Source: Thermosipho ferrireducens (GTDB lineage: Bacteria; Thermotogota; Thermotogae; Thermotogales; Fervidobacteriaceae). From it: a stretch of 64,000 nucleotides of DNA. The stretch is taken from positions 558,001 through 622,000 of the forward strand of contig NZ_CP071446.1 of NCBI RefSeq assembly GCF_017358165.1, given 5' to 3'. Position numbers and translations under genes: made by a program. Shown here piece by piece: positions 1-64,000 of the stretch. The notes beneath the pieces are model-generated. The model saw only the letters and a program-made list of their open reading frames with translations. It was not told where the DNA came from and made no database searches. Each line of letters opens with the position of its first letter. Within the stretch, counting starts at the first letter, position 1.

Positions 1-795
1 AACACCCCATTCCTTACACATTGAATCAATATTAATAGTGGGAATTTTTGAATAAAGCAAATAACTAATAATTGCGTTCATTAACCGAAGGTGATTATCT
101 CTAACTGACTCCAAAAAATATGGAATATCATTATACAACGTCTTTTCCAGTACATTTTTCATCTTTTCAGAAAAATTCCCTTCTAAAAAAAACGGCCGCG
201 TACCAGACGAAGAGTACTCTTTAAATAGTTTTAAAACTTCTATGTCTTTTGCCAAAGAAATTATATATTCTCTATCAAAAGCAAAAGGAGAGTTTATCTT
301 GTCTATCTTTTTTCCAGTTGCAAGATAAATATATTCCCTAAACGATAACAAAGGCATTCTAACCTTTATAAATCTTCTTGAAAGATCAGCAATTCCCTTT
401 CTCAAAATAATGCTACTACTATCACTTATCCAGATTTTCTTGTCTGGAAAAGAATCATACAAAGATTTTACCTGGATACTCCAATTATTCAAGAAATGCA
501 CTTCATCAATTATCAATCCACTAAATCCTTCCAGAAAAACCCTCTCTCCAAGATTATATAGTGAAATCTGGGAAAGCAGCGGATCATCACCTGAAACATA
601 GAAAAAATTATATCTTTTTGCACTAAATAGCAAATACGTCGTTTTTCCAACACCTCTTGGACCATATAACAGGATTCCTCTTTCACTATCCATTCTTTCT
701 AACTTTTCAAAATACAATCTTTTCCTTTCTGGAAGGGCACTTACCATCCTTTCCTTCCTTGTTTCTAATCTTTCAATTATCTCAATCACATCCAT
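1..795 (-). CDS. Orphan AAA ATPase (DUF4143-type), 3' end outside window
   Basis: The reverse-strand reading frame runs open from an ATG at 795 to the window edge, so the C-terminus is missing. The Walker A motif is GPRGVGKTT near residue 42 and the Walker B region reads GLIIDEVHFLNNW. A SRRF/LSFREY segment follows, as in the AAA_14/DUF4143 family that often carries a C-terminal PD-(D/E)XK-like domain. The start is set by GGGTGGG seven bases upstream. The gene is transcribed alone. Its promoter (TATAAT on the reverse strand at 828-833) sits in a four-site operator array. It resembles the ATPase at 1299 in motif order and spacing. The cellular role of these ATPases is unknown. Confidence 0.85.
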   Translation of the reverse strand, partial: MDVIEIIERLETRKERMVSALPERKRLYFEKLERMDSERGILLYGPRGVGKTTYLLFSAKRYNFFYVSGDDPLLSQISLYNLGERVFLEGFSGLIIDEVHFLNNWSIQVKSLYDSFPDKKIWISDSSSIILRKGIADLSRRFIKVRMPLLSFREYIYLATGKKIDKINSPFAFDREYIISLAKDIEVLKLFKEYSSSGTRPFFLEGNFSEKMKNVLEKTLYNDIPYFLESVRDNHLRLMNAIISYLLYSKIPTINIDSMCKEWGV

Positions 796-810
796 TAATA
801 ACCCACCCTT

Positions 811-932
811 CGTTTCGATTTAAAACGATTATACCATATATTAGTTTTAACACAAAACGAATAACAAAAATAAACCCAAATATAGTTTTATATTAAAACG
901 ATTTTAGACAATATTCGTTTCGTATCAAAACT
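811..932 (-). promoter_or_regulatory. Promoter with four phased GTTT-N7-AAAC dyads
   Basis: Four 17-bp dyads of the form (A/C)GTTT-N7-AAAC(G/T) lie at 811-827, 843-859, 884-900 and 916-932. Their centres are 32, 41 and 32 bp apart, close to whole helical turns. The reverse-strand -10 (TATAAT, 828-833) begins right after the first dyad, and the second dyad overlaps the -35 region. This looks like a cooperative repressor site for the ATPase gene ending at 795. The binding protein is not known. Confidence 0.65.
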
Positions 933-944
933 ATAAAACTTTTT

Positions 945-1200
945 TCTACTAACCCTCGCCAATCTTGCCAACACTCACTAAATACAAGATTCCTCGCCTT
1001 CTACGCTCCTCGGAATGACACTGGTGGGGGATTCCTCGCTTTTCTGCTTCTCAGAATGACATAAAAAAAGAGTGTCATCCCGAGGAATATTCTTCTTTTG
1101 TCATCCCGAGGAACGAAGTCACGAGGGATCTTATTCCTTATTGTCATCCCGAACGAATGTGAGGGATCTTGTTTTTTTTACTAGCCTCGCCAACTCCTGT
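945..1200. repeat. Palindromic intergenic repeats plus CTCGCCAAY nonamers
   Basis: This stretch holds several copies of a 30-40 bp imperfect palindrome, such as GTCATCCCGAGGAA...GAGGGATCTT and its reverse complement. The copies are bounded by short degenerate tandem nonamers (ctcgccaat, cttgccaac). It has no convincing gene. The same pair of repeat types recurs between most genes of the window. Confidence 0.85.
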
Positions 1201-1298
1201 TAATTTGGCTACTGTAACAGTCATTTTATAAAGAAAAAGAACAATACAGTAGTCAAAAAATGGTAAAATATAAATGGAACAAGAAAGGAGTGGAAAAC

Positions 1299-2522
1299 AT
1301 GGATATCATACCTGAGCTTGTTGGCATTCAAACAAATATAGCTAAAAAAGTACCACTAAAATTCAAAAGATATTTATATAAAAAAATCAATTGGGATTAT
1401 AATGTAATCACAATAATGGGAGCCCGTGGAACAGGAAAAACCACCATGGTACTCCAATACTATATAGAAAATATTAATCGTCCGGATAAGATGCTGTACA
1501 TTTCTGCAGATAATCCTCTTGTTCTTCGGGAAGGCTTATATGATATAGCAATGGAATATTTTAAGTATGGAGGCGAATCTTTAATTATTGACGAAGTTCA
1601 TAAATACCCCGACTGGTCTCTGCAAATAAAAGCTATCTGCGATGCTTATCCTGATAAAAAATTGATAATTTTAGGTAGTTCTAAACTTGAAATATCCACC
1701 CAGAAAGGAGATCTTTCAAGAAGAACTCTGGTTTATAATTTACACCCCCTTTCTTTCAGAGAATACTTAGAAATAATAACAGAAGAAAAGTTTGAAAAAA
1801 TAACACTGGAAGATCTATTAAATAATCATGTTTATTTTGCCAGTAAATTAACCAAAAAAGTAAAAAACATACTATTACATTTTAAAAACTTCCTTCGCTT
1901 TGGCTGTTTCCCTTTCTTTATTGGACTTAAAGAAGAAGACTATCACTCACTAACTCGAAACATCCTTGATAAGGTAATATACGAAGATATCCCCTCCCTT
2001 AAAATTTTAAAAAGCGAAACAATATTACCATTGAAAAAATTAATTGCTTTTATTGCAGATTCTAATATACCAACTTTCAGTGTTTCTTCAATTACTAAAG
2101 AATTGGGAGTATCAAAAGAAACAGTTTACGAACTGTTTGAACTTCTTCAAAAAGCAGATATTTTAAGAATCATTCGAACAAAAAGAGCGTCACTACGTTC
2201 AATAAAAAATGCCAAAATATTTTTCCTTTCCCCAAATTTCTACTATGCCATCATGAAAGAAAGATGGATCAGAAACCCGAAACCTGGCAACATAAGAGAA
2301 TCCTTCTTTGTATCACAATTAGAAAGTAAAAAATTATATATTCCACCATCGGGTGATTTCCTGGTAGAAGATAATAAAAAAGAATATATTTTTGAAATAG
2401 GTGGAAAAAGCAAAGGAAAAAAACAGATATCTAATCTGGAAAACGCATACATACTTCGAGATAATATTGAAATAGGTTTTGGTAATATAATACCACTCTA
2501 CCTTATAGGATTCTTGTACTAA
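1299..2522 (+). CDS. Orphan AAA ATPase, DUF4143 type
   Basis: A 407-residue P-loop ATPase. Walker A (GARGTGKTT) is near residues 41-49 and Walker B (LIIDEVHKYPDW) near 100. A central winged-helix-like stretch (TKELGVSKETVYELFELLQKA) follows, and the C-terminus has the DUF4143 look. An upstream in-frame ATG at 1260 falls inside the likely -10 region, so the start is taken at 1299, eight bases after AAGGAG. The gene stands alone between repeat clusters. DUF4143 ATPases are common orphan genes in thermophiles. A DNA-linked or defence role has been suggested but not shown. Confidence 0.85.
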   Translation: MDIIPELVGIQTNIAKKVPLKFKRYLYKKINWDYNVITIMGARGTGKTTMVLQYYIENINRPDKMLYISADNPLVLREGLYDIAMEYFKYGGESLIIDEVHKYPDWSLQIKAICDAYPDKKLIILGSSKLEISTQKGDLSRRTLVYNLHPLSFREYLEIITEEKFEKITLEDLLNNHVYFASKLTKKVKNILLHFKNFLRFGCFPFFIGLKEEDYHSLTRNILDKVIYEDIPSLKILKSETILPLKKLIAFIADSNIPTFSVSSITKELGVSKETVYELFELLQKADILRIIRTKRASLRSIKNAKIFFLSPNFYYAIMKERWIRNPKPGNIRESFFVSQLESKKLYIPPSGDFLVEDNKKEYIFEIGGKSKGKKQISNLENAYILRDNIEIGFGNIIPLYLIGFLY

Positions 2523-2790
2523 CCCTCGCTAACCTCGCTAATTATAAGATTCCTCGTCGCGTACGCTCCTCGGAATGACACTGGCGGGGGATTCCTCGCT
2601 TTTTTGCTTTTCAGAATGACGTAAAAAGAGAGTGTCATCCCGAGGAATATTTTTCTTTTGTCATCCCGAGGAACGAAGTGACGAGGGATCTTATTCCTTA
2701 TTGTCATTCCGAACGTACGTGAGGGGGATGTCATCCTGAGGAGTGTGAAGGCGAAGGATCTTCTTTTACTAACCTCGCCAATCTTACTTT
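2523..2790. repeat. Palindromic intergenic repeats and nonamers
   Basis: The repeat begins one base after the stop codon of the preceding ATPase with nonamers (ccctcgctaacctcgct). Alternating forward and inverted copies of the CCTCGGAATGACA / GTCATCCCGAGG palindrome follow. No gene is supported here. Confidence 0.85.
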
Positions 2791-2792
2791 TT

Positions 2793-2839
2793 CTAAAGAT
2801 AAATTTAGTAAATATATCTTTAGTAAATTATGATATAAT
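2793..2839 (+). promoter_or_regulatory. Promoter with dyad CTAAAGATA/TATCTTTAG and TTTAGTAAAT repeats
   Basis: A perfect 9-bp inverted repeat (2793-2801 and 2815-2823) is interleaved with two TTTAGTAAAT direct repeats 15 bp apart (2804 and 2819). The -10 TATAAT is at 2834-2839. The arrangement suggests an operator for the ATPase gene that starts at 2857. Confidence 0.55.
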
Positions 2840-2856
2840 TCATTTGAGGTGATAAC

Positions 2857-4206
2857 ATGTTTATTAATAGGGATAAAGAAAAAAATTTTCTCAGAAGAAA
2901 ACTTTCCAGCAAAAGGTCTGAATTGTTAATAATTTATGGTAGAAGACGCGTTGGTAAAACTTTCCTTCTTGAACATGTGATTAAAAACGGTCTTTTCTTC
3001 ACCGCTGATCTTTCAGGGAGCGTTCCACTAATGAACAGATTCTTGAACGAAATAAAAGAACTTATAAATCTTCCTGAAAGTTTGAAAATTAACTCATGGG
3101 AAGAATTCTTTTCCTTTTTAGACATGGCAATCAACACCAGAAAAATCAATACCGTTGTTATTGATGAATTTCAATATATTCCATATAAAGACGATTCTTT
3201 TCTATCCATATTTCAAAGATGGTGGGACAAAAATTTTTCAAAAAAAGACGTAAAGTTTATTCTGTGTGGTTCATACAGTGGAATGATAGAAAAAATAGCA
3301 CTTTCACAAAACAGCCCAATATACGGTCGCAGAACAGGCCAATACAAAATATTACCAATGAATTTTGAAGATTCTGTGAAATTTTTTAATTTCGATTCGA
3401 AGCAAGATTATGTTCTTGCTTACAGCGTTACAGACGGTGTCCCCCTGTATCTTCTTGAATTTTCAAAATACACCAACTTTTTTGATGCTTTAAAAGAAAA
3501 AATATTAACTCCGGGAGAATTTCTTGTAGAAGAGGGGAAATTCCTGACTCTTGAAGAGTTTAAAAAAGACCCATCAAATTACTTTTCCATATTAACCGCC
3601 ATAGCAAACGGAAAAACAACCCCAAATGAAATAGCAAACGAAAGTGGCATGGAATATAAAAGCATAGGTACCTACCTTTCAAGGCTCCTTGAACTTGAGC
3701 TTATAAAAAAAGAACAACCATTTTCATTAAAAAAAGCTAAGAAAAAAGCGTTTTATTACATTAATGATGAATACCTGAGATTTTATTTCCGCTACATTTA
3801 TCCCCACCAGGAAATGATATATCGAGGCCTTGGCAGCAAACTTCTTGAAAAAATAAAAACAACCCTTTCACAGCATGTTTCTTTTACCTTTGAAAAAATT
3901 TCAAAACAATATTTTGAAAAACATACTGGTATTGAAAAAGCTGGAAGATGGTGGGGAGCTGGAAATGAGATAGACATTGTTGGTGTTAAAGATAATACCT
4001 TATATGTTGGAGAATGCAAATGGACAAACAAGAAAATAGATGGAAAGATTTTGAACAGTTTAAAAAGAAAAATACCTTACCTTCTAAAAGACCTCGAATA
4101 TGAACCGGTAAAAATCATCTACTACCTATTCTCAAAAAACGGATTTGAAGGATTAAAAGAAAGTGATGATGTAAAACTTATAACATTAGACAATATAATT
4201 CACTAA
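2857..4206 (+). CDS. Archaeal-type ATPase with C-terminal DUF234 nuclease-like domain
   Basis: A 449-residue protein. The N-terminal Arch_ATPase domain has Walker A GRRRVGKT at residues 28-35 and Walker B TVVIDEFQYI near 98. A winged-helix-like segment (NEIANESGMEYKSIGTYL) sits near 250. The C-terminal DUF234 region carries GNEIDIVG...YVGECKW, the E-x-D...E-x-K pattern of PD-(D/E)XK folds. The start is fixed by GAGGTG just upstream of ATG 2857. The gene is monocistronic. Such archaeal-type ATPases are widespread in hyperthermophiles without known function. The nuclease-like motif is intact, so a DNA-processing role is possible. Confidence 0.85.
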   Translation: MFINRDKEKNFLRRKLSSKRSELLIIYGRRRVGKTFLLEHVIKNGLFFTADLSGSVPLMNRFLNEIKELINLPESLKINSWEEFFSFLDMAINTRKINTVVIDEFQYIPYKDDSFLSIFQRWWDKNFSKKDVKFILCGSYSGMIEKIALSQNSPIYGRRTGQYKILPMNFEDSVKFFNFDSKQDYVLAYSVTDGVPLYLLEFSKYTNFFDALKEKILTPGEFLVEEGKFLTLEEFKKDPSNYFSILTAIANGKTTPNEIANESGMEYKSIGTYLSRLLELELIKKEQPFSLKKAKKKAFYYINDEYLRFYFRYIYPHQEMIYRGLGSKLLEKIKTTLSQHVSFTFEKISKQYFEKHTGIEKAGRWWGAGNEIDIVGVKDNTLYVGECKWTNKKIDGKILNSLKRKIPYLLKDLEYEPVKIIYYLFSKNGFEGLKESDDVKLITLDNIIH

Positions 4207-4795
4207 TCAACCCTCGCTAAATACAAGATTCCTCGCCTTCTACGCTCCTCGGAATGACATAAAAAGAGAGTGTCATCCCGAACGAATGTGAGGGATCTTA
4301 TTCCTTATTGTCATTCCGAACGAACGTGAGGAATCTTAATCTTTTCCCCAACCCTCGCCAATCTTGCTAACTCTCGCCAATTATAAGATTCTTCGTCGTT
4401 TCACTCCTCAGAATGACAGAGAAACAAGATTCCTCGTCGCTAACGCTCCTCGGAATGACACATTTCGGGGATGCCAATCTCGTCAATTAAGATTCTTCGC
4501 ACTCCGTGCTCAGAATGACAAAAAAAGGATGTCATCCCGAGGAATATTCCTCTTTTGTCATCCCCTTTCTCCTTTTTTGTCATCCCGAGGAACGAAGTGA
4601 CGAGGGATCTTATTCCTTATTGTCATTCCGAACGCATGTGAGGAATCTTATTTTTTTTACTAACCTCGCTAACCTCGCCAATCTTGCTAACTCCGCCAAT
4701 TATAAGATTCTTCGTCGTTTCACTCCTCAGAATGACAGAGAAACAAGATTCCTCGTCGCATGCGCTCCTCGGAATGACGTAGGAAGGGGCCAACC
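4207..4795. repeat. Long palindromic-repeat cluster
   Basis: About 590 bp of alternating palindromic units (GTCATCCCGAGGAA..., AAGATTCCTCG...GGAATGACA, AAGATTCTTCG...AGAATGACA) and CTCGCYAAY nonamer runs. Short open frames here translate to runs such as LANLANLANSAN, which come from the 9-bp repeat and are not genes. Confidence 0.85.
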
Positions 4796-4812
4796 TTCCA
4801 AATGAAGCACAT

Positions 4813-4870
4813 GTCACAGCTGTCACACAGTATAGACAATTGTCACACAAGTCACACAACGTGGTATAAT
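4813..4870 (+). promoter_or_regulatory. GTCACA array (9/20/9 spacing) over the promoter
   Basis: GTCACA occurs at 4813, 4822, 4842 and 4851, giving start-to-start spacings of 9, 20 and 9. The -10 TATAAT is at 4865-4870. The GTCACA at 4842-4847 sits exactly where a -35 would lie, with a 17-bp spacer. A protein bound here would compete with RNA polymerase. A second array of the same geometry lies beyond the gene at 6075. Confidence 0.65.
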
Positions 4871-4907
4871 AAAATCGAACATCAAATCTATCACAGGTGG
4901 TGAAACT

Positions 4908-6071
4908 GTGAAAAAGAGTAAAATAAAAGAAATTCTCCAGGCTCTTTTTGACGCCCCTTTATCATCCAGAAATTTACTTGTTGATAGAAAAGAAGAAATA
5001 AATTTTCTCAATACAATATGCTCTTTTCAGCCTTTAGGTGTATATGGTGTATGTGGTGAAACTGGTGTTGGAAAAACAACATTATTAAACTTTCTTGATC
5101 CCGGTGAAGGAAAAAGAATTTACCTGAAACTTACGGAAAAAGAAAACAAAGAAGTAATAATCGGTGATATGTTATATAAACTTGCCAAAGAGGTAGAAAA
5201 ATACGAAAAACCAGAGCTCTCGAAAATCGCTAAAGAATCAATAGAATTTGTTATCGAAGAAAGAAATATAACCAATTCTGTGGGAGCAGGTGGCGGCGTT
5301 ATTGTCAGCGGAAATTTTTCTAAAAGCACAACTCGTATAAAAAAGTTTAATATCTATCAAGCTTACGATTTGTTAGACAGCATCCTTAATCTATTACTTA
5401 AAAAGTATAAAAGAATAGTACTGATTATAGACGAACTTGACAAAGAAAAAAAAGAAGAAGTACTAATGATTCTGGATTCACTCAAAAGTATATTCGACAA
5501 AAACAACCTGGTAGTAATATTATCTCTTCCATTTGCAATATACCGGGAATATACAAAAGATAGACTAAGATGGAACGAATCTGGAAATTTAGAAAACATT
5601 TTAAAAGACGTTCTCTTTTTAGAACCTTTGAGCGACAGGCAAATTCAAGAAATGATTATGAAAAGATTAGAAAAATACCCCGATTTTTTCGACAGCGATA
5701 CGTTATATGAAATAGCAAAATACAGCGATGGTAATCCAAGAGACGCTCTATGGATCTCTCAACAAATTGTTCTGGATAATCTTGACCTGGAAAGAATAAC
5801 GGGCAAATCTGCTACCGAAACTCTTAAAAAAATTACTAAAAAATATTTTGAAAGCTCACTGGATTTAACCGAAATTCAGGAAAAAGTACTAAATGTAATA
5901 GCAAAATACAGCGGGAGCAGGAACGAGCTGGTAAAAAAATTAGAAAAAGAGGGGATAAAAAGACAAACAGCATACACCTATATAAATCGATTAAAAGAAA
6001 ATGGATTAATACTCGAAAGAAACGGAAAATTAAAAGTTTCCGGTAAGATACTTTATATCATATCTAACTAA
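4908..6071 (+). CDS. ORC/Cdc6-like AAA ATPase with C-terminal winged helix
   Basis: A 387-residue protein that starts at GTG 4908, with AGGTGG at 4895-4900. Walker A is GETGVGKTT near residue 47 and Walker B is IVLIIDELDKE near 170. A sensor/lid region (YSDGNPRDAL) resembles sensor 2 of ORC/Cdc6-type AAA proteins. A C-terminal winged helix follows (VLNVIAKYSGSRNELVKKL...RQTAYTYINRLKENGLI). It differs from the DUF4143 neighbours because it has no nuclease-like tail. GTCACA arrays of the same geometry flank it on both sides, so it may bind DNA there and regulate itself. The family resemblance is seen in the sequence. A replication or regulatory role is inference. Confidence 0.75.
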   Translation: MKKSKIKEILQALFDAPLSSRNLLVDRKEEINFLNTICSFQPLGVYGVCGETGVGKTTLLNFLDPGEGKRIYLKLTEKENKEVIIGDMLYKLAKEVEKYEKPELSKIAKESIEFVIEERNITNSVGAGGGVIVSGNFSKSTTRIKKFNIYQAYDLLDSILNLLLKKYKRIVLIIDELDKEKKEEVLMILDSLKSIFDKNNLVVILSLPFAIYREYTKDRLRWNESGNLENILKDVLFLEPLSDRQIQEMIMKRLEKYPDFFDSDTLYEIAKYSDGNPRDALWISQQIVLDNLDLERITGKSATETLKKITKKYFESSLDLTEIQEKVLNVIAKYSGSRNELVKKLEKEGIKRQTAYTYINRLKENGLILERNGKLKVSGKILYIISN

Positions 6072-6074
6072 ACA

Positions 6075-6118
6075 GTCACAACTGTCACACGTTGTAGACA
6101 ATTGTCACATATGTCACA
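6075..6118. promoter_or_regulatory. Downstream GTCACA array, same 9/20/9 geometry
   Basis: GTCACA occurs at 6075, 6084, 6104 and 6113, with spacings of 9, 20 and 9 as in the upstream array at 4813. The central block tagacaattgtcaca is shared. The array begins four bases after the stop codon of the ATPase, where no promoter is needed for it. Confidence 0.7.
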
Positions 6119-6124
6119 ACCAAT

Positions 6125-6278
6125 CTCTGCCAACTACATTCCCTGTCATCCCGAACGAATGTGATGGGGATATCATCCTGAGGAGTGTGAAGGCGAAGGA
6201 TCTTTTCCCTATTGTCATTCCGAGCGAAGCGAGGAATCTTATTTTTTTTACTAACCTCGCCAATCTCGCTAACTCTCG
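6125..6278. repeat. Palindromic repeats and nonamers
   Basis: Repeat units (GTCATCCCGAACGAATGTG..., GTCATTCCGAGCGAAGCGAGG...) are followed by nonamers that run up to the stop codon of the reverse-strand vapC remnant. Confidence 0.8.
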
Positions 6279-6671
6279 CTAACTTTTACCTGGCATGATT
6301 CTTCCCAGTGTAGTCTTATCAAAATCAGCATCGTAACTGACAATTTTAAGTTCTAAGCTTTTTGCCAGATAATATTGGTAAGAATCATCGAAATCAAGAT
6401 TATAATGTTTTGAAATCTCAAAAAGCTTTGGAAGGTCATCCAGGCCAACTTCAACAATATTAAATTCTTTTATAACATCGATAAAAACACGAAATTCCCT
6501 TTCAAGATTATAACGACTGAAAATTATTCAAATAGAATAAATCGTGAACAAACTTATAAACAATTTTTCGCAGGGAATCTCTTTTAAAAATTTCTCTATA
6601 TCTTCAGCATGTGTTCCATTTGTCATATATTCAATTAGAATGTTTGTGTCCAGGAGATATCCTTTCACCAC
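6279..6671 (-). pseudogene. VapC-type PIN toxin with an in-frame stop
   Basis: The reverse-strand frame from GTG 6671 encodes a PIN domain. KGYLLDTNILIEY carries the first catalytic Asp, and DFDDSYQYYLA and SYDADFDK carry the later acidic residues. The frame stays the same throughout, but codon 48 is TGA (6528-6530), in FTIYSI-stop-IIFSRY. A single G-to-T change from GGA would explain it. The total of about 130 codons is the usual VapC length. It overlaps the antitoxin gene by about 40 bp, as in an active vapBC operon. It was probably inactivated recently, because no other damage is visible. Confidence 0.85.
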
Positions 6672-6864
6672 CTGTCCCCCATTCCAGCACTTTATGTTGA
6701 AGTTCAACCGCGTTAAAATCACTGATTTTACCTGCGATTATGCCTCTGATTTTTTTAAGTGAATTCTTTCGTTTTCTTTCTTTTGCAAGAAGAAAGTCAA
6801 CAAAATCTTCTACTTCTTTTCTTTCCATTGTAGAAAGCCGATTTATCTTTTCTATTAAATCCAT
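6631..6864 (-). CDS. VapB-like antitoxin (DUF2281 type)
   Basis: A 77-residue protein read from ATG 6864, with AGGTGG just upstream. The N-terminal part (MDLIEKINRLSTMERKEVEDFVDFLL) is typical of small DUF2281/VapB antitoxins. The C-terminal half would bind the toxin. The next gene on the strand is the broken PIN toxin, which starts inside this gene. The antitoxin is intact although its toxin has a stop codon, which fits loss of the toxin first. A longer frame upstream (start 6909) is possible but lacks a good ribosome site. Confidence 0.75.
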   Translation of the reverse strand: MDLIEKINRLSTMERKEVEDFVDFLLAKERKRKNSLKKIRGIIAGKISDFNAVELQHKVLEWGTGGERISPGHKHSN

Positions 6865-6954
6865 TAACTTCACCACCTTTAAATATGGCTCTTTTACTAT
6901 TTTCCTCAAAAATATTGTACCATAATACCATCCTCATAGTCATCCTGAGAAACA

Positions 6955-7440
6955 CCATCAAGAAGAGGGATGTCATCCCGAGAAATATTCCTCTTTTGTC
7001 ATCCTGAGGAATATTCCTCTCTTGCCATCCCCTTTCTCCTTTTTTGTCATCCTGAGGAGCGTAGCGACGAAGGATCTTTTCCCTATTGTCATTCCGAGCG
7101 AAGCGAGGAATCTTATTCCTTATTGTCATTCCGAACGTACGTGAGGAATCTTATTTTTTACTAACCTCGCCAACTCTCGCTAACTCTCGCCAATTATAAG
7201 ATTCTTCGTCGTTTCACTCCTCAGAATGACAGAGAAACAAGATTCCTCGTCGCTAACACTCCTCGGAATGACACATTTCGGGGATGCCAACCTCGTCAAT
7301 TAAGATTCTTCGCACTCCGTGCTCAGAATGACAAAAAAAGGATGTCATCCCGAGGAATATTCCTCTTTTGTCATCCCGAGGAACGAAGTGACGAGGGATC
7401 TTATTCCTTATTGTCATTCCGAACGTACGCGAGGAATCTT
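6955..7440. repeat. Palindromic-repeat cluster
   Basis: About 490 bp of palindromic units and nonamers. Part of it (from about 7195 to 7345) repeats almost exactly the order of units seen at 4380-4530, so repeat blocks are copied as composites, not only as single units. No gene seen. Confidence 0.85.
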
Positions 7441-7443
7441 GTT

Positions 7444-7492
7444 GACTAAATTGGGCCTTATTTAGTCACCATCATGACAAATATGTTATAAT
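7444..7492 (+). promoter_or_regulatory. Promoter with GACTAAAT/ATTTAGTC dyad
   Basis: A perfect 8-bp inverted repeat (7444-7451 and 7460-7467, 8-bp loop) lies upstream of an extended -10 (TGT-TATAAT, 7484-7492). It probably controls the ATPase gene at 7526. It is unrelated in sequence to the operators of the other ATPases. Confidence 0.55.
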
Positions 7493-7525
7493 AAACACTG
7501 TCAGTGAATTTTCGGAGGTGTTATT

Positions 7526-8914
7526 GTGGATTTTTCATTTATTCAACGGCAAAATCCATGGTGGAAAGATAAAAATTCAATACACTTTGATATGCATATA
7601 AAAAGTTTTGTAAAAAGCAGTTTTAAACACGTCCCCGCATTCATGGAAAAACTTGAAAAATTCAAAGAAGGAATTTACGTGCTTAGAGGCCCCAGGCAAA
7701 TAGGCAAAACAACTATTTTAAAATTGTTAATAAAGAAGCTTATAGACTCCGGGAAAAATCCCATAAACATTTTTTATGCCTCACTTGATATGGTAAAAGA
7801 TGCCGAAGGACTATTAAGATTAGCACTTGATTATTTTGATTTTGCTGAAAGCTTTGGTAAAACAGCAGATAATAAAACTTACATTTTTTTTGACGAAATT
7901 TCAAGTGTTAAAAGCTGGCAATTTGCTATAAAACATCTTTATGACACGGGGCTTCTAAAAAACGCTTTCGTTGTTTTAACAGGTTCCTCCTCTTATGATT
8001 TAAAAAATTCAATAGAAAGACTTCCCGGAAGAAGACAGGCGGGCTTTGACATTATCTATCTTCCTGTAACATTCAGAGAATTTGTAGAGCAAAGACACAA
8101 AGTAAATATACAATACCAATTTAAAGATTTATTTTCTGCCAGTGAAAAAGACCTAAGAAAAATAGTACTTCAACTTTCAATGTATAAAAATGAATTTACC
8201 GCATATCTAAATTCAGGAGGCTTCCCCAAAGTTATTAACGATTACCTTGAGAACGGATTAATAACAATAGAAACATTAAAAACATACAGCGACTATTTAT
8301 ACGGAGATATAGAAAGATTTAAAAGATCAAGATTTATAATGAACCAATTACTATTTGAAATCCCAAAATTAATAGGTCAGAGATTCTCGTGGAATTCACT
8401 TGCAAATAGTATCGAAGGAATCAACTCCAAAAATACTATAGAAGATTATATACAATTACTCGGCATGAACTTCCTCATTGGCACACTATTCTTCTATGAC
8501 TTTTCAAAAAATTCAATAAAACCAAAAAAGCAAAAGAAAATATACCCGGTTGACGCAATAATCACCAGAGTCATTGAACATATAACAGGTCATCAAATAC
8601 AAGTTCCAACACAAATTGAACAAATTGTTTTTACCCATTTATTGAAATTCTCAAAAGACTTTTCCAGCGGCCTGGTTCTCTATTCAGGACCATATTTCTG
8701 GTATTCTCAAAAAGGCAAAGAAATAGATTTTCTTATAAAACAAAATGGAAAAGTTATACCAATAGAAATTAAATATCAAACCAAAATCTCTCCCTCAGAC
8801 TTTTTTACAATGAAAAAAGTATTTGGAAAAGGCATTTTAGTAACTAAAAACACAACATTCAGAGCAGAAAACATCATAGCCATCCCTATTGAAACATTTC
8901 TATTACTTATCTAA
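7526..8914 (+). CDS. Orphan AAA ATPase with DUF4143 nuclease-like C-terminus
   Basis: A 462-residue protein that starts at GTG 7526, five bases after GGAGGTG. Walker A is RGPRQIGKTT near residue 53 and Walker B is TYIFFDEISSVKSW near 130. An LTGSSSYDLK sensor-like motif and RLPGRR follow. The C-terminal part has GKEIDFLIKQ...VIPIEIKYQ, an E-x-D...E-x-K PD-(D/E)XK-type signature typical of DUF4143. It stands alone between repeat clusters. It is longer than the other two DUF4143-type ATPases here. The function of the family is not established. Confidence 0.85.
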   Translation: MDFSFIQRQNPWWKDKNSIHFDMHIKSFVKSSFKHVPAFMEKLEKFKEGIYVLRGPRQIGKTTILKLLIKKLIDSGKNPINIFYASLDMVKDAEGLLRLALDYFDFAESFGKTADNKTYIFFDEISSVKSWQFAIKHLYDTGLLKNAFVVLTGSSSYDLKNSIERLPGRRQAGFDIIYLPVTFREFVEQRHKVNIQYQFKDLFSASEKDLRKIVLQLSMYKNEFTAYLNSGGFPKVINDYLENGLITIETLKTYSDYLYGDIERFKRSRFIMNQLLFEIPKLIGQRFSWNSLANSIEGINSKNTIEDYIQLLGMNFLIGTLFFYDFSKNSIKPKKQKKIYPVDAIITRVIEHITGHQIQVPTQIEQIVFTHLLKFSKDFSSGLVLYSGPYFWYSQKGKEIDFLIKQNGKVIPIEIKYQTKISPSDFFTMKKVFGKGILVTKNTTFRAENIIAIPIETFLLLI

Positions 8915-9345
8915 CCTCGCTAATCTCGCTAAATACAAGATTCCTCGTCGCATCCGCTCCTCGGAATGACACATTTCGGGGATGCCAACCTCGTCAATTA
9001 AGATTCTTCGCACTCAGTGCTCAGAATGACAAAAAAAAGGATGTCATCCTGAGGAATATTCTTCTCTTGTCATCCCGAGGAATATTCCTCTTTTGTCATC
9101 CTGAGGAACGAAGTGACGAGGGATCTTATTCCTTATTGTCATTCCGAACGAAGTGAGGAATCTTATTCCTTATTCTTCATTTTTTGTCATTCCGAACGAA
9201 GTGAGGAATCTTGTTTTTTTTACTAACCTCGCCAATCTTGCCAACTTTTGCCAAATACAAGATTCCTCGCCTTCTACGCTCCTCGGAATGACACAGGAGG
9301 GGGATTCTTCGCCCCTTGCGCTTAGAATGACAAAAAAGGGTGGTG
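8915..9345. repeat. Palindromic repeats and nonamers
   Basis: Repeat units start right after the ATPase stop and end about 80 bp before the next gene. Both polarities of the palindrome are present, with nonamers at 8914-8935 and 9222-9250. No gene supported. Confidence 0.8.
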
Positions 9346-9426
9346 AAATAACATGGGACACACTCTTACTGACCTTATGCTATAATATGAGGGAAATAGA
9401 AGATTTATATGCCTGGAGGTGTTTTA

Positions 9427-9654
9427 ATGTCGAAAGAAAAACTACTTGAAAGAATAGAAACAAGGAGAGACGTACTTGGAGGAAAACCGATTATAAAAGG
9501 AACAAGAATACCAGTTGAATTAATATTAAAACATATAGCAAATGGCTGGGAATTCGAAAAAATCTGCAACGAATACGGTCTGGAAAAAGCTGATATAAGA
9601 GCAGCAGTACTATACGCTGAAAAAGTCCTCGAAGGCGAGGAGGTTTTTATTTGA
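9427..9654 (+). CDS. DUF433 antitoxin-like protein
   Basis: A 75-residue protein. The start is ATG 9427, served by GGAGGTG; an in-frame ATG at 9409 precedes that site. The sequence RDVLGGKPIIKGTRIPVELILKHIANGW is the hallmark of DUF433, a small helix-turn-helix-like family. The promoter has an extended -10, TGC-TATAAT, at 9378-9386. The stop codon overlaps the start of the following DUF5615 gene by four bases, so the two are translationally coupled. DUF433/DUF5615 pairs are thought to be toxin-antitoxin modules, and this gene would be the antitoxin. Confidence 0.85.
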   Translation: MSKEKLLERIETRRDVLGGKPIIKGTRIPVELILKHIANGWEFEKICNEYGLEKADIRAAVLYAEKVLEGEEVFI

Positions 9655-9995
9655 AATTCATAACAGATGAAAACATTCCAAAAAGCATAGAAACCTTCCT
9701 TAAAAACCTTGGATATAACGTTGAAAGTATCAGAAACATTTGCAAAGGCGCAACAGACGATGAGGTCATGAAACTAACAGCAGAACATCTGGCAATACTT
9801 GTAACTTCAGACAAAGACTTTGGAGAATTAGTATTTCGATTTGGAGAAAAAATACCAGGTATTATTCTTTTAAGGGTAAATGATATACTAAAGTCTCAAG
9901 AACTTCTAAAAAAAGTACTTAAAGAACAAAAAGAATTGACAAATAAATTCATAGTTATTACTGAAAAAGGATATAAGATCAGAAAAATGTATTAA
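9651..9995 (+). CDS. DUF5615 PIN-like toxin candidate
   Basis: A 114-residue protein that starts at TTG 9651 inside the stop region of the DUF433 gene. MKFITDENIPKSIETFLKNLG has the conserved D-E-N near the N-terminus. TSDKDFGELVF supplies the other acidic residues of the PIN-like fold, and GIILLRV is typical of DUF5615. The likely role is an RNase-type toxin paired with the upstream DUF433 protein. Activity in this family is largely predicted from fold. Confidence 0.8.
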   Translation: MKFITDENIPKSIETFLKNLGYNVESIRNICKGATDDEVMKLTAEHLAILVTSDKDFGELVFRFGEKIPGIILLRVNDILKSQELLKKVLKEQKELTNKFIVITEKGYKIRKMY

Positions 9996-10012
9996 ATAAG
10001 TCCCTTATTCTT

Positions 10013-10140
10013 TTACTAACCTCGCCAACCTCGCTAATCATAAGATTCCTCACCCTTCGGGTTTGGAATGACACAGAGGGAGAATCTCTTGCTAATCTTG
10101 CGAAATTCTTTGGCACTAACGTTTCTCAGGACAGGCCTTG
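10013..10140. repeat. Short palindromic-repeat patch
   Basis: Nonamers (taacctcgccaacctcgc) followed by one unit of the CACCCTTCGGGTTTGGAATGACA variant and degraded pieces. A promoter-like TATTATATGGTATGATAT lies just before the next gene. Confidence 0.7.
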
Positions 10141-10195
10141 CCAAGCATGCTATTATATGGTATGATATATAGTAGGATATTTAGGGGGCGATATT

Positions 10196-10474
10196 GTGCG
10201 TTATGTAAATAGTAAAGAATTACGATCTAACCCTGCGATCTTGTGGAAAGATGAGGAAACTATTATAACTGTAAATGGAAAACCTGTTGCTGTGGTTACC
10301 CGCATTGATGGTGATCCAGAAAATACTCTACTTGCATTAAAACAAGCAAAAGCAATGATTGCTGTTGAAAAAATTCGCCTTATTTCGAAGCAAAAAAGAT
10401 TAGATAAAATTTCTGACGAAGAAATCAACCAGGTAGTAAAGGAAGTTAGAAATGAAAACAAAAGTAGTCGTTGA
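10196..10474 (+). CDS. Phd/VapB-like antitoxin
   Basis: A 92-residue protein that starts at GTG 10196 after a GGGGGCG ribosome site. MRYVNSKELRSNPAILWK...ETIITVNGKPVAVV has the form of Phd/YefM-type antitoxins: an N-terminal DNA-binding fold with a conserved VNGKPVAV strand. The charged C-terminus would bind the toxin. The following PIN gene starts 23 bp inside this one. A long antitoxin-toxin overlap of this kind is typical. Confidence 0.8.
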   Translation: MRYVNSKELRSNPAILWKDEETIITVNGKPVAVVTRIDGDPENTLLALKQAKAMIAVEKIRLISKQKRLDKISDEEINQVVKEVRNENKSSR

Positions 10475-10856
10475 TACTAACGTAATTGTTTCAGGTTTAA
10501 TAAAACCCAATAGTACTCCCGCGAAAATTTTAAATTTAATTCTCTCGGGGGAATTTACAATTTGTGCCGATAGTAGAATAATTAGCGAATACAACGAAGT
10601 TCTTCTAAGGGACAAATTTTCTTTTCCAAAAGATCTCATTAATGACTTTATTTCTTACCTAAAGTCTGTATCTATACTTGTATCACCACCTTCACTCCCA
10701 ATTAAATTAACAGACTCCGGGGATCTTCCTTTTATTGAAGTGGCATATTATCTGAATATCCCAATAATAACCGGAAACACAAAACACTTCAAGAGCCTCA
10801 AAAATATTAAAATATTCACACCTGATGAATTTATCAAAATTTATAAGAAAATTTGA
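10452..10856 (+). CDS. PIN-domain toxin (COG1569-like)
   Basis: A 134-residue protein. KVVVDTNVIVSGLIKPNSTPAKIL is the N-terminal PIN motif with catalytic Asp. SEYNEVL and DSGDLPFIEVA carry the middle acidic residues, and ITGNTKHF is the fourth motif. This matches the putative toxin-antitoxin PIN family (COG1569), which are predicted Mg-dependent RNases. All key residues are present, unlike the vapC remnant at 6279-6671. It is coupled to the upstream Phd-like antitoxin. Confidence 0.85.
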   Translation: MKTKVVVDTNVIVSGLIKPNSTPAKILNLILSGEFTICADSRIISEYNEVLLRDKFSFPKDLINDFISYLKSVSILVSPPSLPIKLTDSGDLPFIEVAYYLNIPIITGNTKHFKSLKNIKIFTPDEFIKIYKKI

Positions 10857-10904
10857 GTAAACTCTTGCAAGACCGTTCATTCGTGAAACGAAAGAGTATC
10901 ACTT

Positions 10905-11515
10905 TTTACCAACTTTCGCAAGATCCTTCGTCGTTTCACTCCTCAGGACAGGCCTTGCCAACTTTTGCCAAATACAAGATTCCTCGCCTTCTACGCTCCT
11001 CGGAATGACAGAAAGGGTAAGATTCCTCACCCTTCGGGTTCGGAATGACAAAGGAAAAAAAGGTCATCCTGAGGAATATTCTTCTCTTGTCATCCCGAGG
11101 AACAAAGTGACGAGGGATCTTTTTCCCTATTGTCATTCCGAGCGAAGCGAGGAATCTTATTCTTTTACTAACCTCGCCAATCTCGCTAATCTTGCCAACC
11201 CTCGCCAATTACAAGATTCCTCGTCGCTAACACTCCTCGGAATGACATAAAGAGAGAGTGTCATCCCGAGGAACGAAGTGACGAGGGATCTTATTCCTTA
11301 TTGTCATTCCGAACGAATGTGAGGAATCTTATTTTTTTTACTAACCTCGCCAATCTTGCCAACCCTCGCCAATTACAAGATTCCTCGTCGCTAACACTCC
11401 TCGGAATGACATAAAGAGAGAGTGTCATCCCGAACGAATGTGAGGGATCTTTTTCCTTATTGTCATTCCGAGCGAAGCGAGGAATCTTATTCTTTTACTA
11501 ACCTCGCCAACCTCG
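10905..11515. repeat. Long palindromic-repeat cluster with tandem duplication
   Basis: About 600 bp of repeat units. The block at 11160-11330 (nonamers, AAGATTCCTCGTCGCTAACAC..., GTCATCCCGAGGAAC...) is repeated with small changes at 11340-11490, a local tandem duplication of a composite unit. No gene seen. Confidence 0.85.
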
Positions 11516-11550
11516 CTAAATATGGTATAATTCACTCGAGGTGAAATTTA

Positions 11551-11790
11551 GTGTTAAAGTGGACCGAGCATGCTCTTGAAAATCTCAAAAGCAGAGGAAT
11601 ATCCAAAAAATTAGTTGAAGAGATATTAAAGAATCCCGATGAAATAGTGACGGGAAAGTATGGAAGGACCATTTACCATAAACTTATAGGAAACAAACTT
11701 ATGAGAGTTATCACCGAAAATAACTTAATAATTACGGTGTATTATACTTCCAGGGTAACAAAATACTGGAAAGGAGGTAAAAAAGAATGA
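11551..11790 (+). CDS. DUF4258 protein, toxin candidate
   Basis: A 79-residue protein that starts at GTG 11551, seven bases after GAGGTG. WTEHALENLKSRGISKKLVEEILKNP and the C-terminal VITENNLIITVYYTSRVTKYW match DUF4258, a small fold related to RelE/BrnT-like RNases. It overlaps the next gene by four bases (ATGA). The -10 TATAAT is at 11526-11531. With DUF2283 it forms a common two-gene module, probably a toxin-antitoxin pair, though this is less established than vapBC. Confidence 0.8.
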   Translation: MLKWTEHALENLKSRGISKKLVEEILKNPDEIVTGKYGRTIYHKLIGNKLMRVITENNLIITVYYTSRVTKYWKGGKKE

Positions 11791-11999
11791 AAATCAGGTA
11801 TTCAAAAGAAGTTGATGCTCTTTATATAAGACTTAACGAAAATAAAATAGTAGATTCGGATGAAATAAATGAAAACATAATAGTAGATTATGACGCTCAG
11901 GGAAATATAGTAGCAATAGAAATACTTCACGCTTCTGACAAAGTAGACATAGATGAAATATTTATTAGAGCACTTCCAAAAGTATTGGTAGAAACATAA
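11787..11999 (+). CDS. DUF2283 protein, antitoxin candidate
   Basis: A 70-residue protein. MKIRYSKEVDALYIRL and IIVDYDAQGNIVAIEILHAS are the defining strands of DUF2283. It overlaps the DUF4258 gene by four bases and shares its ribosome site (GGAGG). It is likely the antitoxin partner. Confidence 0.8.
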   Translation: MKIRYSKEVDALYIRLNENKIVDSDEINENIIVDYDAQGNIVAIEILHASDKVDIDEIFIRALPKVLVET

Positions 12000-12398
12000 A
12001 TAGATCTGCCGCTCACCTATTGATTGTTTTAAATATCTATCTTAGCATTTCAAACATTATTTCTTGTTATTATGAACATATCTTCTTTTCCCGGTCATCC
12101 CAAAATCCCACTTTTTTATTGTCATCCCGTCCTTCTTTCCTGTCATCCCGAGGACTATTCCTCTCCTGTCATCCTGAGGAATATTCTTCTTTTGTTTGTC
12201 ATCCCGAGGAATTTTCTTCTCTTGTCATCCCGAGGAACGAAGTGACGAGGGATCTTTCTTTTTTGTCATCCTGAGGAGCGCCAGCGACGAAGGATCTTTT
12301 TCCTTATTGTCATTCCGAACGTACGTGAGGAATCTTAATCTTTTCCCCAACCCTCACCAACCCTCACCAACCCTCGCCAACCTTGCTAACTCTCGCCA
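12000..12398. repeat. Repeat cluster at left edge of the glycan island
   Basis: The first 90 bp are AT-rich without a gene. Then palindromic units (GTCATCCCGAGGAAT..., GTCATCCTGAGGAGC...) follow, and nonamers run up to the promoter at 12399. This is the last repeat cluster before a 31-kb stretch that has none. Confidence 0.8.
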
Positions 12399-12418
12399 AC
12401 ATATGTTATAATATATGT
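12399..12418 (+). promoter_or_regulatory. Promoter of the glycan operon in an ACATAT/ATATGT dyad
   Basis: ACATAT (12399-12404) and ATATGT (12413-12418) form a perfect inverted repeat around an extended -10 (TG-T-TATAAT, 12404-12412). It lies 33 bp before the first glycan gene and is the only clear promoter seen for the first operon block. Confidence 0.55.
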
Positions 12419-12451
12419 AAAATAGAATTAATTTTCACCTGGAGGATGAGC

Positions 12452-13702
12452 ATGAAAATCATAAAAATAATCTCCTTCATTGATATTTTCTTGATATTCC
12501 TTTTAAATCATTTCATAACCTCTACCATATTTACAGGAGCCTTTCTTTCGTTTATAATATGGTTGGGAATATACGCTTTCAGAGTATACGATCCAGATTA
12601 TCTAAAAGAATACAACGAACAACTAATAAGAACCTTTGCAGGAATCATAATAGGCTTCATTGGAATCTTGGTTTTCTATCCAATATTTGAAAGCGTATTA
12701 AACCGCTGGTTTTTCATATACAACGCTTTTATCCTGATTATAGTAATCCCTGTATTACATAAAATAGAGTTTTCTATTTTAATGAAAAACATACCCCAGA
12801 AGAAATACCTTGTAATAGGAAAAAAAGAAGAACTAAAAGACATACTAAAAGAAATCGAAGAAAAATCACAGGGAAAACTTAAATTTGCAGAATTTCTAAA
12901 CCCAACGCCAGCATTATTAACACAAAAAATTAACCAATACGACGCGCTCCTTGTTGCTGACCAGGAACTTGAAAAACATGTGGAAGCAGAAATAAACGAA
13001 CTAAAAGAAAAATTTGAAATAGAATATCTCCCAAACCTTGTTGAACACACGTTAAAAAGAATACCAATAAAAGTTGCATTAAAATTCAAAGAATACTATG
13101 AAATAGCATTTCAAAATACAAAAGAATCACCAGCAAAAAGAATACTTGACTTCTTTGTATCAATAATAGGCTTAATAATATTTTCTCCTTTCATGCTAAT
13201 AACAGCAATTGCAATATTAATAGAAGATGGAAGACCAGTTGTTTTTAAGCAGTTGAGGGTTGGGAAAAACAATAAACACTTTACACTTATAAAATTTCGA
13301 AGCATGAAAAAACAAAAAAAAGATAAAGCAAAATTTGCAGATCAAGAACAGGATAGAATATTAAAAATTGGCAGGATAATCAGACCGCTTAGAATAGACG
13401 AATCATTACAATTTATAAACATCTTAAAAGGTGATATGAGCATCGTTGGACCAAGACCAGAGCAAATACCCTTTGCCAGACAATTTGAAAAAGAAATAGC
13501 ATTTTATTCACAAAGGCACCATGTAAAACCAGGCCTTACCGGCTGGGCACAAATAATGTATAAATACGCATCCAATACAGAAGAGATAAAAAAGAAATTA
13601 AGCTATGACCTATGGTATGTAAAAAACAGAAACATCCTCCTGGATTTAAAAATAATACTTCAAACAATAGAAGCTGTGTTCTGGAAGAGGGGAGCGAAGT
13701 GA
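12452..13702 (+). CDS. Polyprenyl-phosphate sugar-1-phosphate transferase (initiating enzyme)
   Basis: A 416-residue membrane enzyme that starts the lipid-linked glycan by moving a sugar-1-phosphate to undecaprenyl phosphate. The N-terminal half has several hydrophobic segments (residues about 5-110) and a cytoplasmic CoA-binding-like domain. The C-terminal WbaP/PglC-type catalytic domain shows KRILDFFVSIIG, GRPVVFKQLRVG, FTLIKFRSM, LRIDESLQFINILKGDMSIVGPRPE and KPGLTGWAQI, all signature motifs. GGAGG lies six bases before ATG 12452. It heads the operon and overlaps the next gene by four bases. Its 3' part is copied, truncated, at 27596 and 31905. Confidence 0.92.
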   Translation: MKIIKIISFIDIFLIFLLNHFITSTIFTGAFLSFIIWLGIYAFRVYDPDYLKEYNEQLIRTFAGIIIGFIGILVFYPIFESVLNRWFFIYNAFILIIVIPVLHKIEFSILMKNIPQKKYLVIGKKEELKDILKEIEEKSQGKLKFAEFLNPTPALLTQKINQYDALLVADQELEKHVEAEINELKEKFEIEYLPNLVEHTLKRIPIKVALKFKEYYEIAFQNTKESPAKRILDFFVSIIGLIIFSPFMLITAIAILIEDGRPVVFKQLRVGKNNKHFTLIKFRSMKKQKKDKAKFADQEQDRILKIGRIIRPLRIDESLQFINILKGDMSIVGPRPEQIPFARQFEKEIAFYSQRHHVKPGLTGWAQIMYKYASNTEEIKKKLSYDLWYVKNRNILLDLKIILQTIEAVFWKRGAK

Positions 13703-14481
13703 ATAAAACTTTAAAAGTAAGTATAATAACAGTCACCTATAATGCTGCAGAGTTTTTAGTTGATGCTATTGAAAGTGTAAGAGCTCAAACTTATGAAAAT
13801 ATAGAGTATATAATTGTAGATGGTGATTCGAAAGACGGCACTCAGGACATTATACAACAGTATTATAGACGAGGAGTTATAACAAAATACATAAGTGAGA
13901 AGGACGACGGTATATATGATGCAATGAACAAAGGCATAGATTTAGCAACAGGTGATATAATTGCTTTTTTGAATTCTGACGATTTTTACGTAGATAAATA
14001 CGTAATTTCTGATGTTGTTTCAACTTTCATTAACAGCAAGTTAGATGTAGCTTATGGAAATGTGATCTACGTTTCAAGAAAAAATATTAAAAAGATTATT
14101 AGATACTGGAAAAGTGGCGAATTTAGGAAAAATAAAATAGCAACGGGATGGCAAATACCACACCCTGCTTTGTTCGTAAGAAAAACCGTACTAAATAAAG
14201 TTGGCAAGTTTGATACGAAATATAAAATAGCGTCTGATTACGATTTTATGCTTAGAATTGTTATGAGAAGTGATGTTAACATTCAACATATAAATAGAGT
14301 AATTGTTGCCATGAGATGGGGTGGAACAAGCACTAAAAGCTTCAAGAATATGCTAAAAGGTAATAAAGAAATTTTTGATACCTTGAAGAGAAATAATTTT
14401 GTGAAAATTCCTTTTAGTTTTTTTTTAGTAATGAGACTTTTTAAACGAGTTGCACAAATGATAGGAGGTTTAAAGAGTTGA
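13699..14481 (+). CDS. Family 2 glycosyltransferase
   Basis: A 260-residue GT2 enzyme. The GTG 13699 start overlaps the upstream stop, and GGGGAG precedes it. [14 protein letters not shown] opens the GT-A fold, [13 protein letters not shown] follows, and FLNSDDFY is the DxD-like metal site. [10 protein letters not shown] is the catalytic-base region. It resembles WcaA-type colanic-acid transferases. It acts at the cytoplasmic membrane face on the lipid-linked glycan. The donor cannot be read from sequence, although GDP-fucose genes follow directly. Its first 45 bases recur as a stub at 32429. Confidence 0.85.
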
Positions 14482-15644
14482 AGAAAAAAGCCCTAATTAC
14501 CGGTATCACAGGCCAGGACGGCTCATATTTAGCGGAACTACTTTTAGAAAAAGGATATGAAGTACACGGATTGATTAGAAGATCATCAACATTTAACACA
14601 AGAAGAATAGACCATTTATATAAAGATCCACATGAAGAGGGGGCAAGATTATTCTTGCATTACGGAGACATGACAGATTCAACAATGCTTGTAAACTTTA
14701 TTCAACAAATCCAACCAGATGAAATATACAACCTTGCTGCGCAAAGTCATGTAAAAGTATCATTTGAAATACCAGAATACACAGCAAACTCAGATGCATT
14801 GGGAACGTTAAGACTACTTGAAGCAATAAGGCTTCTCGGCTTAGAAAAGAAAGTAAAATTCTACCAGGCATCTACAAGTGAGCTCTTTGGAAAGGTGCAG
14901 GAAATCCCCCAAAAAGAAACAACACCATTCTATCCACGAAGTCCATACGCAGCTGCAAAATTATACGCATATTGGATAACAATAAACTACAGAGAAGCGT
15001 ACAATATGTTTACCTGTAATGGAATATTATTCAACCATGAATCAGAAAGAAGAGGCGAAACATTTGTAACAAGAAAAATAACACGAGCAGCGACAAGGAT
15101 CTTATTGGGAACACAAGAAAAATTATACCTTGGAAATCTAAATGCAAAAAGAGATTGGGGATATGCAAAAGATTATGTAAAAGGAATGTGGCTTATGCTT
15201 CAGCAGCAAGAGCCAGATGATTATATCCTTGCAACAGGTGAAACACATTCTGTAAGAGAATTCTGCGAAAAAACATTTGAAAACCTGGGAATAAAACTTG
15301 AATGGGAAGGAAAAGATATAAATGAAAAAGGAATAATTAAAAACATAGAAAAAGACAAATTAATAGACTTTGTAGAAAAAGTAAAACAAAGCCACCCGGA
15401 TTTAGAAAACTTTAAATTGAATCTTCAGCACCTAAAAAAAGGAAAAACAGTAGTAGAAGTAGATCCAAAATACTTCAGACCCACAGAAGTAGATATACTC
15501 TTAGGAGATGCAAGCAAAGCAAGGGAAAAACTTGGCTGGAAACCAGAAGTAACCTTTGACGAATTAATACAAAAAATGGTAAAATATGACTTGATGCTTG
15601 CAATAAAAGAAAAACACAGAAATGAAATAATAAAAGAAGGGTGA
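14478..15644 (+). CDS. gmd: GDP-mannose 4,6-dehydratase, copy 1
   Basis: A 388-residue short-chain dehydrogenase that converts GDP-mannose to GDP-4-keto-6-deoxymannose. [19 protein letters not shown] is the NADP-binding glycine motif. [36 protein letters not shown] contains the catalytic Tyr-x3-Lys, and [16 protein letters not shown] is family-specific. The start is TTG 14478, with GGAGG upstream and a four-base overlap with the GT2 gene. Copies lie at 25607 (full, starting ATG) and 35211 (3' fragment). Copy 1 and copy 2 look identical over nearly all their length. Confidence 0.95.
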
Positions 15645-15651
15645 TCATAAA

Positions 15652-16716
15652 ATGGAAAAAGATTCAAAGATATACGTAGCGGGGCACAGAGGGCTTGTTG
15701 GTTCAGCTATTGTTAGAAAATTAAAAGAGCTTGGATATACAAATATAATAACAAAAACACATAAAGAACTTGACCTTACAGACCAAAAAGCAACAAGAGA
15801 ATTTTTTGAAAAAGAAAGGCCAGAATATGTATTTTTAGCAGCGGCAAAGGTTGGAGGAATACTTGCAAATAACACATACAAAGCAGAATTTATATACCAA
15901 AACATAATGATAGCTGGAAATGTAATAGAAGCATCGTATAGATACGGTGTAAAAAAACTTCTAAATCTTGGTTCATCATGTATATATCCAAAATATGCAC
16001 CACAACCAATGAAAGAAGAATATCTACTTACAGGAGAACTTGAACCAACAAATGAACCCTATGCGATAGCAAAAATCTCTGCAATAAAAATGGTAAGGTA
16101 TTTTAACGAGCAATACGGCACAAACTTTATAAGCGTAATGCCAACAAACCTTTATGGACCTAATGATAATTTTAATCTTGAAACATCTCATGTATTGCCC
16201 GCACTTTTGAGAAAATTTCATTTAGGAAAATTATTGATGGAAGAAAGATATGAAGATATAATAAAAGATGTAGAAAAGTATCCAATAGGATTTGGACTTG
16301 ATAAAGAAATAAATAAAGAAGATCCAAAGACAATAGAAAAGGTATTAGAAAAAGTAGGAATAACTAAAGAATCAATAACAGTATGGGGGACAGGAGAAGT
16401 ATATAGAGAATTTATGTATGTGGATGATCTAGCTGATGCTTGTATATATTTAATGAATGAAGTTGAAGCAGAAAAAATGAAAAAAATATCACCAGACTAC
16501 TTTGTAAACATAGGAACAGGAGAAGATGTAAAGATAAAAGATTTGGTAGAAATGATAAAAGAAATAGTGGGATACAAAGGAAAAATAAAATGGGATACAA
16601 GTAAACCCGATGGTACACCAAGGAAGTTATTGGATGTAACAAGGTTGAATAAACTGGGGTGGAGATATAAAATATCTTTGGAAATGGGAATAAAAATGTT
16701 AGTAAATAACATTTAG
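15652..16716 (+). CDS. fcl: GDP-L-fucose synthase, copy 1
   Basis: A 354-residue epimerase-reductase that makes GDP-L-fucose from the Gmd product. [14 protein letters not shown] is the nucleotide-binding loop and [15 protein letters not shown] the conserved active-site segment. [10 protein letters not shown] holds the Tyr-x3-Lys pair. The protein is about 35 residues longer than usual because of an insert ([20 protein letters not shown]...KVLEKVG). It lies eight bases after gmd. Two more copies exist: a truncated one at 26778 and a full one at 36536 with a different last 16 residues. Confidence 0.94.
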
Positions 16717-16732
16717 AGTAGAGGTGTACGAA

Positions 16733-17866
16733 ATGATTAGGGTGGGTATAGATTTGTTATGGCTTAGACCTGGTAAAGTCGGTGGAACTGAATCTTATAT
16801 TAGAAATTTATTAGATGGTTTTTTGAAATATTCTGATGATGAATTTAAATTTTATTTATTTTTGTCAAAAAACAATAAGTATACATTCGCAAAATATTTT
16901 AATAATGAAAAGTTTTATGAGGTTACTTGTAATATAAATAATGAAAAGGTGCTAAATAGAATTGTTTGGGAAAATTTTAATTTAGATCGATATGCAAAAA
17001 GTAAAAAAATAGATGTTATGTTTATTCCTGTATATAGCAAACCTTTTTTAACATCCAAAAAAATTAAATATGTTACAGTAATACACGATTTGCAAGCTTT
17101 GCATTATCCTGAGTATTTTTCTAACAAATATGTTATGTGGATGAAAATTTCTTGGCTTAACGCTTTGTACACATCCGATAAAATAGTGACAATTTCAAAT
17201 TTCGTAAAAAACGATTTAATTAGCAAATTTAATTTAAAAAGTAAAGACCAGAAAAAAATAGAAGTTATATATATTCCTATTTCAAATTTAGATGAATTTG
17301 AAGATTTTGAGGTATTATCTAAAAGATACAGTATTGAATCAAAGAAATATTTTTACACTATTTCTTCATTATTACCTCATAAAAATACGAAAGTATTACT
17401 ATACATTATGAAAGAAATTAAAAATAAATATAAATATTTACCTCAGAAATTATTAATAAGTGGAATAAGTACAAAAGGAAAAAAGGAATTAAATAAATTG
17501 ATTAAAAATTTAGATTTAAAAGAAAATATAATCTTCACAGGATACATAAGTAATATGGAAAGAAATTCTCTATATAAAAATTCATTTATATTTTTATTTC
17601 CGAGTATTTTTGAAGGGTTTGGAGCGCCTCCGGTGGAAGCCATAGAGTTAGGTGTTCCTACTATTACTACAAAAAAAGCATCGTTGTATGAGGTAACTCA
17701 AGGGAAAGCATATTATGTTGATGATCCTTATAGTGTTGAACAATGGATTGATCAGATTTTAGTTGTGAAAAATACGAATTTAAAGTTAAAACAACACTTC
17801 AGCGAATATGAATTAACAACAGTTACAAGAAGGTATCTTGATTTATTTAGATTAATAACCATGTAG
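16733..17866 (+). CDS. Family 4 glycosyltransferase
   Basis: A 377-residue GT-B enzyme. The N-terminal region MIRVGIDLLWLRPGKVGGTESYI is the typical GT4 acceptor-domain start with a GGxE-like turn. The C-terminal nucleotide-sugar domain has FLFPSIFEGFGAPPVEAIELGVPTI with the E-x7-E motif. GAGGTG five bases upstream supports ATG 16733 over the GTG at 16724. It is in operon with fcl. Its sugar and linkage are unknown. Confidence 0.88.
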   Translation: MIRVGIDLLWLRPGKVGGTESYIRNLLDGFLKYSDDEFKFYLFLSKNNKYTFAKYFNNEKFYEVTCNINNEKVLNRIVWENFNLDRYAKSKKIDVMFIPVYSKPFLTSKKIKYVTVIHDLQALHYPEYFSNKYVMWMKISWLNALYTSDKIVTISNFVKNDLISKFNLKSKDQKKIEVIYIPISNLDEFEDFEVLSKRYSIESKKYFYTISSLLPHKNTKVLLYIMKEIKNKYKYLPQKLLISGISTKGKKELNKLIKNLDLKENIIFTGYISNMERNSLYKNSFIFLFPSIFEGFGAPPVEAIELGVPTITTKKASLYEVTQGKAYYVDDPYSVEQWIDQILVVKNTNLKLKQHFSEYELTTVTRRYLDLFRLITM

Positions 17867-17890
17867 CATTAATTCAAAGGAGTGAAAGAT

Positions 17891-19015
17891 TTGAAGAGTA
17901 TTATTTCTAACGCTTTTGGAACCTATAAAAAAATTTATAAAAAAAATTATCCATGGGTTTTAGTTTCATATTTGACTTTACCTTTTTATTTAAAAAAAAT
18001 AAAAAGATACATGTTAGCACACCAGAATCGATATGGAGCATTGGTTTTATTTGAATGTTTTAAAAGATTTAATTTTAATTATTATGGAATACAATATAAT
18101 AAAACTAATCTTAAAATTAATCTTGACAAAGAACAAGTAAAAATAGTTTTTGGAATAGAACCAAATTTTTTGAGATTGTCTAATTACTATCCCGATTCAA
18201 TAAAGATATATTTTGCAACTGGTGCATATTATAAACATCAAAATAAAATGATAATTTCAAGAACAGATGAAGTGAATAAAAAAAAGAAAGCTAATTTAAA
18301 ATATGTTAGAATGGTTCCAGAACATAATTCGGCAGAAATAGCAGATTACATTTTTCAAATAGGTTCAAAATATACAATAGAAACGTATCCAAGTAATTTG
18401 AGAAGTAAAATAAGGTTGGTTAGACAAGGAACATTTGATTTTTTAAAATATAATGAGAAGTTAAAAAAAGAAAAATTCAATGATAAAGTTTTTTTGTGGT
18501 TTGGTGGGAAGGGAGCAATTTTAAAGGGATTGGATTTAGTTTTAGATTATTTTTCAAAAAATGATGAATATAAATTACATGTTGTTGGTCCAGTAGAGCC
18601 CGATTTTCAAAAAATCTTTGAAAAGGAACTTTTTTATACAAGTAATATTTATTTTCACGGTTCACTGAAAATTCACTCAAAAAAGTTATATGAAATATCT
18701 TTAGAGACATCTTTTATTATTTTACCATCAGCAAGTGAAGGAGGAGTTCCAGGAAGTGTTTTGAATATGATGAGATTAGGTATGATTCCTTTAGTAAGTA
18801 AATATGCAGCTTTTGATGAAATTGAGGATTATGGCTACCTCATCAAAGATCTTTCAGTTGACGGGATTAAGGAAGTAATTGAAAAAACAAAAAGGTTAAC
18901 TTCTGATGAATTAATAAAAATATTCAAAAAAAATAGTGAATATGCACAAGGTTATAGTTACAATAATTTCTACCTTGATGTTAAAAACGAGTTAGAAAAA
19001 ATTAAATTGAATTAA
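17891..19015 (+). CDS. Glycosyltransferase, GT4-like
   Basis: A protein of about 374 residues. The C-terminal domain is GT-B-like: KVFLWFGGKGAILKGLDLVLDYF, KLHVVGPVEP, then FIILPSASEGGVPGSVLNMMRLGMIPLV, a variant of the E-x7-E nucleotide-sugar site. The N-terminal half is Lys/Tyr-rich without clear motifs. AAAGGAG at 17876-17882 overlaps the GTG at 17882, so TTG 17891 is the better start. It belongs to the same transcription unit as its neighbours. The specific sugar is unknown. Confidence 0.7.
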   Translation: MKSIISNAFGTYKKIYKKNYPWVLVSYLTLPFYLKKIKRYMLAHQNRYGALVLFECFKRFNFNYYGIQYNKTNLKINLDKEQVKIVFGIEPNFLRLSNYYPDSIKIYFATGAYYKHQNKMIISRTDEVNKKKKANLKYVRMVPEHNSAEIADYIFQIGSKYTIETYPSNLRSKIRLVRQGTFDFLKYNEKLKKEKFNDKVFLWFGGKGAILKGLDLVLDYFSKNDEYKLHVVGPVEPDFQKIFEKELFYTSNIYFHGSLKIHSKKLYEISLETSFIILPSASEGGVPGSVLNMMRLGMIPLVSKYAAFDEIEDYGYLIKDLSVDGIKEVIEKTKRLTSDELIKIFKKNSEYAQGYSYNNFYLDVKNELEKIKLN

Positions 19016-19109
19016 ATTGAATTGTATTGAAAAGTAGAAATTTAAATTTCATTAAACAAAGGGAAGTGATATAATAAAGCTTTATAAAGTAGGTTTAAGT
19101 ATAAATTTA

Positions 19110-20552
19110 GTGATTATAATAACATTTTTTTTCTGTTTTCTGCCTTTGCTCTTAATCATAGAGAATTATTTTGGAATGTTTTTAATGTTCTTACAACTTT
19201 ATATTGTTTTAATTCTCTTTTTCAACTATCATGTTTTGAAGAAAGGTTCTCTATTTAATCTTTGTTTATTTACATATTATATGGTCTATCTGTATATTGC
19301 TCCAATTTTTCAAATTTACTATAAAAAATTTCCTAACAATCTTATTTTCATATACAAATATGCGTTTATAAATGTATTAATGTCGACCTTATTTCTTATA
19401 GTTTATATGTTTATTGATAAAAGCAAAAAATATAACCTCGCATCTATAATTGCTAATAAAATTGTTAATTATCTTCGATTTACAACAACAAATGTGAATT
19501 TAAATAAACTTCTTCCTTATTTTATCCTTATTTCTATGTTTTTGATTTACTTTATGAGAAATTACTTAATAGATGTTTTGATAATAGCAGAAGGAAATAT
19601 TGCATTAGTTCCTGACAATAACGTTAGGGCTATTCAACTTATCATAAAAAAATTTCTCTTCTTTGTAGGAATTATTCCATTTTTAATAGCATTTTCAAAA
19701 TTGAAATTCAAAAATAATTCTTTGAAAACTATTTTGTTTTTTTTGTTAACTTTCGCCATTGCTTTTATTTTTAAAAATCCTTTTAATGAAAAAAGAGGGG
19801 TGTTAGGTAGTATTTATTTATCGTGGTTTTTCTACTTTATTTTATTGAAGAAAAATTTCGTGATTACCAAAAAAACTTTGATATATTTTTTTATTTTTTT
19901 ATTTTTATCACTACTTTTTCTCTACCCCACAGTCAAAGTATTTACTCATTTATATTTCAACTTCGCAAAAATAGTTGAAGAACCATCAAGGTTTTTTGAT
20001 ATAACTTTAAACTATCTTACAAACTTTGAAAGGAACATCACATCATTGGATTACGATTCTTGGATAAATGCTCAATTTACATTTGAATATATTGACAAAT
20101 TTGGTTATAAATGGGGAAAACAGACATTAACAAGTTTATTATTTTTTGTCCCTAGAAGTATTTATAAGAAAAAAGGAGAAGGAACAGGTGGAATCATTGG
20201 AGATTATATAATTAGTAATTATGGTGGATTTCAAAGACAAATTTCTAATCCTGTTTATTCAGAAGCCTTTTTTGATTTATCCATCTTTGGATTATTTTTG
20301 TATGCTATGTTTTTAAATTTCCTTTCAAAAACATCTTCATATTTGAAAAAAACTAATAATAACTATTTGATTTTATATTCCCTGTTTATAGATTTTTATG
20401 TATTATTCTTATTTAGAGGAGATTTTATTTCGTGCTTAGCTTATTTTGTAGGTTATAGTCTTGCTACTATTTCTATACCATTTTTAATTATTAAACTGCA
20501 AAAACTATTCACAAAAAAACTTATACTACTATCCTATGAAAAATCGGACTGA
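19110..20552 (+). CDS. O-antigen/oligosaccharide polymerase-like membrane protein
   Basis: About 480 residues with ten or more hydrophobic segments from the N-terminus onward, and a large polar loop near 290-350 (SLDYDSWINAQFTFEYIDKFGYKWGKQTL...PRSIYKKKGEGTGG). This layout fits Wzy-like polymerases. The frame stays open upstream to about 19065 with no ATG, GTG or TTG, although GGGAAGTG at 19061-19068 would serve an ATA at 19074 (IKLYKVGLSINLV...). The GTG at 19110 has no ribosome site. Either an ATA start is used or an ATG has mutated. It would polymerise repeat units outside the membrane. Confidence 0.75.
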   Translation: MIIITFFFCFLPLLLIIENYFGMFLMFLQLYIVLILFFNYHVLKKGSLFNLCLFTYYMVYLYIAPIFQIYYKKFPNNLIFIYKYAFINVLMSTLFLIVYMFIDKSKKYNLASIIANKIVNYLRFTTTNVNLNKLLPYFILISMFLIYFMRNYLIDVLIIAEGNIALVPDNNVRAIQLIIKKFLFFVGIIPFLIAFSKLKFKNNSLKTILFFLLTFAIAFIFKNPFNEKRGVLGSIYLSWFFYFILLKKNFVITKKTLIYFFIFLFLSLLFLYPTVKVFTHLYFNFAKIVEEPSRFFDITLNYLTNFERNITSLDYDSWINAQFTFEYIDKFGYKWGKQTLTSLLFFVPRSIYKKKGEGTGGIIGDYIISNYGGFQRQISNPVYSEAFFDLSIFGLFLYAMFLNFLSKTSSYLKKTNNNYLILYSLFIDFYVLFLFRGDFISCLAYFVGYSLATISIPFLIIKLQKLFTKKLILLSYEKSD

Positions 20553-20627
20553 GATGTTAGATGCTTTCTAACTTGGAATACTGAAAAGAAATAAGACAAA
20601 ATGATATGAGGGAGATTAATGGATTCT

Positions 20628-20820
20628 TTAAGAAGTATCGCAATGTCTGCACCTGAAGACAATGGAAATGTAATAAATTTTTCTGATTTCCATAGTTTTT
20701 GAACAACAGGAACACTTAGGGTAAGGGAAGAAAGAAACTTGCAACGTTTAAAGTGAGAAAGCTTAAAAGAGTAACGACAGAGTTTGCAAATGAACATTTG
20801 ATTATCAAATTGAATTTTAA
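20628..20820 (-). pseudogene. Decayed zinc-ribbon ORF remnant, copy A
   Basis: Read in reverse, this gives FICKLCRYSFKLSHFKRCKF, then after frame damage CSCCSKTMEIRKIYYIS and VFRCRHCDT. The Cys pairs suggest the N-terminal zinc ribbon of a transposase. The segment CSKTMEIRKI recurs at 25440-25490. There is no intact frame, and it lies just before the glycosyltransferase at 20839. Confidence 0.5.
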
Positions 20821-20838
20821 TTAGGAGGAAAATACTGT

Positions 20839-22041
20839 ATGAAAATATTACATATATCACGATTTTATAATGATGGATATGGCTATCAAGAGAATATTTT
20901 GCCTTATTACCAAAAATTATTGGGGCATGAAGTGGTCCATATAACTTCAGATAGAATGTCAGCGTTTGTACCACCTGAAAAAAGAATAGTAGGTGTGAAA
21001 GAATATTATGAAAATGGTGTTAAAATAATCCGACTTCCTGTAAAAGGAAAATTTAAAAAAAGATATGTTTTTCTTCATGGACTATACAAAACCATTGAAA
21101 AAGAAAAACCTGATTATATTTTCCATCATGGATTGACTTCTCTATCAATTTTTACTGTAGTTAAATATAAGAAAGCACATCCGGGAGTTTTTTTAGCGGT
21201 TGATAATCATGCAGATATTAACATCTCGCACGGAAGTGTCACTTGGAAATTATTATTGTTTTGGAAAATTTTATTAAAAAAATGTTATAAACATATAGAT
21301 CTAATTTTCGGTGTAACTCCATTGAGATGTTTGTTCCCAATAAAATATTTATCTGCACCAATAGATAAGATTAGGTTTTTGCCCATTGGAGCTGATACAA
21401 AAAATGTTCCTAAGGAAAATATGTTTGAGTTAAGGAAAAAATATGGTTTTGATAAAAATGATCTAATTATTGTTACAGGGGGCAAAATTACTAAAAGAAA
21501 AAGAATGGATAAGATACTTGATGCTTTTAAAATTATAGAAGGTGAAAATGTTAAGTTAATAATATTTGGGAAAATATTTGACAAAGACTTTGAGAAAAAG
21601 ATGGTAAAAACAAAAAATGTTAAATATTTAGGATGGCTTGATAGAAAAAAAACTTTGGAAGTTTTAAAGTTAGCTGATATTGCTATATGGAATACACAAC
21701 ATACAACATTAATAGAAGACGCAATAGCCACTGAAACACCACTTATATTACGGTATTATGGCACAACAGCTCATTTTATAGATGGAAATGGTTTGTATTT
21801 ATACAGCAACTCAGTTAAAGAAATATACGAAAAAATCAAATTATTAATTGAAAACAAAGAATTTCTAAATAAGATGAAAAAAGCTTCGATGAAAATGAGT
21901 AAACTCCTTTCGTATGAAAATGTTGCAAAAGAGAGTATAGAGTATTACTATGATTCTTCTCCAAAATTTATTCACAAATATTTTATGAATGACAAATTTA
22001 TCGATGAAAATTATGAGCACTTTGAAAAAATATCTTATTAG
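20839..22041 (+). CDS. Glycosyltransferase, GT4-like
   Basis: A 400-residue GT-B protein. MKILHISRFYNDGYGYQENILPYY is the start of the acceptor domain. The donor domain contains LIIVTGGKITKRKRMDKILDAF, KLIIFGKIF and KYLGWLDRKKTLEVLKLADIAIW. The usual second glutamate region reads TLIEDAIATETPLIL. AGGAGG precedes the ATG. The stop codon TAG is formed by the first bases of the inserted IS110 element (from 22038), so a few C-terminal residues may have been lost or replaced. Confidence 0.8.
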   Translation: MKILHISRFYNDGYGYQENILPYYQKLLGHEVVHITSDRMSAFVPPEKRIVGVKEYYENGVKIIRLPVKGKFKKRYVFLHGLYKTIEKEKPDYIFHHGLTSLSIFTVVKYKKAHPGVFLAVDNHADINISHGSVTWKLLLFWKILLKKCYKHIDLIFGVTPLRCLFPIKYLSAPIDKIRFLPIGADTKNVPKENMFELRKKYGFDKNDLIIVTGGKITKRKRMDKILDAFKIIEGENVKLIIFGKIFDKDFEKKMVKTKNVKYLGWLDRKKTLEVLKLADIAIWNTQHTTLIEDAIATETPLILRYYGTTAHFIDGNGLYLYSNSVKEIYEKIKLLIENKEFLNKMKKASMKMSKLLSYENVAKESIEYYYDSSPKFIHKYFMNDKFIDENYEHFEKISY

Positions 22042-22116
22042 TCACCGGTAATAAGTCAAGAGCAAAAAGAGAAAAAAGCAAAATTGTAACAAAAGGTACA
22101 AAAGGTCATTGAAAGA

Positions 22117-23277
22117 TTAGTTTGACACATGGGTTGTTTCAAAAGGTTTGTAAGGGACGTTGTTTTTAAGCATATAGTAGATACTTCTTACAAGTTTTCT
22201 AGCAGTAAGTACAACAGCAGCTTTGTGAGCTTTACCTTCATTTCGTTTGGATTTGTAGTAATCTCTAAGCACAGGATCGAATCTAATAGCACTTGAAGCT
22301 GCCTGGTAGAGATAATAACGTAAATACTTATTACCTTTCTTAGAGAGTGACTTGTGGTTATTAACCACTTTACCAGAATCGTTTAAATCCCAGCGAAGGC
22401 CAGCGTATGAGGCTAACTTAGAATGGGATTTAAAGCGATTAATATCAACTATCTCTGAAATAATAGAAACAGCAAGGACAACAGATATACCTGGGATAGT
22501 ATGGAGAGTAGTATTGAGTCTATCAAAATAAAACTTAAGCTGTTTATCAATGGATTTAATCTGACTTTTTAAGAGTTTAACTCTGTCAAAGGTTAGAGAA
22601 ATAGTAAAATTAGCGGTATTAAAATCATTTAAAGTAGAGCGATAAACCTTAGAGATAATACTTTTAAGTTTTTTAGTAAAGTCAATATTAAGTCTTTTTT
22701 TGGAAAGAGAAGAGACAATATCGAACAATTCATCAATGGACATATTAACAATATCCTCAGCAGAATAATCGGATAAGATATTGAGTAAAGTATTGGACAA
22801 ATTAAGATTAGAAGAAAGACCGGGGAAATAAGAAGAAATAAGATTAGCAAGATAAGTTTTTTCTTTAACAAGCTGAGAAGAAAGATAAAATCTAAACCTG
22901 GTAAGTTCTTTAAGAGAAATAAAAAAAGACTCATTTGGAAGAAAAGGAACGAGTTTTTCAGGAAACTTTAGAGCAACTTTTTGAATAAGGATAGCATCCA
23001 GTTTGTCGGTTTTAGGAAGATTAAGAATCTTTCTGGTTTTGGAAACATCAAATGGAGAGACATAAAAAAGATTCTTAAAACCATGAGAGAAAAGAAAACC
23101 AAAAAGATTCTTAGAATAAACACCAGTAGATTCAAGGACAAAAGAAGTAGACTTATCGGGAAATAAAGAAACAAGAGATTCATAACCATCGATAGAGTTT
23201 GGAAGGATGCCTTTTAAGGAGTTATCAAAAAAGAAAGAAAAAAAGTCTTTGGAAATATCAATACCAACAAAAGACAT
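22117..23277 (-). CDS. IS110-family DEDD transposase/recombinase
   Basis: A 386-residue protein read from ATG 23277; GTG 23286 is an alternative start. FVGIDISKDFF has the first Asp, VLEST the Glu and LPKTDKLDA the third and fourth acidic residues of the RuvC-like DEDD domain. The C-terminal Tnp_20 domain has HTIPGISVVLAVSIISEI (a helix-hairpin-helix) and SKLASYAGL. It ends with GNKYLRYYLYQAASSAIRFDP, which contains the conserved serine region. It works with a bridge RNA made from the non-coding end of the element. All catalytic motifs are present, so it is likely active. Confidence 0.92.
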   Translation of the reverse strand: MSFVGIDISKDFFSFFFDNSLKGILPNSIDGYESLVSLFPDKSTSFVLESTGVYSKNLFGFLFSHGFKNLFYVSPFDVSKTRKILNLPKTDKLDAILIQKVALKFPEKLVPFLPNESFFISLKELTRFRFYLSSQLVKEKTYLANLISSYFPGLSSNLNLSNTLLNILSDYSAEDIVNMSIDELFDIVSSLSKKRLNIDFTKKLKSIISKVYRSTLNDFNTANFTISLTFDRVKLLKSQIKSIDKQLKFYFDRLNTTLHTIPGISVVLAVSIISEIVDINRFKSHSKLASYAGLRWDLNDSGKVVNNHKSLSKKGNKYLRYYLYQAASSAIRFDPVLRDYYKSKRNEGKAHKAAVVLTARKLVRSIYYMLKNNVPYKPFETTHVSN

Positions 23278-23300
23278 AAAAAACACATCCTTTCAAATAA

Positions 23301-23490
23301 AATCCAACTCTGGGTATGAAGGCAAAAGACTCTCGCACTATGTAGGAGCTCAAAGCTCATTCACCGAGTAACAATTCAACCTTCATACCAAAGTTAGTCA
23401 GACTAAACCAGGCACTTACGTGCAAGGAGGGACTGAATTACTTTAGTTATATGATAACTCAGAGTTGGATTGATTTGCAAATTTCTCTAC
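23301..23490 (-). ncRNA. Candidate IS110 bridge RNA, copy A
   Basis: This region forms nested stems: outer AATCCAACTCTG (23301-23312) with CAGAGTTGGATT (23460-23471), inner GGTATGAAGG (23313-23322) with CCTTCATACC (23380-23389), hairpin GCAC-ttac-GTGC (23412-23423) and hairpin AGTTAT-atg-ATAACT (23445-23459). A reverse-strand TATAAT at 23494-23499 would start the RNA near 23488, at the element edge. In IS110 elements such as IS621, a bridge RNA from the same end has a target-binding loop followed by a donor-binding loop. The loop flanking the GCAC hairpin is in the target-loop position. Confidence 0.75.
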
Positions 23491-23515
23491 TACATTATAC
23501 ACGAGGGGTGACATA

Positions 23516-24682
23516 ATGAAAATAACAGTAACAGGGGCAGGATATGTGGGATTATCACTTGCAACAATGATTTCCCAAAATCATGAAGTTGTTATATTAG
23601 ATATAATTCCAGAAAAAGTAGAAATGATAAATAAAAGAATAAGTCCAATAAAAGACAAGGAAATTGAAAATTTCTTTGCAAATAAAAAGTTAAATCTAAA
23701 GGCAACTTTAGATAAAAACGAAGCATATAAAGAGGCGGATTACGTGATTATTGCAACACCAACAGACTATGATCATAATAGAAAATATTTTGATACTTCA
23801 TCAGTTGAAAAAGTTATAGAAGATGTATTAAAAATAAATCCAGCTGCTGTTATTATAATCAAATCCACAATACCAGTTGGATTTACAGAAGAGGCAAAGA
23901 AGAAATTTAAAACAGATAATATAATTTTTTCTCCCGAATTTTTACGCGAGGGTAAAGCTTTATATGATAATTTGTATCCTTCCCGTATAATAGTTGGTGA
24001 AAAGTCTGAAAGAGCTAAGAAATTTGCTGATATACTCGTTGAAGGTGCTATAAAAAAAGACGTTCCTGTGCTTTTTACAAATTCAACAGAAGCTGAAGCA
24101 ATAAAATTATTTGCAAATACGTTTCTTGCAATGAGAGTGGCATTCTTTAATGAACTTGACACATTCGCAGAAATTAAAGGTCTTGATACAAAGCAAATAA
24201 TTGAAGGAGTATGCCTTGATCCAAGGATAGGAAATTATTATAATAATCCTTCATTTGGATATGGGGGTTATTGTTTACCAAAAGACACCAAACAATTACT
24301 TGCAAGTTATAAAGACGTTCCGCATACATTGATAAAAGCAATCGTAGAAGCAAATCAAATAAGAAAAAAGCACATAGCAGATATGGTAATAAAGAAAAAT
24401 CCAAAAGTTATAGGTGTATATAGATTAATTATGAAAAAAGATTCAGATAACTTCAGACACTCTGCTATATTAGATGTGATAAAATTGCTAAAACAAAAGG
24501 GTGTAGAAATAATAATATATGAACCCGTGTTAAAAGAAGATACATTTATGGGTTTGAAGGTTGAAAAAGATATAAATGTATTTAAAGAAAGTGTGGATAT
24601 TATACTTGCGAATAGAATGTTTAAAGAGATTGAAGATGTAAAAGAAAAAGTCTACACAAGAGATTTGTTTGAGAGGGATTAA
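23516..24682 (+). CDS. ugd: UDP-glucose 6-dehydrogenase
   Basis: A 388-residue enzyme that oxidises UDP-glucose to UDP-glucuronate with two [23 protein letters not shown] is the Rossmann motif. The catalytic cysteine is in [14 protein letters not shown], and [17 protein letters not shown] and [21 protein letters not shown] are family signatures. The ribosome site GAGGGGTGA is partly formed by the end of the IS110 element. The product supplies uronic acid for the glycan. Confidence 0.95.
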
Positions 24683-24733
24683 TCAGCACTGTAAAAGCAA
24701 AAAAGACTCTGTATCCTGTAAAATAGAATATAC

Positions 24734-25353
24734 TGCTCCCCATGAAAGTTGAACAAAAAAAGAGTAGAATGTTAGAATAAAGACAAAGGGGGCAAGATAT
24801 ATGGCAAAGAAACTTTCAACTGAAGAAAAGATGGCAATAATTCTGGAAGGACTTAGACGTGAAAAGAGTGTTTCTCAAATCTGTAGAGAACATGGTATTT
24901 TACAGGCTTAGTATTACAGGAAACAAGCTCAACCAAAAGAAGGTATATAGAACAGGTGAAAGAAAATGGATTACTTTTCAAAGTTAAGCACAAAAAAGCT
25001 TGTAGAACCATACAAAAAAAGATAAAGCCAACAAGGCCAGGGGAAGTGTTAGGTATAGACATGACAAAGGCATACACAAAAGATGGAGGATGGGTAATAT
25101 TATATAGACTACAACAATCCAAAAGGTAATGCTAATACGGAAAGGTATTTTAGAATGTACAAAAAAGAAGTAGCATGGGTATTAGATAATCCAAGTTACG
25201 AAGAACTCTGTGAGAAAACCAGGGCGTTTGAAAAGTTCTATAACGAAGAATATCCCCATAGTGCTTTAGGATACAAAGATTCAAAGGAGGAATTCGAAGA
25301 ATTCGTAAGTCTATACAAAATTGCTTGATTTTTTGTCCAGTTTTTTGGGTGCA
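24734..25353 (+). mobile_element. Decayed IS3-family copy with two internal deletions
   Basis: The left end TGCTCCCCATGAAAG (24734) and right end TTTTTTGGGTGCA (ending 25353) match the complete IS3 element at 40679-41906. orfA starts at 24801 but hits a stop, and most of orfA, the orfB start and the middle of orfB are deleted (joints near 24918 and 25097). Only the C-terminal orfB part (NTERYFRMYKKEVAWVLDN...) remains readable. It cannot move alone. Confidence 0.85.
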
Positions 25354-25359
25354 TTATAT

Positions 25360-25550
25360 TGAACAGAAAAAGGAACGCGATGAGGAAGATAGAGAATGAC
25401 CCTGGAAAAAGAGTGACAATAACTGCGTTTGAAGACAACAAAAGAGCGACGTATTTTTCTGATTTCCATGGTTTTTGAGCAATCGGAACATTTCAAATAA
25501 CCTTCTCTGCTGGAATATGTTGGAGGGAATGGTTTCCTTTTTTAAATGTA
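25360..25550 (-). pseudogene. Decayed zinc-ribbon ORF remnant, copy B
   Basis: The reverse frame reads KCSDCSKTMEIRKIRRSFVVFKRS, which matches the remnant at 20628-20820 (CSKTMEIRKI). No long frame survives. It lies between the decayed IS3 and gmd copy 2, again just upstream of a glycan gene. Confidence 0.45.
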
Positions 25551-25606
25551 ATATATGAATACTTTTGGTTAACAGAATCAAATTGTATATCGGGGAGGAA
25601 ATAATT

Positions 25607-26770
25607 ATGAAAAAAGCCCTAATCACTGGTATCACAGGCCAGGACGGCTCATATTTAGCGGAACTACTTTTAGAAAAAGGATATGAAGTACACGGATTGA
25701 TTAGAAGATCATCAACATTTAACACAAGAAGAATAGACCATTTATATAAAGATCCACATGAAGAGGGGGCAAGATTATTCTTGCATTACGGAGACATGAC
25801 AGATTCAACAATGCTTGTAAACTTTATTCAACAAATCCAACCAGATGAAATATACAACCTTGCTGCGCAAAGTCATGTAAAAGTATCATTTGAAATACCA
25901 GAATACACAGCAAACTCAGATGCATTGGGAACGTTAAGACTACTTGAAGCAATAAGGCTTCTCGGCTTAGAAAAGAAAGTAAAATTCTACCAGGCATCTA
26001 CAAGTGAGCTCTTTGGAAAGGTGCAGGAAATCCCCCAAAAAGAAACAACACCATTCTATCCACGAAGTCCATACGCAGCTGCAAAATTATACGCATATTG
26101 GATAACAATAAACTACAGAGAAGCGTACAATATGTTTACCTGTAATGGAATATTATTCAACCATGAATCAGAAAGAAGAGGCGAAACATTTGTAACAAGA
26201 AAAATAACACGAGCAGCGACAAGGATCTTATTGGGAACACAAGAAAAATTATACCTTGGAAATCTAAATGCAAAAAGAGATTGGGGATATGCAAAAGATT
26301 ATGTAAAAGGAATGTGGCTTATGCTTCAGCAGCAAGAGCCAGATGATTATATCCTTGCAACAGGTGAAACACATTCTGTAAGAGAATTCTGCGAAAAAAC
26401 ATTTGAAAACCTGGGAATAAAACTTGAATGGGAAGGAAAAGATATAAATGAAAAAGGAATAATTAAAAACATAGAAAAAGACAAATTAATAGACTTTGTA
26501 GAAAAAGTAAAACAAAGCCACCCGGATTTAGAAAACTTTAAATTGAATCTTCAGCACCTAAAAAAAGGAAAAACAGTAGTAGAAGTAGATCCAAAATACT
26601 TCAGACCCACAGAAGTAGATATACTCTTAGGAGATGCAAGCAAAGCAAGGGAAAAACTTGGCTGGAAACCAGAAGTAACCTTTGACGAATTAATACAAAA
26701 AATGGTAAAATATGACTTGATGCTTGCAATAAAAGAAAAACACAGAAATGAAATAATAAAAGAAGGGTGA
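25607..26770 (+). CDS. gmd: GDP-mannose 4,6-dehydratase, copy 2
   Basis: A full-length copy, one residue shorter than copy 1 at the N-terminus. It starts at ATG 25607 after GGGGAGG. The copies differ at the very start (atcactggt here, attaccggt in copy 1) and then look identical through the gene and into fcl. Catalytic YAAAK and glycine motifs are intact. Such identity points to a recent duplication or gene conversion. It is followed eight bases later by a truncated fcl. Confidence 0.94.
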
Positions 26771-26777
26771 TCATAAA

Positions 26778-27599
26778 ATGGAAAAAGATTCAAAGATATA
26801 CGTAGCGGGGCACAGAGGGCTTGTTGGTTCAGCTATTGTTAGAAAATTAAAAGAGCTTGGATATACAAATATAATAACAAAAACACATAAAGAACTTGAC
26901 CTTACAGACCAAAAAGCAACAAGAGAATTTTTTGAAAAAGAAAGGCCAGAATATGTATTTTTAGCAGCGGCAAAGGTTGGAGGAATACTTGCAAATAACA
27001 CATACAAAGCAGAATTTATATACCAAAACATAATGATAGCTGGAAATGTAATAGAAGCATCGTATAGATACGGTGTAAAAAAACTTCTAAATCTTGGTTC
27101 ATCATGTATATATCCAAAATATGCACCACAACCAATGAAAGAAGAATATCTACTTACAGGAGAACTTGAACCAACAAATGAACCCTATGCGATAGCAAAA
27201 ATCTCTGCAATAAAAATGGTAAGGTATTTTAACGAGCAATACGGCACAAACTTTATAAGCGTAATGCCAACAAACCTTTATGGACCTAATGATAATTTTA
27301 ATCTTGAAACATCTCATGTATTGCCCGCACTTTTGAGAAAATTTCATTTAGGAAAATTATTGATGGAAGAAAGATATGAAGATATAATAAAAGATGTAGA
27401 AAAGTATCCAATAGGATTTGGACTTGATAAAGAAATAAATAAAGAAGATCCAAAGACAATAGAAAAGGTATTAGAAAAAGTAGGAATAACTAAAGAATCA
27501 ATAACAGTATGGGGGACAGGAGAAGTATATAGAGAATTTATGTATGTGGATGATCTAGCTGATGCTTGTATATATTTAATGAATGAAGTTGAAGCATGA
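26778..27599 (+). pseudogene. fcl: GDP-L-fucose synthase, copy 2, 3'-truncated
   Basis: Identical to copy 1 until residue 273 (...YLMNEVEA), where the gene is joined to the 3' part of a sugar-transferase gene. The last 80 residues, which close the substrate domain, are missing, so activity is doubtful. The joint falls in the shared hexamer GAAGCA, and the stop codon TGA comes from the joined sequence (gaagcATGAaaaaac). Confidence 0.9.
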
Positions 27600-27994
27600 A
27601 AAAACAAAAAAAAGATAAAGCAAAATTTGCAGATCAAGAGCAGGATAGAATATTAAAAATTGGTAGGATAATCAGACCGCTTAGAATAGACGAATCATTG
27701 CAATTTATAAACATCTTAAAAGGTGATATGAGCATCGTTGGACCAAGGCCAGAGCAAATACCCTTTGCCAGACAATTTGAAAAAGAAATAGCATTTTATT
27801 CACAAAGGCACCATGTAAAACCAGGCCTTACCGGCTGGGCACAAATAATGTATAAATACGCATCCAATACAGAAGAGATAAAAAAGAAATTAAGCTATGA
27901 TCTATGGTATGTAAAAAACAGAAACATCCTTCTGGATTTAAAAATAATACTTCAAACAATAGAAGCTGTGTTCTGGAAGAGGGGAGCGAAGTGA
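27596..27994 (+). pseudogene. Sugar-phosphate transferase 3' fragment, copy 2
   Basis: 132 codons identical in protein to the C-terminal catalytic half of the transferase at 12452 ([20 protein letters not shown]...WKRGAK), with only a few silent DNA changes. An ATG opens the fragment four bases before the fcl stop. It lacks the membrane part and the KRILDFF and GRPVVFKQLRVG motifs, so it cannot act as the initiating enzyme. Confidence 0.88.
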
Positions 27995-28425
27995 AACTAT
28001 TAATTTCTATAATAACGGTAACCTATAATTATTAATAAGTTTCGAAACGTGAAAAAATAAAACATATTTGCTCCTCAAGAGCAAAACGGAATTAGTGATG
28101 TAATTAGAAAGCCAAAGTTTGATAAACTTCCATAGTTTTATAACGTCATTAAAGGTGATATTAGTGTAGTAAGGCCGAGACCAAAGCAAGAAAAGTTTGT
28201 TGAAGAGTTTGAAAAATATATTATTGGTTATAAATACAGACATCTTACAAAACCCGGGATTACTGGTTGGGCACAAATTATGTTAAATACACTTCAAATA
28301 TTGATGAAACTGCTAAAAAGCTTGAGTGTGATCTTTGGTATGTAAAAAACAAAAGTGTATTTATTGATTTAAAAGTTATAGTTCAAACGCTAGAAGTTAT
28401 GTTGTTTAAGAGAGGGGCGCTGTGA
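27992..28425 (+). pseudogene. GT2 stub joined to a decayed second sugar transferase
   Basis: A GTG at 27992 opens [13 protein letters not shown] and then stops, the start of another GT2 gene. From about 28040, broken frames read PQEQNGISDVIRKP, YNVIKGDISVVRPRPKQEKFVEEF, YRHLTKPGITGWAQIM and LECDLWYVKNKSVFIDLKVI. This is the C-terminal part of a different sugar-phosphate transferase, with a stop and a frameshift near 28280. Both genes are remnants. Confidence 0.75.
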
Positions 28426-28564
28426 TTAAAAATTGATTTTTATAATAAATCTTGAAAAATAGTGTGTAGATCAAGAAACATTTTGATAATCTTTTCTTGA
28501 TATTATATACTTGGATTTTGGATTAAATACAAAGCTTTTGAAAATCTAGAAAGAGGTGAATAAA

Positions 28565-29587
28565 GTGTTTGTTCGTTCACGAGTGCCTTTAAGAATTAGT
28601 TTTGGCGGAGGTGGTACAGATGTATCACCCTATTGTGATTTATATGGGGGATATGTTATAAATGCAACAATCAACAGATATGCAACAGTAACTCTAAGAT
28701 CTTTAAATTCTAAAGAAGTGGTTATAAAAAGTATAGATTATGAAAAAACGTTAAAATATGATATTGATGCTTTTTTAGCATATGATGGACAGTTGGATTT
28801 AATAAAAGGCGTAATAAATTATGTAAAAAAACATTATGAAGTTCCAACTGGATTTGAAATAAAAATTCAAAATGATGCACCCCCAGGTTCAGGGTTGGGT
28901 TCTTCTTCTGCAGTTTGTGTAGCACTTATAGGAGCTTTTAAAGAATGGTTAAATTTACCCTTGACTCCTTATGATGTAGCAGAGCTTGCGTTCCATATTG
29001 AAAGAATAGAATTAGGAATAAAAGGAGGAAGACAGGATCAGTATGCGGCTGCATTTGGTGGATTTAATTTTATGGAATTTTATGATTCTAAAACAATTGT
29101 TAATCCTCTAAAACTTAGGGAGAAAATTGTTCACGAATTGAATCATAGCTTAGTAGTTGCATATATCGGGGGAAGTCATAATTCATCAAAAATTTTAGAA
29201 AAGCAAATTTCTAATGTAAAAAAAAGAAAAAATGAATCGATTAAAGCAATGCATGAGATAAAAAAATTGGCTGTTGAAATGAAAAATGCTTTGGTTGTTG
29301 GAAAGCTTGGAAAGTTTGGATTATTGTTAGATAAAGCTTGGGAATATAAAAAGAAAATGGCTGAAGGAATAACAAATGAAAAAATTGATGAGATATATGA
29401 TGCTGCTAAAAAAGCTGGAGCGTTAGGTGGAAAGATATCTGGAGCTGGTGGAGGAGGTTTTATGTTTTTCTTTACAGATATTGACAGAAAATATGATGTT
29501 ATTAATGCTTTAAAAAATGAAGGAGTTCAAATTATAAATTATTCGTTTGAAGATTTAGGATTAGTAACTTGGAAGGTTGAAAGGTAG
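28565..29587 (+). CDS. hddA: D-glycero-D-manno-heptose 7-phosphate kinase
   Basis: A 340-residue GHMP kinase that phosphorylates heptose 7-phosphate at C1. RVPLRISFGGGGTDVSPY is the N-terminal substrate motif, PPGSGLGSSSAVCVALIGAF the GHMP ATP loop and KISGAGGGGFMFFF the C-terminal motif. GAGGTG at 28553-28558 favours GTG 28565 over GTG 28556. It heads a three-gene block with gmhA and the fused hddC-gmhB gene, a pathway to GDP-D-glycero-alpha-D-manno-heptose. Confidence 0.9.
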   Translation: MFVRSRVPLRISFGGGGTDVSPYCDLYGGYVINATINRYATVTLRSLNSKEVVIKSIDYEKTLKYDIDAFLAYDGQLDLIKGVINYVKKHYEVPTGFEIKIQNDAPPGSGLGSSSAVCVALIGAFKEWLNLPLTPYDVAELAFHIERIELGIKGGRQDQYAAAFGGFNFMEFYDSKTIVNPLKLREKIVHELNHSLVVAYIGGSHNSSKILEKQISNVKKRKNESIKAMHEIKKLAVEMKNALVVGKLGKFGLLLDKAWEYKKKMAEGITNEKIDEIYDAAKKAGALGGKISGAGGGGFMFFFTDIDRKYDVINALKNEGVQIINYSFEDLGLVTWKVER

Positions 29588-29595
29588 TGATATCT

Positions 29596-30186
29596 ATGGG
29601 TAGTAATTTAGTAGTAAAAAAACTAAAAGAAAGTATTGAAGTGAAAAGTAAAATATTATCAGATAAAGAATTAATTAAAAAAATCGAAAATTCTGCAGAG
29701 TTAATAGTAAGAGCGCTTAAAAATGGCAAGAAAGTAATATTTTGTGGAAATGGTGGTAGTGCAGCAGATGCTCAACATTTAGCCGCAGAATTGATGGGGA
29801 AATTTTATTTTAACAGGCCTCCGTTACCTGCATTTTCTTTAACTGTTAATACCTCTGTTTTAACAGCTATTGGAAATGATTTTGGTTATGAAAAAGTATT
29901 CGTAAGACAGCTTCAAGGTATAAGCGAAAAAGGGGATGTAATTGTAGGAATAAGCACTAGTGGAAACTCGAAAAATGTAATTGAAGCTTTTAAATATGCA
30001 AAAAATATAGGAATGAATGTTATTGCTTTTACGGGGAAAAATGGTGGTAAAATGAAGGATTATGCTGATGTTCTAATAAACGTTCCTTCTGAAGACACTC
30101 CCAGAATCCAAGAATCACATATAACTATAGGTCATATAATATGTGGGATTGTAGAAAGTGCCATCTTTAATGAGGTGATTAAATGA
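29596..30186 (+). CDS. gmhA: Sedoheptulose 7-phosphate isomerase
   Basis: A 196-residue SIS-domain enzyme that converts sedoheptulose 7-phosphate to D-glycero-D-manno-heptose 7-phosphate, the first step of the heptose route. VIFCGNGGSAADAQHLAAELMGKF and ISTSGNSKNVIEAF are the sugar-phosphate binding motifs. ESHITIGHIICGIVE has the conserved Glu and His. ATG 29596 is chosen over GTG 29587, which overlaps the hddA stop, because AAAGG lies about 11 bases before the ATG. The next gene overlaps by four bases. Confidence 0.92.
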   Translation: MGSNLVVKKLKESIEVKSKILSDKELIKKIENSAELIVRALKNGKKVIFCGNGGSAADAQHLAAELMGKFYFNRPPLPAFSLTVNTSVLTAIGNDFGYEKVFVRQLQGISEKGDVIVGISTSGNSKNVIEAFKYAKNIGMNVIAFTGKNGGKMKDYADVLINVPSEDTPRIQESHITIGHIICGIVESAIFNEVIK

Positions 30187-31370
30187 TTTCTCAGATTGTT
30201 ATCCTTACGGGAGGACTTGGTACAAGACTTAGAAGTGCTGTAAAAGATATTCCAAAACCCATGGCTCCCATTTGCGGGAAACCTTTTTTGGAATATTTGG
30301 TATCTTTGTTAAAAGAAAACGGGTTTAAAAGGTTTCTTTTTTTGACAGGTTACAAAAGCGAAGTAATTAAGAATTACTTTCATAATGGAAAAAAATTTGG
30401 AGTAAAAATAGATTATGTTAGAGAAGAGAAACTTTTAGGAACTGCCGGAGCAATATTTAATGCATGGGAAAAATTAGATGATGAATTTATTTTAATTAAT
30501 GGAGATACATTTTTTGATATTCAATATGAGATCTTGTTGGATTTCTTGTATTTTAGAAATGTTGAATCTTTGATTGTTCTTAAATATTCGAATAATGTTT
30601 CAAGATATGGATTTGTAGAAATAAATGACGATTATAAAGTAGTTAAATTTATAGAGAAAGGGAAATTACCAGAAAATTATATAGATGGTTATATTAATGG
30701 GGGTATATATTATTTCAGGAAAAAAGCCTTAAAAAAATATTATAATGATTATAAAGGTAAAAATGTTTCATTAGAGAATGCCATATTTCCTTTTTTGGTA
30801 AAGGATAGAAAACTTTATGGATTACCTATGGGGGGGGAATTTGTTGATATAGGTATTCCTAAGGATTATCGAAATGCTCAAAAGTTAATACCGGAGATAT
30901 TAAGAGAAGAAAGAAAGCCAGCTTTGTTTATTGATAGAGATGGTACCATTATTGAAGATGATGGTTATATATATGGAACTAATTTGGTTTTCAAGAAAGA
31001 AGCTATTGAATTGATGAAAAAAGCCGAGAATGAGGGAAAGTTAATTATAATCGTTACAAATCAAGCTGGTGTAGCAAAGGGAAAATTTACTGAAAAAGAT
31101 TCAATTATGACTACAGAGTATATAATAGAATATTTGAATAAATTAGGTGTTAAAATTAATGCTTATTATTATTGTCCATATCATCCTGAAGGAATAATTA
31201 ATGAATATAGAAAAATTTCCTTGTTAAGAAAACCGAACCCAGGTATGATATTGAAAGCAACTGAAGATTTTAGAATAGATTTGAAAAATTCGATTATGAT
31301 AGGAGATAATGCAAAAGTTGACAAGATAAAGCTTTTTGGTTTGAAAAGTTATATTATTAATAATTCATAA
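30183..31370 (+). CDS. Fused heptose-1-P guanylyltransferase and heptose-bisphosphate phosphatase
   Basis: A 395-residue fusion. Residues 1-230 are a nucleotidyltransferase (VILTGGLGTRLRSAVKDIPKPMAPICGKP, LLGTAGAIFNAW, INGDTFFDI) like HddC. From about 243 a HAD-type GmhB phosphatase follows (PALFIDRDGTIIEDDGYI with catalytic Asp-x-Asp, ITNQAGVAKGKF, CPYHPEG, RKPNPGMIL, MIGDNAKVDK). One protein would therefore remove the C7 phosphate and add GMP to give GDP-heptose. The two activities usually come from separate genes. ATGA overlap with gmhA. Confidence 0.9.
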   Translation: MISQIVILTGGLGTRLRSAVKDIPKPMAPICGKPFLEYLVSLLKENGFKRFLFLTGYKSEVIKNYFHNGKKFGVKIDYVREEKLLGTAGAIFNAWEKLDDEFILINGDTFFDIQYEILLDFLYFRNVESLIVLKYSNNVSRYGFVEINDDYKVVKFIEKGKLPENYIDGYINGGIYYFRKKALKKYYNDYKGKNVSLENAIFPFLVKDRKLYGLPMGGEFVDIGIPKDYRNAQKLIPEILREERKPALFIDRDGTIIEDDGYIYGTNLVFKKEAIELMKKAENEGKLIIIVTNQAGVAKGKFTEKDSIMTTEYIIEYLNKLGVKINAYYYCPYHPEGIINEYRKISLLRKPNPGMILKATEDFRIDLKNSIMIGDNAKVDKIKLFGLKSYIINNS

Positions 31371-31593
31371 TGAGGATAAGAAATTAACAAACTACATAAG
31401 AAATTGATTGATAGAGGCTTTAAAAAATAATAAGATATTTGCAAATATCTATTATTTGGATATCAAAAAATGATGCATAATATAAATGACTGTAAAAGTT
31501 AAAAAACAATAATAATCATCTGATAGAGTTGTTTAAATTTTTAAAATTTTAAATATTAAAATTTTAATAAAGAATTGAAAAGGAGGCACAAAA
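31371..31593. other. AT-rich gap without a gene
   Basis: About 220 bp, very AT-rich, with no frame or known repeat. It ends with AAAGGAGG, the ribosome site of the broken glycosyltransferase that begins at 31593. Confidence 0.6.
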
Positions 31594-31912
31594 TGAATAT
31601 ATGTATAGCATCTTTGCATTTTTCACCTGCTCATTTGTCTCATATGATTGCTTATTCAAACCTATTTGGTTATAATGGGGGGTAACGTTATTTTGCTTTT
31701 AGACAAAAAATATAAGAATATTGTTTCAAATAATGAAATAAACAATTTTGATATTCAATGGTTTAATTTTACTTCAATTCCAAGATGCGATGTGATATTA
31801 TTTTATAATCCTTCTACAATTAATCATAAACTAGCAAGAATACTGAAAGACAAATACAATACTAGAGTTTTGTATGTTTTTCATGAACCGTTTGAATCAT
31901 TAATAAAATATT
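31593..31912 (+). pseudogene. Glycosyltransferase 5' fragment with a G-tract frameshift
   Basis: ATG 31593 opens MNICIASLHFSPAHLSHMIAYSNLFGYNGG and then a stop. A run of six G (31677-31682) holds the shift: with five G the frame continues as GGNVILLLDKKYKNIVSNNEI through DVILFYNPSTINHK and RVLYVFHEPFESL. At about 31908 the gene is cut and joined to a copy of the sugar-transferase 3' part. It looks like the N-terminal domain of a GT-B enzyme. Confidence 0.75.
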
Positions 31913-32432
31913 TTCACCTTTCATGCTAATAACAGCAATTGCAATATACTTAGAAGATGGAAGACCAATTGTTTTTAAGCAGTTGAGGGTTGGGAAAAAC
32001 AACAAACACTTTACACTTATAAAATTTCGAAGCATGAAAAAACAAAAAAAAGATAAAGCAAAATTTGCAGATCAAGAACAGGATAGAATATTAAAAATTG
32101 GCAGGATAATCAGACCGCTTAGAATAGACGAATCATTGCAATTTATAAACATCTTAAAAGGTGATATGAGCATCGTTGGACCAAGGCCAGAGCAAATACC
32201 CTTTGCCAGACAATTTGAAAAAGAAATAGCATTTTATTCACAAAGACACCATGTAAAACCAAGTCTTACCGGCTGGGCACAAATAATGTATAAATACGCA
32301 TCCAATACAGAAGAGATAAAAAAGAAATTAAGCTATGATCTATGGTATGTAAAAAACAGAAACATCCTTCTGGATTTAAAAATAATACTTCAAACAATAG
32401 AAGCTGTATTCTGGAAGAGGGGAGCGAAGTGA
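31905..32432 (+). pseudogene. Sugar-phosphate transferase 3' fragment, copy 3
   Basis: About 170 codons of the catalytic half of the gene at 12452, from SPFMLITAIAI to WKRGAK. A few substitutions are seen (ILIEDGRPVV to YLEDGRPIV, and KPGLTGW to KPSLTGW). The KRILDFF motif and the membrane half are absent. The G-to-S change falls in a conserved motif. It is followed by a 45-bp stub of the GT2 gene. Confidence 0.85.
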
Positions 32433-32474
32433 ATAAAACTTTAAAAGTAAGTATAATAACAGTCACCTATAATG
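32429..32474 (+). pseudogene. GT2 gene stub
   Basis: The first 15 codons of the GT2 gene at 13699 ([15 protein letters not shown]) are copied here and then interrupted by the end of an IS150-like element (tggacttacccccgg). Confidence 0.8.
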
Positions 32475-33262
32475 TGGACTTACCCCCGGAAGTGGGACAA
32501 ATAAAAAAAGCAATTAATTAATTTTTCAAACAGCATGGCTTCGGTACTCCACCGGAGCCATGTTTTTTAATCTCCTTTGATATCTCTCTTCATTGTAAAA
32601 TCTTATGTACTCTGATATCAATTTCTTATATTCTTCTTTTGTCTTTTTCGCATATATTTTTACCAATTCTTCTTTAAAATGACTAAAGAAGCTTTCTACT
32701 GGTCCATTGTCTTGCGGTATTCCTTTTCTCGACATGCTTTGGATTATGCCATATTTTTTTAATTTCTTTGCTGTCAATATATGTGTAAATTGAAATCCTC
32801 TGTCTGTGTGAAATATGCTACCTTTTTTGTATCTTCCACTTTTTAACCATTTACCAATCACTTTGTTTACTAACTCTATGTTATTACTTTCGCTAATCCC
32901 ATATTCTACTATCTCGTTGTTGTATAGGTCTTGAATCACCATCAAATACAATTTCCCATCTTTTGTTTTAATTTCTGTTATATCGCTTACAAACTTTTCC
33001 CATGGACTTTTGCTTCTAAAGTTTCTTCTAAGTATGTTTTCCTCTATGTGCAACGCTCCCTTTGTTGCTTTACTCAAATAACTTTTCTTTCGTATCTTTG
33101 CACAAAGTCTCATTTCTTTCATTAGTCTGTATACTTTTTTGTGGTTTACATTCTTTCCTTCTCTCTTTAGTACAATTGTTATACGACGATATCCGTAAAT
33201 GCCATTGTATTTGAGATATATCTCTTTAATATTTTCTTTAAGTTCCTTGTCTTTGTGTAAAT
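32475..33262 (-). mobile_element. IS3-family (IS150-like) fragment with orfB 3' part
   Basis: The right end (tggacttacccccggaagtg) is intact. The reverse frame 33262-32526 encodes an rve-type integrase: ITIVLKREGKNVNHKKVYRLM, FVSDITEIKTKDGKLYLMVIQDL (first Asp), IFHTDRGFQFTH (second Asp) and DNGPVESFFSHFKEEL (Glu). The 5' part, including orfA and the start of orfB, is missing because an IS256-type element begins at 33263. The element differs from the IS3 copies at 24734, 34544 and 40679. Confidence 0.85.
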
Positions 33263-34543
33263 GGGAGACTAGTCAAAAAAATTGTGTCTGGTTAGCGTAC
33301 CTGAGATTGAAAAGTTGCAAAAGCTCGTACTCCACACCTTTGATTTTGGGTATAGAATTTTTCCAATTTTTTTCTTTTAATCTCTCCCGTATTAAAAACA
33401 CATTCAATTCTAACACCTCCACCGATTGGAAGTATTCTCCTTTCCTGTGTCTTTCTTTTTCCAACATACTGTTGAAACTTTCCGCTGCGTTTGTTGTGTA
33501 TATGTAACTTCTCACCTCATCGGGATATTTCAAAAACACCACATACTTTTCTGCATCATTCAACAGTTTTTTCATGAAGATCGGGTATTTTTCTTTGTAG
33601 CTTTCACACAGCTTTTTAAGCTGTTCAAGCCCTGTGTCGTAATCGGGTTGAACCTTTATTTGTTTCAGTTCTTTTTTAAACTGTTTGGCATCTTCTTTGT
33701 TCATATGCTTGTTCACGTTTCTTTTCAGATGTACCCAGCACAGCTGATGATCAGCTTCTGGATATGCAAGTTTCACCGCGTCATTCATACCTGGAAAGTT
33801 GTCACTCACCAACACCATTACCCTTTTCAATCCCCTGCTCACCAAATCATCAAACACACGCATCCAGTCGAATTTATTTTCAGGACCAAAGTGAACGTAA
33901 AATCCGTATATATCTTTTTTTCCTTCCATGTCTATTCCAAGTACAATATATACACTCGCATCTCTTACCCTTCCATCTTTCTTTACCTGACATCTGTATG
34001 CATCCACCACCAATGCAAATGCTGATGTTGGAAGTTGTCTCGTCTTGAAATCCTTTAACCTCTCCATAAGTTGTTCCCGAATCTTTGTCAGTTCTTCCTT
34101 TGTGTACGGAAGTTTTAGTGTTTCAAGTACATCCATGATTTGTGTGGGAGAATAACCATTCAAAACTAATGCCATGACAAATTGTGTGTATTCAGTTGTG
34201 TTCCGTTTCCAGCGTTCTGGAAGAATAGAAGACCTGAATTGCCCGCTTCTTGTTCGTGGAATGTTGAGACTGTACGATATCCCCGCAGAATTAACTGTCC
34301 GTGTGTAAAATCCGTTGCCTTTGTCTTGCACATGATTCTGAAGAAAGATATCCCTTTCACCCAGCATGAATGATTCAAGAAACGCTTCACAGAACTCTTT
34401 GAGCGCTATTTTTGTCTGTTCGTCACTATTTTTACAGTACTTTTCTATCATTTTGTTTATTGCATACTCCTTGGCTTTCTCGTACATCTCTTTATCAATT
34501 CCCATCCCTTTCACCCCCTAGACACATTTTTTATTATACTCCC
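33263..34543 (-). mobile_element. IS256-family insertion sequence
   Basis: Terminal inverted repeats begin GGGAG and share AAAAAA...GTGTCT (left 33263-33290, right 34516-34543). Length is about 1.28 kb, with one transposase. The flanks are pieces of two different IS3-type elements and no 8-9 bp target duplication is visible, so the ends have been recombined after insertion. Confidence 0.88.
33273..34505 (-). CDS. IS256-family (Mutator-type) transposase
   Basis: A 410-residue protein read from ATG 34505 (GTG 34514 also possible). DASVYIVLGIDMEGKKDIYGFYV holds the first Asp, VLVSDNFPGMNDAVKLAYPEADHQLCWVHLKRNV the second Asp with the conserved C-x2-H, and TTNAAESFNSMLEKERHRKGEYF the Glu. These are the DDE residues of transposase_mut. 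The protein appears intact. Confidence 0.93.
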   Translation of the reverse strand: MGIDKEMYEKAKEYAINKMIEKYCKNSDEQTKIALKEFCEAFLESFMLGERDIFLQNHVQDKGNGFYTRTVNSAGISYSLNIPRTRSGQFRSSILPERWKRNTTEYTQFVMALVLNGYSPTQIMDVLETLKLPYTKEELTKIREQLMERLKDFKTRQLPTSAFALVVDAYRCQVKKDGRVRDASVYIVLGIDMEGKKDIYGFYVHFGPENKFDWMRVFDDLVSRGLKRVMVLVSDNFPGMNDAVKLAYPEADHQLCWVHLKRNVNKHMNKEDAKQFKKELKQIKVQPDYDTGLEQLKKLCESYKEKYPIFMKKLLNDAEKYVVFLKYPDEVRSYIYTTNAAESFNSMLEKERHRKGEYFQSVEVLELNVFLIRERLKEKNWKNSIPKIKGVEYELLQLFNLRYANQTQFF

Positions 34544-35204
34544 AAAAATGGAAACAAGCTCAACCAAAAGAAGGTATATAGAATAATGAAAGAAAATGGA
34601 TTACTTTTCAAAGTTAAACACAAAAAAGCTTGTAGAACCAAACAAAAAAAGATAAAGCCAACAAGGCCAAGGGAAGTGTTAGGGATAGACATGACAAAGG
34701 TATACACAAGAGATGGAGGATGGGCGTATTACATAGCAGTGATCGATTGGTATACAAGAGAACTCCTTGGAAGTGAAATAAGTCTTAGGTGTAGAACAAC
34801 TAAAAGGTTAAAAGCGTTAGACAAAGCTATAAATAAGGGATATCCAGAAGGAGTAAGAGGTAAAGGAATAATACTAGTAAGTGACAATGGAAGTCAACCA
34901 ACAAGTACGAAATTTCTGAAAGAATGTACTGTACTGGGGATAAAACAGATATTTACAAGCTACAACAATCCAAAAGGTAATGCCAATACGGAAAGGTATT
35001 TTAGGACGTACAAAGAAGAAGTAGCATGGGTATTAGATAATCCAAATTACGAAGAACTCTGTGAGAAAACCAGGTCATTTGAAAAGTTCTATAACGAAGA
35101 ATATCCTCACAGTGCTTTAGGATACAAAGATTCAAAGGAGGAATTCGAAGAATTCGTAAGTCTATACAAAATTGCTTAATTTTTTGTCCAATTTTTCGGG
35201 GAGC
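34544..35204 (+). mobile_element. 5'-truncated IS3 copy (orfB 3' part)
   Basis: From 34544 the sequence is nearly identical to 41247-41906 of the complete IS3 element. It includes orfB from NGNKLNQKKVYRIMKENG to the end (stop at 35177-35179) and the right terminal repeat (TTTTTCGGGGAGCA). The left half is missing at the IS256 boundary. The DDE residues (GIDMTKVY, VSDNG, NTERYFRTYKEE) remain, but there is no start or orfA. Confidence 0.88.
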
Positions 35205-35453
35205 ATTACACCACCCGGATTTAGAAAACTTTAAACTAAATCTTCAGCACCTAAAAAAAGGAAAAACAGTAGTAGAAGTAGATCCAAAATACTTCAGACC
35301 CACAGAAGTAGATATACTCTTAGGAGATGCAAGCAAAGCAAGGGAAAAACTTGGCTGGAAACCAGAAGTAACCTTGGCCCTGTTTCAAAAATCGTATAAG
35401 AATAAGAAAAATGAACTTGAAATATACAATTTTTTTATGAATTTCATGTGAAT

Positions 35454-36359
35454 TTATGCGTTTTTTCTAATTTTACATGGAATTATATAAAATTTGTATA
35501 TTTTTATATGATTTCCTATGAAATTTGTAATATCAATACATAGCTTTGTAAAAAGAAAAATATATGCCACATACAGGTTGTACAATAAAAACTTTATTAG
35601 TGCCTGTATCCTTGCCATGTCATCTCTGTAGGCGTATACATATCCCCCAAGCTTTGTTTTTATGTTTCCAAATAGTCCTTCTATTTCGTTCCTTTCTTTG
35701 TATTCTTCATAATCTACTTCTTTCCTGCCTATTGCTCCTTTTCTTATTTTTATTACCTCTTTTATTCCTCTTTTTTTCAGATACTCCCTCAACCATTTAA
35801 CATCGTACAGCTTGTCTGCTATGAATTTCTTTCCCTTGAGTTCTATCTTTTTCAATAGTTTTTTTAGAAGTTTTATTTCACTTGAATAAGCTTTTCCCAC
35901 TTCCACATACTGAAAAAGTTTGTATTTTCCTTTTGTTAACACTACTTCACATCTAACGTGGTTCTTTATCTGTCGTACATATGTGCCTCTCATCCAGTTC
36001 AAGGTAGTATGTTTCTTAAACCCTATTCCTGTACCGTCTACTATAATACTCTCTATCTCACACTGGAGTGTGTCGTGTATGAAGTTTATAAGATGTTTTA
36101 TAATCTCTTCTAATTGAAGAACCCTGTAATGAAAGTCCCTGAGTGATGGAACTTTGTTAAAGTAAATTGTACCTATTTCTAATGTCTCTCTGAATGAAAG
36201 TCCCAACAGTTCTTTAAGAACTGCTAATGAAAGTATTAATACATCTGAATATTTCCTAGGCCTCCCCCTATTGGTAGATTTTTGGGGAAGTTGTGGTAAA
36301 ATATTTTTGTAGAATTTTTGGATAAGTTTGAATATCTTCTTTATGTTTTTTCTTCTCAT
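35454..36359 (-). CDS. DDE transposase of the IS4/IS5 superfamily
   Basis: A 301-residue protein. KSTNRGRPRKYSDVLILSLAVLKELLGLSFRETLE is the N-terminal DNA-binding part. SIIVDGTGIGF (Asp), KKFIADKLYDVKWLREYL (Asp) and YKERNEIEGLFGNIKTKLGG (Glu) give the DDE triad. A 10-bp inverted repeat with an extended -10 in its loop lies directly upstream (36361-36388). The frame is intact. Confidence 0.88.
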   Translation of the reverse strand: MRRKNIKKIFKLIQKFYKNILPQLPQKSTNRGRPRKYSDVLILSLAVLKELLGLSFRETLEIGTIYFNKVPSLRDFHYRVLQLEEIIKHLINFIHDTLQCEIESIIVDGTGIGFKKHTTLNWMRGTYVRQIKNHVRCEVVLTKGKYKLFQYVEVGKAYSSEIKLLKKLLKKIELKGKKFIADKLYDVKWLREYLKKRGIKEVIKIRKGAIGRKEVDYEEYKERNEIEGLFGNIKTKLGGYVYAYRDDMARIQALIKFLLYNLYVAYIFLFTKLCIDITNFIGNHIKIYKFYIIPCKIRKNA

Positions 36360-36360
36360 A

Positions 36361-36396
36361 GCAAGGGAGATTATAACATCTCCCTTGCTTTTTTTC
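36361..36396 (+). terminator. Hairpin plus T-run inside the IS4/IS5-like element
   Basis: GCAAGGGAGA (36361-36370) pairs with TCTCCCTTGC (36379-36388), followed by TTTTTTTCT. On the + strand this is a Rho-independent terminator that would stop transcripts before fcl copy 3. On the other strand the loop contains TATAAT (36370-36375), the likely -10 of the transposase. Confidence 0.75.
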
Positions 36397-36535
36397 TATA
36401 CCTTTTCCTTCCTATTTTTGAAACAGACCCAAGTAACCTTTGACGAATTAATACAAAAAATGGTAAAATATGACTTGATGCTTGCAATAAAAGAAAAACA
36501 CAGAAATGAAATAATAAAAGAAGGGTGATCATAAA

Positions 36536-37597
36536 ATGGAAAAAGATTCAAAGATATACGTAGCGGGGCACAGAGGGCTTGTTGGTTCAGCTATTGTTAG
36601 AAAATTAAAAGAGCTTGGATATACAAATATAATAACAAAAACACATAAAGAACTTGACCTTACAGACCAAAAAGCAACAAGAGAATTTTTTGAAAAAGAA
36701 AGGCCAGAATATGTATTTTTAGCAGCGGCAAAGGTTGGAGGAATACTTGCAAATAACACATACAAAGCAGAATTTATATACCAAAACATAATGATAGCTG
36801 GAAATGTAATAGAAGCATCGTATAGATACGGTGTAAAAAAACTTCTAAATCTTGGTTCATCATGTATATATCCAAAATATGCACCACAACCAATGAAAGA
36901 AGAATATCTACTTACAGGAGAACTTGAACCAACAAATGAACCCTATGCGATAGCAAAAATCTCTGCAATAAAAATGGTAAGGTATTTTAACGAGCAATAC
37001 GGCACAAACTTTATAAGCGTAATGCCAACAAACCTTTATGGACCTAATGATAATTTTAATCTTGAAACATCTCATGTATTGCCCGCACTTTTGAGAAAAT
37101 TTCATTTAGGAAAATTATTGATGGAAGAAAGATATGAAGATATAATAAAAGATGTAGAAAAGTATCCAATAGGATTTGGACTTGATAAAGAAATAAATAA
37201 AGAAGATCCAAAGACAATAGAAAAGGTATTAGAAAAAGTAGGAATAACTAAAGAATCAATAACAGTATGGGGGACAGGAGAAGTATATAGAGAATTTATG
37301 TATGTGGATGATCTAGCTGATGCTTGTATATATTTAATGAATGAAGTTGAAGCAGAAAAAATGAAAAAAATATCACCAGACTACTTTGTAAACATAGGAA
37401 CAGGAGAAGATGTAAAGATAAAAGATTTGGTAGAAATGATAAAAGAAATAGTGGGATACAAAGGAAAAATAAAATGGGATACAAGTAAACCCGATGGTAC
37501 ACCAAGGAAGTTATTGGATGTAACAAGGTTGAATAAACTGGGGTGGAGATATAAAATAGAATTAAAATCTGGCATAAAAAAATATATGAATGGGTAA
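36536..37597 (+). CDS. fcl: GDP-L-fucose synthase, copy 3
   Basis: A 353-residue copy identical to copy 1 up to ...LGWRYKI. It then has a different tail ([12 protein letters not shown] instead of [13 protein letters not shown]). The divergence point at about 37556 marks the end of the duplicated block. Catalytic motifs are complete. Its upstream gmd is broken and a terminator lies 140 bp upstream, so it may be poorly transcribed. Confidence 0.9.
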
Positions 37598-38020
37598 AAA
37601 AACTTAAGTATTTATATATGGGGGGATTCGTATGTTAAAAAATGTATTGAAATGTTAAAATGTGATAAGCACAAGGGATTTGTCAGAGATTTTTAAATAT
37701 TTAAATGAAATGAGATTTCAATTTTTTGGTAAATAAGAAATTTATGGAAATACTAATATTATCTAACACTAGAAACAGGTTATATTTACTCTATTCAAAA
37801 ATATGAAAGAAAATATAATTAAAAAAAGCAGTAAATTAAGAATTTACTAAAAAAGGTGAGAGCATTTTAATTGTGGTTAAAAAATAACCTATATTATAAG
37901 ATTTTTAAATTATTTTTAAGATAAAAATGTTGAATAATTATTATAGGGTTAAAATAATTAAGAAGTTTCTAAGAAGATAATATAGGATTATTAAAGGGGT
38001 GAATATAGTTTTTATTTAGG
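37598..38020. other. AT-rich non-coding stretch
   Basis: About 420 bp with no frame, no palindromic repeat and no recognisable IS end. Short Lys/Asn/Ile-rich frames are broken by many stops. It is probably a decayed gene or spacer between fcl copy 3 and the deleted IS110. Confidence 0.6.
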
Positions 38021-38099
38021 TTAGTCACCGGTAATAAGTCAAGAGCAAAAAGAGAAAAAGGCAAAATTGTAACAAAAGGCACAAAAGGTCATTGAAAGA

Positions 38100-38316
38100 T
38101 TAGTTTGACACATGGGTTGTTTCAAAAGGTTTGTAAGGGACGTTGTTTTTAAGCATATAGTAAATACTTCTTACAAGTTTTCTTGTAGTAAGTACAACAG
38201 CAGCTTTGTGAGCTTTACCTTCATTTCGTTTGGATTTGTAGTAATCTCTAAGCACAGGATCGAATCTAATAGCACTTGAAGCTGCCTGGTAGAGATAATA
38301 ACGTAAATACTTATTA
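38100..38316 (-). pseudogene. IS110 transposase C-terminal remnant
   Basis: The reverse frame reads GNKYLRYYLYQAASSAIRFDPVLRDYYKSKRNEGKAHKAAVVLTTRKL to the stop, identical to the last 72 residues of the full transposase except for one A-to-T change. The DEDD domain is gone. Confidence 0.9.
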
Positions 38317-38328
38317 CCTTTCAAATAA

Positions 38329-38518
38329 AATCCAACTCTGGGTATGAAGGCAAAAGAGTCTCGCGCTATGTAGGAGCTCAAAGCTTATTCACCGAGTAAC
38401 AATTCAACCTTCATACCAAAGTTAGTCAGACTTAGCCAAGCACTTACGTGCAGGGGGGAACTGAATTACTTTAGTTATATGATAACTCAGAGTTGGATTG
38501 ATTTGCAAATTTCTCTAC
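38329..38518 (-). ncRNA. Candidate IS110 bridge RNA, copy B
   Basis: All stems of copy A are conserved (outer stem 38329-38340 with 38488-38499, plus the inner hairpins). By eye there are nine substitutions relative to copy A. Six of them lie in the internal loop on the two sides of the GCAC-ttac-GTGC hairpin, the expected target-binding loop. The other three are in the donor-side loop. The reverse-strand TATAAT is also kept. Confidence 0.75.
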
Positions 38519-38543
38519 TACATTATACACGAGGAGGTGAACA

Positions 38544-39452
38544 ATGAGTAATATAAAAATATTTTTGTGTACTACTTTTAGAGATTTCAATGGAACCGAA
38601 AATGATGAAATACAACGGCAATTTTTAAGAAGTATTGAAAATCAAAATTATAAAAATTTTGAACTTGTTGTAACTCTTTTTGGAGAGAAAAAAGTTCAAC
38701 AGGAAGTCGAAAAATATATGTTTAAGTCAGCTTTCTTTCATGACAAAGCAGGTCATTACAAATATTCTTTGAGCCAAGTCCTTATGAATGGAATAAAATA
38801 TGCTTTAGCTAATGAAGAAAATTTTATAATACTTTGGAGTACTGCCGATATTATATTTACTAATAATTTTTTTGAAACTATTATAAAAAATTACAAGAAA
38901 AATCTTTTGGGTACTTCTCACCCACATGTAATATTTCCTTCAATTGAAGATTTTCATAAAAAGACCAATAAAAAAGTGAAACTATCAAAAGGATTTGATT
39001 TGATTTATTTTGACAATGTATTTTTAACTAATGAATTAGTTGTTGAATCAATCTCTAACTATAAGTTTTATGATTATGGAATATTCGAACATTTTTTAAT
39101 ATCTTTGAATGAGTTAAACCATAAATGTAATATGATAAATATTTTTGAAGAAGCTAGAGTTTATAAGATTGAAAATGATAGAAAACTTACTCAAGAATCA
39201 CAACAATTTTTAAGCAACAGCCACAAACGTAATTCAGCAATTTTTAATAGATTTTTAAATGAACATAAGATTAGTAGAAAATATTTTAACTTAACATATT
39301 GTCATTTAAAGTTTAAAATTACTAGGAACAAATTTAGTCATTACTTAAAATTTTGTTGCGATATTCTTTTGTATGAAATTTGGAGTGCTTTATCAGCTAT
39401 TATTCCAAAGAAATTTAAGAGTTATTTAAAAAGAATTTTAAGAGGTGAGTGA
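38544..39452 (+). CDS. GT-A-like glycosyltransferase
   Basis: A 302-residue protein. MSNIKIFLCTTFRDFNG...FLRSIENQNYKNFELVVTLFGEKK resembles the start of GT2 enzymes, and IILWSTADIIFTNNFFE would be the metal-binding region, though the classic DxD is changed to TAD. The C-terminus has basic and hydrophobic segments. GAGGAGGTGA, partly from the IS110 end, serves the ATG. Function beyond the fold is uncertain. Confidence 0.65.
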   Translation: MSNIKIFLCTTFRDFNGTENDEIQRQFLRSIENQNYKNFELVVTLFGEKKVQQEVEKYMFKSAFFHDKAGHYKYSLSQVLMNGIKYALANEENFIILWSTADIIFTNNFFETIIKNYKKNLLGTSHPHVIFPSIEDFHKKTNKKVKLSKGFDLIYFDNVFLTNELVVESISNYKFYDYGIFEHFLISLNELNHKCNMINIFEEARVYKIENDRKLTQESQQFLSNSHKRNSAIFNRFLNEHKISRKYFNLTYCHLKFKITRNKFSHYLKFCCDILLYEIWSALSAIIPKKFKSYLKRILRGE

Positions 39453-39453
39453 A

Positions 39454-40725
39454 ATGAAAATTTGTATTATAGGAGCTGGAATAACAGGATTAAGTGTAGG
39501 GAAACTTTTATCTAATGATCATGATGTTACAATCTATGAGAAAAAAAATCATATTGGAGGAATTGCATATGTAAAAGATGTAAATGGAGTTGCTTATCAT
39601 TTAGTTGGAGGGCATTGCTTAAATTCTAAGAATCAAAAAGTTTTAGATTTTATTTTTAATAAAGTTTTACCGAAAGAAAACTGGCACATAGTTAAAAGAA
39701 TTTCTAAAATATATTTTAGAGGTCATTATATATCATATCCTATTGAGTTTTCTGTTAAAGAAATTGCGACCTTCGATAAAGATCTTGCTTTTAATATTAC
39801 TAAGGATTTTTTTGAAGCAAAGTTTCAAAATCCTCAGAATTTAGCGGAATGGTTTGAACAAAAATTTGGAAAAACGTTAGCCCACGAATATTTTATACCG
39901 TATAATAGAAAAATATGGAATATGGCTCCAGAAAAAATGGATTATTTATGGGTTAAAGATAAGTTGCCTATTCCTAATAAGAGAGATTTTTTTGAATCTT
40001 TAATTGGAGTAAAACGTGACATTATGCCACACAATGTATTTTATTACCCAAATACGAATAGTCAAAATACCTTTATTGAAGCTTTAGCGAAAGATTTGAA
40101 AGTGATTAATAATTTTGAAGTTTTTTCTATTGAAAAAAGAAATAATAAATGGATTGTTAACAATCAATATGAATATGATATAGTTATTAGCACAGTACCA
40201 TTAAATATGCTTCCATTTATTGTAAAAAATGTTCCTGTTAAAATTAAAGATTATGCTAGGAAACTTAAATATAACAAAGTTACAACTGTTTTATGGAAAA
40301 CAAAACCCATAAAATTCACTTGGACTTACTATCCAGCACCTGATACTATTTTTCATAGACATATACATATAGGAAATTTTTTTCAACCTATGCAAAACTA
40401 TACAATTACAGAGAGCATTGGTGAACGTAGCTACGAAGAAATGGTATCAGAAGGCAGAAAATTTGATTATTTGTTAGAACCTCTTGATTATCATGTTTCT
40501 GATCACGCTTATGTGGTTTTTGATCACAACTATAAAAAAAGTAAGGAAATGATTAAAGAGTATTTCCAAAAAATAGGTATTTTTTCTATAGGTCGGTTTG
40601 GGGAATGGGAATATTACAATATGGATGTTTGTATAGAAAAAGCCATGGAATTAGTTGAAAGGATAAATAGAAATATACTGCTCCCCATGAAAGTTGAACA
40701 AAAAAAAAGTAGAATGTTAGAATAA
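39454..40725 (+). CDS. UDP-galactopyranose mutase-like FAD enzyme
   Basis: A 423-residue flavoprotein. KICIIGAGITGLSVGKLL...VTIYEKKNHIGGIAY is the FAD-binding motif. YFIPYNRKIWNMAPEKMDYLWVKDKLP and SIGRFGEWEYYNMDVCIEKAMELV match the UDP-galactopyranose mutase / protoporphyrinogen-oxidase-like group. ATG 39454 follows GAGGTGAG. The last 16 residues (LLPMKVEQKKSRMLE) are encoded by the left end of the IS3 element at 40679, so the native C-terminus is replaced. A galactofuranose supply role is plausible. Confidence 0.75.
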   Translation: MKICIIGAGITGLSVGKLLSNDHDVTIYEKKNHIGGIAYVKDVNGVAYHLVGGHCLNSKNQKVLDFIFNKVLPKENWHIVKRISKIYFRGHYISYPIEFSVKEIATFDKDLAFNITKDFFEAKFQNPQNLAEWFEQKFGKTLAHEYFIPYNRKIWNMAPEKMDYLWVKDKLPIPNKRDFFESLIGVKRDIMPHNVFYYPNTNSQNTFIEALAKDLKVINNFEVFSIEKRNNKWIVNNQYEYDIVISTVPLNMLPFIVKNVPVKIKDYARKLKYNKVTTVLWKTKPIKFTWTYYPAPDTIFHRHIHIGNFFQPMQNYTITESIGERSYEEMVSEGRKFDYLLEPLDYHVSDHAYVVFDHNYKKSKEMIKEYFQKIGIFSIGRFGEWEYYNMDVCIEKAMELVERINRNILLPMKVEQKKSRMLE

Positions 40726-40744
40726 AGATAAGGGGGTGCAGTCA

Positions 40745-41035
40745 ATGGCAAAGAAACTCTCAACAGAAGAAAAGATGGCAATAATTTTGGAAGGACTTAG
40801 ACGAGAAAAGAGTGTTTCACAAATCTGTAGAGAACATGGTATTTCTCAAGCTCAGTATTACAAATGGCGAGATAGGTTTTTAGAAGGTGCCAAAGAGGGT
40901 TTAGAAAATGGCAAAAAATCTAAAGTAAAACAGCTTGAAGAAAAAATTGAAGAACTTGAAAAAGTAATTGGAAAACAGACCATCGTCATTGAGACATTAA
41001 AAAAAACAGTAGTATATCCAGGAGGCGGGAAATAG
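40745..41035 (+). CDS. IS3 OrfA (HTH protein)
   Basis: A 96-residue protein. LSTEEKMAIILEGLRREKSVSQICREHGISQAQYYKWRDRFLEGA is the helix-turn-helix of HTH_Tnp_1. A leucine-zipper-like coiled coil follows (KSKVKQLEEKIEELEKVIGKQ). ATG 40745 follows GGGGGTG. Near its 3' end it contains an eight-A run where ribosomes can slip into the orfB frame. Confidence 0.92.
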   Translation: MAKKLSTEEKMAIILEGLRREKSVSQICREHGISQAQYYKWRDRFLEGAKEGLENGKKSKVKQLEEKIEELEKVIGKQTIVIETLKKTVVYPGGGK

Positions 41036-41880
41036 TAACACTTCTTCTTGAAAAAGGATTTAATGTATCAGAAGCTTTAAGGTATTTGAAAATCAATAGA
41101 AGTACATATTATTACAAACCAAAGGGATACAGCCAAAGAAAGAGCAGACGAAAAGAAGATGATGAAAAAATACTTAAAGAAATAAACAAGCTCAAAAAAG
41201 AACATCCATACTGGGGATACCGCAGAATCTGGGCGATGTTAAGAAAAAATGGAAACAAGCTCAACCAAAAGAAGGTATATAGAATAATGAAAGAAAATGG
41301 ATTACTTTTCAAAGTTAAACACAAAAAAGCTTGTAGAACCAAACAAAAAAAGATAAAGCCAACAAGGCCAAGGGAAGTGTTAGGGATAGACATGACAAAG
41401 GTATACACAAGAGATGGAGGATGGGCGTATTACATAGCAGTGATCGATTGGTATACAAGAGAACTCCTTGGAAGTGAAATAAGTCTTAGGTGTAGAACAA
41501 CTAAAAGGTTAAAAGCGTTAGACAAAGCTATAAATAAGGGATATCCAGAAGGAGTAAGAGGTAAAGGAATAATACTAGTAAGTGACAATGGAAGTCAACC
41601 AACAAGTACGAAATTTCTGAAAGAATGTACTGTACTGGGGATAAAACAGATATTTACAAGCTACAACAATCCAAAAGGTAATGCCAATACGGAAAGGTAT
41701 TTTAGGACGTACAAAGAAGAAGTAGCATGGGTATTAGATAATCCAAATTACGAAGAACTCTGTGAGAAAACCAGGTCATTTGAAAAGTTCTATAACGAAG
41801 AATATCCTCACAGTGCTTTAGGATACAAAGATTCAAAGGAGGAATTCGAAGAATTCGTAAGTCTATACAAATCTGCTTGA
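41006..41880 (+). CDS. IS3 OrfB transposase (made by -1 frameshift)
   Basis: The frame is open from the A8 tract (40999-41006) through REIVTLLLEKGFNVSEALRYLKINRSTYYYKPKG to the stop at 41880. WGYRRIWAMLRKNG belongs to the HTH_21 part. GIDMTKVYTRDGGWAYYIAVIDWYTRE, LVSDNGSQPTSTKFL and NTERYFRTYKEEVAWVL carry the DDE residues. A first internal ATG is at 41086. It is probably made as an OrfAB fusion. Confidence 0.9.
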
Positions 41881-42058
41881 TTTTTTGTCCAATTTTTCGG
41901 GGTGCATTATATAATTTATCTACAAAAAAACAAGAAAAATTTTTTCAAAGAATAAGTCAACATGTTGAAAGAACAATGGGATTTTGAATCCCTTATAGAA
42001 CTGAATTTTGAAGATTAGTTATATTATTGAAAAAATGTGCTACAAAGCAGGTGGTTAA

Positions 42059-43429
42059 GTGAATTATGAAAGAATTAAAAAAAATATATTGATAGTTTTA
42101 ATTATAAATTTTTTTAATCTTATTACTGGTATGATTAACGGTTTTTTGATTCCTGCATTTTTAAATATTGACAATTATGCTTTGTTTAAAACTTATGGAT
42201 TATATATAGGATATTTAGGCATCTTGAGTTTTGGATTTTTAGATGGAATTTATATAAAATATGGTGGAGAATCTATTAGTAAAATTAATAAAAAACAAAT
42301 AAGTTTTGAGTATGTTTTTTTATTAAAATTCCAAATATTAATTTCAGTTTTTGTTTTGATTTTTGGGATTTTAAGTAAAAATGTAATTATTATCACATTG
42401 TCAATTGCAATAATTCCAAATAATTTTCGAATTTTCTTTAGATTTATATTTCAAGCTACAGGTGAATTAGATTCTTATTCCAAAATTGGGATATTATATT
42501 CAATTCTTTTGTGTTTGTCGAATCTTATAATAATTTTTTTCATAAAAAAAGATAGTTATTTGCTTTTTATTTTTGTCAATTTAATAATAAGTTACATAAT
42601 ATTTATTATTTTTGATATTGAATTTAGAAAACTTTTGTGGACAAGAAAAAAAGAAGAGGTAGATGTTATACCTATTTTTAAAACTGGACTATTCATAATG
42701 CTTGGAAACTTATTTGCAATGTTATTTTATTCAATGGATAGATGGTTTGTAAAGTTTTTACTAACTACAAAAGATTTTGCTTATTATTCTTTTGCGATTT
42801 CAATGATGAATATAATAAATTTGTTAATATCATCTGTGGCGATATCTTTGTATCCTGCTTTTTCAAGAGGCTATACTCCCGGAATTGTTAAGGAAATAAA
42901 AAAATATTTAATAATTATTAGTTCATTTTCTTCTTTGGGATATTATGCATTTTCCTTTATTATAAATATGTGGTTGAAAAAATACACTTACTCACTATTA
43001 GTTATATCAGTTTTGTTTGCGGGATTACCGGCAATAGCAGTTATAAATGCTCTCTATATTAATCTTTATAAAGCCAATAAGCAAGAACGAAAATATTTTT
43101 ATACGGTTATAAAAATGGCTGTAGTATCGTTTGTTTTAAATGTTTTAGCAGTTATTTTAAATAAATCAAATTTTACAATTGCAATAGCAACAACGTTAGC
43201 TTTTTATATTTGGTTTTTTTATTCTTCAAAAGATTTTGAAGGATTGGAAACTAATTGGAGAGAAATATTTTATATCTTATTATTTGTAAGTGGTTTTCTA
43301 TTTAGTACAATAAAGCTTCCATTGTTATATGGATTTGTTTTTTTAGGCATATGGACTTTTATACTTACTATGATTTTCTTTAAAAAGGAATTTGTCAAGC
43401 TATTTAGAATTTTAATCTCAAGAGAGTAG
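42059..43429 (+). CDS. Polysaccharide flippase (Wzx/MATE-like)
   Basis: A 456-residue membrane protein with about 12-14 hydrophobic segments, starting with NILIVLIINFFNLITGMINGFLIPAFL, in line with Wzx/RfbX transporters. It would flip lipid-linked repeat units across the membrane before polymerisation. It starts at GTG 42059 with AGGTGG upstream. FYSMDRWFVKFLLTTKDFAYYSFAISM is typical of the family. It is the last gene of the glycan island. Confidence 0.85.
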   Translation: MNYERIKKNILIVLIINFFNLITGMINGFLIPAFLNIDNYALFKTYGLYIGYLGILSFGFLDGIYIKYGGESISKINKKQISFEYVFLLKFQILISVFVLIFGILSKNVIIITLSIAIIPNNFRIFFRFIFQATGELDSYSKIGILYSILLCLSNLIIIFFIKKDSYLLFIFVNLIISYIIFIIFDIEFRKLLWTRKKEEVDVIPIFKTGLFIMLGNLFAMLFYSMDRWFVKFLLTTKDFAYYSFAISMMNIINLLISSVAISLYPAFSRGYTPGIVKEIKKYLIIISSFSSLGYYAFSFIINMWLKKYTYSLLVISVLFAGLPAIAVINALYINLYKANKQERKYFYTVIKMAVVSFVLNVLAVILNKSNFTIAIATTLAFYIWFFYSSKDFEGLETNWREIFYILLFVSGFLFSTIKLPLLYGFVFLGIWTFILTMIFFKKEFVKLFRILISRE

Positions 43430-43450
43430 TCATAATAAAATAATAGTAAT

Positions 43451-43699
43451 AAATCAAAGATTGTAAACATTTTAATAAAAAATAGCAAAATTATATGGAA
43501 TTTTGAGAAATATAATAGTGAGTTAATACCTTTGAATATAAGATTTAGGAATTATTTGAAACGCAGGGAAAAATTATATAAGAATGAAGGAACTTCTTCA
43601 TTACAAATAGTAGTGGATTATATTTCAGGAATGACTGATTCGTATGCATTAAAATGTGCTCAGGAAATAGTGTTTCCAACCCCTATATCCTTTTATTAA
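43451..43699 (+). pseudogene. 3' fragment of a dGTPase-like HD-domain gene
   Basis: An open frame without a start reads NFEKYNSELIPLNIRFRNYL...SLQIVVDYISGMTDSYALKCAQEIVFPTPISFY and then stops. DYISGMTDxYAL is the C-terminal signature of dGTP triphosphohydrolases. No upstream part exists in the window, so the gene was cut when the glycan island formed or entered. Confidence 0.65.
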
Positions 43700-43702
43700 A
43701 AA

Positions 43703-43830
43703 TTAAGGAATAAGATCCTTCGTCACTTCGTTCCTCAGGATGACATGTTTTAAAGGATAATAAGATTCTTCACGCTTGCGCGTTCAGAATAACAAAAAAG
43801 TGATAACAAAAAAACAAAATCCTTGTTATG
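43703..43830. repeat. Palindromic repeats, first cluster after the island
   Basis: AAGATCCTTCGTCACTTCG...GGATGACA and AAGATTCTTCACGC...CAGAAT units. The stretch from 43738 to about 43825 (including aaaaaagtgataacaaaaaaacaa) recurs at 59257-59345. From 43830 to 44050 no gene is supported. Confidence 0.75.
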
Positions 43831-44057
43831 TTTCATTTATGTTTTATTTGGTTTTATTTTGTTACAGATGTGTTGCTTCGGTGTTTTCCTGCCGTTTTGT
43901 AGATGCTTCCTGTGTTTTTAGCTTCCCTGGAATAGTTTTCTGTGTAACAATATCTATACATATGTATACATTATGGTTAAAACGTGAATGTTACGTAGAT
44001 ATATTTATATGTACGCAGCCGGCAGCGTGCAGAAAAAATTTTTTTGGAGGGATGAAG

Positions 44058-44249
44058 ATGAAAAAGGTTGCTATTAAGTGGCTTACTGGTGTGGATGAAA
44101 ATGGAGAACCTGTTTTTAAAAGACAAACGTTAAGTGTTGAAGATGTTGTTGATGTTGCAAAAGCAAATGCGATTGTGCAGATACTTGAAAAGTATACAAA
44201 TTATAGTTTAGATAGTGTTCAATTGGTAAGTTATGAGCAGGTGATTTAG
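44058..44249 (+). CDS. DUF1659 small protein
   Basis: A 63-residue protein. VAIKWLTGVDENGEPVFKRQTLSVEDVV...ANAIVQILEKYTNYSLDSVQLVSYEQV matches DUF1659. GGAGGG at 44046-44051 fits ATG 44058 better than ATG 44052. It pairs with the DUF2922 gene about 330 bp downstream; a repeat patch lies between. These families occur together in Firmicutes and related lineages, and their function is unknown. Confidence 0.8.
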   Translation: MKKVAIKWLTGVDENGEPVFKRQTLSVEDVVDVAKANAIVQILEKYTNYSLDSVQLVSYEQVI

Positions 44250-44254
44250 CAAAA

Positions 44255-44545
44255 TTAGCGAGGTTGGCGAGAGTTAGTAAAGGAATAAGATCCTTCGTCG
44301 CTGACGCTCCTCAGGATGACATCCCCACCGCTTTGCTTGGAATGACAAAAAATAAGATCCCTCACATGCGTTCGGGATGACAATAAGGAAAAAGATCCCT
44401 CGTCATTACATTCCTCGGGATGACAGGAGAGGGATATTCCTCGGGATGACCTTTTCTACCTTTGTCATTCCGAACCCGAAGGGTGAGGAATCTTGTAATT
44501 GGCGAGGTTGGCGAGAGTTAGCGAGTGTTGGCGAGGGTTAGTGCG
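44255..44545. repeat. Palindromic repeats and GCGAGGTTGG nonamers
   Basis: Here the nonamer runs read gcgaggttggcgagagttag, the reverse complement of those in the left part of the window. Palindromic units lie between two nonamer runs. Confidence 0.8.
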
Positions 44546-44582
44546 TATTGATTGATAATGAAAAATTTAAGGAGGGATATGG

Positions 44583-44795
44583 ATGAAGAGGCTTAGTTTG
44601 GTTTACAGGAATACAACTGAAGGGACAACGTTAAGGGTTAATCTTCCTGATCCTGTGGAAAATATAAACACAACTGAGTTAGAACAGGATGCACAGGCTT
44701 TGATAGACAATGGGCTTGTTCCAGCAGGGTATGTTTTTGATGAAGCACGTATTGTTGAAACAAATACAAATGTTGTTATCGATTTGATTCAGTGA
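44583..44795 (+). CDS. DUF2922 small protein
   Basis: A 70-residue protein. RLSLVYRNTTEGTTLRVNLPDPVENINTTELEQDAQALIDNGL and DEARIVETNTNVVIDL match DUF2922. AAGGAGG precedes ATG 44583. It is separated by 13 bases from the next small gene and is likely cotranscribed with it. Role unknown. Confidence 0.82.
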   Translation: MKRLSLVYRNTTEGTTLRVNLPDPVENINTTELEQDAQALIDNGLVPAGYVFDEARIVETNTNVVIDLIQ

Positions 44796-44808
44796 GTAGG
44801 TGAATAGT

Positions 44809-44997
44809 ATGCTGTGGGATATAGTTAAACTTTTTATGGAGCTTGTGGAAAGACCGGGGGATGGGGAGAATAAGAAGAAAGAGGTAATAGAATTGGTTGA
44901 TGAGATTTTTGATGAATTGAATATAAATTTACCAAGAGAAATGATTTATGCGTTTTTATCCCCTGCGATAGATTATCTCGCAAGGGTGATGTATTAA
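44809..44997 (+). CDS. Small hypothetical protein after DUF2922
   Basis: A 62-residue protein with an N-terminal amphipathic helix (MLWDIVKLFMELVE), a charged linker and a hydrophobic C-terminal helix (MIYAFLSPAIDYLARVMY). TAGGTGA upstream supports ATG 44809. No family recognised. It is in operon with the DUF2922 gene. Confidence 0.65.
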   Translation: MLWDIVKLFMELVERPGDGENKKKEVIELVDEIFDELNINLPREMIYAFLSPAIDYLARVMY

Positions 44998-44999
44998 GC

Positions 45000-45145
45000 T
45001 GGCAAGATTGGCGAAAAACAAGATCCCTCGTCACTTCGTTCCTCGGGATGACAGGAGAGGGATATTCCTCGGGATGACCTTTTCTACCTTTGTCATTCCG
45101 AACCTGAAGGGTGAGGAATCTTTTAATTAGCAAGGTTAGAAGGTG
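45000..45145. repeat. Palindromic-repeat patch
   Basis: Two or three palindromic units (GATCCCTCGTCACTTCGTTCC..., GTCATTCCGAACCTGAAGGG...) bounded by single nonamers. Confidence 0.75.
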
Positions 45146-45180
45146 TTATGAAAAAAGGGTGTATTGTGTCTTTTTATGAA

Positions 45181-45209
45181 ACAGGGGGGAGTTTCCCTCC
45201 TGTTTTTTT
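45181..45209 (+). terminator. Rho-independent terminator
   Basis: ACAGGGGGGA and TCCCTCCTGT form a 10-bp stem with a three-base loop, followed by TTTTTTT. It ends the DUF1659-DUF2922 region. Confidence 0.85.
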
Positions 45210-45283
45210 AGGTTTGTATGGTATACTAATGTATATTAGGTGTGTTTTGTTGTTTTTAAATTATTTTGCTGGGGGGTTATTGA

Positions 45284-45616
45284 ATGAGTGTATATGATGA
45301 TTATAAAAGAGATGTTGAAATGATTGCGGGAAGGTATTATAAAAGGTATGGTTATAAATGTGAATCGTATGAAGATTTAAAGCAAACAATATGGTATATT
45401 CTGCTTCATGCAATAAGGAAGTTTGATGGAAGAGGGGATGAAAGAAAGTTTGCATTGGCTTTTGTAAGAAATAAGTTGATATCAATTGTTAAGTATAATA
45501 GAAAACCACCATATTGTGGAAATGCTCCTTTTACGCCTTTGAAGATGGAATATGTTTCAGGCGATGATGAAAATAAAGACGCTTTCAGAGAAATACAGGG
45601 GGAATATGTTGTTTAG
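45284..45616 (+). CDS. Region-2-only sigma-like protein
   Basis: A 110-residue protein. MSVYDDYKRDVEMIAGRYYKRYGYKCESYEDLKQTIWYILLHAIRKFDGRG...FALAFVRNKLISIVKYNRK has the helical pattern of sigma-70 region 2. There is no region 4. Bacillus RsoA, which works with SigO, has the same region-2-only design. A promoter-like TTGTATGGTATACTAAT lies upstream and GGGG serves ATG 45284. It may direct transcription with a partner outside the window; a phage origin is also possible. Confidence 0.6.
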   Translation: MSVYDDYKRDVEMIAGRYYKRYGYKCESYEDLKQTIWYILLHAIRKFDGRGDERKFALAFVRNKLISIVKYNRKPPYCGNAPFTPLKMEYVSGDDENKDAFREIQGEYVV

Positions 45617-45800
45617 CGAGGTTGGCCTTCCACACATGTCATTCCGAACCCCAAGGGTGAGGAATCTTGTCCTTTTTGTCATTCCGAGGAGCGCATGCGA
45701 CGAGGAATCTTGTATTTAGCGAGAGTTAGCGAGGTTGGCCCTTTCTTCATGTCATTCCGAACCCAAAGGGTGAGGAATCTTATAATTGGCAAGATTTGCG
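45617..45800. repeat. Palindromic repeats and nonamers
   Basis: Units of the GTCATTCCGAACCCCAAGGG and GTCATTCCGAGGAGCGCATG variants alternate with gcgagagttagcgaggttgg nonamers. Confidence 0.8.
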
Positions 45801-45806
45801 AAAAGT

Positions 45807-45955
45807 TAAAGAAAAGAAGAATAATTAAACAAACAAACGCCACAGGAAACCCTGTGGTTTTTTTTTGTTTTTTTGTAATTGAATGTGATATAATTTGTTT
45901 GTTATGTGACTATAGTATTACGCTTAGATTGATGAATTTTTATGATAAAGGTCCA
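45807..45955 (+). repeat. Left copy of a 140-bp terminator-promoter repeat
   Basis: The block AAAGAAAAGAAGAATAATTAAAC..., the CCACAGG/CCTGTGG terminator, gtaattgaatgtgatataat and attacgcttagattgatgaattt recurs in the same order at 61886-62025. It lies at the left edge of the defence region. Confidence 0.7.
45840..45866 (+). terminator. Rho-independent terminator
   Basis: CCACAGG (45840-45846), loop AAAC, CCTGTGG (45851-45857), then a long T-run. A twin is at 61923-61950. Confidence 0.85.
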
Positions 45956-46009
45956 AGTTTTTGATTAGGCCAATTTTATAAAATGTGTATTTAAAAAGGA
46001 GTGATTTCT

Positions 46010-46888
46010 TTGCTTTTTGATTTGAGTGAAAATTCAAATGTTTTTGTAAAAATATTTGTTGATGAAAAAAAGAAAGTAAAAAATAAATGGAATTATATAG
46101 GAATGTTGATTGTAAAAGAACGTTTTGAAGATGAAATAATAGATTTTTTAATGAATACTCAGAATGATGAAAAAATTAAAGAAATGAAATATAAAGAAAT
46201 AAAAGTTAATGGAGGAAGATACAAAGTAGCTATGAAATGGTTAGATTTTCTTTGTGATAGTTTCTCTTCTCATTCTGAGACGCCGTTTCTTATAAATATT
46301 TTAGGAATAGATAGTCAGAAATTAGATCCTTATCGTTTTGGAGCAAACAAAGAGATGGATAAATATTATAATTCTTACAGTCGTTTTTTTAGAACAATAA
46401 TAAAAAGTTCATGGAGTCATTTCTTTAAAAATAAGGTTCAAAGATATGAGATACGAAAAGTGTTCCATGATGCAGAAGGAGTACTTGAAACCGAACAACC
46501 GTATTTTAAAAATCAACTAAAGAAAGCTTTTAAAGAAGATAAAACTTTACTAATAGAGGATATGGAAATAGCATTTGTTAATTCTGATCCAACGGAAGAA
46601 AAGGTTTATAAAAAATATTCGTATTTAATAGAATTTATTGACTTGATATTAGGTGTAGTTTCTTTTGCTTTTGATTATGAAGAAGCAAGCTCTAAAAAGT
46701 TAGAAGCTAGAAATAAAATGGTTTTAAAATTGAAGAACATTATCCAACAGATTTCTGATAGAAAAGCATATAACAAAAATTTTGATATTTCTTTTTTTCC
46801 TAAAAGAACGTATTATGAAAGAATTCCAATTGAAAGTTTTTTCTTTAAAAGAAAACCAAGAATTTTTGGACAGAGAAAGTTGTTTTGA
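46010..46888 (+). CDS. DUF3800-like protein
   Basis: A 292-residue protein that starts at TTG 46010 after AAAGGAG (a GTG at 46001 overlaps that site). The N-terminus SNVFVKIFVDEKKKVKNKWNYIGMLIV has the Asp-Glu of DUF3800, an RNase-H-like family. A later DIEDMEIAFVNSDPTEEKVYKKYSYLIEFIDLILGVVSFAF stretch fits the family end, with the usual LQLADL changed to LIEFIDL. DUF3800 proteins are frequent in defence islands. The assignment rests on pattern only. Confidence 0.6.
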   Translation: MLFDLSENSNVFVKIFVDEKKKVKNKWNYIGMLIVKERFEDEIIDFLMNTQNDEKIKEMKYKEIKVNGGRYKVAMKWLDFLCDSFSSHSETPFLINILGIDSQKLDPYRFGANKEMDKYYNSYSRFFRTIIKSSWSHFFKNKVQRYEIRKVFHDAEGVLETEQPYFKNQLKKAFKEDKTLLIEDMEIAFVNSDPTEEKVYKKYSYLIEFIDLILGVVSFAFDYEEASSKKLEARNKMVLKLKNIIQQISDRKAYNKNFDISFFPKRTYYERIPIESFFFKRKPRIFGQRKLF

Positions 46889-46990
46889 GTATTGGCTTCA
46901 TTGTCTCCTTAACAAGCAAAATCTTACATGTTCCCGTATTATGCATAATCAAACTTTGAAAAATAAATTCATAAAACGTAGGTGATAAAG

Positions 46991-47256
46991 ATGGGAGCAA
47001 TCATAAAATGTGAAAAATGTGAAAAAGTTTATAGATACCATTCAAGTGATAGGGAATATTGGATTCAAAAATATGTTAAAGATAATTACGCAAGATAAGA
47101 TTTTTCTAAATGTTTGGAATCCCATATTTTGGGACAGGCGAAGGTTACGAAGCAGAGCTACTGTTTTGGAAGATGACGTAGAAATTTATAGCTATTTATA
47201 GATATCCAATTACAGAATATTTTAAATTAGCAGATATTGATCCAAAGCCAAAGGAG
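46991..47256 (+). pseudogene. Broken small zinc-ribbon ORF before the SIR2 gene
   Basis: ATG 46991 (after GTAGGTGA) opens MGAIIKCEKCEKVYRYHSSD...KDNYAR and stops at 47096-47098. In another frame 47110-47178 gives MFGIPYFGTGEGYEAELLFWKMT and a TAG, after which the same frame runs without a stop (KFIAIYRYPITEYFKLADI...) into the SIR2 gene. The pieces look like one gene with a frameshift and a nonsense change, possibly an N-terminal extension or partner of SIR2. Confidence 0.5.
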
Positions 47257-48585
47257 ATGGAAATAGTGGGTTTTGATACCTTAAAATCAACTGAAAGTAT
47301 TTTCTATTATAATCAAGCCAAAAAAGAGTTTATTTCTTTGAAGAATGAAGAGGATAGTTCTAATAAATTGAACGAATTTATATTTAAAACAGAAGATAAT
47401 TTAGTAATTTTAGCTGGTGCTGGTTGTTCAATAATTTCTAAAAAATACGCCAAAAGATTAAGCGATGTTAAAAGCGGCAAAACCATGAAAGAATTGTATA
47501 TTAGTACAGTTTGTCAAATTGGTAAGAAAAAATTAGATAATTGTAATCTTGAAAAAATATTTTTTCCAAAAGATTGTCCAGGAAAGTATGATGAGGAAAA
47601 TAAGGAGTGCGTAAGTTGCTATAGATTAGAAGAGAAACTGAGTTTAGCAGATGAATATATTAAGGTTAATGAGGCATTAGGAAATGAACAAGTTGTTGAA
47701 AAACTTAAAAATTTCATCAAGCAAGTAAGGCAAAAGATAAAGGAAGAATGTGAGTTAGAATACCATAGGAATTATTTTAAGCATGGAGAGTTTTTAAGTA
47801 AAATTTTAAGTTTGAGAAGTAAGAAAAATGAACGATTAAAAATTTTTACCACAAATTATGATACCTTGTTTGAACAGGCTGCCTCAGACGAGAAAATAAT
47901 ATTGATTGATGGATTTAGTTATGCAGAACCTAGATATTTTGATGATTCTTATTTTGACTATGATTTTGTAGTAAGAGATAATGTTAGAAAATTAGCTGAA
48001 CCTATTCTTGCTGATAAAGTAATTCATCTTTATAAATTACATGGTTCAATTGATTGGGTTAGAGATAAGGACAAAAAAATTAAAAAATTGAGATTCAAAG
48101 TCGTTAAGAATGGAAAAATACAATCAGGTGTGGATGGAGAAGAAGTACAATTTGTTATGATATATCCAGCTACTACAAAATTTGAACAAACATTTTCATC
48201 TCCACATTTTGAGTTGTATTCAAGATTTATTTCAGAATTAAAGAAAAAGAATACAGTTTTGATTGTTATTGGTTTTAGTTTTGGTGATGAACATATTAAC
48301 AATGCGATAATTAATGCTTTAAAACTGAATAATAGTTTAAAAATGGTGATGGTTGATATAAGTATTTTTGGGGAAGGTCAAAATGAAAGCTCGAAAAGTG
48401 GCGAGGTGGAAAGTTCCAAGGAACCTGAAAATTACAATAAAAAACTTGACGAATTACGGGTTGAATATAAATTTATCCAGAATTTTAATGAAACAATACT
48501 ATCCAGAATTTTGTTGGTTGAAAAAAGTTTTTCCGAATTTGTAGACTTATTATACGGTAATTATGAAAGGGAAAACGAATTTTGA
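47257..48585 (+). CDS. SIR2-family NADase, effector of a SIR2-HerA (Nezha-like) system
   Basis: A protein of about 442 residues. NLVILAGAGCSI is the SIR2 nucleotide loop, IFTTNYDTLFEQA the catalytic region, HLYKLHGSIDW carries the conserved His, and VLIVIGFSFGDEHINNAI the distal motif. A Cys-rich insert (NCNLEK...CPGKYDEENKECVSC) may bind zinc. AAAGGAG overlaps ATG 47257, so GTG 47266 could be the true start. HerA follows after nine bases. In known SIR2-HerA systems the complex depletes NAD on phage infection. Confidence 0.88.
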   Translation: MEIVGFDTLKSTESIFYYNQAKKEFISLKNEEDSSNKLNEFIFKTEDNLVILAGAGCSIISKKYAKRLSDVKSGKTMKELYISTVCQIGKKKLDNCNLEKIFFPKDCPGKYDEENKECVSCYRLEEKLSLADEYIKVNEALGNEQVVEKLKNFIKQVRQKIKEECELEYHRNYFKHGEFLSKILSLRSKKNERLKIFTTNYDTLFEQAASDEKIILIDGFSYAEPRYFDDSYFDYDFVVRDNVRKLAEPILADKVIHLYKLHGSIDWVRDKDKKIKKLRFKVVKNGKIQSGVDGEEVQFVMIYPATTKFEQTFSSPHFELYSRFISELKKKNTVLIVIGFSFGDEHINNAIINALKLNNSLKMVMVDISIFGEGQNESSKSGEVESSKEPENYNKKLDELRVEYKFIQNFNETILSRILLVEKSFSEFVDLLYGNYERENEF

Positions 48586-48594
48586 GGTGGGGTT

Positions 48595-50376
48595 ATGGGA
48601 CATTTAAAAGCTCATACAGAAATATTTGATGAAGGATTACTTTTGGGTTATATTTCAAAAGTGACACAAAATTATGCTCTTTTAAATACTCCTCATTATT
48701 ATCAGCTTACACGTTATCATTATAATGGGGAAGATTATCATGGGGGTCTTTTAAATTCGTATGTTTTAATAGAAGGAGATAACTATGGGTTTCTTGGACA
48801 AATTTTTGAAATTGAATTTTTGGAAAAAGAAAGAAAAGAAATTACTAGTACAAGTTTTGAACTCAACAAAGAAACAGCACTTAATCCCAGAATAAAAATC
48901 TCTCTTTTAATGGCTTTTGATTACTTGACAAAAAAACTAAAAAGAATCTCAACAGATTTTCCAAATATAGGTGCGAGGGTTTTTCTTGCGAAAGGGGATG
49001 TTGTTAAATCTTTTTTGGAAAATTTAAATGAGGAAAATACAAGGATATCAGAAAAAGAAAAAATAAAATTTTGTTTAGGAAATGTTTTAGGAAAAAAAGA
49101 TGTGAACATTAAATTAACCACAAAACAAATTTTTTCAAGACATTGTGCAATCGTTGGAACAACGGGTAGTGGGAAAAGTTGGACTGCTGCAAAATTGATA
49201 GATTTATTGATTGCTGAGAACAAAAAAATCATATTGATAGATCCTACAGGTGAATATACTAATGCTTTTGATTCTGAAGAAATAAAAAAAGATTATGATG
49301 CCGATATATTTAGATTAGGAATAGATTCAATAATTGATTATCACAAGATGCAATTAGAAGACTTATATCTGATGCTGACTCCATCCGAAGGAATACAACT
49401 ACCAAAGTTAAACGAAGCAGTAAGGAGTTTAAAATTGGTAAAGATAGCAAATGCTGCAAAAGATAATTCAGAACAATATGGTATTTCTGAAGAAATTATT
49501 AGGATTATTAACAGTTTTATAGGCGAAGATAAAAAAGGACTTTTAAAAAAGAAGGGAAAAAATAGAGAAGACTATGAAACGTTATTATTAAAATTTAATA
49601 AAGAGGTTTCTGAGAATAACTTAAATTGCGTTAATATTTTTCTTCTTTCTCACCAAATAAAAGAAGAGTGCATATGGGAAACAAATAAGCAAAATAATAA
49701 TTTATTTGGAGATTACGACGAAAAAACATATGGACAATGTTTACCAATGATTCTGAGATTGAATAACATTACTAATCAAGAGATATTTGAAAAATTATTT
49801 GTAGGAGAAAGTGCAGAAGCAAGAGATGTTTTGAAATATATTGAAAATTTTGTTGTAAACCAAGAAAAAAAAGTACTGGTTATAAATCTTGAAGAGGTTA
49901 TTACAGAGTTTAACATGAAAGAGCTTGTTGTAGAACTTATTGGTAGAAAAATTTTGGAACTTGCAAGGAAGAATGGGATAAAAGATGGTAGTGTTTTTGT
50001 TTTTGTTGATGAAGCACATAATTTTTTAAAAAAAGAGAAAGAAAACGAAATGAGAAAGTACAGATTAAACTCTTTTGAGATACTTGCAAAAGAATCAAGA
50101 AAGAAAGGAGTATTTTTATGTATCATTACTCAGCGACCAGGTGATATACCAGAAGGGGTGTTGAGCCAATTTGGGACTTTTATAATTCATAATTTGACTA
50201 ATTCAAATGATATAGAAAGGGTAAAGAATGTACTTGAAAAAAGTGGGACGATTATGGGACTGCTTCCTTATTTAAATGAAGGGGAGGCTATTATAAGTAG
50301 TGTAAATATACCACTTATATTGCCTATGAAAATTCATGAACCAAGAGTTAAACCAGATTCTGATGTTCCCATGTAA
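48595..50376 (+). CDS. herA: HerA-type hexameric ATPase/helicase
   Basis: A 593-residue protein. It has an N-terminal HAS-barrel-like part, then IVGTTGSGKSWTAAKLIDLL (Walker A near 190), KIILIDPTGEYTNAF, SVFVFVDEAHNFLKK (Walker B) and the HerA/FtsK-like CIITQRPGDIPEGVLSQFGTFIIHNL. C-terminal INLEEVITEFNMKELVVELIGRKIL is also typical. GAGGTGGGG precedes ATG 48595. It is coupled with the SIR2 gene and would form the ring scaffold of the defence complex. Confidence 0.92.
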   Translation: MGHLKAHTEIFDEGLLLGYISKVTQNYALLNTPHYYQLTRYHYNGEDYHGGLLNSYVLIEGDNYGFLGQIFEIEFLEKERKEITSTSFELNKETALNPRIKISLLMAFDYLTKKLKRISTDFPNIGARVFLAKGDVVKSFLENLNEENTRISEKEKIKFCLGNVLGKKDVNIKLTTKQIFSRHCAIVGTTGSGKSWTAAKLIDLLIAENKKIILIDPTGEYTNAFDSEEIKKDYDADIFRLGIDSIIDYHKMQLEDLYLMLTPSEGIQLPKLNEAVRSLKLVKIANAAKDNSEQYGISEEIIRIINSFIGEDKKGLLKKKGKNREDYETLLLKFNKEVSENNLNCVNIFLLSHQIKEECIWETNKQNNNLFGDYDEKTYGQCLPMILRLNNITNQEIFEKLFVGESAEARDVLKYIENFVVNQEKKVLVINLEEVITEFNMKELVVELIGRKILELARKNGIKDGSVFVFVDEAHNFLKKEKENEMRKYRLNSFEILAKESRKKGVFLCIITQRPGDIPEGVLSQFGTFIIHNLTNSNDIERVKNVLEKSGTIMGLLPYLNEGEAIISSVNIPLILPMKIHEPRVKPDSDVPM

Positions 50377-50401
50377 AATTAAAAAGTCTGAGGGGGAAAC
50401 A

Positions 50402-50884
50402 TTGTCAAACTATATCCTTGAACAATTATATGTAGAAAACAAAGATAATAACCTTGTTATTTTTGTTGGATTGGAAATTTCAAGATATTATTCAAACCTT
50501 CCTGAAGTTTTCCCTGATTGGGAAATGTTAATCGATAAACTTAAAGAAGGATTGAATATTGATTTTAACAAAAATAAGGATTATTTACGTATTGCTCAAA
50601 TTTTTGAAGATAAATATGGACGAAAGGAATTAAATAATATTCTTATTGAGCTATTTCCAGAACATGTAAATCCTGGCAAGTTACATGAGTTATTGTTTGA
50701 AGTAAAACCAGCACATATAATTACTACAAATTACGATAGTCTTATTGAAAAAGCTTTGGAAGGTAGCTATAAAAAGTTACAATATCAAGTATTGAAAAAG
50801 GACCAGGATTTTCCTTATGCTTTAAAATATTCAAAATGGAAAAACTTTTTACAAAATATTAAAAGTAATATAGCAAATTGTTGA
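50402..50884 (+). CDS. Short SIR2-like protein, probably truncated
   Basis: 160 residues from TTG 50402, after GAGGGGG. LVIFVGLEISRYYSNLPEVFPDWEMLI keeps the outline of the SIR2 N-terminus, but the GAG-x-S loop is changed to GLE-x-S. HIITTNYDSLIEKAL is intact. The protein ends soon after YQVLKKDQDFPYALKYSKW, where full SIR2_2 proteins continue to the catalytic His (HGD/HGS). It may be a remnant or a catalytically dead regulator. It follows herA after 25 bases. Confidence 0.65.
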   Translation: MSNYILEQLYVENKDNNLVIFVGLEISRYYSNLPEVFPDWEMLIDKLKEGLNIDFNKNKDYLRIAQIFEDKYGRKELNNILIELFPEHVNPGKLHELLFEVKPAHIITTNYDSLIEKALEGSYKKLQYQVLKKDQDFPYALKYSKWKNFLQNIKSNIANC

Positions 50885-51044
50885 TTCTTATTCTTCAAAA
50901 GAGAAATAATGAAACTTCTGAGAGACACGCTTTGGAGAATAAAGAGCAAGTATTAAAGTAAAGAGAAAGGCTTGATCCTTGTATTTTATTTGTGAACAGG
51001 AGAAAATTAGATGCAATAACTATATTCTTATGGAGGAGTTAATA

Positions 51045-52100
51045 ATGGAAAAAAATGGGAAAATTGAAAATGTATTCTTACTTGGAAATGGATTTAATTA
51101 CAGTATACGAGATTTTATAGAGGATAAAAATTTAAAAAATGAAATTAATAAAATTATAAATCTTTGGGAAGAATTTGCACAATTTTTTTCGGAAATAAAA
51201 AATATGGATGAATACGAAAGTTTATCCGATGAAAACATCATAGATATTATCCATAAATCTATAAGTTTATTAGGACTCTTGCCACTTATAAATAACAAGA
51301 ATTTAGAAAAATGTTTGGAAAAAATCAAAACTGAATTTTTTAACAAGATTAACGATAAACTTTTAAATATTGTTGAAAAGTTTGTTGAAATTGAAGAGAG
51401 TGGTATATACAAACAAATTGCGAATTTTTATCATAATCATACCGAATATAACTTCTATAAATTTATTGAAGAGAATAAAATTTCTATTTATACAACCAAT
51501 TACGATGGTATTGCTGAAATAATATTTGCATATGACAAAGATGAAATAAGTGAAAATAAAATAAAATTGCGTGATATGTTTGGTTATGGTGATTATTACT
51601 ATAATGCTTTTGATTTTAATAATTATTTTAGAGATGAGAATGAGTCTAAACTTTTGCATTTACACGGTTCATATAAATTTTTTTCATATCAGGGAGATTT
51701 TATAAAAATAAAAAAAGAGGGTTGGTATTTTTACAGAAAGAATAAGGATATGCTTTCTCCGATTTTAATTTTTAATGCTCCGGGTTTAAAGGAAAAACAG
51801 ATAAAGAATTTTTCAGTTTTGAGTGTGTATTTTAAATCTTTTGAAAGAGAATTAACAAAAGCAAAAAATTTAATAATATGGGGACAGTCTTTAAAAAATG
51901 ATCCACATATTGAAAAAATAATAAAAGAATTGTTTATAAAGAACAATGAAATTAGAGAAAGAAACCTAATAATAATTGATAAAGAAAATATACATAAAAT
52001 TCAAAAACATTGGGAGAACAAAACGCCAATTTTTATAAATCCTCAAAGTTTTGAAAATCTTGAGGATTTGATAAAAGAAATTGAGAGAAAAATGAATTAG
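51045..52100 (+). CDS. AbiH/SIR2-like abortive-infection protein
   Basis: 351 residues from ATG 51045 after GGAGGAG. VFLLGNGFNYSI is the GNGF loop of AbiH/SIR2-like proteins. ISIYTTNYDGIAEII, KLLHLHGSYKFF (His) and LIIWGQSLKNDPHIEKI complete the motif set in order. The middle part is helical and Lys-rich. It is likely an NAD-linked or nucleotide-linked effector that acts alone. AbiH was first known as a lactococcal phage-abortion protein; its mechanism is not fully established. Confidence 0.75.
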   Translation: MEKNGKIENVFLLGNGFNYSIRDFIEDKNLKNEINKIINLWEEFAQFFSEIKNMDEYESLSDENIIDIIHKSISLLGLLPLINNKNLEKCLEKIKTEFFNKINDKLLNIVEKFVEIEESGIYKQIANFYHNHTEYNFYKFIEENKISIYTTNYDGIAEIIFAYDKDEISENKIKLRDMFGYGDYYYNAFDFNNYFRDENESKLLHLHGSYKFFSYQGDFIKIKKEGWYFYRKNKDMLSPILIFNAPGLKEKQIKNFSVLSVYFKSFERELTKAKNLIIWGQSLKNDPHIEKIIKELFIKNNEIRERNLIIIDKENIHKIQKHWENKTPIFINPQSFENLEDLIKEIERKMN

Positions 52101-52241
52101 TTTTTAAAGATTAGAGTGTTCATTAGTATAGAGGGTGAAATACAAATGAACAAAAAGAGGAAAGTTTGAATAAAAATTGAGAATTTGTGTTGGAATGGCA
52201 ATAAGTAACGGATATACTTCTACAAAATTAGAGGTGAAAAA

Positions 52242-52649
52242 ATGTCAAATCATAGAAAAAGATTAAAAGCTTCTGATGTTTTCAGAGAAAGTAAGCATGT
52301 ATTTGGTAAAAAAGTAAGTTTTGAAGAAGCATTCCCAGAAATAGAAGATATAGTGATAAGTGTTGAAGAATCAGGTCGAAAAATTAATAAGTGGAATTAT
52401 AAACACACTTATACAAAGCAAAACTTCCCTGGAGAGTATATTGATTGTAGTAATCCGCTTTGTTATAACGGAGGATTTTCAATAGGAAAAATATTACGTG
52501 ATATGGTCAAAGAAAAATTAACAGAGTTGGAAACGTTAGAATTGTGTCAAGGATACGAGGGTTCTCCAAAGGGGAAGAAATATTATAAAAAATGTTTAAA
52601 TCAATTTAAAATTAGAGTTTCTATCAAGTACAAAAAAACAGCAAAATGA
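52242..52649 (+). CDS. Unknown Cys-containing protein before the Gabija-like genes
   Basis: A 135-residue basic protein with ATG 52242 after GAGGTG. It has CSNPLCYNGGFSIGKIL, then LCQGYEGSPKGKKYYKKCLNQFKI: four Cys that could bind one zinc. The C-terminus is Lys-rich (SIKYKKTAK). No family recognised. The GajA-like gene starts 43 bases after its stop, so the two are probably cotranscribed. Confidence 0.6.
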   Translation: MSNHRKRLKASDVFRESKHVFGKKVSFEEAFPEIEDIVISVEESGRKINKWNYKHTYTKQNFPGEYIDCSNPLCYNGGFSIGKILRDMVKEKLTELETLELCQGYEGSPKGKKYYKKCLNQFKIRVSIKYKKTAK

Positions 52650-52691
52650 AAAAATATGATAAAACTTTTTGATAAACAAGGAGCTGATTTT

Positions 52692-54569
52692 ATGTATTTA
52701 GCTAAGTTGAACATATGGAACTTTAGAAAGTTTGGTTATGCAAAATTAGATGGACCTCCAAAAGTGTCTATAGATTTTAAAAAAGGCCTAAACCTGATTG
52801 TTGGGGAAAATGATAGTGGTAAAACTACAATAATTGATGCAATAAAATTGGTTTTAGGAACACAAAGTTATGAAAGAGTTTGGATTGATGAAAGAGATTT
52901 TTATAAAGATTCGATAAAAAAAGAGTTCAAAATAGAATGCATATTTAAAGACCTAACAGAAGATGAAGGTGGAAAATTTTTAGAATGGATTACCTTTGAT
53001 GAAGATAATGCTCCACAATTAAAAGTTAGACTTATAGCAAAAATGAAAGATAATAAAATTACAGCAAAAATTACTGCTGGTGAAGAGTATCTTGATATTA
53101 GTTTTGAAGCTAGAGATTTATTAAGAACAACATATCTTAAACCATTAAGAGATGCAGAAAATGAATTGACACCTGGATATAGATCCAGATTTTATCAAAT
53201 ATTGAAGAGCTATGATTTGTTTTTTAAGAATGACGAAAAAAAGCATGTTTTAGAAAGATATATGGACAAAACTAATCGACTCATAGAAGACTACTTTGAA
53301 GCAGAGATTTTAGAAGAAAATAAGGAATTTAATATAGAAAAAGGAGAAAAAGGAGCAAAAGAAGTTACGGAATTTATCAACGATACTCTGGAAAGTTTTA
53401 TGGGAATAGATTATAAAAACAAGAATTATAAAGCTAAAGTTAATATCTCAGGAGGAGATTTATATTCTATATTGTCTAAATTGGGATTGAGTCTTGAGGA
53501 AAGTAAAACAGGATTGGGTTCTTTAAATCAATTATATATAGCAATGGAATTATTACTATCCAGAAAGAGTGAAGTTTCAAAGATTATTTTAATAGAGGAA
53601 ATTGAAGCCCATTTACATCCACAGGCACAATTAAGACTTATAAAGTATTTGCAACAGCAAAGCAATGAAAAAAGTCAGTATATTTTAACGACACATAGTA
53701 TAACTTTGGCCTCAGTTGTTAATCTTGAAAGATTGATCATATGTTCCAATAATCAGTGTTATCCCATGGGAAGTAATTATACAAAACTTGGAAAGGGAGA
53801 TTATGAATTTCTTGAAAGATTTCTTGATGCAACAAAAGCAAATTTATTTTTTGCTAAAGGGGTTATAATGGTTGAAGGAATTGCTGAAAATCTTTTAGTT
53901 CCCGCTATTGCAGAGATAATAAATAAACCATTGGATAAGTATGGAGTTTCTATTGTTAACGTTGGTAATCTTGCTTTTTTAAGATACTCAAAAATATTTT
54001 TAAGAAAAGAAGGAGGAGGCATAGGAGTAAAAGTTGCAATTATAACAGACCTTGATGTAAAGCCTGAATGTTATTACGAGTTAAAAGGAAGTGGAATAGA
54101 CAATGAAGGCGGAAATGAAATAGATATAAATAAACAAAGGGAAGAAGCTAGACAGAAAAAGAAGGAGAAATATGATGAAAGTGGAATAATAAAAACGTTT
54201 ACAAATAATTGGACACTTGAATATGATTTAGGATTAAGTGGAATAAAAGATAGATTATATGCGGCTGTAAAAATTGCTAAAAAGATAAAAAATAACGATA
54301 ATTTTGAAGGAGAATTCGAAAAGTTTTTAGGTGAAGCTAGAAAAGAGATCGAAGAATGGAGAAAGAAAAGATATAACGATGAGAAAATTGCTTGTAAAAT
54401 TTATGAACCTTTTCTAAAATCACAGGCTTCAAAAGCAGTTGTAGCTCAATATCTTGCAAGGGATTTATTAGAAAATATAAATGAAGTTGAGGAAATTATT
54501 AGAAAAGATCCTTATATAAAGTACATTGTTGATGCTATAAATTTTGTTACAGAAACTGAGGGTGAATAG
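52692..54569 (+). CDS. gajA: OLD-family ATPase-TOPRIM nuclease, GajA-like
   Basis: 625 residues from ATG 52692 after AAGGAG; an earlier in-frame ATG at 52656 lacks a site. LNLIVGENDSGKTTIIDAI is the ABC Walker A, GLGSLNQLYIAMELLL the signature area, IILIEEIEAHLHPQAQLRLI Walker B, and TTHSITLASVV the H-loop. The TOPRIM part has VIMVEGIAENLLVPAIAEI (Glu) and VAIITDLDVKPECY (Asp-x-Asp), then NWTLEYDLGL. This is the GajA layout. It would cleave DNA when nucleotides fall. Confidence 0.88.
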   Translation: MYLAKLNIWNFRKFGYAKLDGPPKVSIDFKKGLNLIVGENDSGKTTIIDAIKLVLGTQSYERVWIDERDFYKDSIKKEFKIECIFKDLTEDEGGKFLEWITFDEDNAPQLKVRLIAKMKDNKITAKITAGEEYLDISFEARDLLRTTYLKPLRDAENELTPGYRSRFYQILKSYDLFFKNDEKKHVLERYMDKTNRLIEDYFEAEILEENKEFNIEKGEKGAKEVTEFINDTLESFMGIDYKNKNYKAKVNISGGDLYSILSKLGLSLEESKTGLGSLNQLYIAMELLLSRKSEVSKIILIEEIEAHLHPQAQLRLIKYLQQQSNEKSQYILTTHSITLASVVNLERLIICSNNQCYPMGSNYTKLGKGDYEFLERFLDATKANLFFAKGVIMVEGIAENLLVPAIAEIINKPLDKYGVSIVNVGNLAFLRYSKIFLRKEGGGIGVKVAIITDLDVKPECYYELKGSGIDNEGGNEIDINKQREEARQKKKEKYDESGIIKTFTNNWTLEYDLGLSGIKDRLYAAVKIAKKIKNNDNFEGEFEKFLGEARKEIEEWRKKRYNDEKIACKIYEPFLKSQASKAVVAQYLARDLLENINEVEEIIRKDPYIKYIVDAINFVTETEGE

Positions 54570-54573
54570 ATGT

Positions 54574-56442
54574 ATGACTAATAGGGAAATTATAATTGTT
54601 AGTGATGAAGAAATAGATAATGTTGAAAAAATACTGTTTCCACAGGGTGGATATTTTGGAAAGGAAGAAAAGAAAATAATAAAATGTTTTGATAGATCTA
54701 TTGATATAGTAGCTGCACCTGGAAGTGGTAAAACAACAGTTTTGTTGGCAAAATTAATAATACTATTAAATAGAATACCACTTCCTGATAGAAAAGGTAT
54801 TTGCGTACTGACTCATACAAATGTTGCTATTAACGAAATTAAAAATAAACTAGGAGAGAAAAGTAAAATATTATTTGATTATCCTAATTTTTTTGGAACT
54901 ATTCAAAAGTTTGTGGATAAATTTTTAGCAATACCTATGTATAAGTATATGTTTAAAAAGAATTTAAGAGCTATAGATGACATGATGTATAAAAAAGCAA
55001 TAGAAAAACTTTTTAATTCAAAAGAATATAAGAGTTTGCATGTGAGTTTAGAAAAAAGATTTGGAAGTAAATGGAATGAAAAAATAAAAGCATTAGTAAA
55101 AGTAAAAATTAAAGTAAAAGGAGACGGAAATATAGAATTAAAAATTTTTAAAAAGAGAAATCCAGGTAAGGAAACCCCCACATATGAGCAAACAAAAGAG
55201 CTTTTGTGGAAAAAACTAATAAAAGAAAATGGAATTTTAAAATACGAATTAGCTTATTCTTTTGCAAATGCATACATAGATAAATTTCCAATCTTAAAAG
55301 ATTATTTCTTAAATAGATTTAAATACGTTTTTATTGATGAAATGCAAGATACCAGAAAGTATCAAATAGATATTTTAAATAGAATTTTTGATGATACGAA
55401 AGTTACGATCCAAAGATTTGGAGATCCAAATCAAGCTATTTTTAATGATGAGGATGACAGTGGAGGTATAGAATGGAAAGTAAAAGAAAAGCCAATGTAT
55501 ATATCATCAAGTAAAAGATTCGGTAAAAATATAGCATTTTTTGTAAATAATTTAAAAACAAAAAGCGGGTTTGAAATAACAGGAAATGATAAAATTGATT
55601 CTTTTAAACCACACATTATTATTTTTGATGATAACAGTATTGATAAAGTCCTTGATAAATTTGTCGATTTAATAAAAACGTATGACTTGGAAAGCGAAGG
55701 GAAAATTTTTAAAGCAATTGGTTGGAGGAAAAGTACTGATAATGATAAAGGGTTAACAATAAGATCATATTATTCTGAATTTGAAAAAAGCACATATGCT
55801 TCTATGAAAAGTAACAAAGTTGTAAACTTATTTGATGCCATAATAAATAGCATTATGGATTTTTTAAAAGACAATAGTAATATTTTCAATGATATTAGCA
55901 AAAAAAACGTAATATATTTTCTAGAAGAAAACTATAATGATTTTTATACTCAATTAAGAAAAAATTGTATAAATTGGTATTTTAGATACAAGGATACTAC
56001 CGAGAATATAGTTGAAGAGATTTATAACTTTATCAATAGAGGACTTTTTAAGCAACTTGGTATTTTAGAAGTTAAGAATTTTAGAGAGATACTTAAAGAG
56101 CACATGAAAAAATTGATGTCTGTAAAGAAAAATGAAAATAAATATACCAGGGATGACATAAAAGTGTTTATTGATACAGTTCACGGTGTAAAAGGTGAGA
56201 CACATACTGCTACACTGTATTTAGAAACTTTTTTTAAGAAAAAAACTGACATCGAAAGGATATTAGAGTACTTGTTCAATAATAAAAAAAGTAGTAGTAG
56301 TAAAGATATTTTAGAAAAAACATTAAGAGTAGTTTATGTAGGTATAAGTCGGCCTAAAAAATTACTTTGTATTGCTGTACATAAGAATACTATTGAAAAT
56401 TATAAAGAGAAAATTGATAATTGTGAAATAATAGAACTGTAG
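54574..56442 (+). CDS. gajB: UvrD-like helicase, GajB-like
   Basis: 622 residues from ATG 54574, after GAGGGTGA. DIVAAPGSGKTTVLLAKLIILL is motif I, VLTHTNVAINEIKNKL motif Ia, YVFIDEMQDTRKYQIDIL motif II, FGDPNQAIF motif III, SSSKRFG motif IV, VFIDTVHGVKGETHTATLYL motif V and LRVVYVGISRPKKLLCIAV motif VI. All superfamily 1 motifs are present. It starts four bases after the GajA stop, so this is a Gabija pair. It is longer than typical GajB by about 120 residues. Confidence 0.88.
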   Translation: MTNREIIIVSDEEIDNVEKILFPQGGYFGKEEKKIIKCFDRSIDIVAAPGSGKTTVLLAKLIILLNRIPLPDRKGICVLTHTNVAINEIKNKLGEKSKILFDYPNFFGTIQKFVDKFLAIPMYKYMFKKNLRAIDDMMYKKAIEKLFNSKEYKSLHVSLEKRFGSKWNEKIKALVKVKIKVKGDGNIELKIFKKRNPGKETPTYEQTKELLWKKLIKENGILKYELAYSFANAYIDKFPILKDYFLNRFKYVFIDEMQDTRKYQIDILNRIFDDTKVTIQRFGDPNQAIFNDEDDSGGIEWKVKEKPMYISSSKRFGKNIAFFVNNLKTKSGFEITGNDKIDSFKPHIIIFDDNSIDKVLDKFVDLIKTYDLESEGKIFKAIGWRKSTDNDKGLTIRSYYSEFEKSTYASMKSNKVVNLFDAIINSIMDFLKDNSNIFNDISKKNVIYFLEENYNDFYTQLRKNCINWYFRYKDTTENIVEEIYNFINRGLFKQLGILEVKNFREILKEHMKKLMSVKKNENKYTRDDIKVFIDTVHGVKGETHTATLYLETFFKKKTDIERILEYLFNNKKSSSSKDILEKTLRVVYVGISRPKKLLCIAVHKNTIENYKEKIDNCEIIEL

Positions 56443-56443
56443 G

Positions 56444-57304
56444 TTGGAACTATTTTACTATTTAAAGAATGAAGCAAAGAAAGTCTTAATTAAAATCAAA
56501 GAATTAAACCAGGAAATATTATCAGAACTTTCAGAAATAGAAATATCAATTAAGATTTCTTCAGAAAAATTTAAAAAAGCTATCGATAAAGTAGTTGAAG
56601 GAGAATTAGAAGCTGCTTTGGAGAAAATTGCCATGTATTTTATCCCCAGGAAAGATGAAACATTGGAATTGTTAAAAGATATATTAAAAAAATATCCACT
56701 TTCTTTTTTAATTCCTCGAGAAATTATAGATCATAAAGGACGAATTATTGCAACTGTAGATCCTATACGAGAGGATATTGATGGACATTCAATATTTCAA
56801 ATTCCGCAGAATATGCAAATTAACTCTTTTCTCTTACATGAAACGGTAATTACTTTAAAGAATAAATTTAATTTGAATACTGAAACTGTTGTGGAATATC
56901 TTTATAATTCTCCAATTTTTGAAGATGAAAGAAAAGAGTTTTTTATTAGGGGAATAGGAACATATTTAAATAATGATTATTTAGTTGCTATACACATTTT
57001 AGTTCCGCAAATTGAGGCATTAGTTAGAAATTTAGCCCAAATAATAGGAGTACCTATTTTAACTCAAAATCGTTTTAATGGATTTAATTATAAAACATTA
57101 TATGGTTTATTGAGCGATGAGAAAATAATAGCTGTATTGAGTGAAGATATGTGTTTATATCTAAAGGCTTTATTTACTGATGTCAGAGGTTGGAATATTC
57201 GCAATGATGTGTGTCATGGTATAAGTGATTTACAAAGTTTTAATCAAGTGGTTGCTGATAGAGTGTTTCATGTTTTAATATGTCTTGCGTTGCTTAGAGA
57301 ATAA
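56444..57304 (+). CDS. DUF4209/HEPN-like protein downstream of the Gabija-like pair
   Basis: 286 residues from TTG 56444, one base after the gajB stop. The first half is a charged helical region. The second half has YLVAIHILVPQIEALVRNLAQIIGVP and DVRGWNIRNDVCHGI, where RNDVCH fits the R-x4-H signature of HEPN RNases. This is the DUF4209 pattern. Tight coupling makes it a candidate third component. It could be an RNase effector or an accessory. Confidence 0.72.
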   Translation: MELFYYLKNEAKKVLIKIKELNQEILSELSEIEISIKISSEKFKKAIDKVVEGELEAALEKIAMYFIPRKDETLELLKDILKKYPLSFLIPREIIDHKGRIIATVDPIREDIDGHSIFQIPQNMQINSFLLHETVITLKNKFNLNTETVVEYLYNSPIFEDERKEFFIRGIGTYLNNDYLVAIHILVPQIEALVRNLAQIIGVPILTQNRFNGFNYKTLYGLLSDEKIIAVLSEDMCLYLKALFTDVRGWNIRNDVCHGISDLQSFNQVVADRVFHVLICLALLRE

Positions 57305-57487
57305 TCGTACTTTTCTTTGCTAAAAAAGTTTTAGAAACAACGAGTTGAATGTCTAAAATATAAAAATTTCTTTTAATTGACGTGTATTTTCTAATCTATT
57401 AGAATTTCAAAAGAAGAAAAGTGCTAAGCCTTAAATTTAATTTTTAGATACTAACTACAGATTATATTTAAGTTTAGAGGTGAAAAG
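57305..57487. other. Gap between the HEPN-like and RES genes
   Basis: About 180 bp, AT-rich, no gene, no palindromic repeat. It ends with GAGGTG for the next start. Confidence 0.6.
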
Positions 57488-58720
57488 ATGAATTTAAAAA
57501 AAAGCAAGTATTGTTGTGCAGAATGTTTTAAAGATGAATATATTAAAAAGTTTGTAAAAGAAAAAGGTTTTGAAGGAACTTGCGATGTATGTGGCAGATC
57601 TGAAGTTTCTGTTGCTGATTTTGAGTTAGTTGCTGAGTTTATTATATATGGTTTTAGGAAAGCATATGATATAGTTGAAAATGAAGCGTTCTGGCATCCA
57701 GAGGAAAAAAGATATGCAGATCCTGTTACAGGTAAAGATTCAGGAAAATCGATATTTGATATTTTGTATTATGACGAAAGTATATTTTCAGATGAATTAA
57801 GTGAACCTAAAGCAAAAGAGTTTTTACAAAGGTTAATGGATTCTATTAAACCAAATTTTCGTGAAATGATCAGGGGAGACAATGACTTGTATTCTGATAT
57901 TGAAACTCCAAACTGGATGTTAAAAGATGAGTTATATTATTCAGACAAAGCAAAAGATAAAAAGAAAAAACTATATAATTCGTGGGATGAGTTTAAGAAA
58001 GTTACTAAGTATAGATATAGGTTTTTTGATATGGATAAAGATAAAAAGAGAGAAAAGTTATTGGAAAAACTTAAAATTATATTTAGTAAGCTACGTATTA
58101 ATCTTTTAAAAGGTGAAAGGTTGTTCAGAGCTAGGATTTATAATGATTCTTTAGAAAGTTTGAAAAAGCCAGATGATATTGGTCCAGCACCAGTAGAGAA
58201 AACTAAAAACAATAGATTTAGTCCTACTGGTATATCTTATATGTATTTATCTGGGGATGAAGAAACCTGTATCAAAGAAATTAATCCGCAATTTTTAGAC
58301 AAAGTTATTGTTGGTGAATTTGAATTAAAAAGGAATATAGAAATATTAGATTTAACTGGAAATCCTATAAAAAGCATATTTTGTGAAAATTATGATCACG
58401 ACACAAGAATGCTTATGAACTACTTTGTATACAAATTTTCTGAAGAAATTAGCAAACCAATGAAACCAGATGATAATACAGACATAGAATATGTACCAAC
58501 ACAGGTATTATCTGAATATATTAGAAAACTTGGTTATAAGGGAATAAAATATGAAAGTTCTTTAAACAGAGGTCATTATAATTATGTTTTATTTTTTGGA
58601 CCTAAAAATAGTGAAATAGAGTGTTTTGAAAATTATTTGTGTTTGAAATATTTATACAATTGCGTAATAAAAAGTATTAGTCATGATTATGAACTTGTCC
58701 AGGTTGTTAGTGAAAAATAA
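57488..58720 (+). CDS. RES-domain protein with zinc N-terminus
   Basis: A 410-residue protein. The N-terminus KYCCAECFKDEYIKKF...GTCDVCGRSE has two Cys pairs (HEPN/RES N-terminal type). The C-terminal RES domain has GERLFRARIYNDS (Arg), RFSPTGISYMYLSGDEETCIKEI (Arg, Glu) and YVPTQVLSEYIRKLGYKGIKYESS (Ser). RES proteins are NAD phosphorylase toxins. No classical Xre antitoxin is adjacent, so it is more likely a defence effector. It ends the defence block. Confidence 0.82.
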   Translation: MNLKKSKYCCAECFKDEYIKKFVKEKGFEGTCDVCGRSEVSVADFELVAEFIIYGFRKAYDIVENEAFWHPEEKRYADPVTGKDSGKSIFDILYYDESIFSDELSEPKAKEFLQRLMDSIKPNFREMIRGDNDLYSDIETPNWMLKDELYYSDKAKDKKKKLYNSWDEFKKVTKYRYRFFDMDKDKKREKLLEKLKIIFSKLRINLLKGERLFRARIYNDSLESLKKPDDIGPAPVEKTKNNRFSPTGISYMYLSGDEETCIKEINPQFLDKVIVGEFELKRNIEILDLTGNPIKSIFCENYDHDTRMLMNYFVYKFSEEISKPMKPDDNTDIEYVPTQVLSEYIRKLGYKGIKYESSLNRGHYNYVLFFGPKNSEIECFENYLCLKYLYNCVIKSISHDYELVQVVSEK

Positions 58721-58795
58721 GGAAGTAAATACTTCATGGTGGATTTAATTAAGAAAACTGAAGCAAAACCAAACAAAAAGGTTAGTAAAAAATAA

Positions 58796-59375
58796 CGTTC
58801 CGTAATTACATTCCTCGGAATTACAGGAAAAGAAAAGAGTCATTCCAAGGAGCGAAACGGCAAAGAATACTCCTTCCATGTCATTCCGAGGAGCACATGC
58901 GACGAGGAATCTTATAATTGGCGAGTGTTGGCGAGATTGGCGAGGTTAGTAAAAAAATAAGATTCCTCACATTCGTTCGGAATGACAATAGGGAAAAGAT
59001 CCTTCGCCTTCCTGCTCCTCAGGATGACACCCCCCTCACATGCGTTCGGGATGACAAAAAAATAAGATCCCTCGTCACTTCGTTCCTCGGGATGACATTC
59101 TTTTTTAGTCATTCTGAGCACGGAGTGCAAAGAACCTTGTTCTTTTTGTCATTCCGAGGAGCGCAGCGACGAGGAATCTTAAATTAGCAAGATTAGCGAA
59201 ATTGGCGAGAGTTAGCGAGGTTGGTAAAGGAACAAGAACTTTGGTTGCTGCATTTCTCAGGATGACATGTTTTTCGAAAGGATAATAAGATTCTTCATGC
59301 TTGCGCGTTCAGAATGACAAAAAAGTGATAACAAAAAAACAAGATTCCTCACATGCGTTCGGAATGACAAAAAAT
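58796..59375. repeat. Long palindromic-repeat cluster after the defence block
   Basis: About 580 bp of palindromic units and nonamers in both orientations. 59257-59345 repeats the sequence at 43738-43825 almost exactly. No gene supported. Confidence 0.85.
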
Positions 59376-59419
59376 AAGATCCCCTTATTATATCTGGATA
59401 TAATCAATCCATTTAAAAT

Positions 59420-59449
59420 TTGACTCCGGTGTATCATATATGATACAAT
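59420..59449 (+). promoter_or_regulatory. TAC module 1 promoter with palindromic operator
   Basis: -35 TTGACT (59420-59425) and -10 TACAAT (59444-59449) are 18 bp apart. A perfect 16-bp palindrome, GTATCATATATGATAC (59431-59446), fills the spacer and overlaps the -10. The Xre antitoxin at 59873 is the likely repressor. Confidence 0.75.
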
Positions 59450-59463
59450 AAGGTGGTAAGAAG

Positions 59464-59883
59464 ATGGGACAGTTTTATTGGAAAAGTTATAAACTATATT
59501 ATTTTGATGAAGACAACGGAAAAAATTATGTTCTGGAGTTTTTAGAAACTATTGCAGAAAATGATAAAGCTATCGTAATTGATTTTTTAACTAATTTTGC
59601 CGATAAAATTGACGAGGGAAAAGGTATTCCATCAGAAATGTTTGAGCAAGAGATAATCAAAAAATTAGAATCTTCCAGCGGGCGTCTTTATGAGTATCGT
59701 GCAAGATCCAAAAAGCTTAGAAAAGTGATTCGTATTTATTTCGGGGTTGTAAAACAACATAAAATCATTGTGCTATTATCAGGGCATTTTAAAAAAGGAA
59801 AAAATGAGCAACAAAAAGAGATAAACGACGCCGAAAAACGATTGAAACGATTTATAAGGAGGAGAGAAAGAAATGAGACATGA
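59464..59883 (+). CDS. HigB/Gp49-like RNase toxin, TAC module 1
   Basis: A 139-residue protein. VLEFLETIAENDKAIVIDFLTNFADKIDEG, IIKKLESSSGRLYEYRARSKKLRKVIRIYFGVVKQHKIIVLLSGHFKKGK is the RelE-fold Gp49/HigB pattern, with basic residues for mRNA cleavage and the HxFxKK end. AAGGTGG is upstream of ATG 59464. Toxin first, antitoxin second, SecB-like chaperone third is the known TAC order. It overlaps the antitoxin by 11 bases. Confidence 0.85.
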   Translation: MGQFYWKSYKLYYFDEDNGKNYVLEFLETIAENDKAIVIDFLTNFADKIDEGKGIPSEMFEQEIIKKLESSSGRLYEYRARSKKLRKVIRIYFGVVKQHKIIVLLSGHFKKGKNEQQKEINDAEKRLKRFIRRRERNET

Positions 59884-60367
59884 AGAAGTGAAAAAGATAC
59901 TTTTTGAGAAAAATGAGGAACTAAAAAGACTTTATAATGAAAGGAAACCTTTAATTAACTTCATTCATGAAATAATTGAAATGAGATATAAAAAAAACTT
60001 AAGTCAAGAAGATTTAGCAAATATTTTAGGCACTTCAAGGACTAATATTTCCAGAATAGAAAGAGGAAAGCAAAATTTAAGTTATAAAATGATGTTTAAA
60101 ATTGTCTCTGCACTTGGAGGAGACTTATTTATAACTGCTAAAGGGAATGATGTTATAAAACTGACGGATGAATCAAAAAAGGTTTTAGAGACATTATTGA
60201 AAAGATATAATAAACCCAAAGAACAAATAATAGAAGTATCACTTAAGATGCTTCTGGAGCGCATAAGAAGTTATGAATTAAGTGAAAAAGTTTCACAACC
60301 TGAAATAGAAGGATACATTGATGAGAAGATACCTGAATTGGAGGATGAATTATGCCTGCTAAGTTAA
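59873..60367 (+). CDS. Xre-type HigA antitoxin with chaperone-addiction tail, TAC module 1
   Basis: A 164-residue protein. LINFIHEIIEMRYKKNLSQEDLANILGTSRTNISRIERGKQNLSYKMMFKIVSALGGDL is the helix-turn-helix. The C-terminal 70 residues after it (LTDESKKVLETLLKRYNKPKEQ...EGYIDEKIPELEDEL) are longer than in ordinary HigA. In TAC systems such a tail makes the antitoxin depend on its SecB-like chaperone. The chaperone gene starts 16 bases inside this one. Confidence 0.85.
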   Translation: MRHEEVKKILFEKNEELKRLYNERKPLINFIHEIIEMRYKKNLSQEDLANILGTSRTNISRIERGKQNLSYKMMFKIVSALGGDLFITAKGNDVIKLTDESKKVLETLLKRYNKPKEQIIEVSLKMLLERIRSYELSEKVSQPEIEGYIDEKIPELEDELCLLS

Positions 60368-60795
60368 CTAAGGAGCAGTTAAAAAAGTATTCTGAATTTT
60401 TGAAAGGTCTTGAATTGGAAGATATCTGGGTTAAATCTGATCGGTACACTTTTTATGATGATATGCATAAACCTACACCAGGAAATTTTGATGTTAGAGT
60501 AAGTGTTAAAAAAGATAATACAGAAATAGATGTTGCAAAAGGTAGAGCGATTATGGGGTATGAGATAGTTATATCTGAAAAAGAAAAGATAATATTTAAA
60601 GATGAAATAGACCTGGTTGTGAATCTTCAGATTAGTAAAGATTCGATAGATGAAATTTTTTCGGACAATGCTCTTAAAGAATTTTTCATTGGTAAGCAAC
60701 TTGTAAAAATAACATGGCCATTTATCAGGGAAATTTTTTATACAAATCTTGCACGAGTAGGAATTAGACCAATCATTTTACCTTTTTTGAAATAG
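60352..60795 (+). CDS. SecB-like chaperone, TAC module 1
   Basis: A 147-residue protein. The segment FFIGKQLVKITWPFIREIFYTNLARVGIRPIILPFLK matches the SecB core W-P-x2-R-E and the end of the fold. The middle part (GYEIVISEKEKIIFKDEIDLVVNLQI) gives the beta strands. It is not a housekeeping SecB, as it is coupled to higBA. It would fold or protect the antitoxin. GGAGGATGA serves ATG 60352. Confidence 0.85.
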   Translation: MPAKLTKEQLKKYSEFLKGLELEDIWVKSDRYTFYDDMHKPTPGNFDVRVSVKKDNTEIDVAKGRAIMGYEIVISEKEKIIFKDEIDLVVNLQISKDSIDEIFSDNALKEFFIGKQLVKITWPFIREIFYTNLARVGIRPIILPFLK

Positions 60796-61140
60796 ATAGT
60801 TGTTTCATTCCGAACCCGAAGGGTGAGGAATCTTATAATTAGCGAGATTGGCGAGATTGGCGAGATTAGCGAGGTTAGCAAGATTGGCGAGGTTAGTCCC
60901 CGCGTGTGTCATTCCGAGGAGCGTATGCGACGAGGAATCTTGTATTTAGCGAGAGTTAGCGAGGTTAGTAAGATTAGCGAGATTGGTAAAATAAGATCCT
61001 TCGTCGCTGGCGCTCCTCAGGATGACATCCCCCTCACGTTCGTTCGGAATGACAATAGGGAAAAGATCCTTCGTCTTCCTGCTCTTCAGGATGACAGGAG
61101 AAAGGGTTGTCATTCCTGGGAGCAAAGGATGTGAGGGATC
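60796..61140. repeat. Palindromic repeats and long nonamer runs
   Basis: The nonamer run at about 60839-60895 has six or more units (gcgagattggcgagattgg...). A second run lies at about 60953-60988. Palindromic units in both polarities surround them. Confidence 0.85.
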
Positions 61141-61236
61141 AAGTTTAAAGAGACATCCATCTTTTTGACAGAGACAAAAAGTTAGAAATTACACTCAGCA
61201 GATAGGTATGTGATATAATGATTCTGAGGTGAGAGT

Positions 61237-61464
61237 ATGGAGAAACATACAAAGTATAAATTTACCGTTGTGATTGAGAAAGATGAGAATGGATATTTTG
61301 CATACTGCCCTGAACTTCAGGGATGCTATACTCAGGGAAATACTTATGAAGAAGCAGTTGAGAGCATAAAAGATGCTATAACTTTGCACATTGAAGATAG
61401 ATTGGCAAGCGGTGAAGAAATCCCGAGAGCAGAGAGTGTTTCTTTGACAGTAGTTGAGGTATGA
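61237..61464 (+). CDS. hicB: HicB antitoxin
   Basis: A 75-residue protein. YKFTVVIEKDENGYFAYCPELQGCYTQGNTYEEAVESIKDAITLHIED is the classic HicB fold, a partial RNase-H-like domain. GAGGTGAG serves the ATG and TATAAT is at about 61213-61218. The order is hicB then hicA, as in many Firmicutes-type modules. The hicA start is two bases after the stop. Confidence 0.9.
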   Translation: MEKHTKYKFTVVIEKDENGYFAYCPELQGCYTQGNTYEEAVESIKDAITLHIEDRLASGEEIPRAESVSLTVVEV

Positions 61465-61465
61465 T

Positions 61466-61696
61466 ATGCCCAGGCTACCACGACTAACAGCAAGAGAAAT
61501 AATCCCAATTCTTGAAAGTCATGGGTTTATACTTGTACGTTCAAGTGGTAGTCACCGAATTTACAAGAATTCAGAAGGAAAGCGTGTAACGGTTCCATTT
61601 CACTCCGGAAAGATTTTACATCCCAAGCTGTTGAAAAGCATAATACGAGACATGGGATTAACTGAAAAAGAATTTTTGAAATTACTTAGTAAGTAG
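61466..61696 (+). CDS. hicA: HicA toxin
   Basis: A 76-residue protein, a little longer than many HicA. LTAREIIPILESHGFILVRSSGSHRIYKNSEGKRVTVPFHSGKILHPKLLKSIIRDMGL has the double-stranded RNA binding fold with the catalytic His in GSHRIY. GAGG at 61456 fits ATG 61466. The frame is intact. The toxin is an mRNA interferase, neutralised by HicB. Confidence 0.9.
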   Translation: MPRLPRLTAREIIPILESHGFILVRSSGSHRIYKNSEGKRVTVPFHSGKILHPKLLKSIIRDMGLTEKEFLKLLSK

Positions 61697-61699
61697 CAT

Positions 61700-61870
61700 T
61701 CCTATCGCTGCCTGTATGTCATTAAAAACAAGATTCCTCGCTTTGCTCGGAATGACAAAAAAATAAGATCCCTCGTCACTTTGTTCCTCGGGATGACATT
61801 CCCTTAGCTTTACTCGGAATGACAATAAGGAAAAGCTCCTTCGTCACTGACGTTCCTCAAGATGACAAGA
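61700..61870. repeat. Palindromic-repeat patch
   Basis: Units of the AAGATTCCTCGCTTTGCTCGGAATGACA and GATCCCTCGTCACTTTG... variants, some degraded. No gene. Confidence 0.75.
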
Positions 61871-61885
61871 AAGCGAATGTTAGTA

Positions 61886-62025
61886 AGCTTAAAGAAAAGA
61901 AAAAAATTAAAACAAACAAAAGCCACAGGAAACCCTGTGGTTTTCGTTTTTGTAATTGAGTATGATATAATCCATCTGTTATGTAACTATAATATTACGC
62001 TTGGATTGATGAATTTTGATAACGA
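61886..62025 (+). repeat. Right copy of the terminator-promoter repeat
   Basis: Matches the left copy at 45807-45955 in order and sequence: AAAGAAAAG, the CCACAGG/CCTGTGG terminator at 61923-61950, gtaattgagtatgatataat and attacgcttggattgatgaattt. Similarity ends near 62025. From 62025 to 62165 nothing is supported. Confidence 0.7.
61923..61950 (+). terminator. Rho-independent terminator
   Basis: CCACAGG (61923-61929), loop AAAC, CCTGTGG (61934-61940), then TTTTCGTTTTT. Twin of 45840. Confidence 0.8.
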
Positions 62026-62173
62026 AATTATATGTTTTTTTGGTGAGACGATTTTTTTGAGAAAAGATGGTTTTTGTAGCATCAAAATGTTAAATGTATC
62101 GTTTTGAAAGAAACCGCATATTATAATGTAATAATTGGTTTTAATTATGTTTAATTATAATAATTTGAATATT

Positions 62174-62200
62174 TTGAATATAACACATATGTTATATAAT
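62174..62200 (+). promoter_or_regulatory. TAC module 2 promoter with ATAACA/TGTTAT dyad
   Basis: TTGAAT (62174-62179) and TATAAT (62195-62200) frame the dyad ATAACA-cata-TGTTAT (62180-62195). The layout is the same as in TAC module 1 but with a different operator sequence. Confidence 0.65.
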
Positions 62201-62211
62201 AAGGAGGAGTT

Positions 62212-62611
62212 ATGGGGTATATAAGATACTTTCCAGATGATGAATCCTCTGCTACAAGAAGATTGAAAACGCTGATAGAAAAAAATAAATAAGAATATGT
62301 ATAGAAAATTAAAAGCCAAACTTTTTCAACTGGACAAAATAGGTGCAGACATTGTATACACAATTTTAGAAGAAGAGCAGTGCTTGAGTCATAAAAATAA
62401 GACGATTGTAAGATTAGGAGACAATTTTTATGAATTACGTATACCAAAGCAGAGTAAAGAAGGTGTGTTTAGAGTTTATTTTACAATATTTCCAGATAAT
62501 GAAAGGATAATGATTCTTGATGCAGAGTATAAGACTGAAAAAGAACCCAAAAGATTAAAAGCTGCACAAAACAAATTAGAAAGATTAATAAAGGAGGTTG
62601 GTTGGAAATGA
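62212..62611 (+). pseudogene. HigB/RelE-like toxin of TAC module 2, frameshifted
   Basis: ATG 62212 after AAGGAGGAG opens MGYIRYFPDDESSATRRLKTLIEKNK and stops at 62292. The +1 frame, open from 62276, continues RKLKAKLFQLDKIGADIVYTILEEEQCLSHK...FYELRIPKQSKEGVFRVYFTIFPDNERIMILDAEYKTEKEP to 62611, a RelE/HigB-type fold. Loss of one base in the A7 run (62279-62285) would restore a toxin of about 132 residues. Alternatively, ATG 62297 gives a 104-residue protein. Confidence 0.75.
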
Positions 62612-62994
62612 GAAAATTAAAAGAGTTAATTGAAAATGATGAATTAGACAAATTTGAATTGAGAGCCTTTGATGAAGATGAAGAATATGAAAATTTTCTT
62701 ATAAAGATAGTTTCTCAGATAGTGAAGTTAAGAGTAGAAAAAAGAATTTCACAAAAAGAATTGGCAAAAAAACTTGGAACAAAACAAAGTGCGATTTCAA
62801 GGTTCGAGAACTTCAGTTCTAATCCAACTCTTAAGTTTCTTTTCAAAGTGTTGAAAGCTTTAGATGCGGAAATTGAGATAACCGATAAGAGCAAGGGATA
62901 TGAGAAATATAATATTGTGATTAATGACAAAGAAAGTAACTTTGAAAGATATTATGTAGATTCCATAGAAAAAGTGTGGGAAAGAGTATCATGA
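62608..62994 (+). CDS. Xre-type HigA antitoxin, TAC module 2
   Basis: A 128-residue protein. LIKIVSQIVKLRVEKRISQKELAKKLGTKQSAISRFENFSSNPTLKFLFKVLKALDAEIEI is the helix-turn-helix. The tail (KYNIVINDKESNFERYYVDSIEKVWERVS) is the likely chaperone-dependent part. AAGGAGG upstream fits ATG 62608. The toxin and chaperone genes both overlap it by four bases. Confidence 0.85.
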   Translation: MRKLKELIENDELDKFELRAFDEDEEYENFLIKIVSQIVKLRVEKRISQKELAKKLGTKQSAISRFENFSSNPTLKFLFKVLKALDAEIEITDKSKGYEKYNIVINDKESNFERYYVDSIEKVWERVS

Positions 62995-63446
62995 TGAAAG
63001 CTCAAAAAAGTATTCTTGAATTTTTGGATTACAGGATTACAAAGTTTGAATATATCAACGCATCATTTAAAGAAATTAAAAACATTAATTATGAAGTATT
63101 GATTAATACTAAAATTGGAAAACCTGTATTAGAAGATAAGAGTAATAAATATTTAAGTCGATTAGATTTAGATATACAGATAAAAGGGAAAAGCGGTAGA
63201 ACTGTTCCTGTAAAAGTAAAGTGTTCAATATCTGGACTTTTTAGCGCTTCTACGGAAATAAATGAAGAGGAATTTTTGAAGCTTTGCTCCACAAGTGGAT
63301 TTGCAAACTTGATAATGATTTCAAGAAGTGTGATTATTTCTTTTACTTCGCAGACAGGGAACAAACCTATTGTGTTGCCATTAATAAATCTTTTGAAAAC
63401 GTATGAAAAACGTTTCAAAGAAGGGAATATTAAAAAGGGAGATTAG
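62991..63446 (+). CDS. SecB-like chaperone, TAC module 2
   Basis: A 151-residue protein. SRLDLDIQIKGKSGRTVPVKVKCSISGLFSASTEINEEEFLKLCSTSGFANLIMISRSVIISFTSQTGNKPIVLPLINLL follows the SecB-like fold: beta strands, a helix and a P-I-V-L-P end in place of PPLLLP. It overlaps the antitoxin (ATGA). Similarity to the module 1 chaperone is low, so the two modules are separate acquisitions and not a local duplication. Confidence 0.78.
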   Translation: MMKAQKSILEFLDYRITKFEYINASFKEIKNINYEVLINTKIGKPVLEDKSNKYLSRLDLDIQIKGKSGRTVPVKVKCSISGLFSASTEINEEEFLKLCSTSGFANLIMISRSVIISFTSQTGNKPIVLPLINLLKTYEKRFKEGNIKKGD

Positions 63447-64000
63447 CGAGGTCAGTAAAGAAATAAGATCCCTCGTCATTACATTCCTCGGGATGACATT
63501 CCCCTTTTTTGTCATTCTGAGCCCGTAGGGCGAAGAATCTTTCTTTTCTTTGTCATTCTGAGGAGTGAAACGACGAAGAATCTTAAAATAACAATATTGG
63601 CGAGGTTAGCGAGGTTGGCGAGGTTAGCGAGTGTTGGTAAAATAAGATCCTTCGTCGCTGGCACTTCTCAGGATGACATCCCCCTCACATTCGCACGGAA
63701 TGACAAAAAATGAAGAATAAGGAATAGATTCCTCACGTGCGTTCGGAACGGCAAGGAATAAGATCCCTCGTCATTACATTCCTCGGGATGACAAGAAAAA
63801 GGGATCATTCCTGAGAGCGAGAAGGCGAGGAATTTCCCCCTCCGTGTCATTCCGAGGAGCGCATGTGACGAGGAATCTTACCCCCACTCATGTCATTCCG
63901 AACCCGAAGGGTGAGGAATCTTATAATTAGCGAGATTGGCGAGATTAGTAAAAAAAATAAGATTCCTCGCTTTGCTCGGAATGACAGGGAGTAAGATCCT
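63447..64000. repeat. Long palindromic-repeat cluster to window end
   Basis: About 550 bp of palindromic units in both polarities with nonamers (ggcgaggttagcgaggttgg) near 63600 and 63930. No gene seen. The cluster continues past the window. Confidence 0.85.

Follow-up and report, generated by a model that had tools for sequence, protein, structure and literature searches.

A candidate one-gene mobile unit in Thermotogota: an Orc1/Cdc6-like ATPase gene enclosed by direct repeat arrays

The ATPase gene lies between two arrays of equal geometry

Why should a bacterial ATPase gene be enclosed by two arrays of the same short motif when only one of them overlaps its predicted promoter? The question is raised by the window analyzed here, a stretch of 64,000 nucleotides from the genome of Thermosipho ferrireducens. 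An initial annotation, made from the letters alone, had suggested that the GTCACA arrays on the two sides of this gene may be binding sites, iteron-like repeats, or the ends of a mobile unit. All eight GTCACA hexamers that it listed (4813, 4822, 4842, and 4851 upstream; 6075, 6084, 6104, and 6113 downstream) were found on the + strand in the same 9/20/9 spacing, and the likeness that it noted between the two copies amounts to identity at 38 of 45 positions. Its geometry was right, and only the extent is revised: each array is 45 bp long and begins one base before the first GTCACA. The upstream copy also contains a degenerate middle motif near position 4831. The unit is ordered as array, promoter, gene, and array (Table 1).

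The third GTCACA, at 4842, doubles as a –35 hexamer located 17 nt from TATAAT in a consensus scan that is weak when taken alone (8 sites in the region versus 5.3 expected). Because this hexamer scores as a –35 element, the predicted promoter begins inside the upstream array; the downstream array has no such overlap, in agreement with the earlier view that it plays no promoter role for the ATPase gene. GTCACA by itself is not rare, with 10 occurrences in the window versus a shuffle mean of 14.1. The four-copy pattern has exactly two matches in the 1,982,543-base genome, both flanking the ATPase gene, and the reversed pattern has none there. When three mismatches are allowed, the pattern is present in 12 of 103 Thermotogota genomes, and the reversed pattern gives zero matches across the same 103 genomes.

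Table 1. Coordinates of the ATPase unit and of neighboring ATPase genes in the window
Feature	Position	Strand	Remarks
AAA_14 + DUF4143 ATPase gene	1260..2522	+	Best PADLOC model PDC-S01, defense candidate
ATPase_2 + DUF234 ATPase gene	2857..4206	+	Best PADLOC model PDC-S27, defense candidate
Upstream array	4812..4856	+	Motifs at 4812, 4821, 4841, and 4850; TGTCACA type, the last being AGTCACA
Predicted promoter of the ATPase gene	4842..4870	+	–35-like GTCACA within the array; TATAAT at 4865-4870
Orc1/Cdc6-like AAA+ ATPase gene, predicted C-terminal winged helix	4908..6071	+	387 aa, GTG start
Downstream array	6074..6118	+	Strand and spacing as upstream; starts 2 bases past the stop codon
AAA_14 + DUF4143 ATPase gene	7526..8914	+	Best PADLOC model PDC-S01, defense candidate

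The ATPase is predicted to adopt an Orc1/Cdc6-like fold

Residues 25 to 278 of the ATPase match the Pfam families KAP_NTPase (1.2e-10) and ATPase_2 (2.5e-9, above the ATPase_2 cutoff), and weak winged-helix matches lie at residues 317 to 374. A search by sequence for solved relatives returned none that were useful. An AlphaFold model built from a 25-row alignment has a pLDDT of 85.3 and a pTM of 0.80, with low confidence at residues 122 to 144. Its best fold match is archaeal Cdc6/Orc1 on origin DNA (2qby_A; Z score of 18.6 over 321 residues, RMSD of 8.0), and further matches are 7jgr_G (Drosophila ORC-Cdc6), 1w5t_A (Z score of 17.8), 2v1u_A (17.7), and 1fnn_A. The model has the AAA+ core, lid, and C-terminal winged helix of the Orc1/Cdc6 arrangement, consistent with the initial call of an ORC/Cdc6-like AAA protein with a winged helix. 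Against the curated orc1/cdc6 family TIGR02928, the ATPase scores 14.0 bits (cutoff of 181.3) and is not a member. Because 2qby_A is the best match and yet the TIGR02928 score is below the cutoff, the protein is described here as Orc1/Cdc6-like by predicted fold and as lying outside the curated sequence model.

Lower fold matches are the archaeal ATPases 2qen (Z score of 16.4) and 2fna (14.8) of the ATPase_2 family, to which the Pfam match also points; unlike the present case, no association with arrays was found for ATPase_2 in the literature covered. They are followed by Tn7 TnsC (14.3), likewise an AAA+ ATPase of mobile elements and a lower match than Orc1. TnsC is a helper of a transposase, and the Tn7 ends are not known to be binding arrays of TnsC itself.

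Paired arrays accompany the homologues and follow the protein clade

ATPase homologues are present in 37 of the 103 Thermotogota genomes surveyed (profile search, E value of 1e-15), with 38 intact copies; broken copies (the first copy of G089, and those of G028, G008, G051, G003, and G067) are left out of this count. Rather than lacking flanking arrays, 33 of the 38 intact homologues have recognizable ones on both sides, three of them with a weak or imperfect array (the first copies of G022 and G043, and G020). Three others have the upstream array only (G009, G030, and G100), one has an upstream array and a partial downstream one (G006), and the intact homologue of G054 has no array on either side. 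The classification is a by-hand count from local alignments of the flanks and from array models; an ungapped array finder misplaced arrays that are truncated or contain a one-base gap (G009, G011, G087, and G022), and those were judged from the alignments or models. In every paired element, the two arrays are direct repeats on the strand of the gene, and terminal inverted repeats are absent. In most elements, the downstream array begins within ~21 bases of the stop codon and is conserved as well as the upstream one, whatever gene comes next.

The letters of the arrays track the protein clade while the spacing stays nearly constant: GTCACA arrays accompany one clade, and TGTCGAG, TGTCGAA, and TGTCGGA arrays accompany the others. 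Arrays of the TGTCGA type consist of five in-register motif copies at steps of 9, 11, 9, and 9, and the GTCACA type has four motifs, with a degenerate but conserved TGTAGACA at the central position; spacing is shifted by one base in some members (G004, G011, G009, G087, G089, and G091). The predicted recognition helix reads KRQT..YTY in proteins with GTCACA arrays and KRTTAYS in those with TGTCGA arrays, a co-variation that would be expected of a protein and its own site. If this is true, the array classes, of which there are at least four, and the winged helices that go with them would form a natural code for how such a helix reads DNA.

Some sites with a single array correspond to sites occupied by the gene

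The initial annotation had proposed a check of whether empty sites show one array, and such a site was found with base precision. G017 has the order array, gene, array; G002 has matching flanks, exactly one array, and no homologue in its genome. Their right flanks are alike at 92.7% over 3.7 kb and their left flanks at 83% over 114 bp, through and including the array. The single array of G002 is identical to the downstream copy of G017, with the change-over at the left edge, and part of a gene further left has also been lost in G002. Direct repeats of which one is left in the empty site, as with the att sites of integrase-type integrative elements, are seen at one exact locus.

Three further loci appear to support single-array empty sites, although less exactly. 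(i) Over the 1.5 kb compared, the right flanks of G090 and G087 are 90% alike from the array edge onward; to the left, the PDDEXK_9 AAA-nuclease gene of G090 is matched in G087 by what appears, judged by eye, to be a remnant of the start of that gene. At this locus, G088 (genus g20, which we take to be Marinitoga) has both outer genes, presumably bioY-like and pabA-like, joined in a plain junction with neither array or element nor PDDEXK_9 gene, and its intergenic DNA aligns too poorly to define a target duplication. (ii) G003 and G014 are alike on the left up to the array edge and on the right only as a common repeat. (iii) At the place where G024 holds the element, G034 and G037 each carry a single array next to the DUF4143 gene, and the right flanks match, though not base-exactly. 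Only G002/G017 is exact on both sides; the other empty sites have extra rearrangement beside the array, and no target duplication is definable at any of the compared sites, G002/G017 included. As for clean preinsertion sites, the flanks in genus g31 (presumably Mesotoga) are too repeat-rich, and genus g7 (presumably Thermotoga) yielded only the G034/G037 comparison.

Within 1.8 kb of each solo array, tblastn found no piece of the ATPase gene in 19 of 23 cases; this set leaves out the array of G009 (its own element), the two halves of the broken element of G028, and the array pair of G012. For the remaining four, the search met the intact element next door in G007 and G037, a real remnant at G003a, and a marginal match at G003c. 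Since tblastn missed a decayed gene start at G014p that is seen in the alignment, other decayed remnants may be missed as well. A solo array can equally be the scar of a plain deletion between direct repeats. One solo array, of the TGTCGAG type, lies 12 bases beyond the end of the window (G000:C1:622012-622057; L179 10013-10057); because the window's genome has no ATPase of the TGTCGAG class, it is probably the footprint of a lost element.

Arrays within an element resemble each other, and the gene has spread across families

Among six groups of related elements, five show paired arrays (41 to 45 of 45 positions) that are mostly closer to each other than to arrays of other elements; G000 and G017 (38 each), the truncated array of G022, and very close sister copies are the exceptions. 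The array pairs of G072, G078, and G079 match at 45, 43, and 45 of 45 positions, and these elements differ from each other by 3 to 4. Genus g7 is the group that departs from this. Five of its genomes retain the element with a common right flank (shifted by 0.6 kb in G037), which points to prolonged residence at a single locus, and the identity between upstream and downstream arrays there, 37 to 39 of 45, is below most values between upstream arrays (40 to 45). In G072, G078, G079, G038, and G043, the repeat extends into the promoter and the downstream promoter copy is altered or decayed, as would be seen if an earlier copy had left its left end on the downstream side.

The starred branches of a 36-protein tree require a minimum of five changes for family f1, five for f2, and three each for f3 and f9, and the second copy of G024 (f2) nests inside genus g7 of f3. 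The ATPase tree crosses bacterial families repeatedly, pointing to horizontal spread. Among 43 classed copies in 36 genomes (15 of broad class 1 and 28 of the rest, broken copies included and the G067 fragment left out), no genome doubles one broad class and seven hold one of each; under random placement on the 103 genomes with kinship ignored, P is 0.006 for none doubled and 0.024 for seven mixed.

A possible, if rather improbable, explanation is that the ATPase gene only regulates itself. The arrays would then be operators, the downstream one serving for looping, without movement of the gene in its own right; solo arrays would be occasional scars of direct-repeat deletion, and the spread would be ordinary horizontal transfer of the region. 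Such an account needs nothing beyond repeat deletion and ordinary transfer, and it would fit the –35-like hexamer inside the upstream array and the common right flank in genus g7. It also has a parallel in the Sulfolobales damage regulator Orc1-2, a non-initiator Orc1 relative that binds a motif at its own promoter (PMC9738581); unlike the unit here, Orc1-2 has a hexanucleotide motif, and flanking direct arrays are not described in the passages covered (PMC9738581). Against self-regulation stand the good conservation of the downstream array close behind the stop codon beside any next gene, the run-on and decayed promoter copies, which fit duplication upon integration better than a downstream operator, and the 19 solo arrays without a tblastn-detectable gene remnant.

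Arrays also adjoin AAA-nuclease and defense-like genes

DUF4143 domains, two of which lie near the unit in the window, are rare, with 14 across ten array-bearing genomes (0 to 3 in each). Of the 13 in the distance count, 11 are no farther than 6 kb from an array (0.19 expected) and 8 no farther than 3 kb (0.10 expected), in genomes picked for having arrays and with the 6-kb limit set after seeing the data. Both DUF4143 matches of the window's genome are within 6 kb of an array; the 14th domain (G014, on another contig and outside the distance count) is 1.6 kb from one by coordinates. G012 has two arrays around DUF234 and DUF4143 genes and no ATPase homologue, and one of these arrays sits between two convergent stops rather than at a promoter. 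A divergent DUF4143 gene is found 151 bases from the solo array in G034 and 180 bases from that in G022. In G003 (L084 12242-16276 and 3377-12286), arrays bound an AAA_15 gene, a DUF3226/OLD-TOPRIM-like gene, and a helix-turn-helix gene, together with a 1171-aa protein without a Pfam match, and these stretches look like defense modules. As the G012 and G003 arrangements show, the arrays bound other, defense-like genes as well, of which PADLOC rates the DUF234 and DUF4143 types as candidates only.

On such an arrangement, the ATPase could be a regulator or targeting partner of the DUF4143, DUF234, and PDDEXK_9 genes, with the arrays as operators or attachment marks of a defense-like island. The excess of DUF4143 genes near arrays, the ATPase-free arrays of G012, and the solo arrays beside divergent DUF4143 genes in G034 and G022 favor this role. 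However, none of the three gene types is present within 2.5 kb at 41 of the 62 sites or elements compared (where some flanks are short), the DUF4143 count is inflated by pairs that share ancestry, the 6-kb limit is post hoc, and the G012 array between convergent stops is not at a promoter, so that we consider the role distinctly unlikely. The link to AAA-nucleases could reflect a partner or merely a shared hot spot.

In G090, G022, and G024, no more than ~45 bases separate a GTCACA array from a PF09820/PDDEXK_9 AAA-nuclease gene (L190 3499-5058; L090 5705-7297; L093 5379-6971). A second repeat (~TTCGAATTTATCGA...TTCGATAAA) is found between the divergent DUF4143 gene and the TGTCGA array, just to the left of the array in L094, L164, L166, L168, L193, and L194. 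It may be the DUF4143 gene's own site; G027 and G029 have this second repeat without a DUF4143 gene.

It is very improbable that the unit is a passive passenger moved by a trans-acting transposase or integrase. Mobile units of ~1.3 kb usually need a recombinase, and none was found within this one: the notable domain matches are of AAA+ and winged-helix types only, with no transposase and no credible match to a site-specific recombinase or nuclease domain, and a Phage_int_SAM_5 match to the ATPase is at chance level (E value of 0.06, below the cutoff). This lack would suit a passenger, but the ends are direct 45-bp arrays rather than inverted repeats, and they have no definable target duplication.

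A proposed mobile unit of one gene and its cognate array

We favor, as fairly probable, a mobile one-gene unit of ~1.3 kb, in which an Orc1/Cdc6-like ATPase gene and its cognate array are gained and lost at arrays. Paired arrays of nearly constant geometry, clade-matched letters, an Orc1-like predicted fold, horizontal spread, and single-array sites are the sequence features that point to it; binding, pairing of arrays, circle formation, and replication are steps that we infer. Of the initial suggestions, ends of a mobile unit gains support from the two-sided arrays of most homologues and from the G002 site, and iteron-like is apt for the form of the arrays.

In the proposed mechanism, the winged helix of the ATPase would recognize its own 45-bp motif array, and binding at the promoter-side array would also control expression. 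The unit would be gained and lost when arrays exchange with each other: the order at an occupied site would be array, gene, array, and an emptied or not-yet-occupied site would have one array. If cut between the arrays, the unit could close into a circle of array, promoter, and gene, arranged like an initiator gene with its iteron or ORB origin beside it; the cutting and joining may be done by host recombination or by nearby AAA-nucleases. Such a transient circle seems the likeliest route of gain and loss, because haloarchaeal orc/cdc6 genes have family-specific ORBs and such origins apparently moved. Counting against a mobile unit are the lack of a recombinase inside it and the search of plasmid and phage records and viral contigs, which found neither ATPase homologue nor array, although a transient circle of 1.3 kb would hardly be deposited in databases. 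A bolder version, in which the unit is a self-propagating one-gene replicon whose array serves as origin, operator, and attachment site, and whose initiator pairs arrays and enters or leaves without a recombinase of its own, with exclusion within a class and with AAA-nuclease partners, seems doubtful.

The closest known parallel is found in haloarchaea, where orc/cdc6 genes have family-specific ORB repeats, which in occasional cases flank the gene on either side, and the modules appear to have moved (PMC3528665). As there, an Orc1/Cdc6-type AAA+ winged-helix protein stands beside its own repeats, whose letters follow the protein family, and cognate repeats adjoin the gene, here on both sides in most intact homologues. 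Unlike the haloarchaeal origins, the present unit is bacterial, it has a direct 45-bp array on each side instead of inverted boxes around an AT-rich element, and it has single-array empty sites; there is as yet no sign of replication from the bacterial unit. Like an iteron plasmid replicon, it has short direct repeats next to the gene of their presumed binder, and no genome was found with two of one class; unlike iteron plasmids, it has no extrachromosomal copy among the plasmid, phage, or viral records. An iteron replicon consists of an initiator gene plus iterons, with an initiator of the RepA type, compared with the Orc-like AAA+ protein here.

Searches of an open-license literature library found no description of an array-flanked Orc1-like unit. 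If the unit comes and goes and leaves one array behind, as related bacteria suggest, it would be a very small and apparently undescribed kind of mobile gene. An Orc1/Cdc6-type protein with its cognate boxes is a known archaeal and eukaryotic origin module; if the proposal is true, this module also moves among bacteria as a single-gene unit whose own binding array marks its sites, and the arrays would be linked to the AAA-nuclease-type genes (DUF4143, DUF234, and PDDEXK_9) that gather there.

Other repeats in the window

Although other repeats are abundant in the flanks, it is practically out of the question that the arrays are chance or members of the repeat family filling those flanks, since the pattern has two matches in the genome, its reversed controls are zero in 103 genomes, and it is conserved beside homologues. 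The genome-wide counts and reversed-pattern controls exclude chance, and the flank repeats are excluded as a source by the neighboring ATPases, which have other, common repeats here and none of their own in cleaner genomes. Rfam matched no known RNA at 4200-7600. Dense GTCATTCCGAACG...GAGGAATCTTA / CATCCCGAGGAA repeats surround the ATPase genes at 4220-4800, 6140-6300, and 6930-7450 and fill other intergenic stretches, and ~200 bp are duplicated on either side of both DUF4143 genes of the window. The GC skew turns from negative to positive at ~12 kb (window 8001-16000), where a run of polysaccharide genes on the + strand starts.

What the first reader, a model, noticed from the sequence alone, without database searches (positions are those of the whole stretch)
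38021..38534. IS110 deletion derivative keeps its bridge RNA, with changes concentrated in the target loop
A 955-bp deletion at a CCTTTC repeat removed most of the recombinase gene but left both ends and the RNA. Six of nine substitutions relative to the full copy lie in the 27-nt loop around GCAC/GTGC. This suggests a bridge-RNA-guided, non-autonomous element with changed target choice. Partial matches of this loop to the flanks are seen in both copies, but they do not separate the two clearly.
Basis: partly seen in the sequence, partly recalled or inferred. Interest (0 to 1): 0.75.

Follow-up and report, generated by a model that had tools for sequence, protein, structure and literature searches.

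The report
Jumping gene aimed at ribosome-binding sites
The short element is a decayed copy of a bacterial jumping gene whose guide RNA carries a near-copy of the ribosome's own mRNA-finding sequence, so that its family inserts just upstream of genes at their ribosome-binding sites and leaves those sites intact; the short copy itself is an ordinary relic.

Summary
In detail: 38021-38534 is an IS110 copy with a 955-bp deletion at a 6-bp repeat. It keeps both ends and the whole predicted bridge RNA, and 6 of 9 RNA-region substitutions lie in the target loop. Loop-focused change is a rule of this RNA family: two copies in one Petrotoga-like genome differ at 11/32 loop positions and 2/134 others. 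The reading "non-autonomous element with changed target choice" is only partly supported. The derivative is single-copy, its own loop fits its own site no better than the full copy's loop does, and every copy hits the same class of target.
That target is the Shine-Dalgarno (SD) sequence. All 9 left ends in this genome, and most of 41 in Thermotogota, abut an SD 11-17 nt before a start codon. The left target guide is an anti-SD sequence; in the Petrotoga-like type it equals the 9 nt UCACCUCCU of the 16S rRNA tail. Unoccupied sites in sister species show insertion at the CT core (AG of the SD), which leaves SD and gene intact. Guide differences track the seventh SD base. IS900, also IS110 family, is already known to target translation-initiation signals; an anti-SD bridge RNA that preserves the SD is a new variant.

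The parts
38025..38531 (-). IS110 deletion derivative (507 bp between CT cores)
   Evidence: alignment with the full copy, 955-bp deletion
38532..38537 (+). AGGAGG Shine-Dalgarno of the downstream glycosyltransferase gene (ATG at 38544); its AG (38532-38533) is the left CT core of the insertion
   Evidence: sequence
38023..38024 (-). CT core at the right end
   Evidence: common end of the three right ends
38331..38499 (-). bridge RNA core of the derivative (5' stem to closing stem)
   Evidence: covariance model, 183.8 bits
38431..38462 (-). target-binding loop of the derivative; 6 of its 32 nt differ from the full copy
38452..38460 (-). left target guide of the derivative, UUCCCCCCU
   Evidence: position by alignment with the family
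38431..38439 (-). right target guide of the derivative, UUGGCUAAG
38317..38322 (.). CCTTTC, the deletion junction at a 6-bp microhomology
22042..23503 (-). full IS110 element (1462 bp between CT cores)
22117..23286 (-). IS110 recombinase, 389 aa, DEDD and Transposase_20 domains
   Evidence: Pfam PF01548 and PF02371; distant match to the IS621 and ISCro4 structures
23303..23471 (-). bridge RNA core of the full copy
   Evidence: model R1 187.5 bits; fold z -5.3
23425..23433 (-). left target guide GUCCCUCCU, complementary to SD AGGAGGGAC
23403..23411 (-). right target guide CUGGUUUAG
23359..23367 (-). left donor guide region UCGGUGAAU, matching right end CCGGTGA
   Evidence: GTGA/GAGA/GAAA states agree between guide and right end in three lineages
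23494..23499 (-). TATAAT, -10 element of the RE-LE junction promoter
   Evidence: sequence
22054..22059 (-). TTGACT, -35 element of the RE-LE junction promoter (18-nt spacing once circularised)
   Evidence: sequence
23504..23510 (+). AGGGGTG SD of the UDP-sugar dehydrogenase gene (ATG at 23516) retained after insertion of the full copy
22040..22041 (.). CT core at the right end of the full copy; on the + strand it also completes the TAG stop codon of the upstream gene 20839-22041

Best explanation
The feature is an internally deleted, probably relic copy of an IS110-family element. The family works by bridge-RNA-guided recombination. The circular element makes a bridge RNA from a promoter rebuilt across the RE-LE junction. 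Its donor loop reads the element's own junction (CCGGTGA-CT-CGTG). Its target loop carries an anti-Shine-Dalgarno left guide, so the recombinase joins the element to the AG (CT core) at the upstream edge of an SD sequence, one SD-length ahead of a start codon. Because the core is shared, SD and start codon stay intact. The loop sequence drifts or is reselected faster than the rest of the RNA but stays within the set of SD-like sequences. Shown: anatomy, SD location, empty sites, loop variability, tracking of the seventh SD base. Inferred: guide pairing, RNA expression, activity of the full copies. The derivative could in principle be excised or reinserted by recombinase from the two full copies; nothing shows that it was.
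For: Nine of 9 left ends in this genome have an SD and a start codon 11-17 nt away. In Thermotogota 34 of 41 junctions have a start codon with an open frame at 11-15 nt, against 3.5% of random positions (binomial 6e-43, an upper bound on strength because some copies share descent). Empty sites in sister species run through the SD and the CT core, and five of them match right flanks found separately at contig ends. The Petrotoga-like guide UCACCUCCU equals the tail of 16S rRNA, whose sequence GGATCACCTCCTTTCT is present in this genome. With guide base A at -7, 9 of 11 sites have A, against 23 of 77 SDs in that genome (p = 0.0015); G000 sites mostly have C (5 of 7); between the two groups p = 0.002, though SDs of both kinds are about equally common in both genomes. 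Fervidobacterium-like elements with 42% identical recombinase (5 of 7 sites by the 11-15 nt start-codon test, one more with CCTCCT but a start 21 nt away) and 33% identical ones (all 7 with an SD-like flank, 6 passing the start-codon test) also sit at SDs; two other IS110 groups do not. Loop divergence 11/32 against 2/134 within one genome.
Against: A permutation of all guide types against flanks is only suggestive (p = 0.06), but it includes decayed loops. Right-guide matching is weak beyond the first two bases. A few junctions are not at an SD (L080, L151, L205). SD sites could be over-represented because insertions inside genes are lost; that alone does not explain the exact position or the guide-type difference. 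No RNA expression or transposition data.
Confidence: 0.9

Rival explanations
1. The derivative is a mobile, non-autonomous element retargeted by its changed loop.
For: Both ends, donor guides and RNA are intact; full copies with matching ends exist in the same genome. Guide UUCCCCCCU has SD-type targets available: AGGGGGG occurs at SD position 9 times in a 0.4-Mb sample.
Against: Single copy; own loop fits its own site no better than the full copy's loop; its site TCACCTCCT is a canonical SD, not the AGGGGGG its loop predicts.
Confidence: 0.1
2. Loop substitutions in the derivative are relaxed decay of a dead copy, and the SD association reflects selection against insertions elsewhere and not guide pairing.
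For: Remnants without recombinase also vary in the loop; insertions in coding DNA would be purged.
Against: Outside the loop the derivative's RNA is nearly unchanged (3/137), unlike uniform decay. Intact multi-copy types differ only in the loop. Position relative to the start codon is exact and the site base follows the guide base. Other IS110 groups in the phylum do not sit at SDs.
Confidence: 0.12
3. Left-end remnants are kept because the left end gives the downstream gene a promoter or leader (domestication).
For: Six left-end-only and no right-end-only remnants in this genome.
Against: The asymmetry also follows if deletions cannot cross the SD of the downstream gene; the promoter scan found nothing above shuffles in the gene's direction.
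Confidence: 0.15

Closest known systems
IS621 and the IS110-group bridge-RNA elements (Durrant et al. 2024 PMC11208160; Hiraizumi et al. 2024 PMC11208158)
   Same: DEDD recombinase with Transposase_20 domain, RNA encoded in the left end upstream of the gene, target and donor loops, CT core, -35 in the right end and -10 in the left end
   Different: Target is the SD sequence; recombinase 389 aa and only distantly similar (best PDB match E 3e-8); RNA not matched by Rfam at gathering scores
IS900 (IS110 family; Doran et al. 1997, title and citation seen in PMC8141618; details from memory)
   Same: Known to target translation-initiation signals
   Different: As remembered, IS900 goes between SD and start codon and uses the SD for its antisense hed gene. 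Here the insertion is on the far side of the SD, the host gene keeps its SD, and there is no antisense ORF of 100 aa or more in the full element
seekRNA-guided IS1111/IS110 elements with natural reprogramming (Siddiquee et al. 2024 PMC11187229)
   Same: RNA-guided target choice; target part of the RNA varies among relatives
   Different: The variation here stays inside one functional target class, SD variants

Membership tests
IS110-family bridge-RNA element (full copy) | DEDD (PF01548) plus Transposase_20 (PF02371) recombinase | tested here: met
   the derivative keeps only residues 316-389
IS110-family bridge-RNA element (full copy) | Structured RNA in the left end upstream of the recombinase gene | tested here: met
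IS110-family bridge-RNA element (full copy) | Same CT core on both sides, no further target duplication | tested here: met
IS110-family bridge-RNA element (full copy) | Promoter rebuilt across the RE-LE junction | tested here: met
   TTGACT-18-TATAAT by sequence; activity not tested
IS110-family bridge-RNA element (full copy) | Target loop pairs with the target site | tested here: met
   by sequence only; left guide; right guide weak
IS110-family bridge-RNA element (full copy) | Donor loop matches the element's own ends | tested here: met
   CCGGTGA / CCGGAGA / CCGGAAA agree between donor guide and right end in three lineages
IS110-family bridge-RNA element (full copy) | RNA-guided recombination activity | not testable with these tools
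   needs a transposition assay
Mobile non-autonomous (MITE-like) IS110 derivative | Several copies sharing the same internal deletion | tested here: not met
   single copy in the genome
Mobile non-autonomous (MITE-like) IS110 derivative | Both ends and RNA intact | tested here: met
IS900-type element | Antisense hed ORF spanning the element | tested here: not met
   no + strand ORF of 100 aa or more between 22042 and 23503
IS900-type element | Insertion at translation-initiation signals | tested here: met

The most novel reading that the evidence does not exclude
Bridge RNAs of several IS110 lineages in Thermotogota use an anti-Shine-Dalgarno guide, one of them identical to the 16S rRNA tail, as a host-independent address. 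The element can land ahead of nearly any gene in any bacterium, keep the gene's SD, and often borrow the antisense of ATGAAAA as a -35 for its own RNA promoter. The loop diversifies among SD variants to open new sites.
Probability: 0.4. Interest if true: 0.75.

Novelty: new variant of a known kind. Interest (0 to 1): 0.55.

Why it matters
It gives a clear natural answer to how a programmable transposon can pick a target that is common, nearly harmless and present in every bacterium: use the ribosome's own address. It also gives a set of naturally reprogrammed bridge RNAs with known sites, useful for learning guide rules and for directing insertions to positions just upstream of genes.

Tried and rejected
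The genome-contig scan found only distant relatives. Rfam gave no match. A permutation of all guide types against flanks, decayed loops included, was only suggestive (p 0.06). A MITE-like family was rejected because the remnants have different breakpoints. Short remnants ending at an inner (T/C)GACTA, which resembles the right end, were considered as mini-elements; only two of six end there, so this was not pursued. The idea that the SD target is chosen for its -35-like antisense was not supported beyond what all SD sites show: 20/41 junctions, against 39% and 53% of unoccupied SD sites.

Full report
What was claimed and what is there. The window holds a full IS110 copy and a shorter copy. They align over both ends, the shorter lacks 955 bp, and the join lies at GAAAGG (CCTTTC). 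The full copy encodes a 389-aa protein with the DEDD_Tnp_IS110 and Transposase_20 domains. The shorter keeps codons 316-389 only. Of nine substitutions in the shared left-end region six fall in the target loop. The genome holds one more full copy, at 945,747-947,213. Its RNA core is identical to that of the window's full copy; its left end differs from it at two positions, both upstream of the RNA core, and the element as a whole at about 0.7%.

Ends and core. The right flanks of the three copies with a right end diverge right after CCGGTGACT, and the left flanks before CGTGTATAATG. The only dinucleotide shared at both sides is CT. The elements proper are therefore 22042-23503 and 38025-38531. 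Joining right end, CT and left end gives TTGACT, 18 nt, TATAAT, as described for IS621 (PMC11208160).

The target. Read outward from the left end, every one of nine junctions in this genome gives a Shine-Dalgarno sequence at the junction and a start codon 11-17 nt away. Six of the nine are left-end remnants of 25-117 nt with different inner breakpoints; no right-end-only remnant was found. The same RNA was found in 8 of 103 genomes of the phylum. In 41 distinct junctions 34 have a start codon with an open frame at 11-15 nt; random positions of the window do so in 3.5%. Unoccupied orthologous sites in sister species run straight through: for example ATCTCCTC-CT-TTTAATTTTTAGG and AAAACCTC-CT-TTTTTATTGAATTATATCAG. 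The second continues exactly as the right flank found at another contig end. Insertion thus happens between the CT core and the sequence upstream of the SD. In the mRNA sense the AG of AGGAGG is the core and is present on both sides afterwards. In the window's full copy the same AG also completes the TAG stop codon of the upstream gene, so the insertion into this tight gene junction spares both genes.

The guide. In the target loop the 9-nt left guide is UCACCUCCU in the main Petrotoga-like type, the same letters as the 16S rRNA tail (this genome has GGATCACCTCCTTTCT). It is GUCCCUCCU in the full copy and UUCCCCCCU in the derivative. Does the guide choose among SD sequences? AGGAGGG and AGGAGGT are about equally common at SD position in both genomes (29 and 32; 28 and 23). 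Yet sites of the ACCTCCT guide carry the matching base in 9 of 11 and never the other group's base, and sites in this genome carry theirs in 5 of 7 (p 0.0015 against the pool; 0.002 between groups). The right guide agrees with the first one or two bases only. Donor guides and right ends agree in three states, GTGA, GAGA and GAAA.

Loop-focused change. They are not. Two RNA types in one Petrotoga-like genome differ at 11 of 32 loop positions and 2 of 134 others, and a third at 12 and 3. Natural reprogramming is reported for the family (PMC11187229). What is special here is that all loops remain SD-like.

The derivative. Counting matches of its loop and of the full copy's loop to the two sites gives 13 of 18 for own and 13 of 18 for swapped pairs on the left, and 4 of 10 each on the right (hand count). 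The pair therefore says nothing about retargeting. The derivative's site, TCACCTCCT, is the canonical SD and fits the Petrotoga-like guide perfectly. With one copy and no sister with the same deletion, in-place decay is the simplest reading.

Relatives. Fervidobacterium-like elements with a 42% identical recombinase have guide UUGCCCCUCCU; six of seven distinct sites end in CCTCCT, and five of seven have a start codon at 11-15 nt. A 33% identical group also sits at SDs, with the core inside the SD (TCAC-CT-CCTTA); all seven distinct sites checked have SD-like sequence and six pass the start-codon test. Groups in two other genomes show no such target, so the pattern is not a general property of IS110 in the phylum.

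What is known. IS900, an IS110-family element of a mycobacterium, has been reported to target translation-initiation signals (Doran et al. 1997, cited in PMC8141618). I found no paper in the held library that links a bridge RNA with the Shine-Dalgarno sequence; subscription papers and supplementary target tables could not be checked.

Identity of the host. Kinship and the sizes of neighbouring genomes suggest Thermotogota, family Fervidobacteriaceae; the names Petrotoga-like and Fervidobacterium-like for relatives rest on the same inference (partly from memory).

Noticed in passing
41 left-end junctions; SD sites of G000 and G086: A -35-like hexamer (often TTTTCA, antisense of ATGAAAA) lies 16-18 nt from the left-end TATAAT in 20 of 41 junctions, against 15% of random positions; unoccupied SD sites show it in 39-53%. 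SD insertion may give the integrated element a promoter for its RNA.
   Followed up: partly
L186-L193 (G016): A different IS110 group (33% identity) has its CT core inside the SD (TCAC-CT-CCTTA) and right flanks that mostly begin CCTT, matching its right guide.
   Followed up: partly
L202-L204, L063, L065 (G091, G083, G082): IS110 group inserted at CGTCATNCT-like sites, which look like dispersed intergenic repeats.
   Followed up: no
window 15547-15846, 26673-26972, 36431-36730: Three identical stretches of at least 300 nt spanning the starts of sugar epimerase genes, a sign of recent recombination within the polysaccharide cluster.
   Followed up: no
window 34544-34843 and 41245-41544: Identical repeats of at least 300 nt on both sides of the region that holds the derivative.
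   Followed up: no
window 941-12368, 44347-45102 and 58839-63986: Many copies of TGTCATCCCGAGGAACGAAGTGACGAGGGATCTT-like intergenic repeats in both orientations.
   Followed up: no
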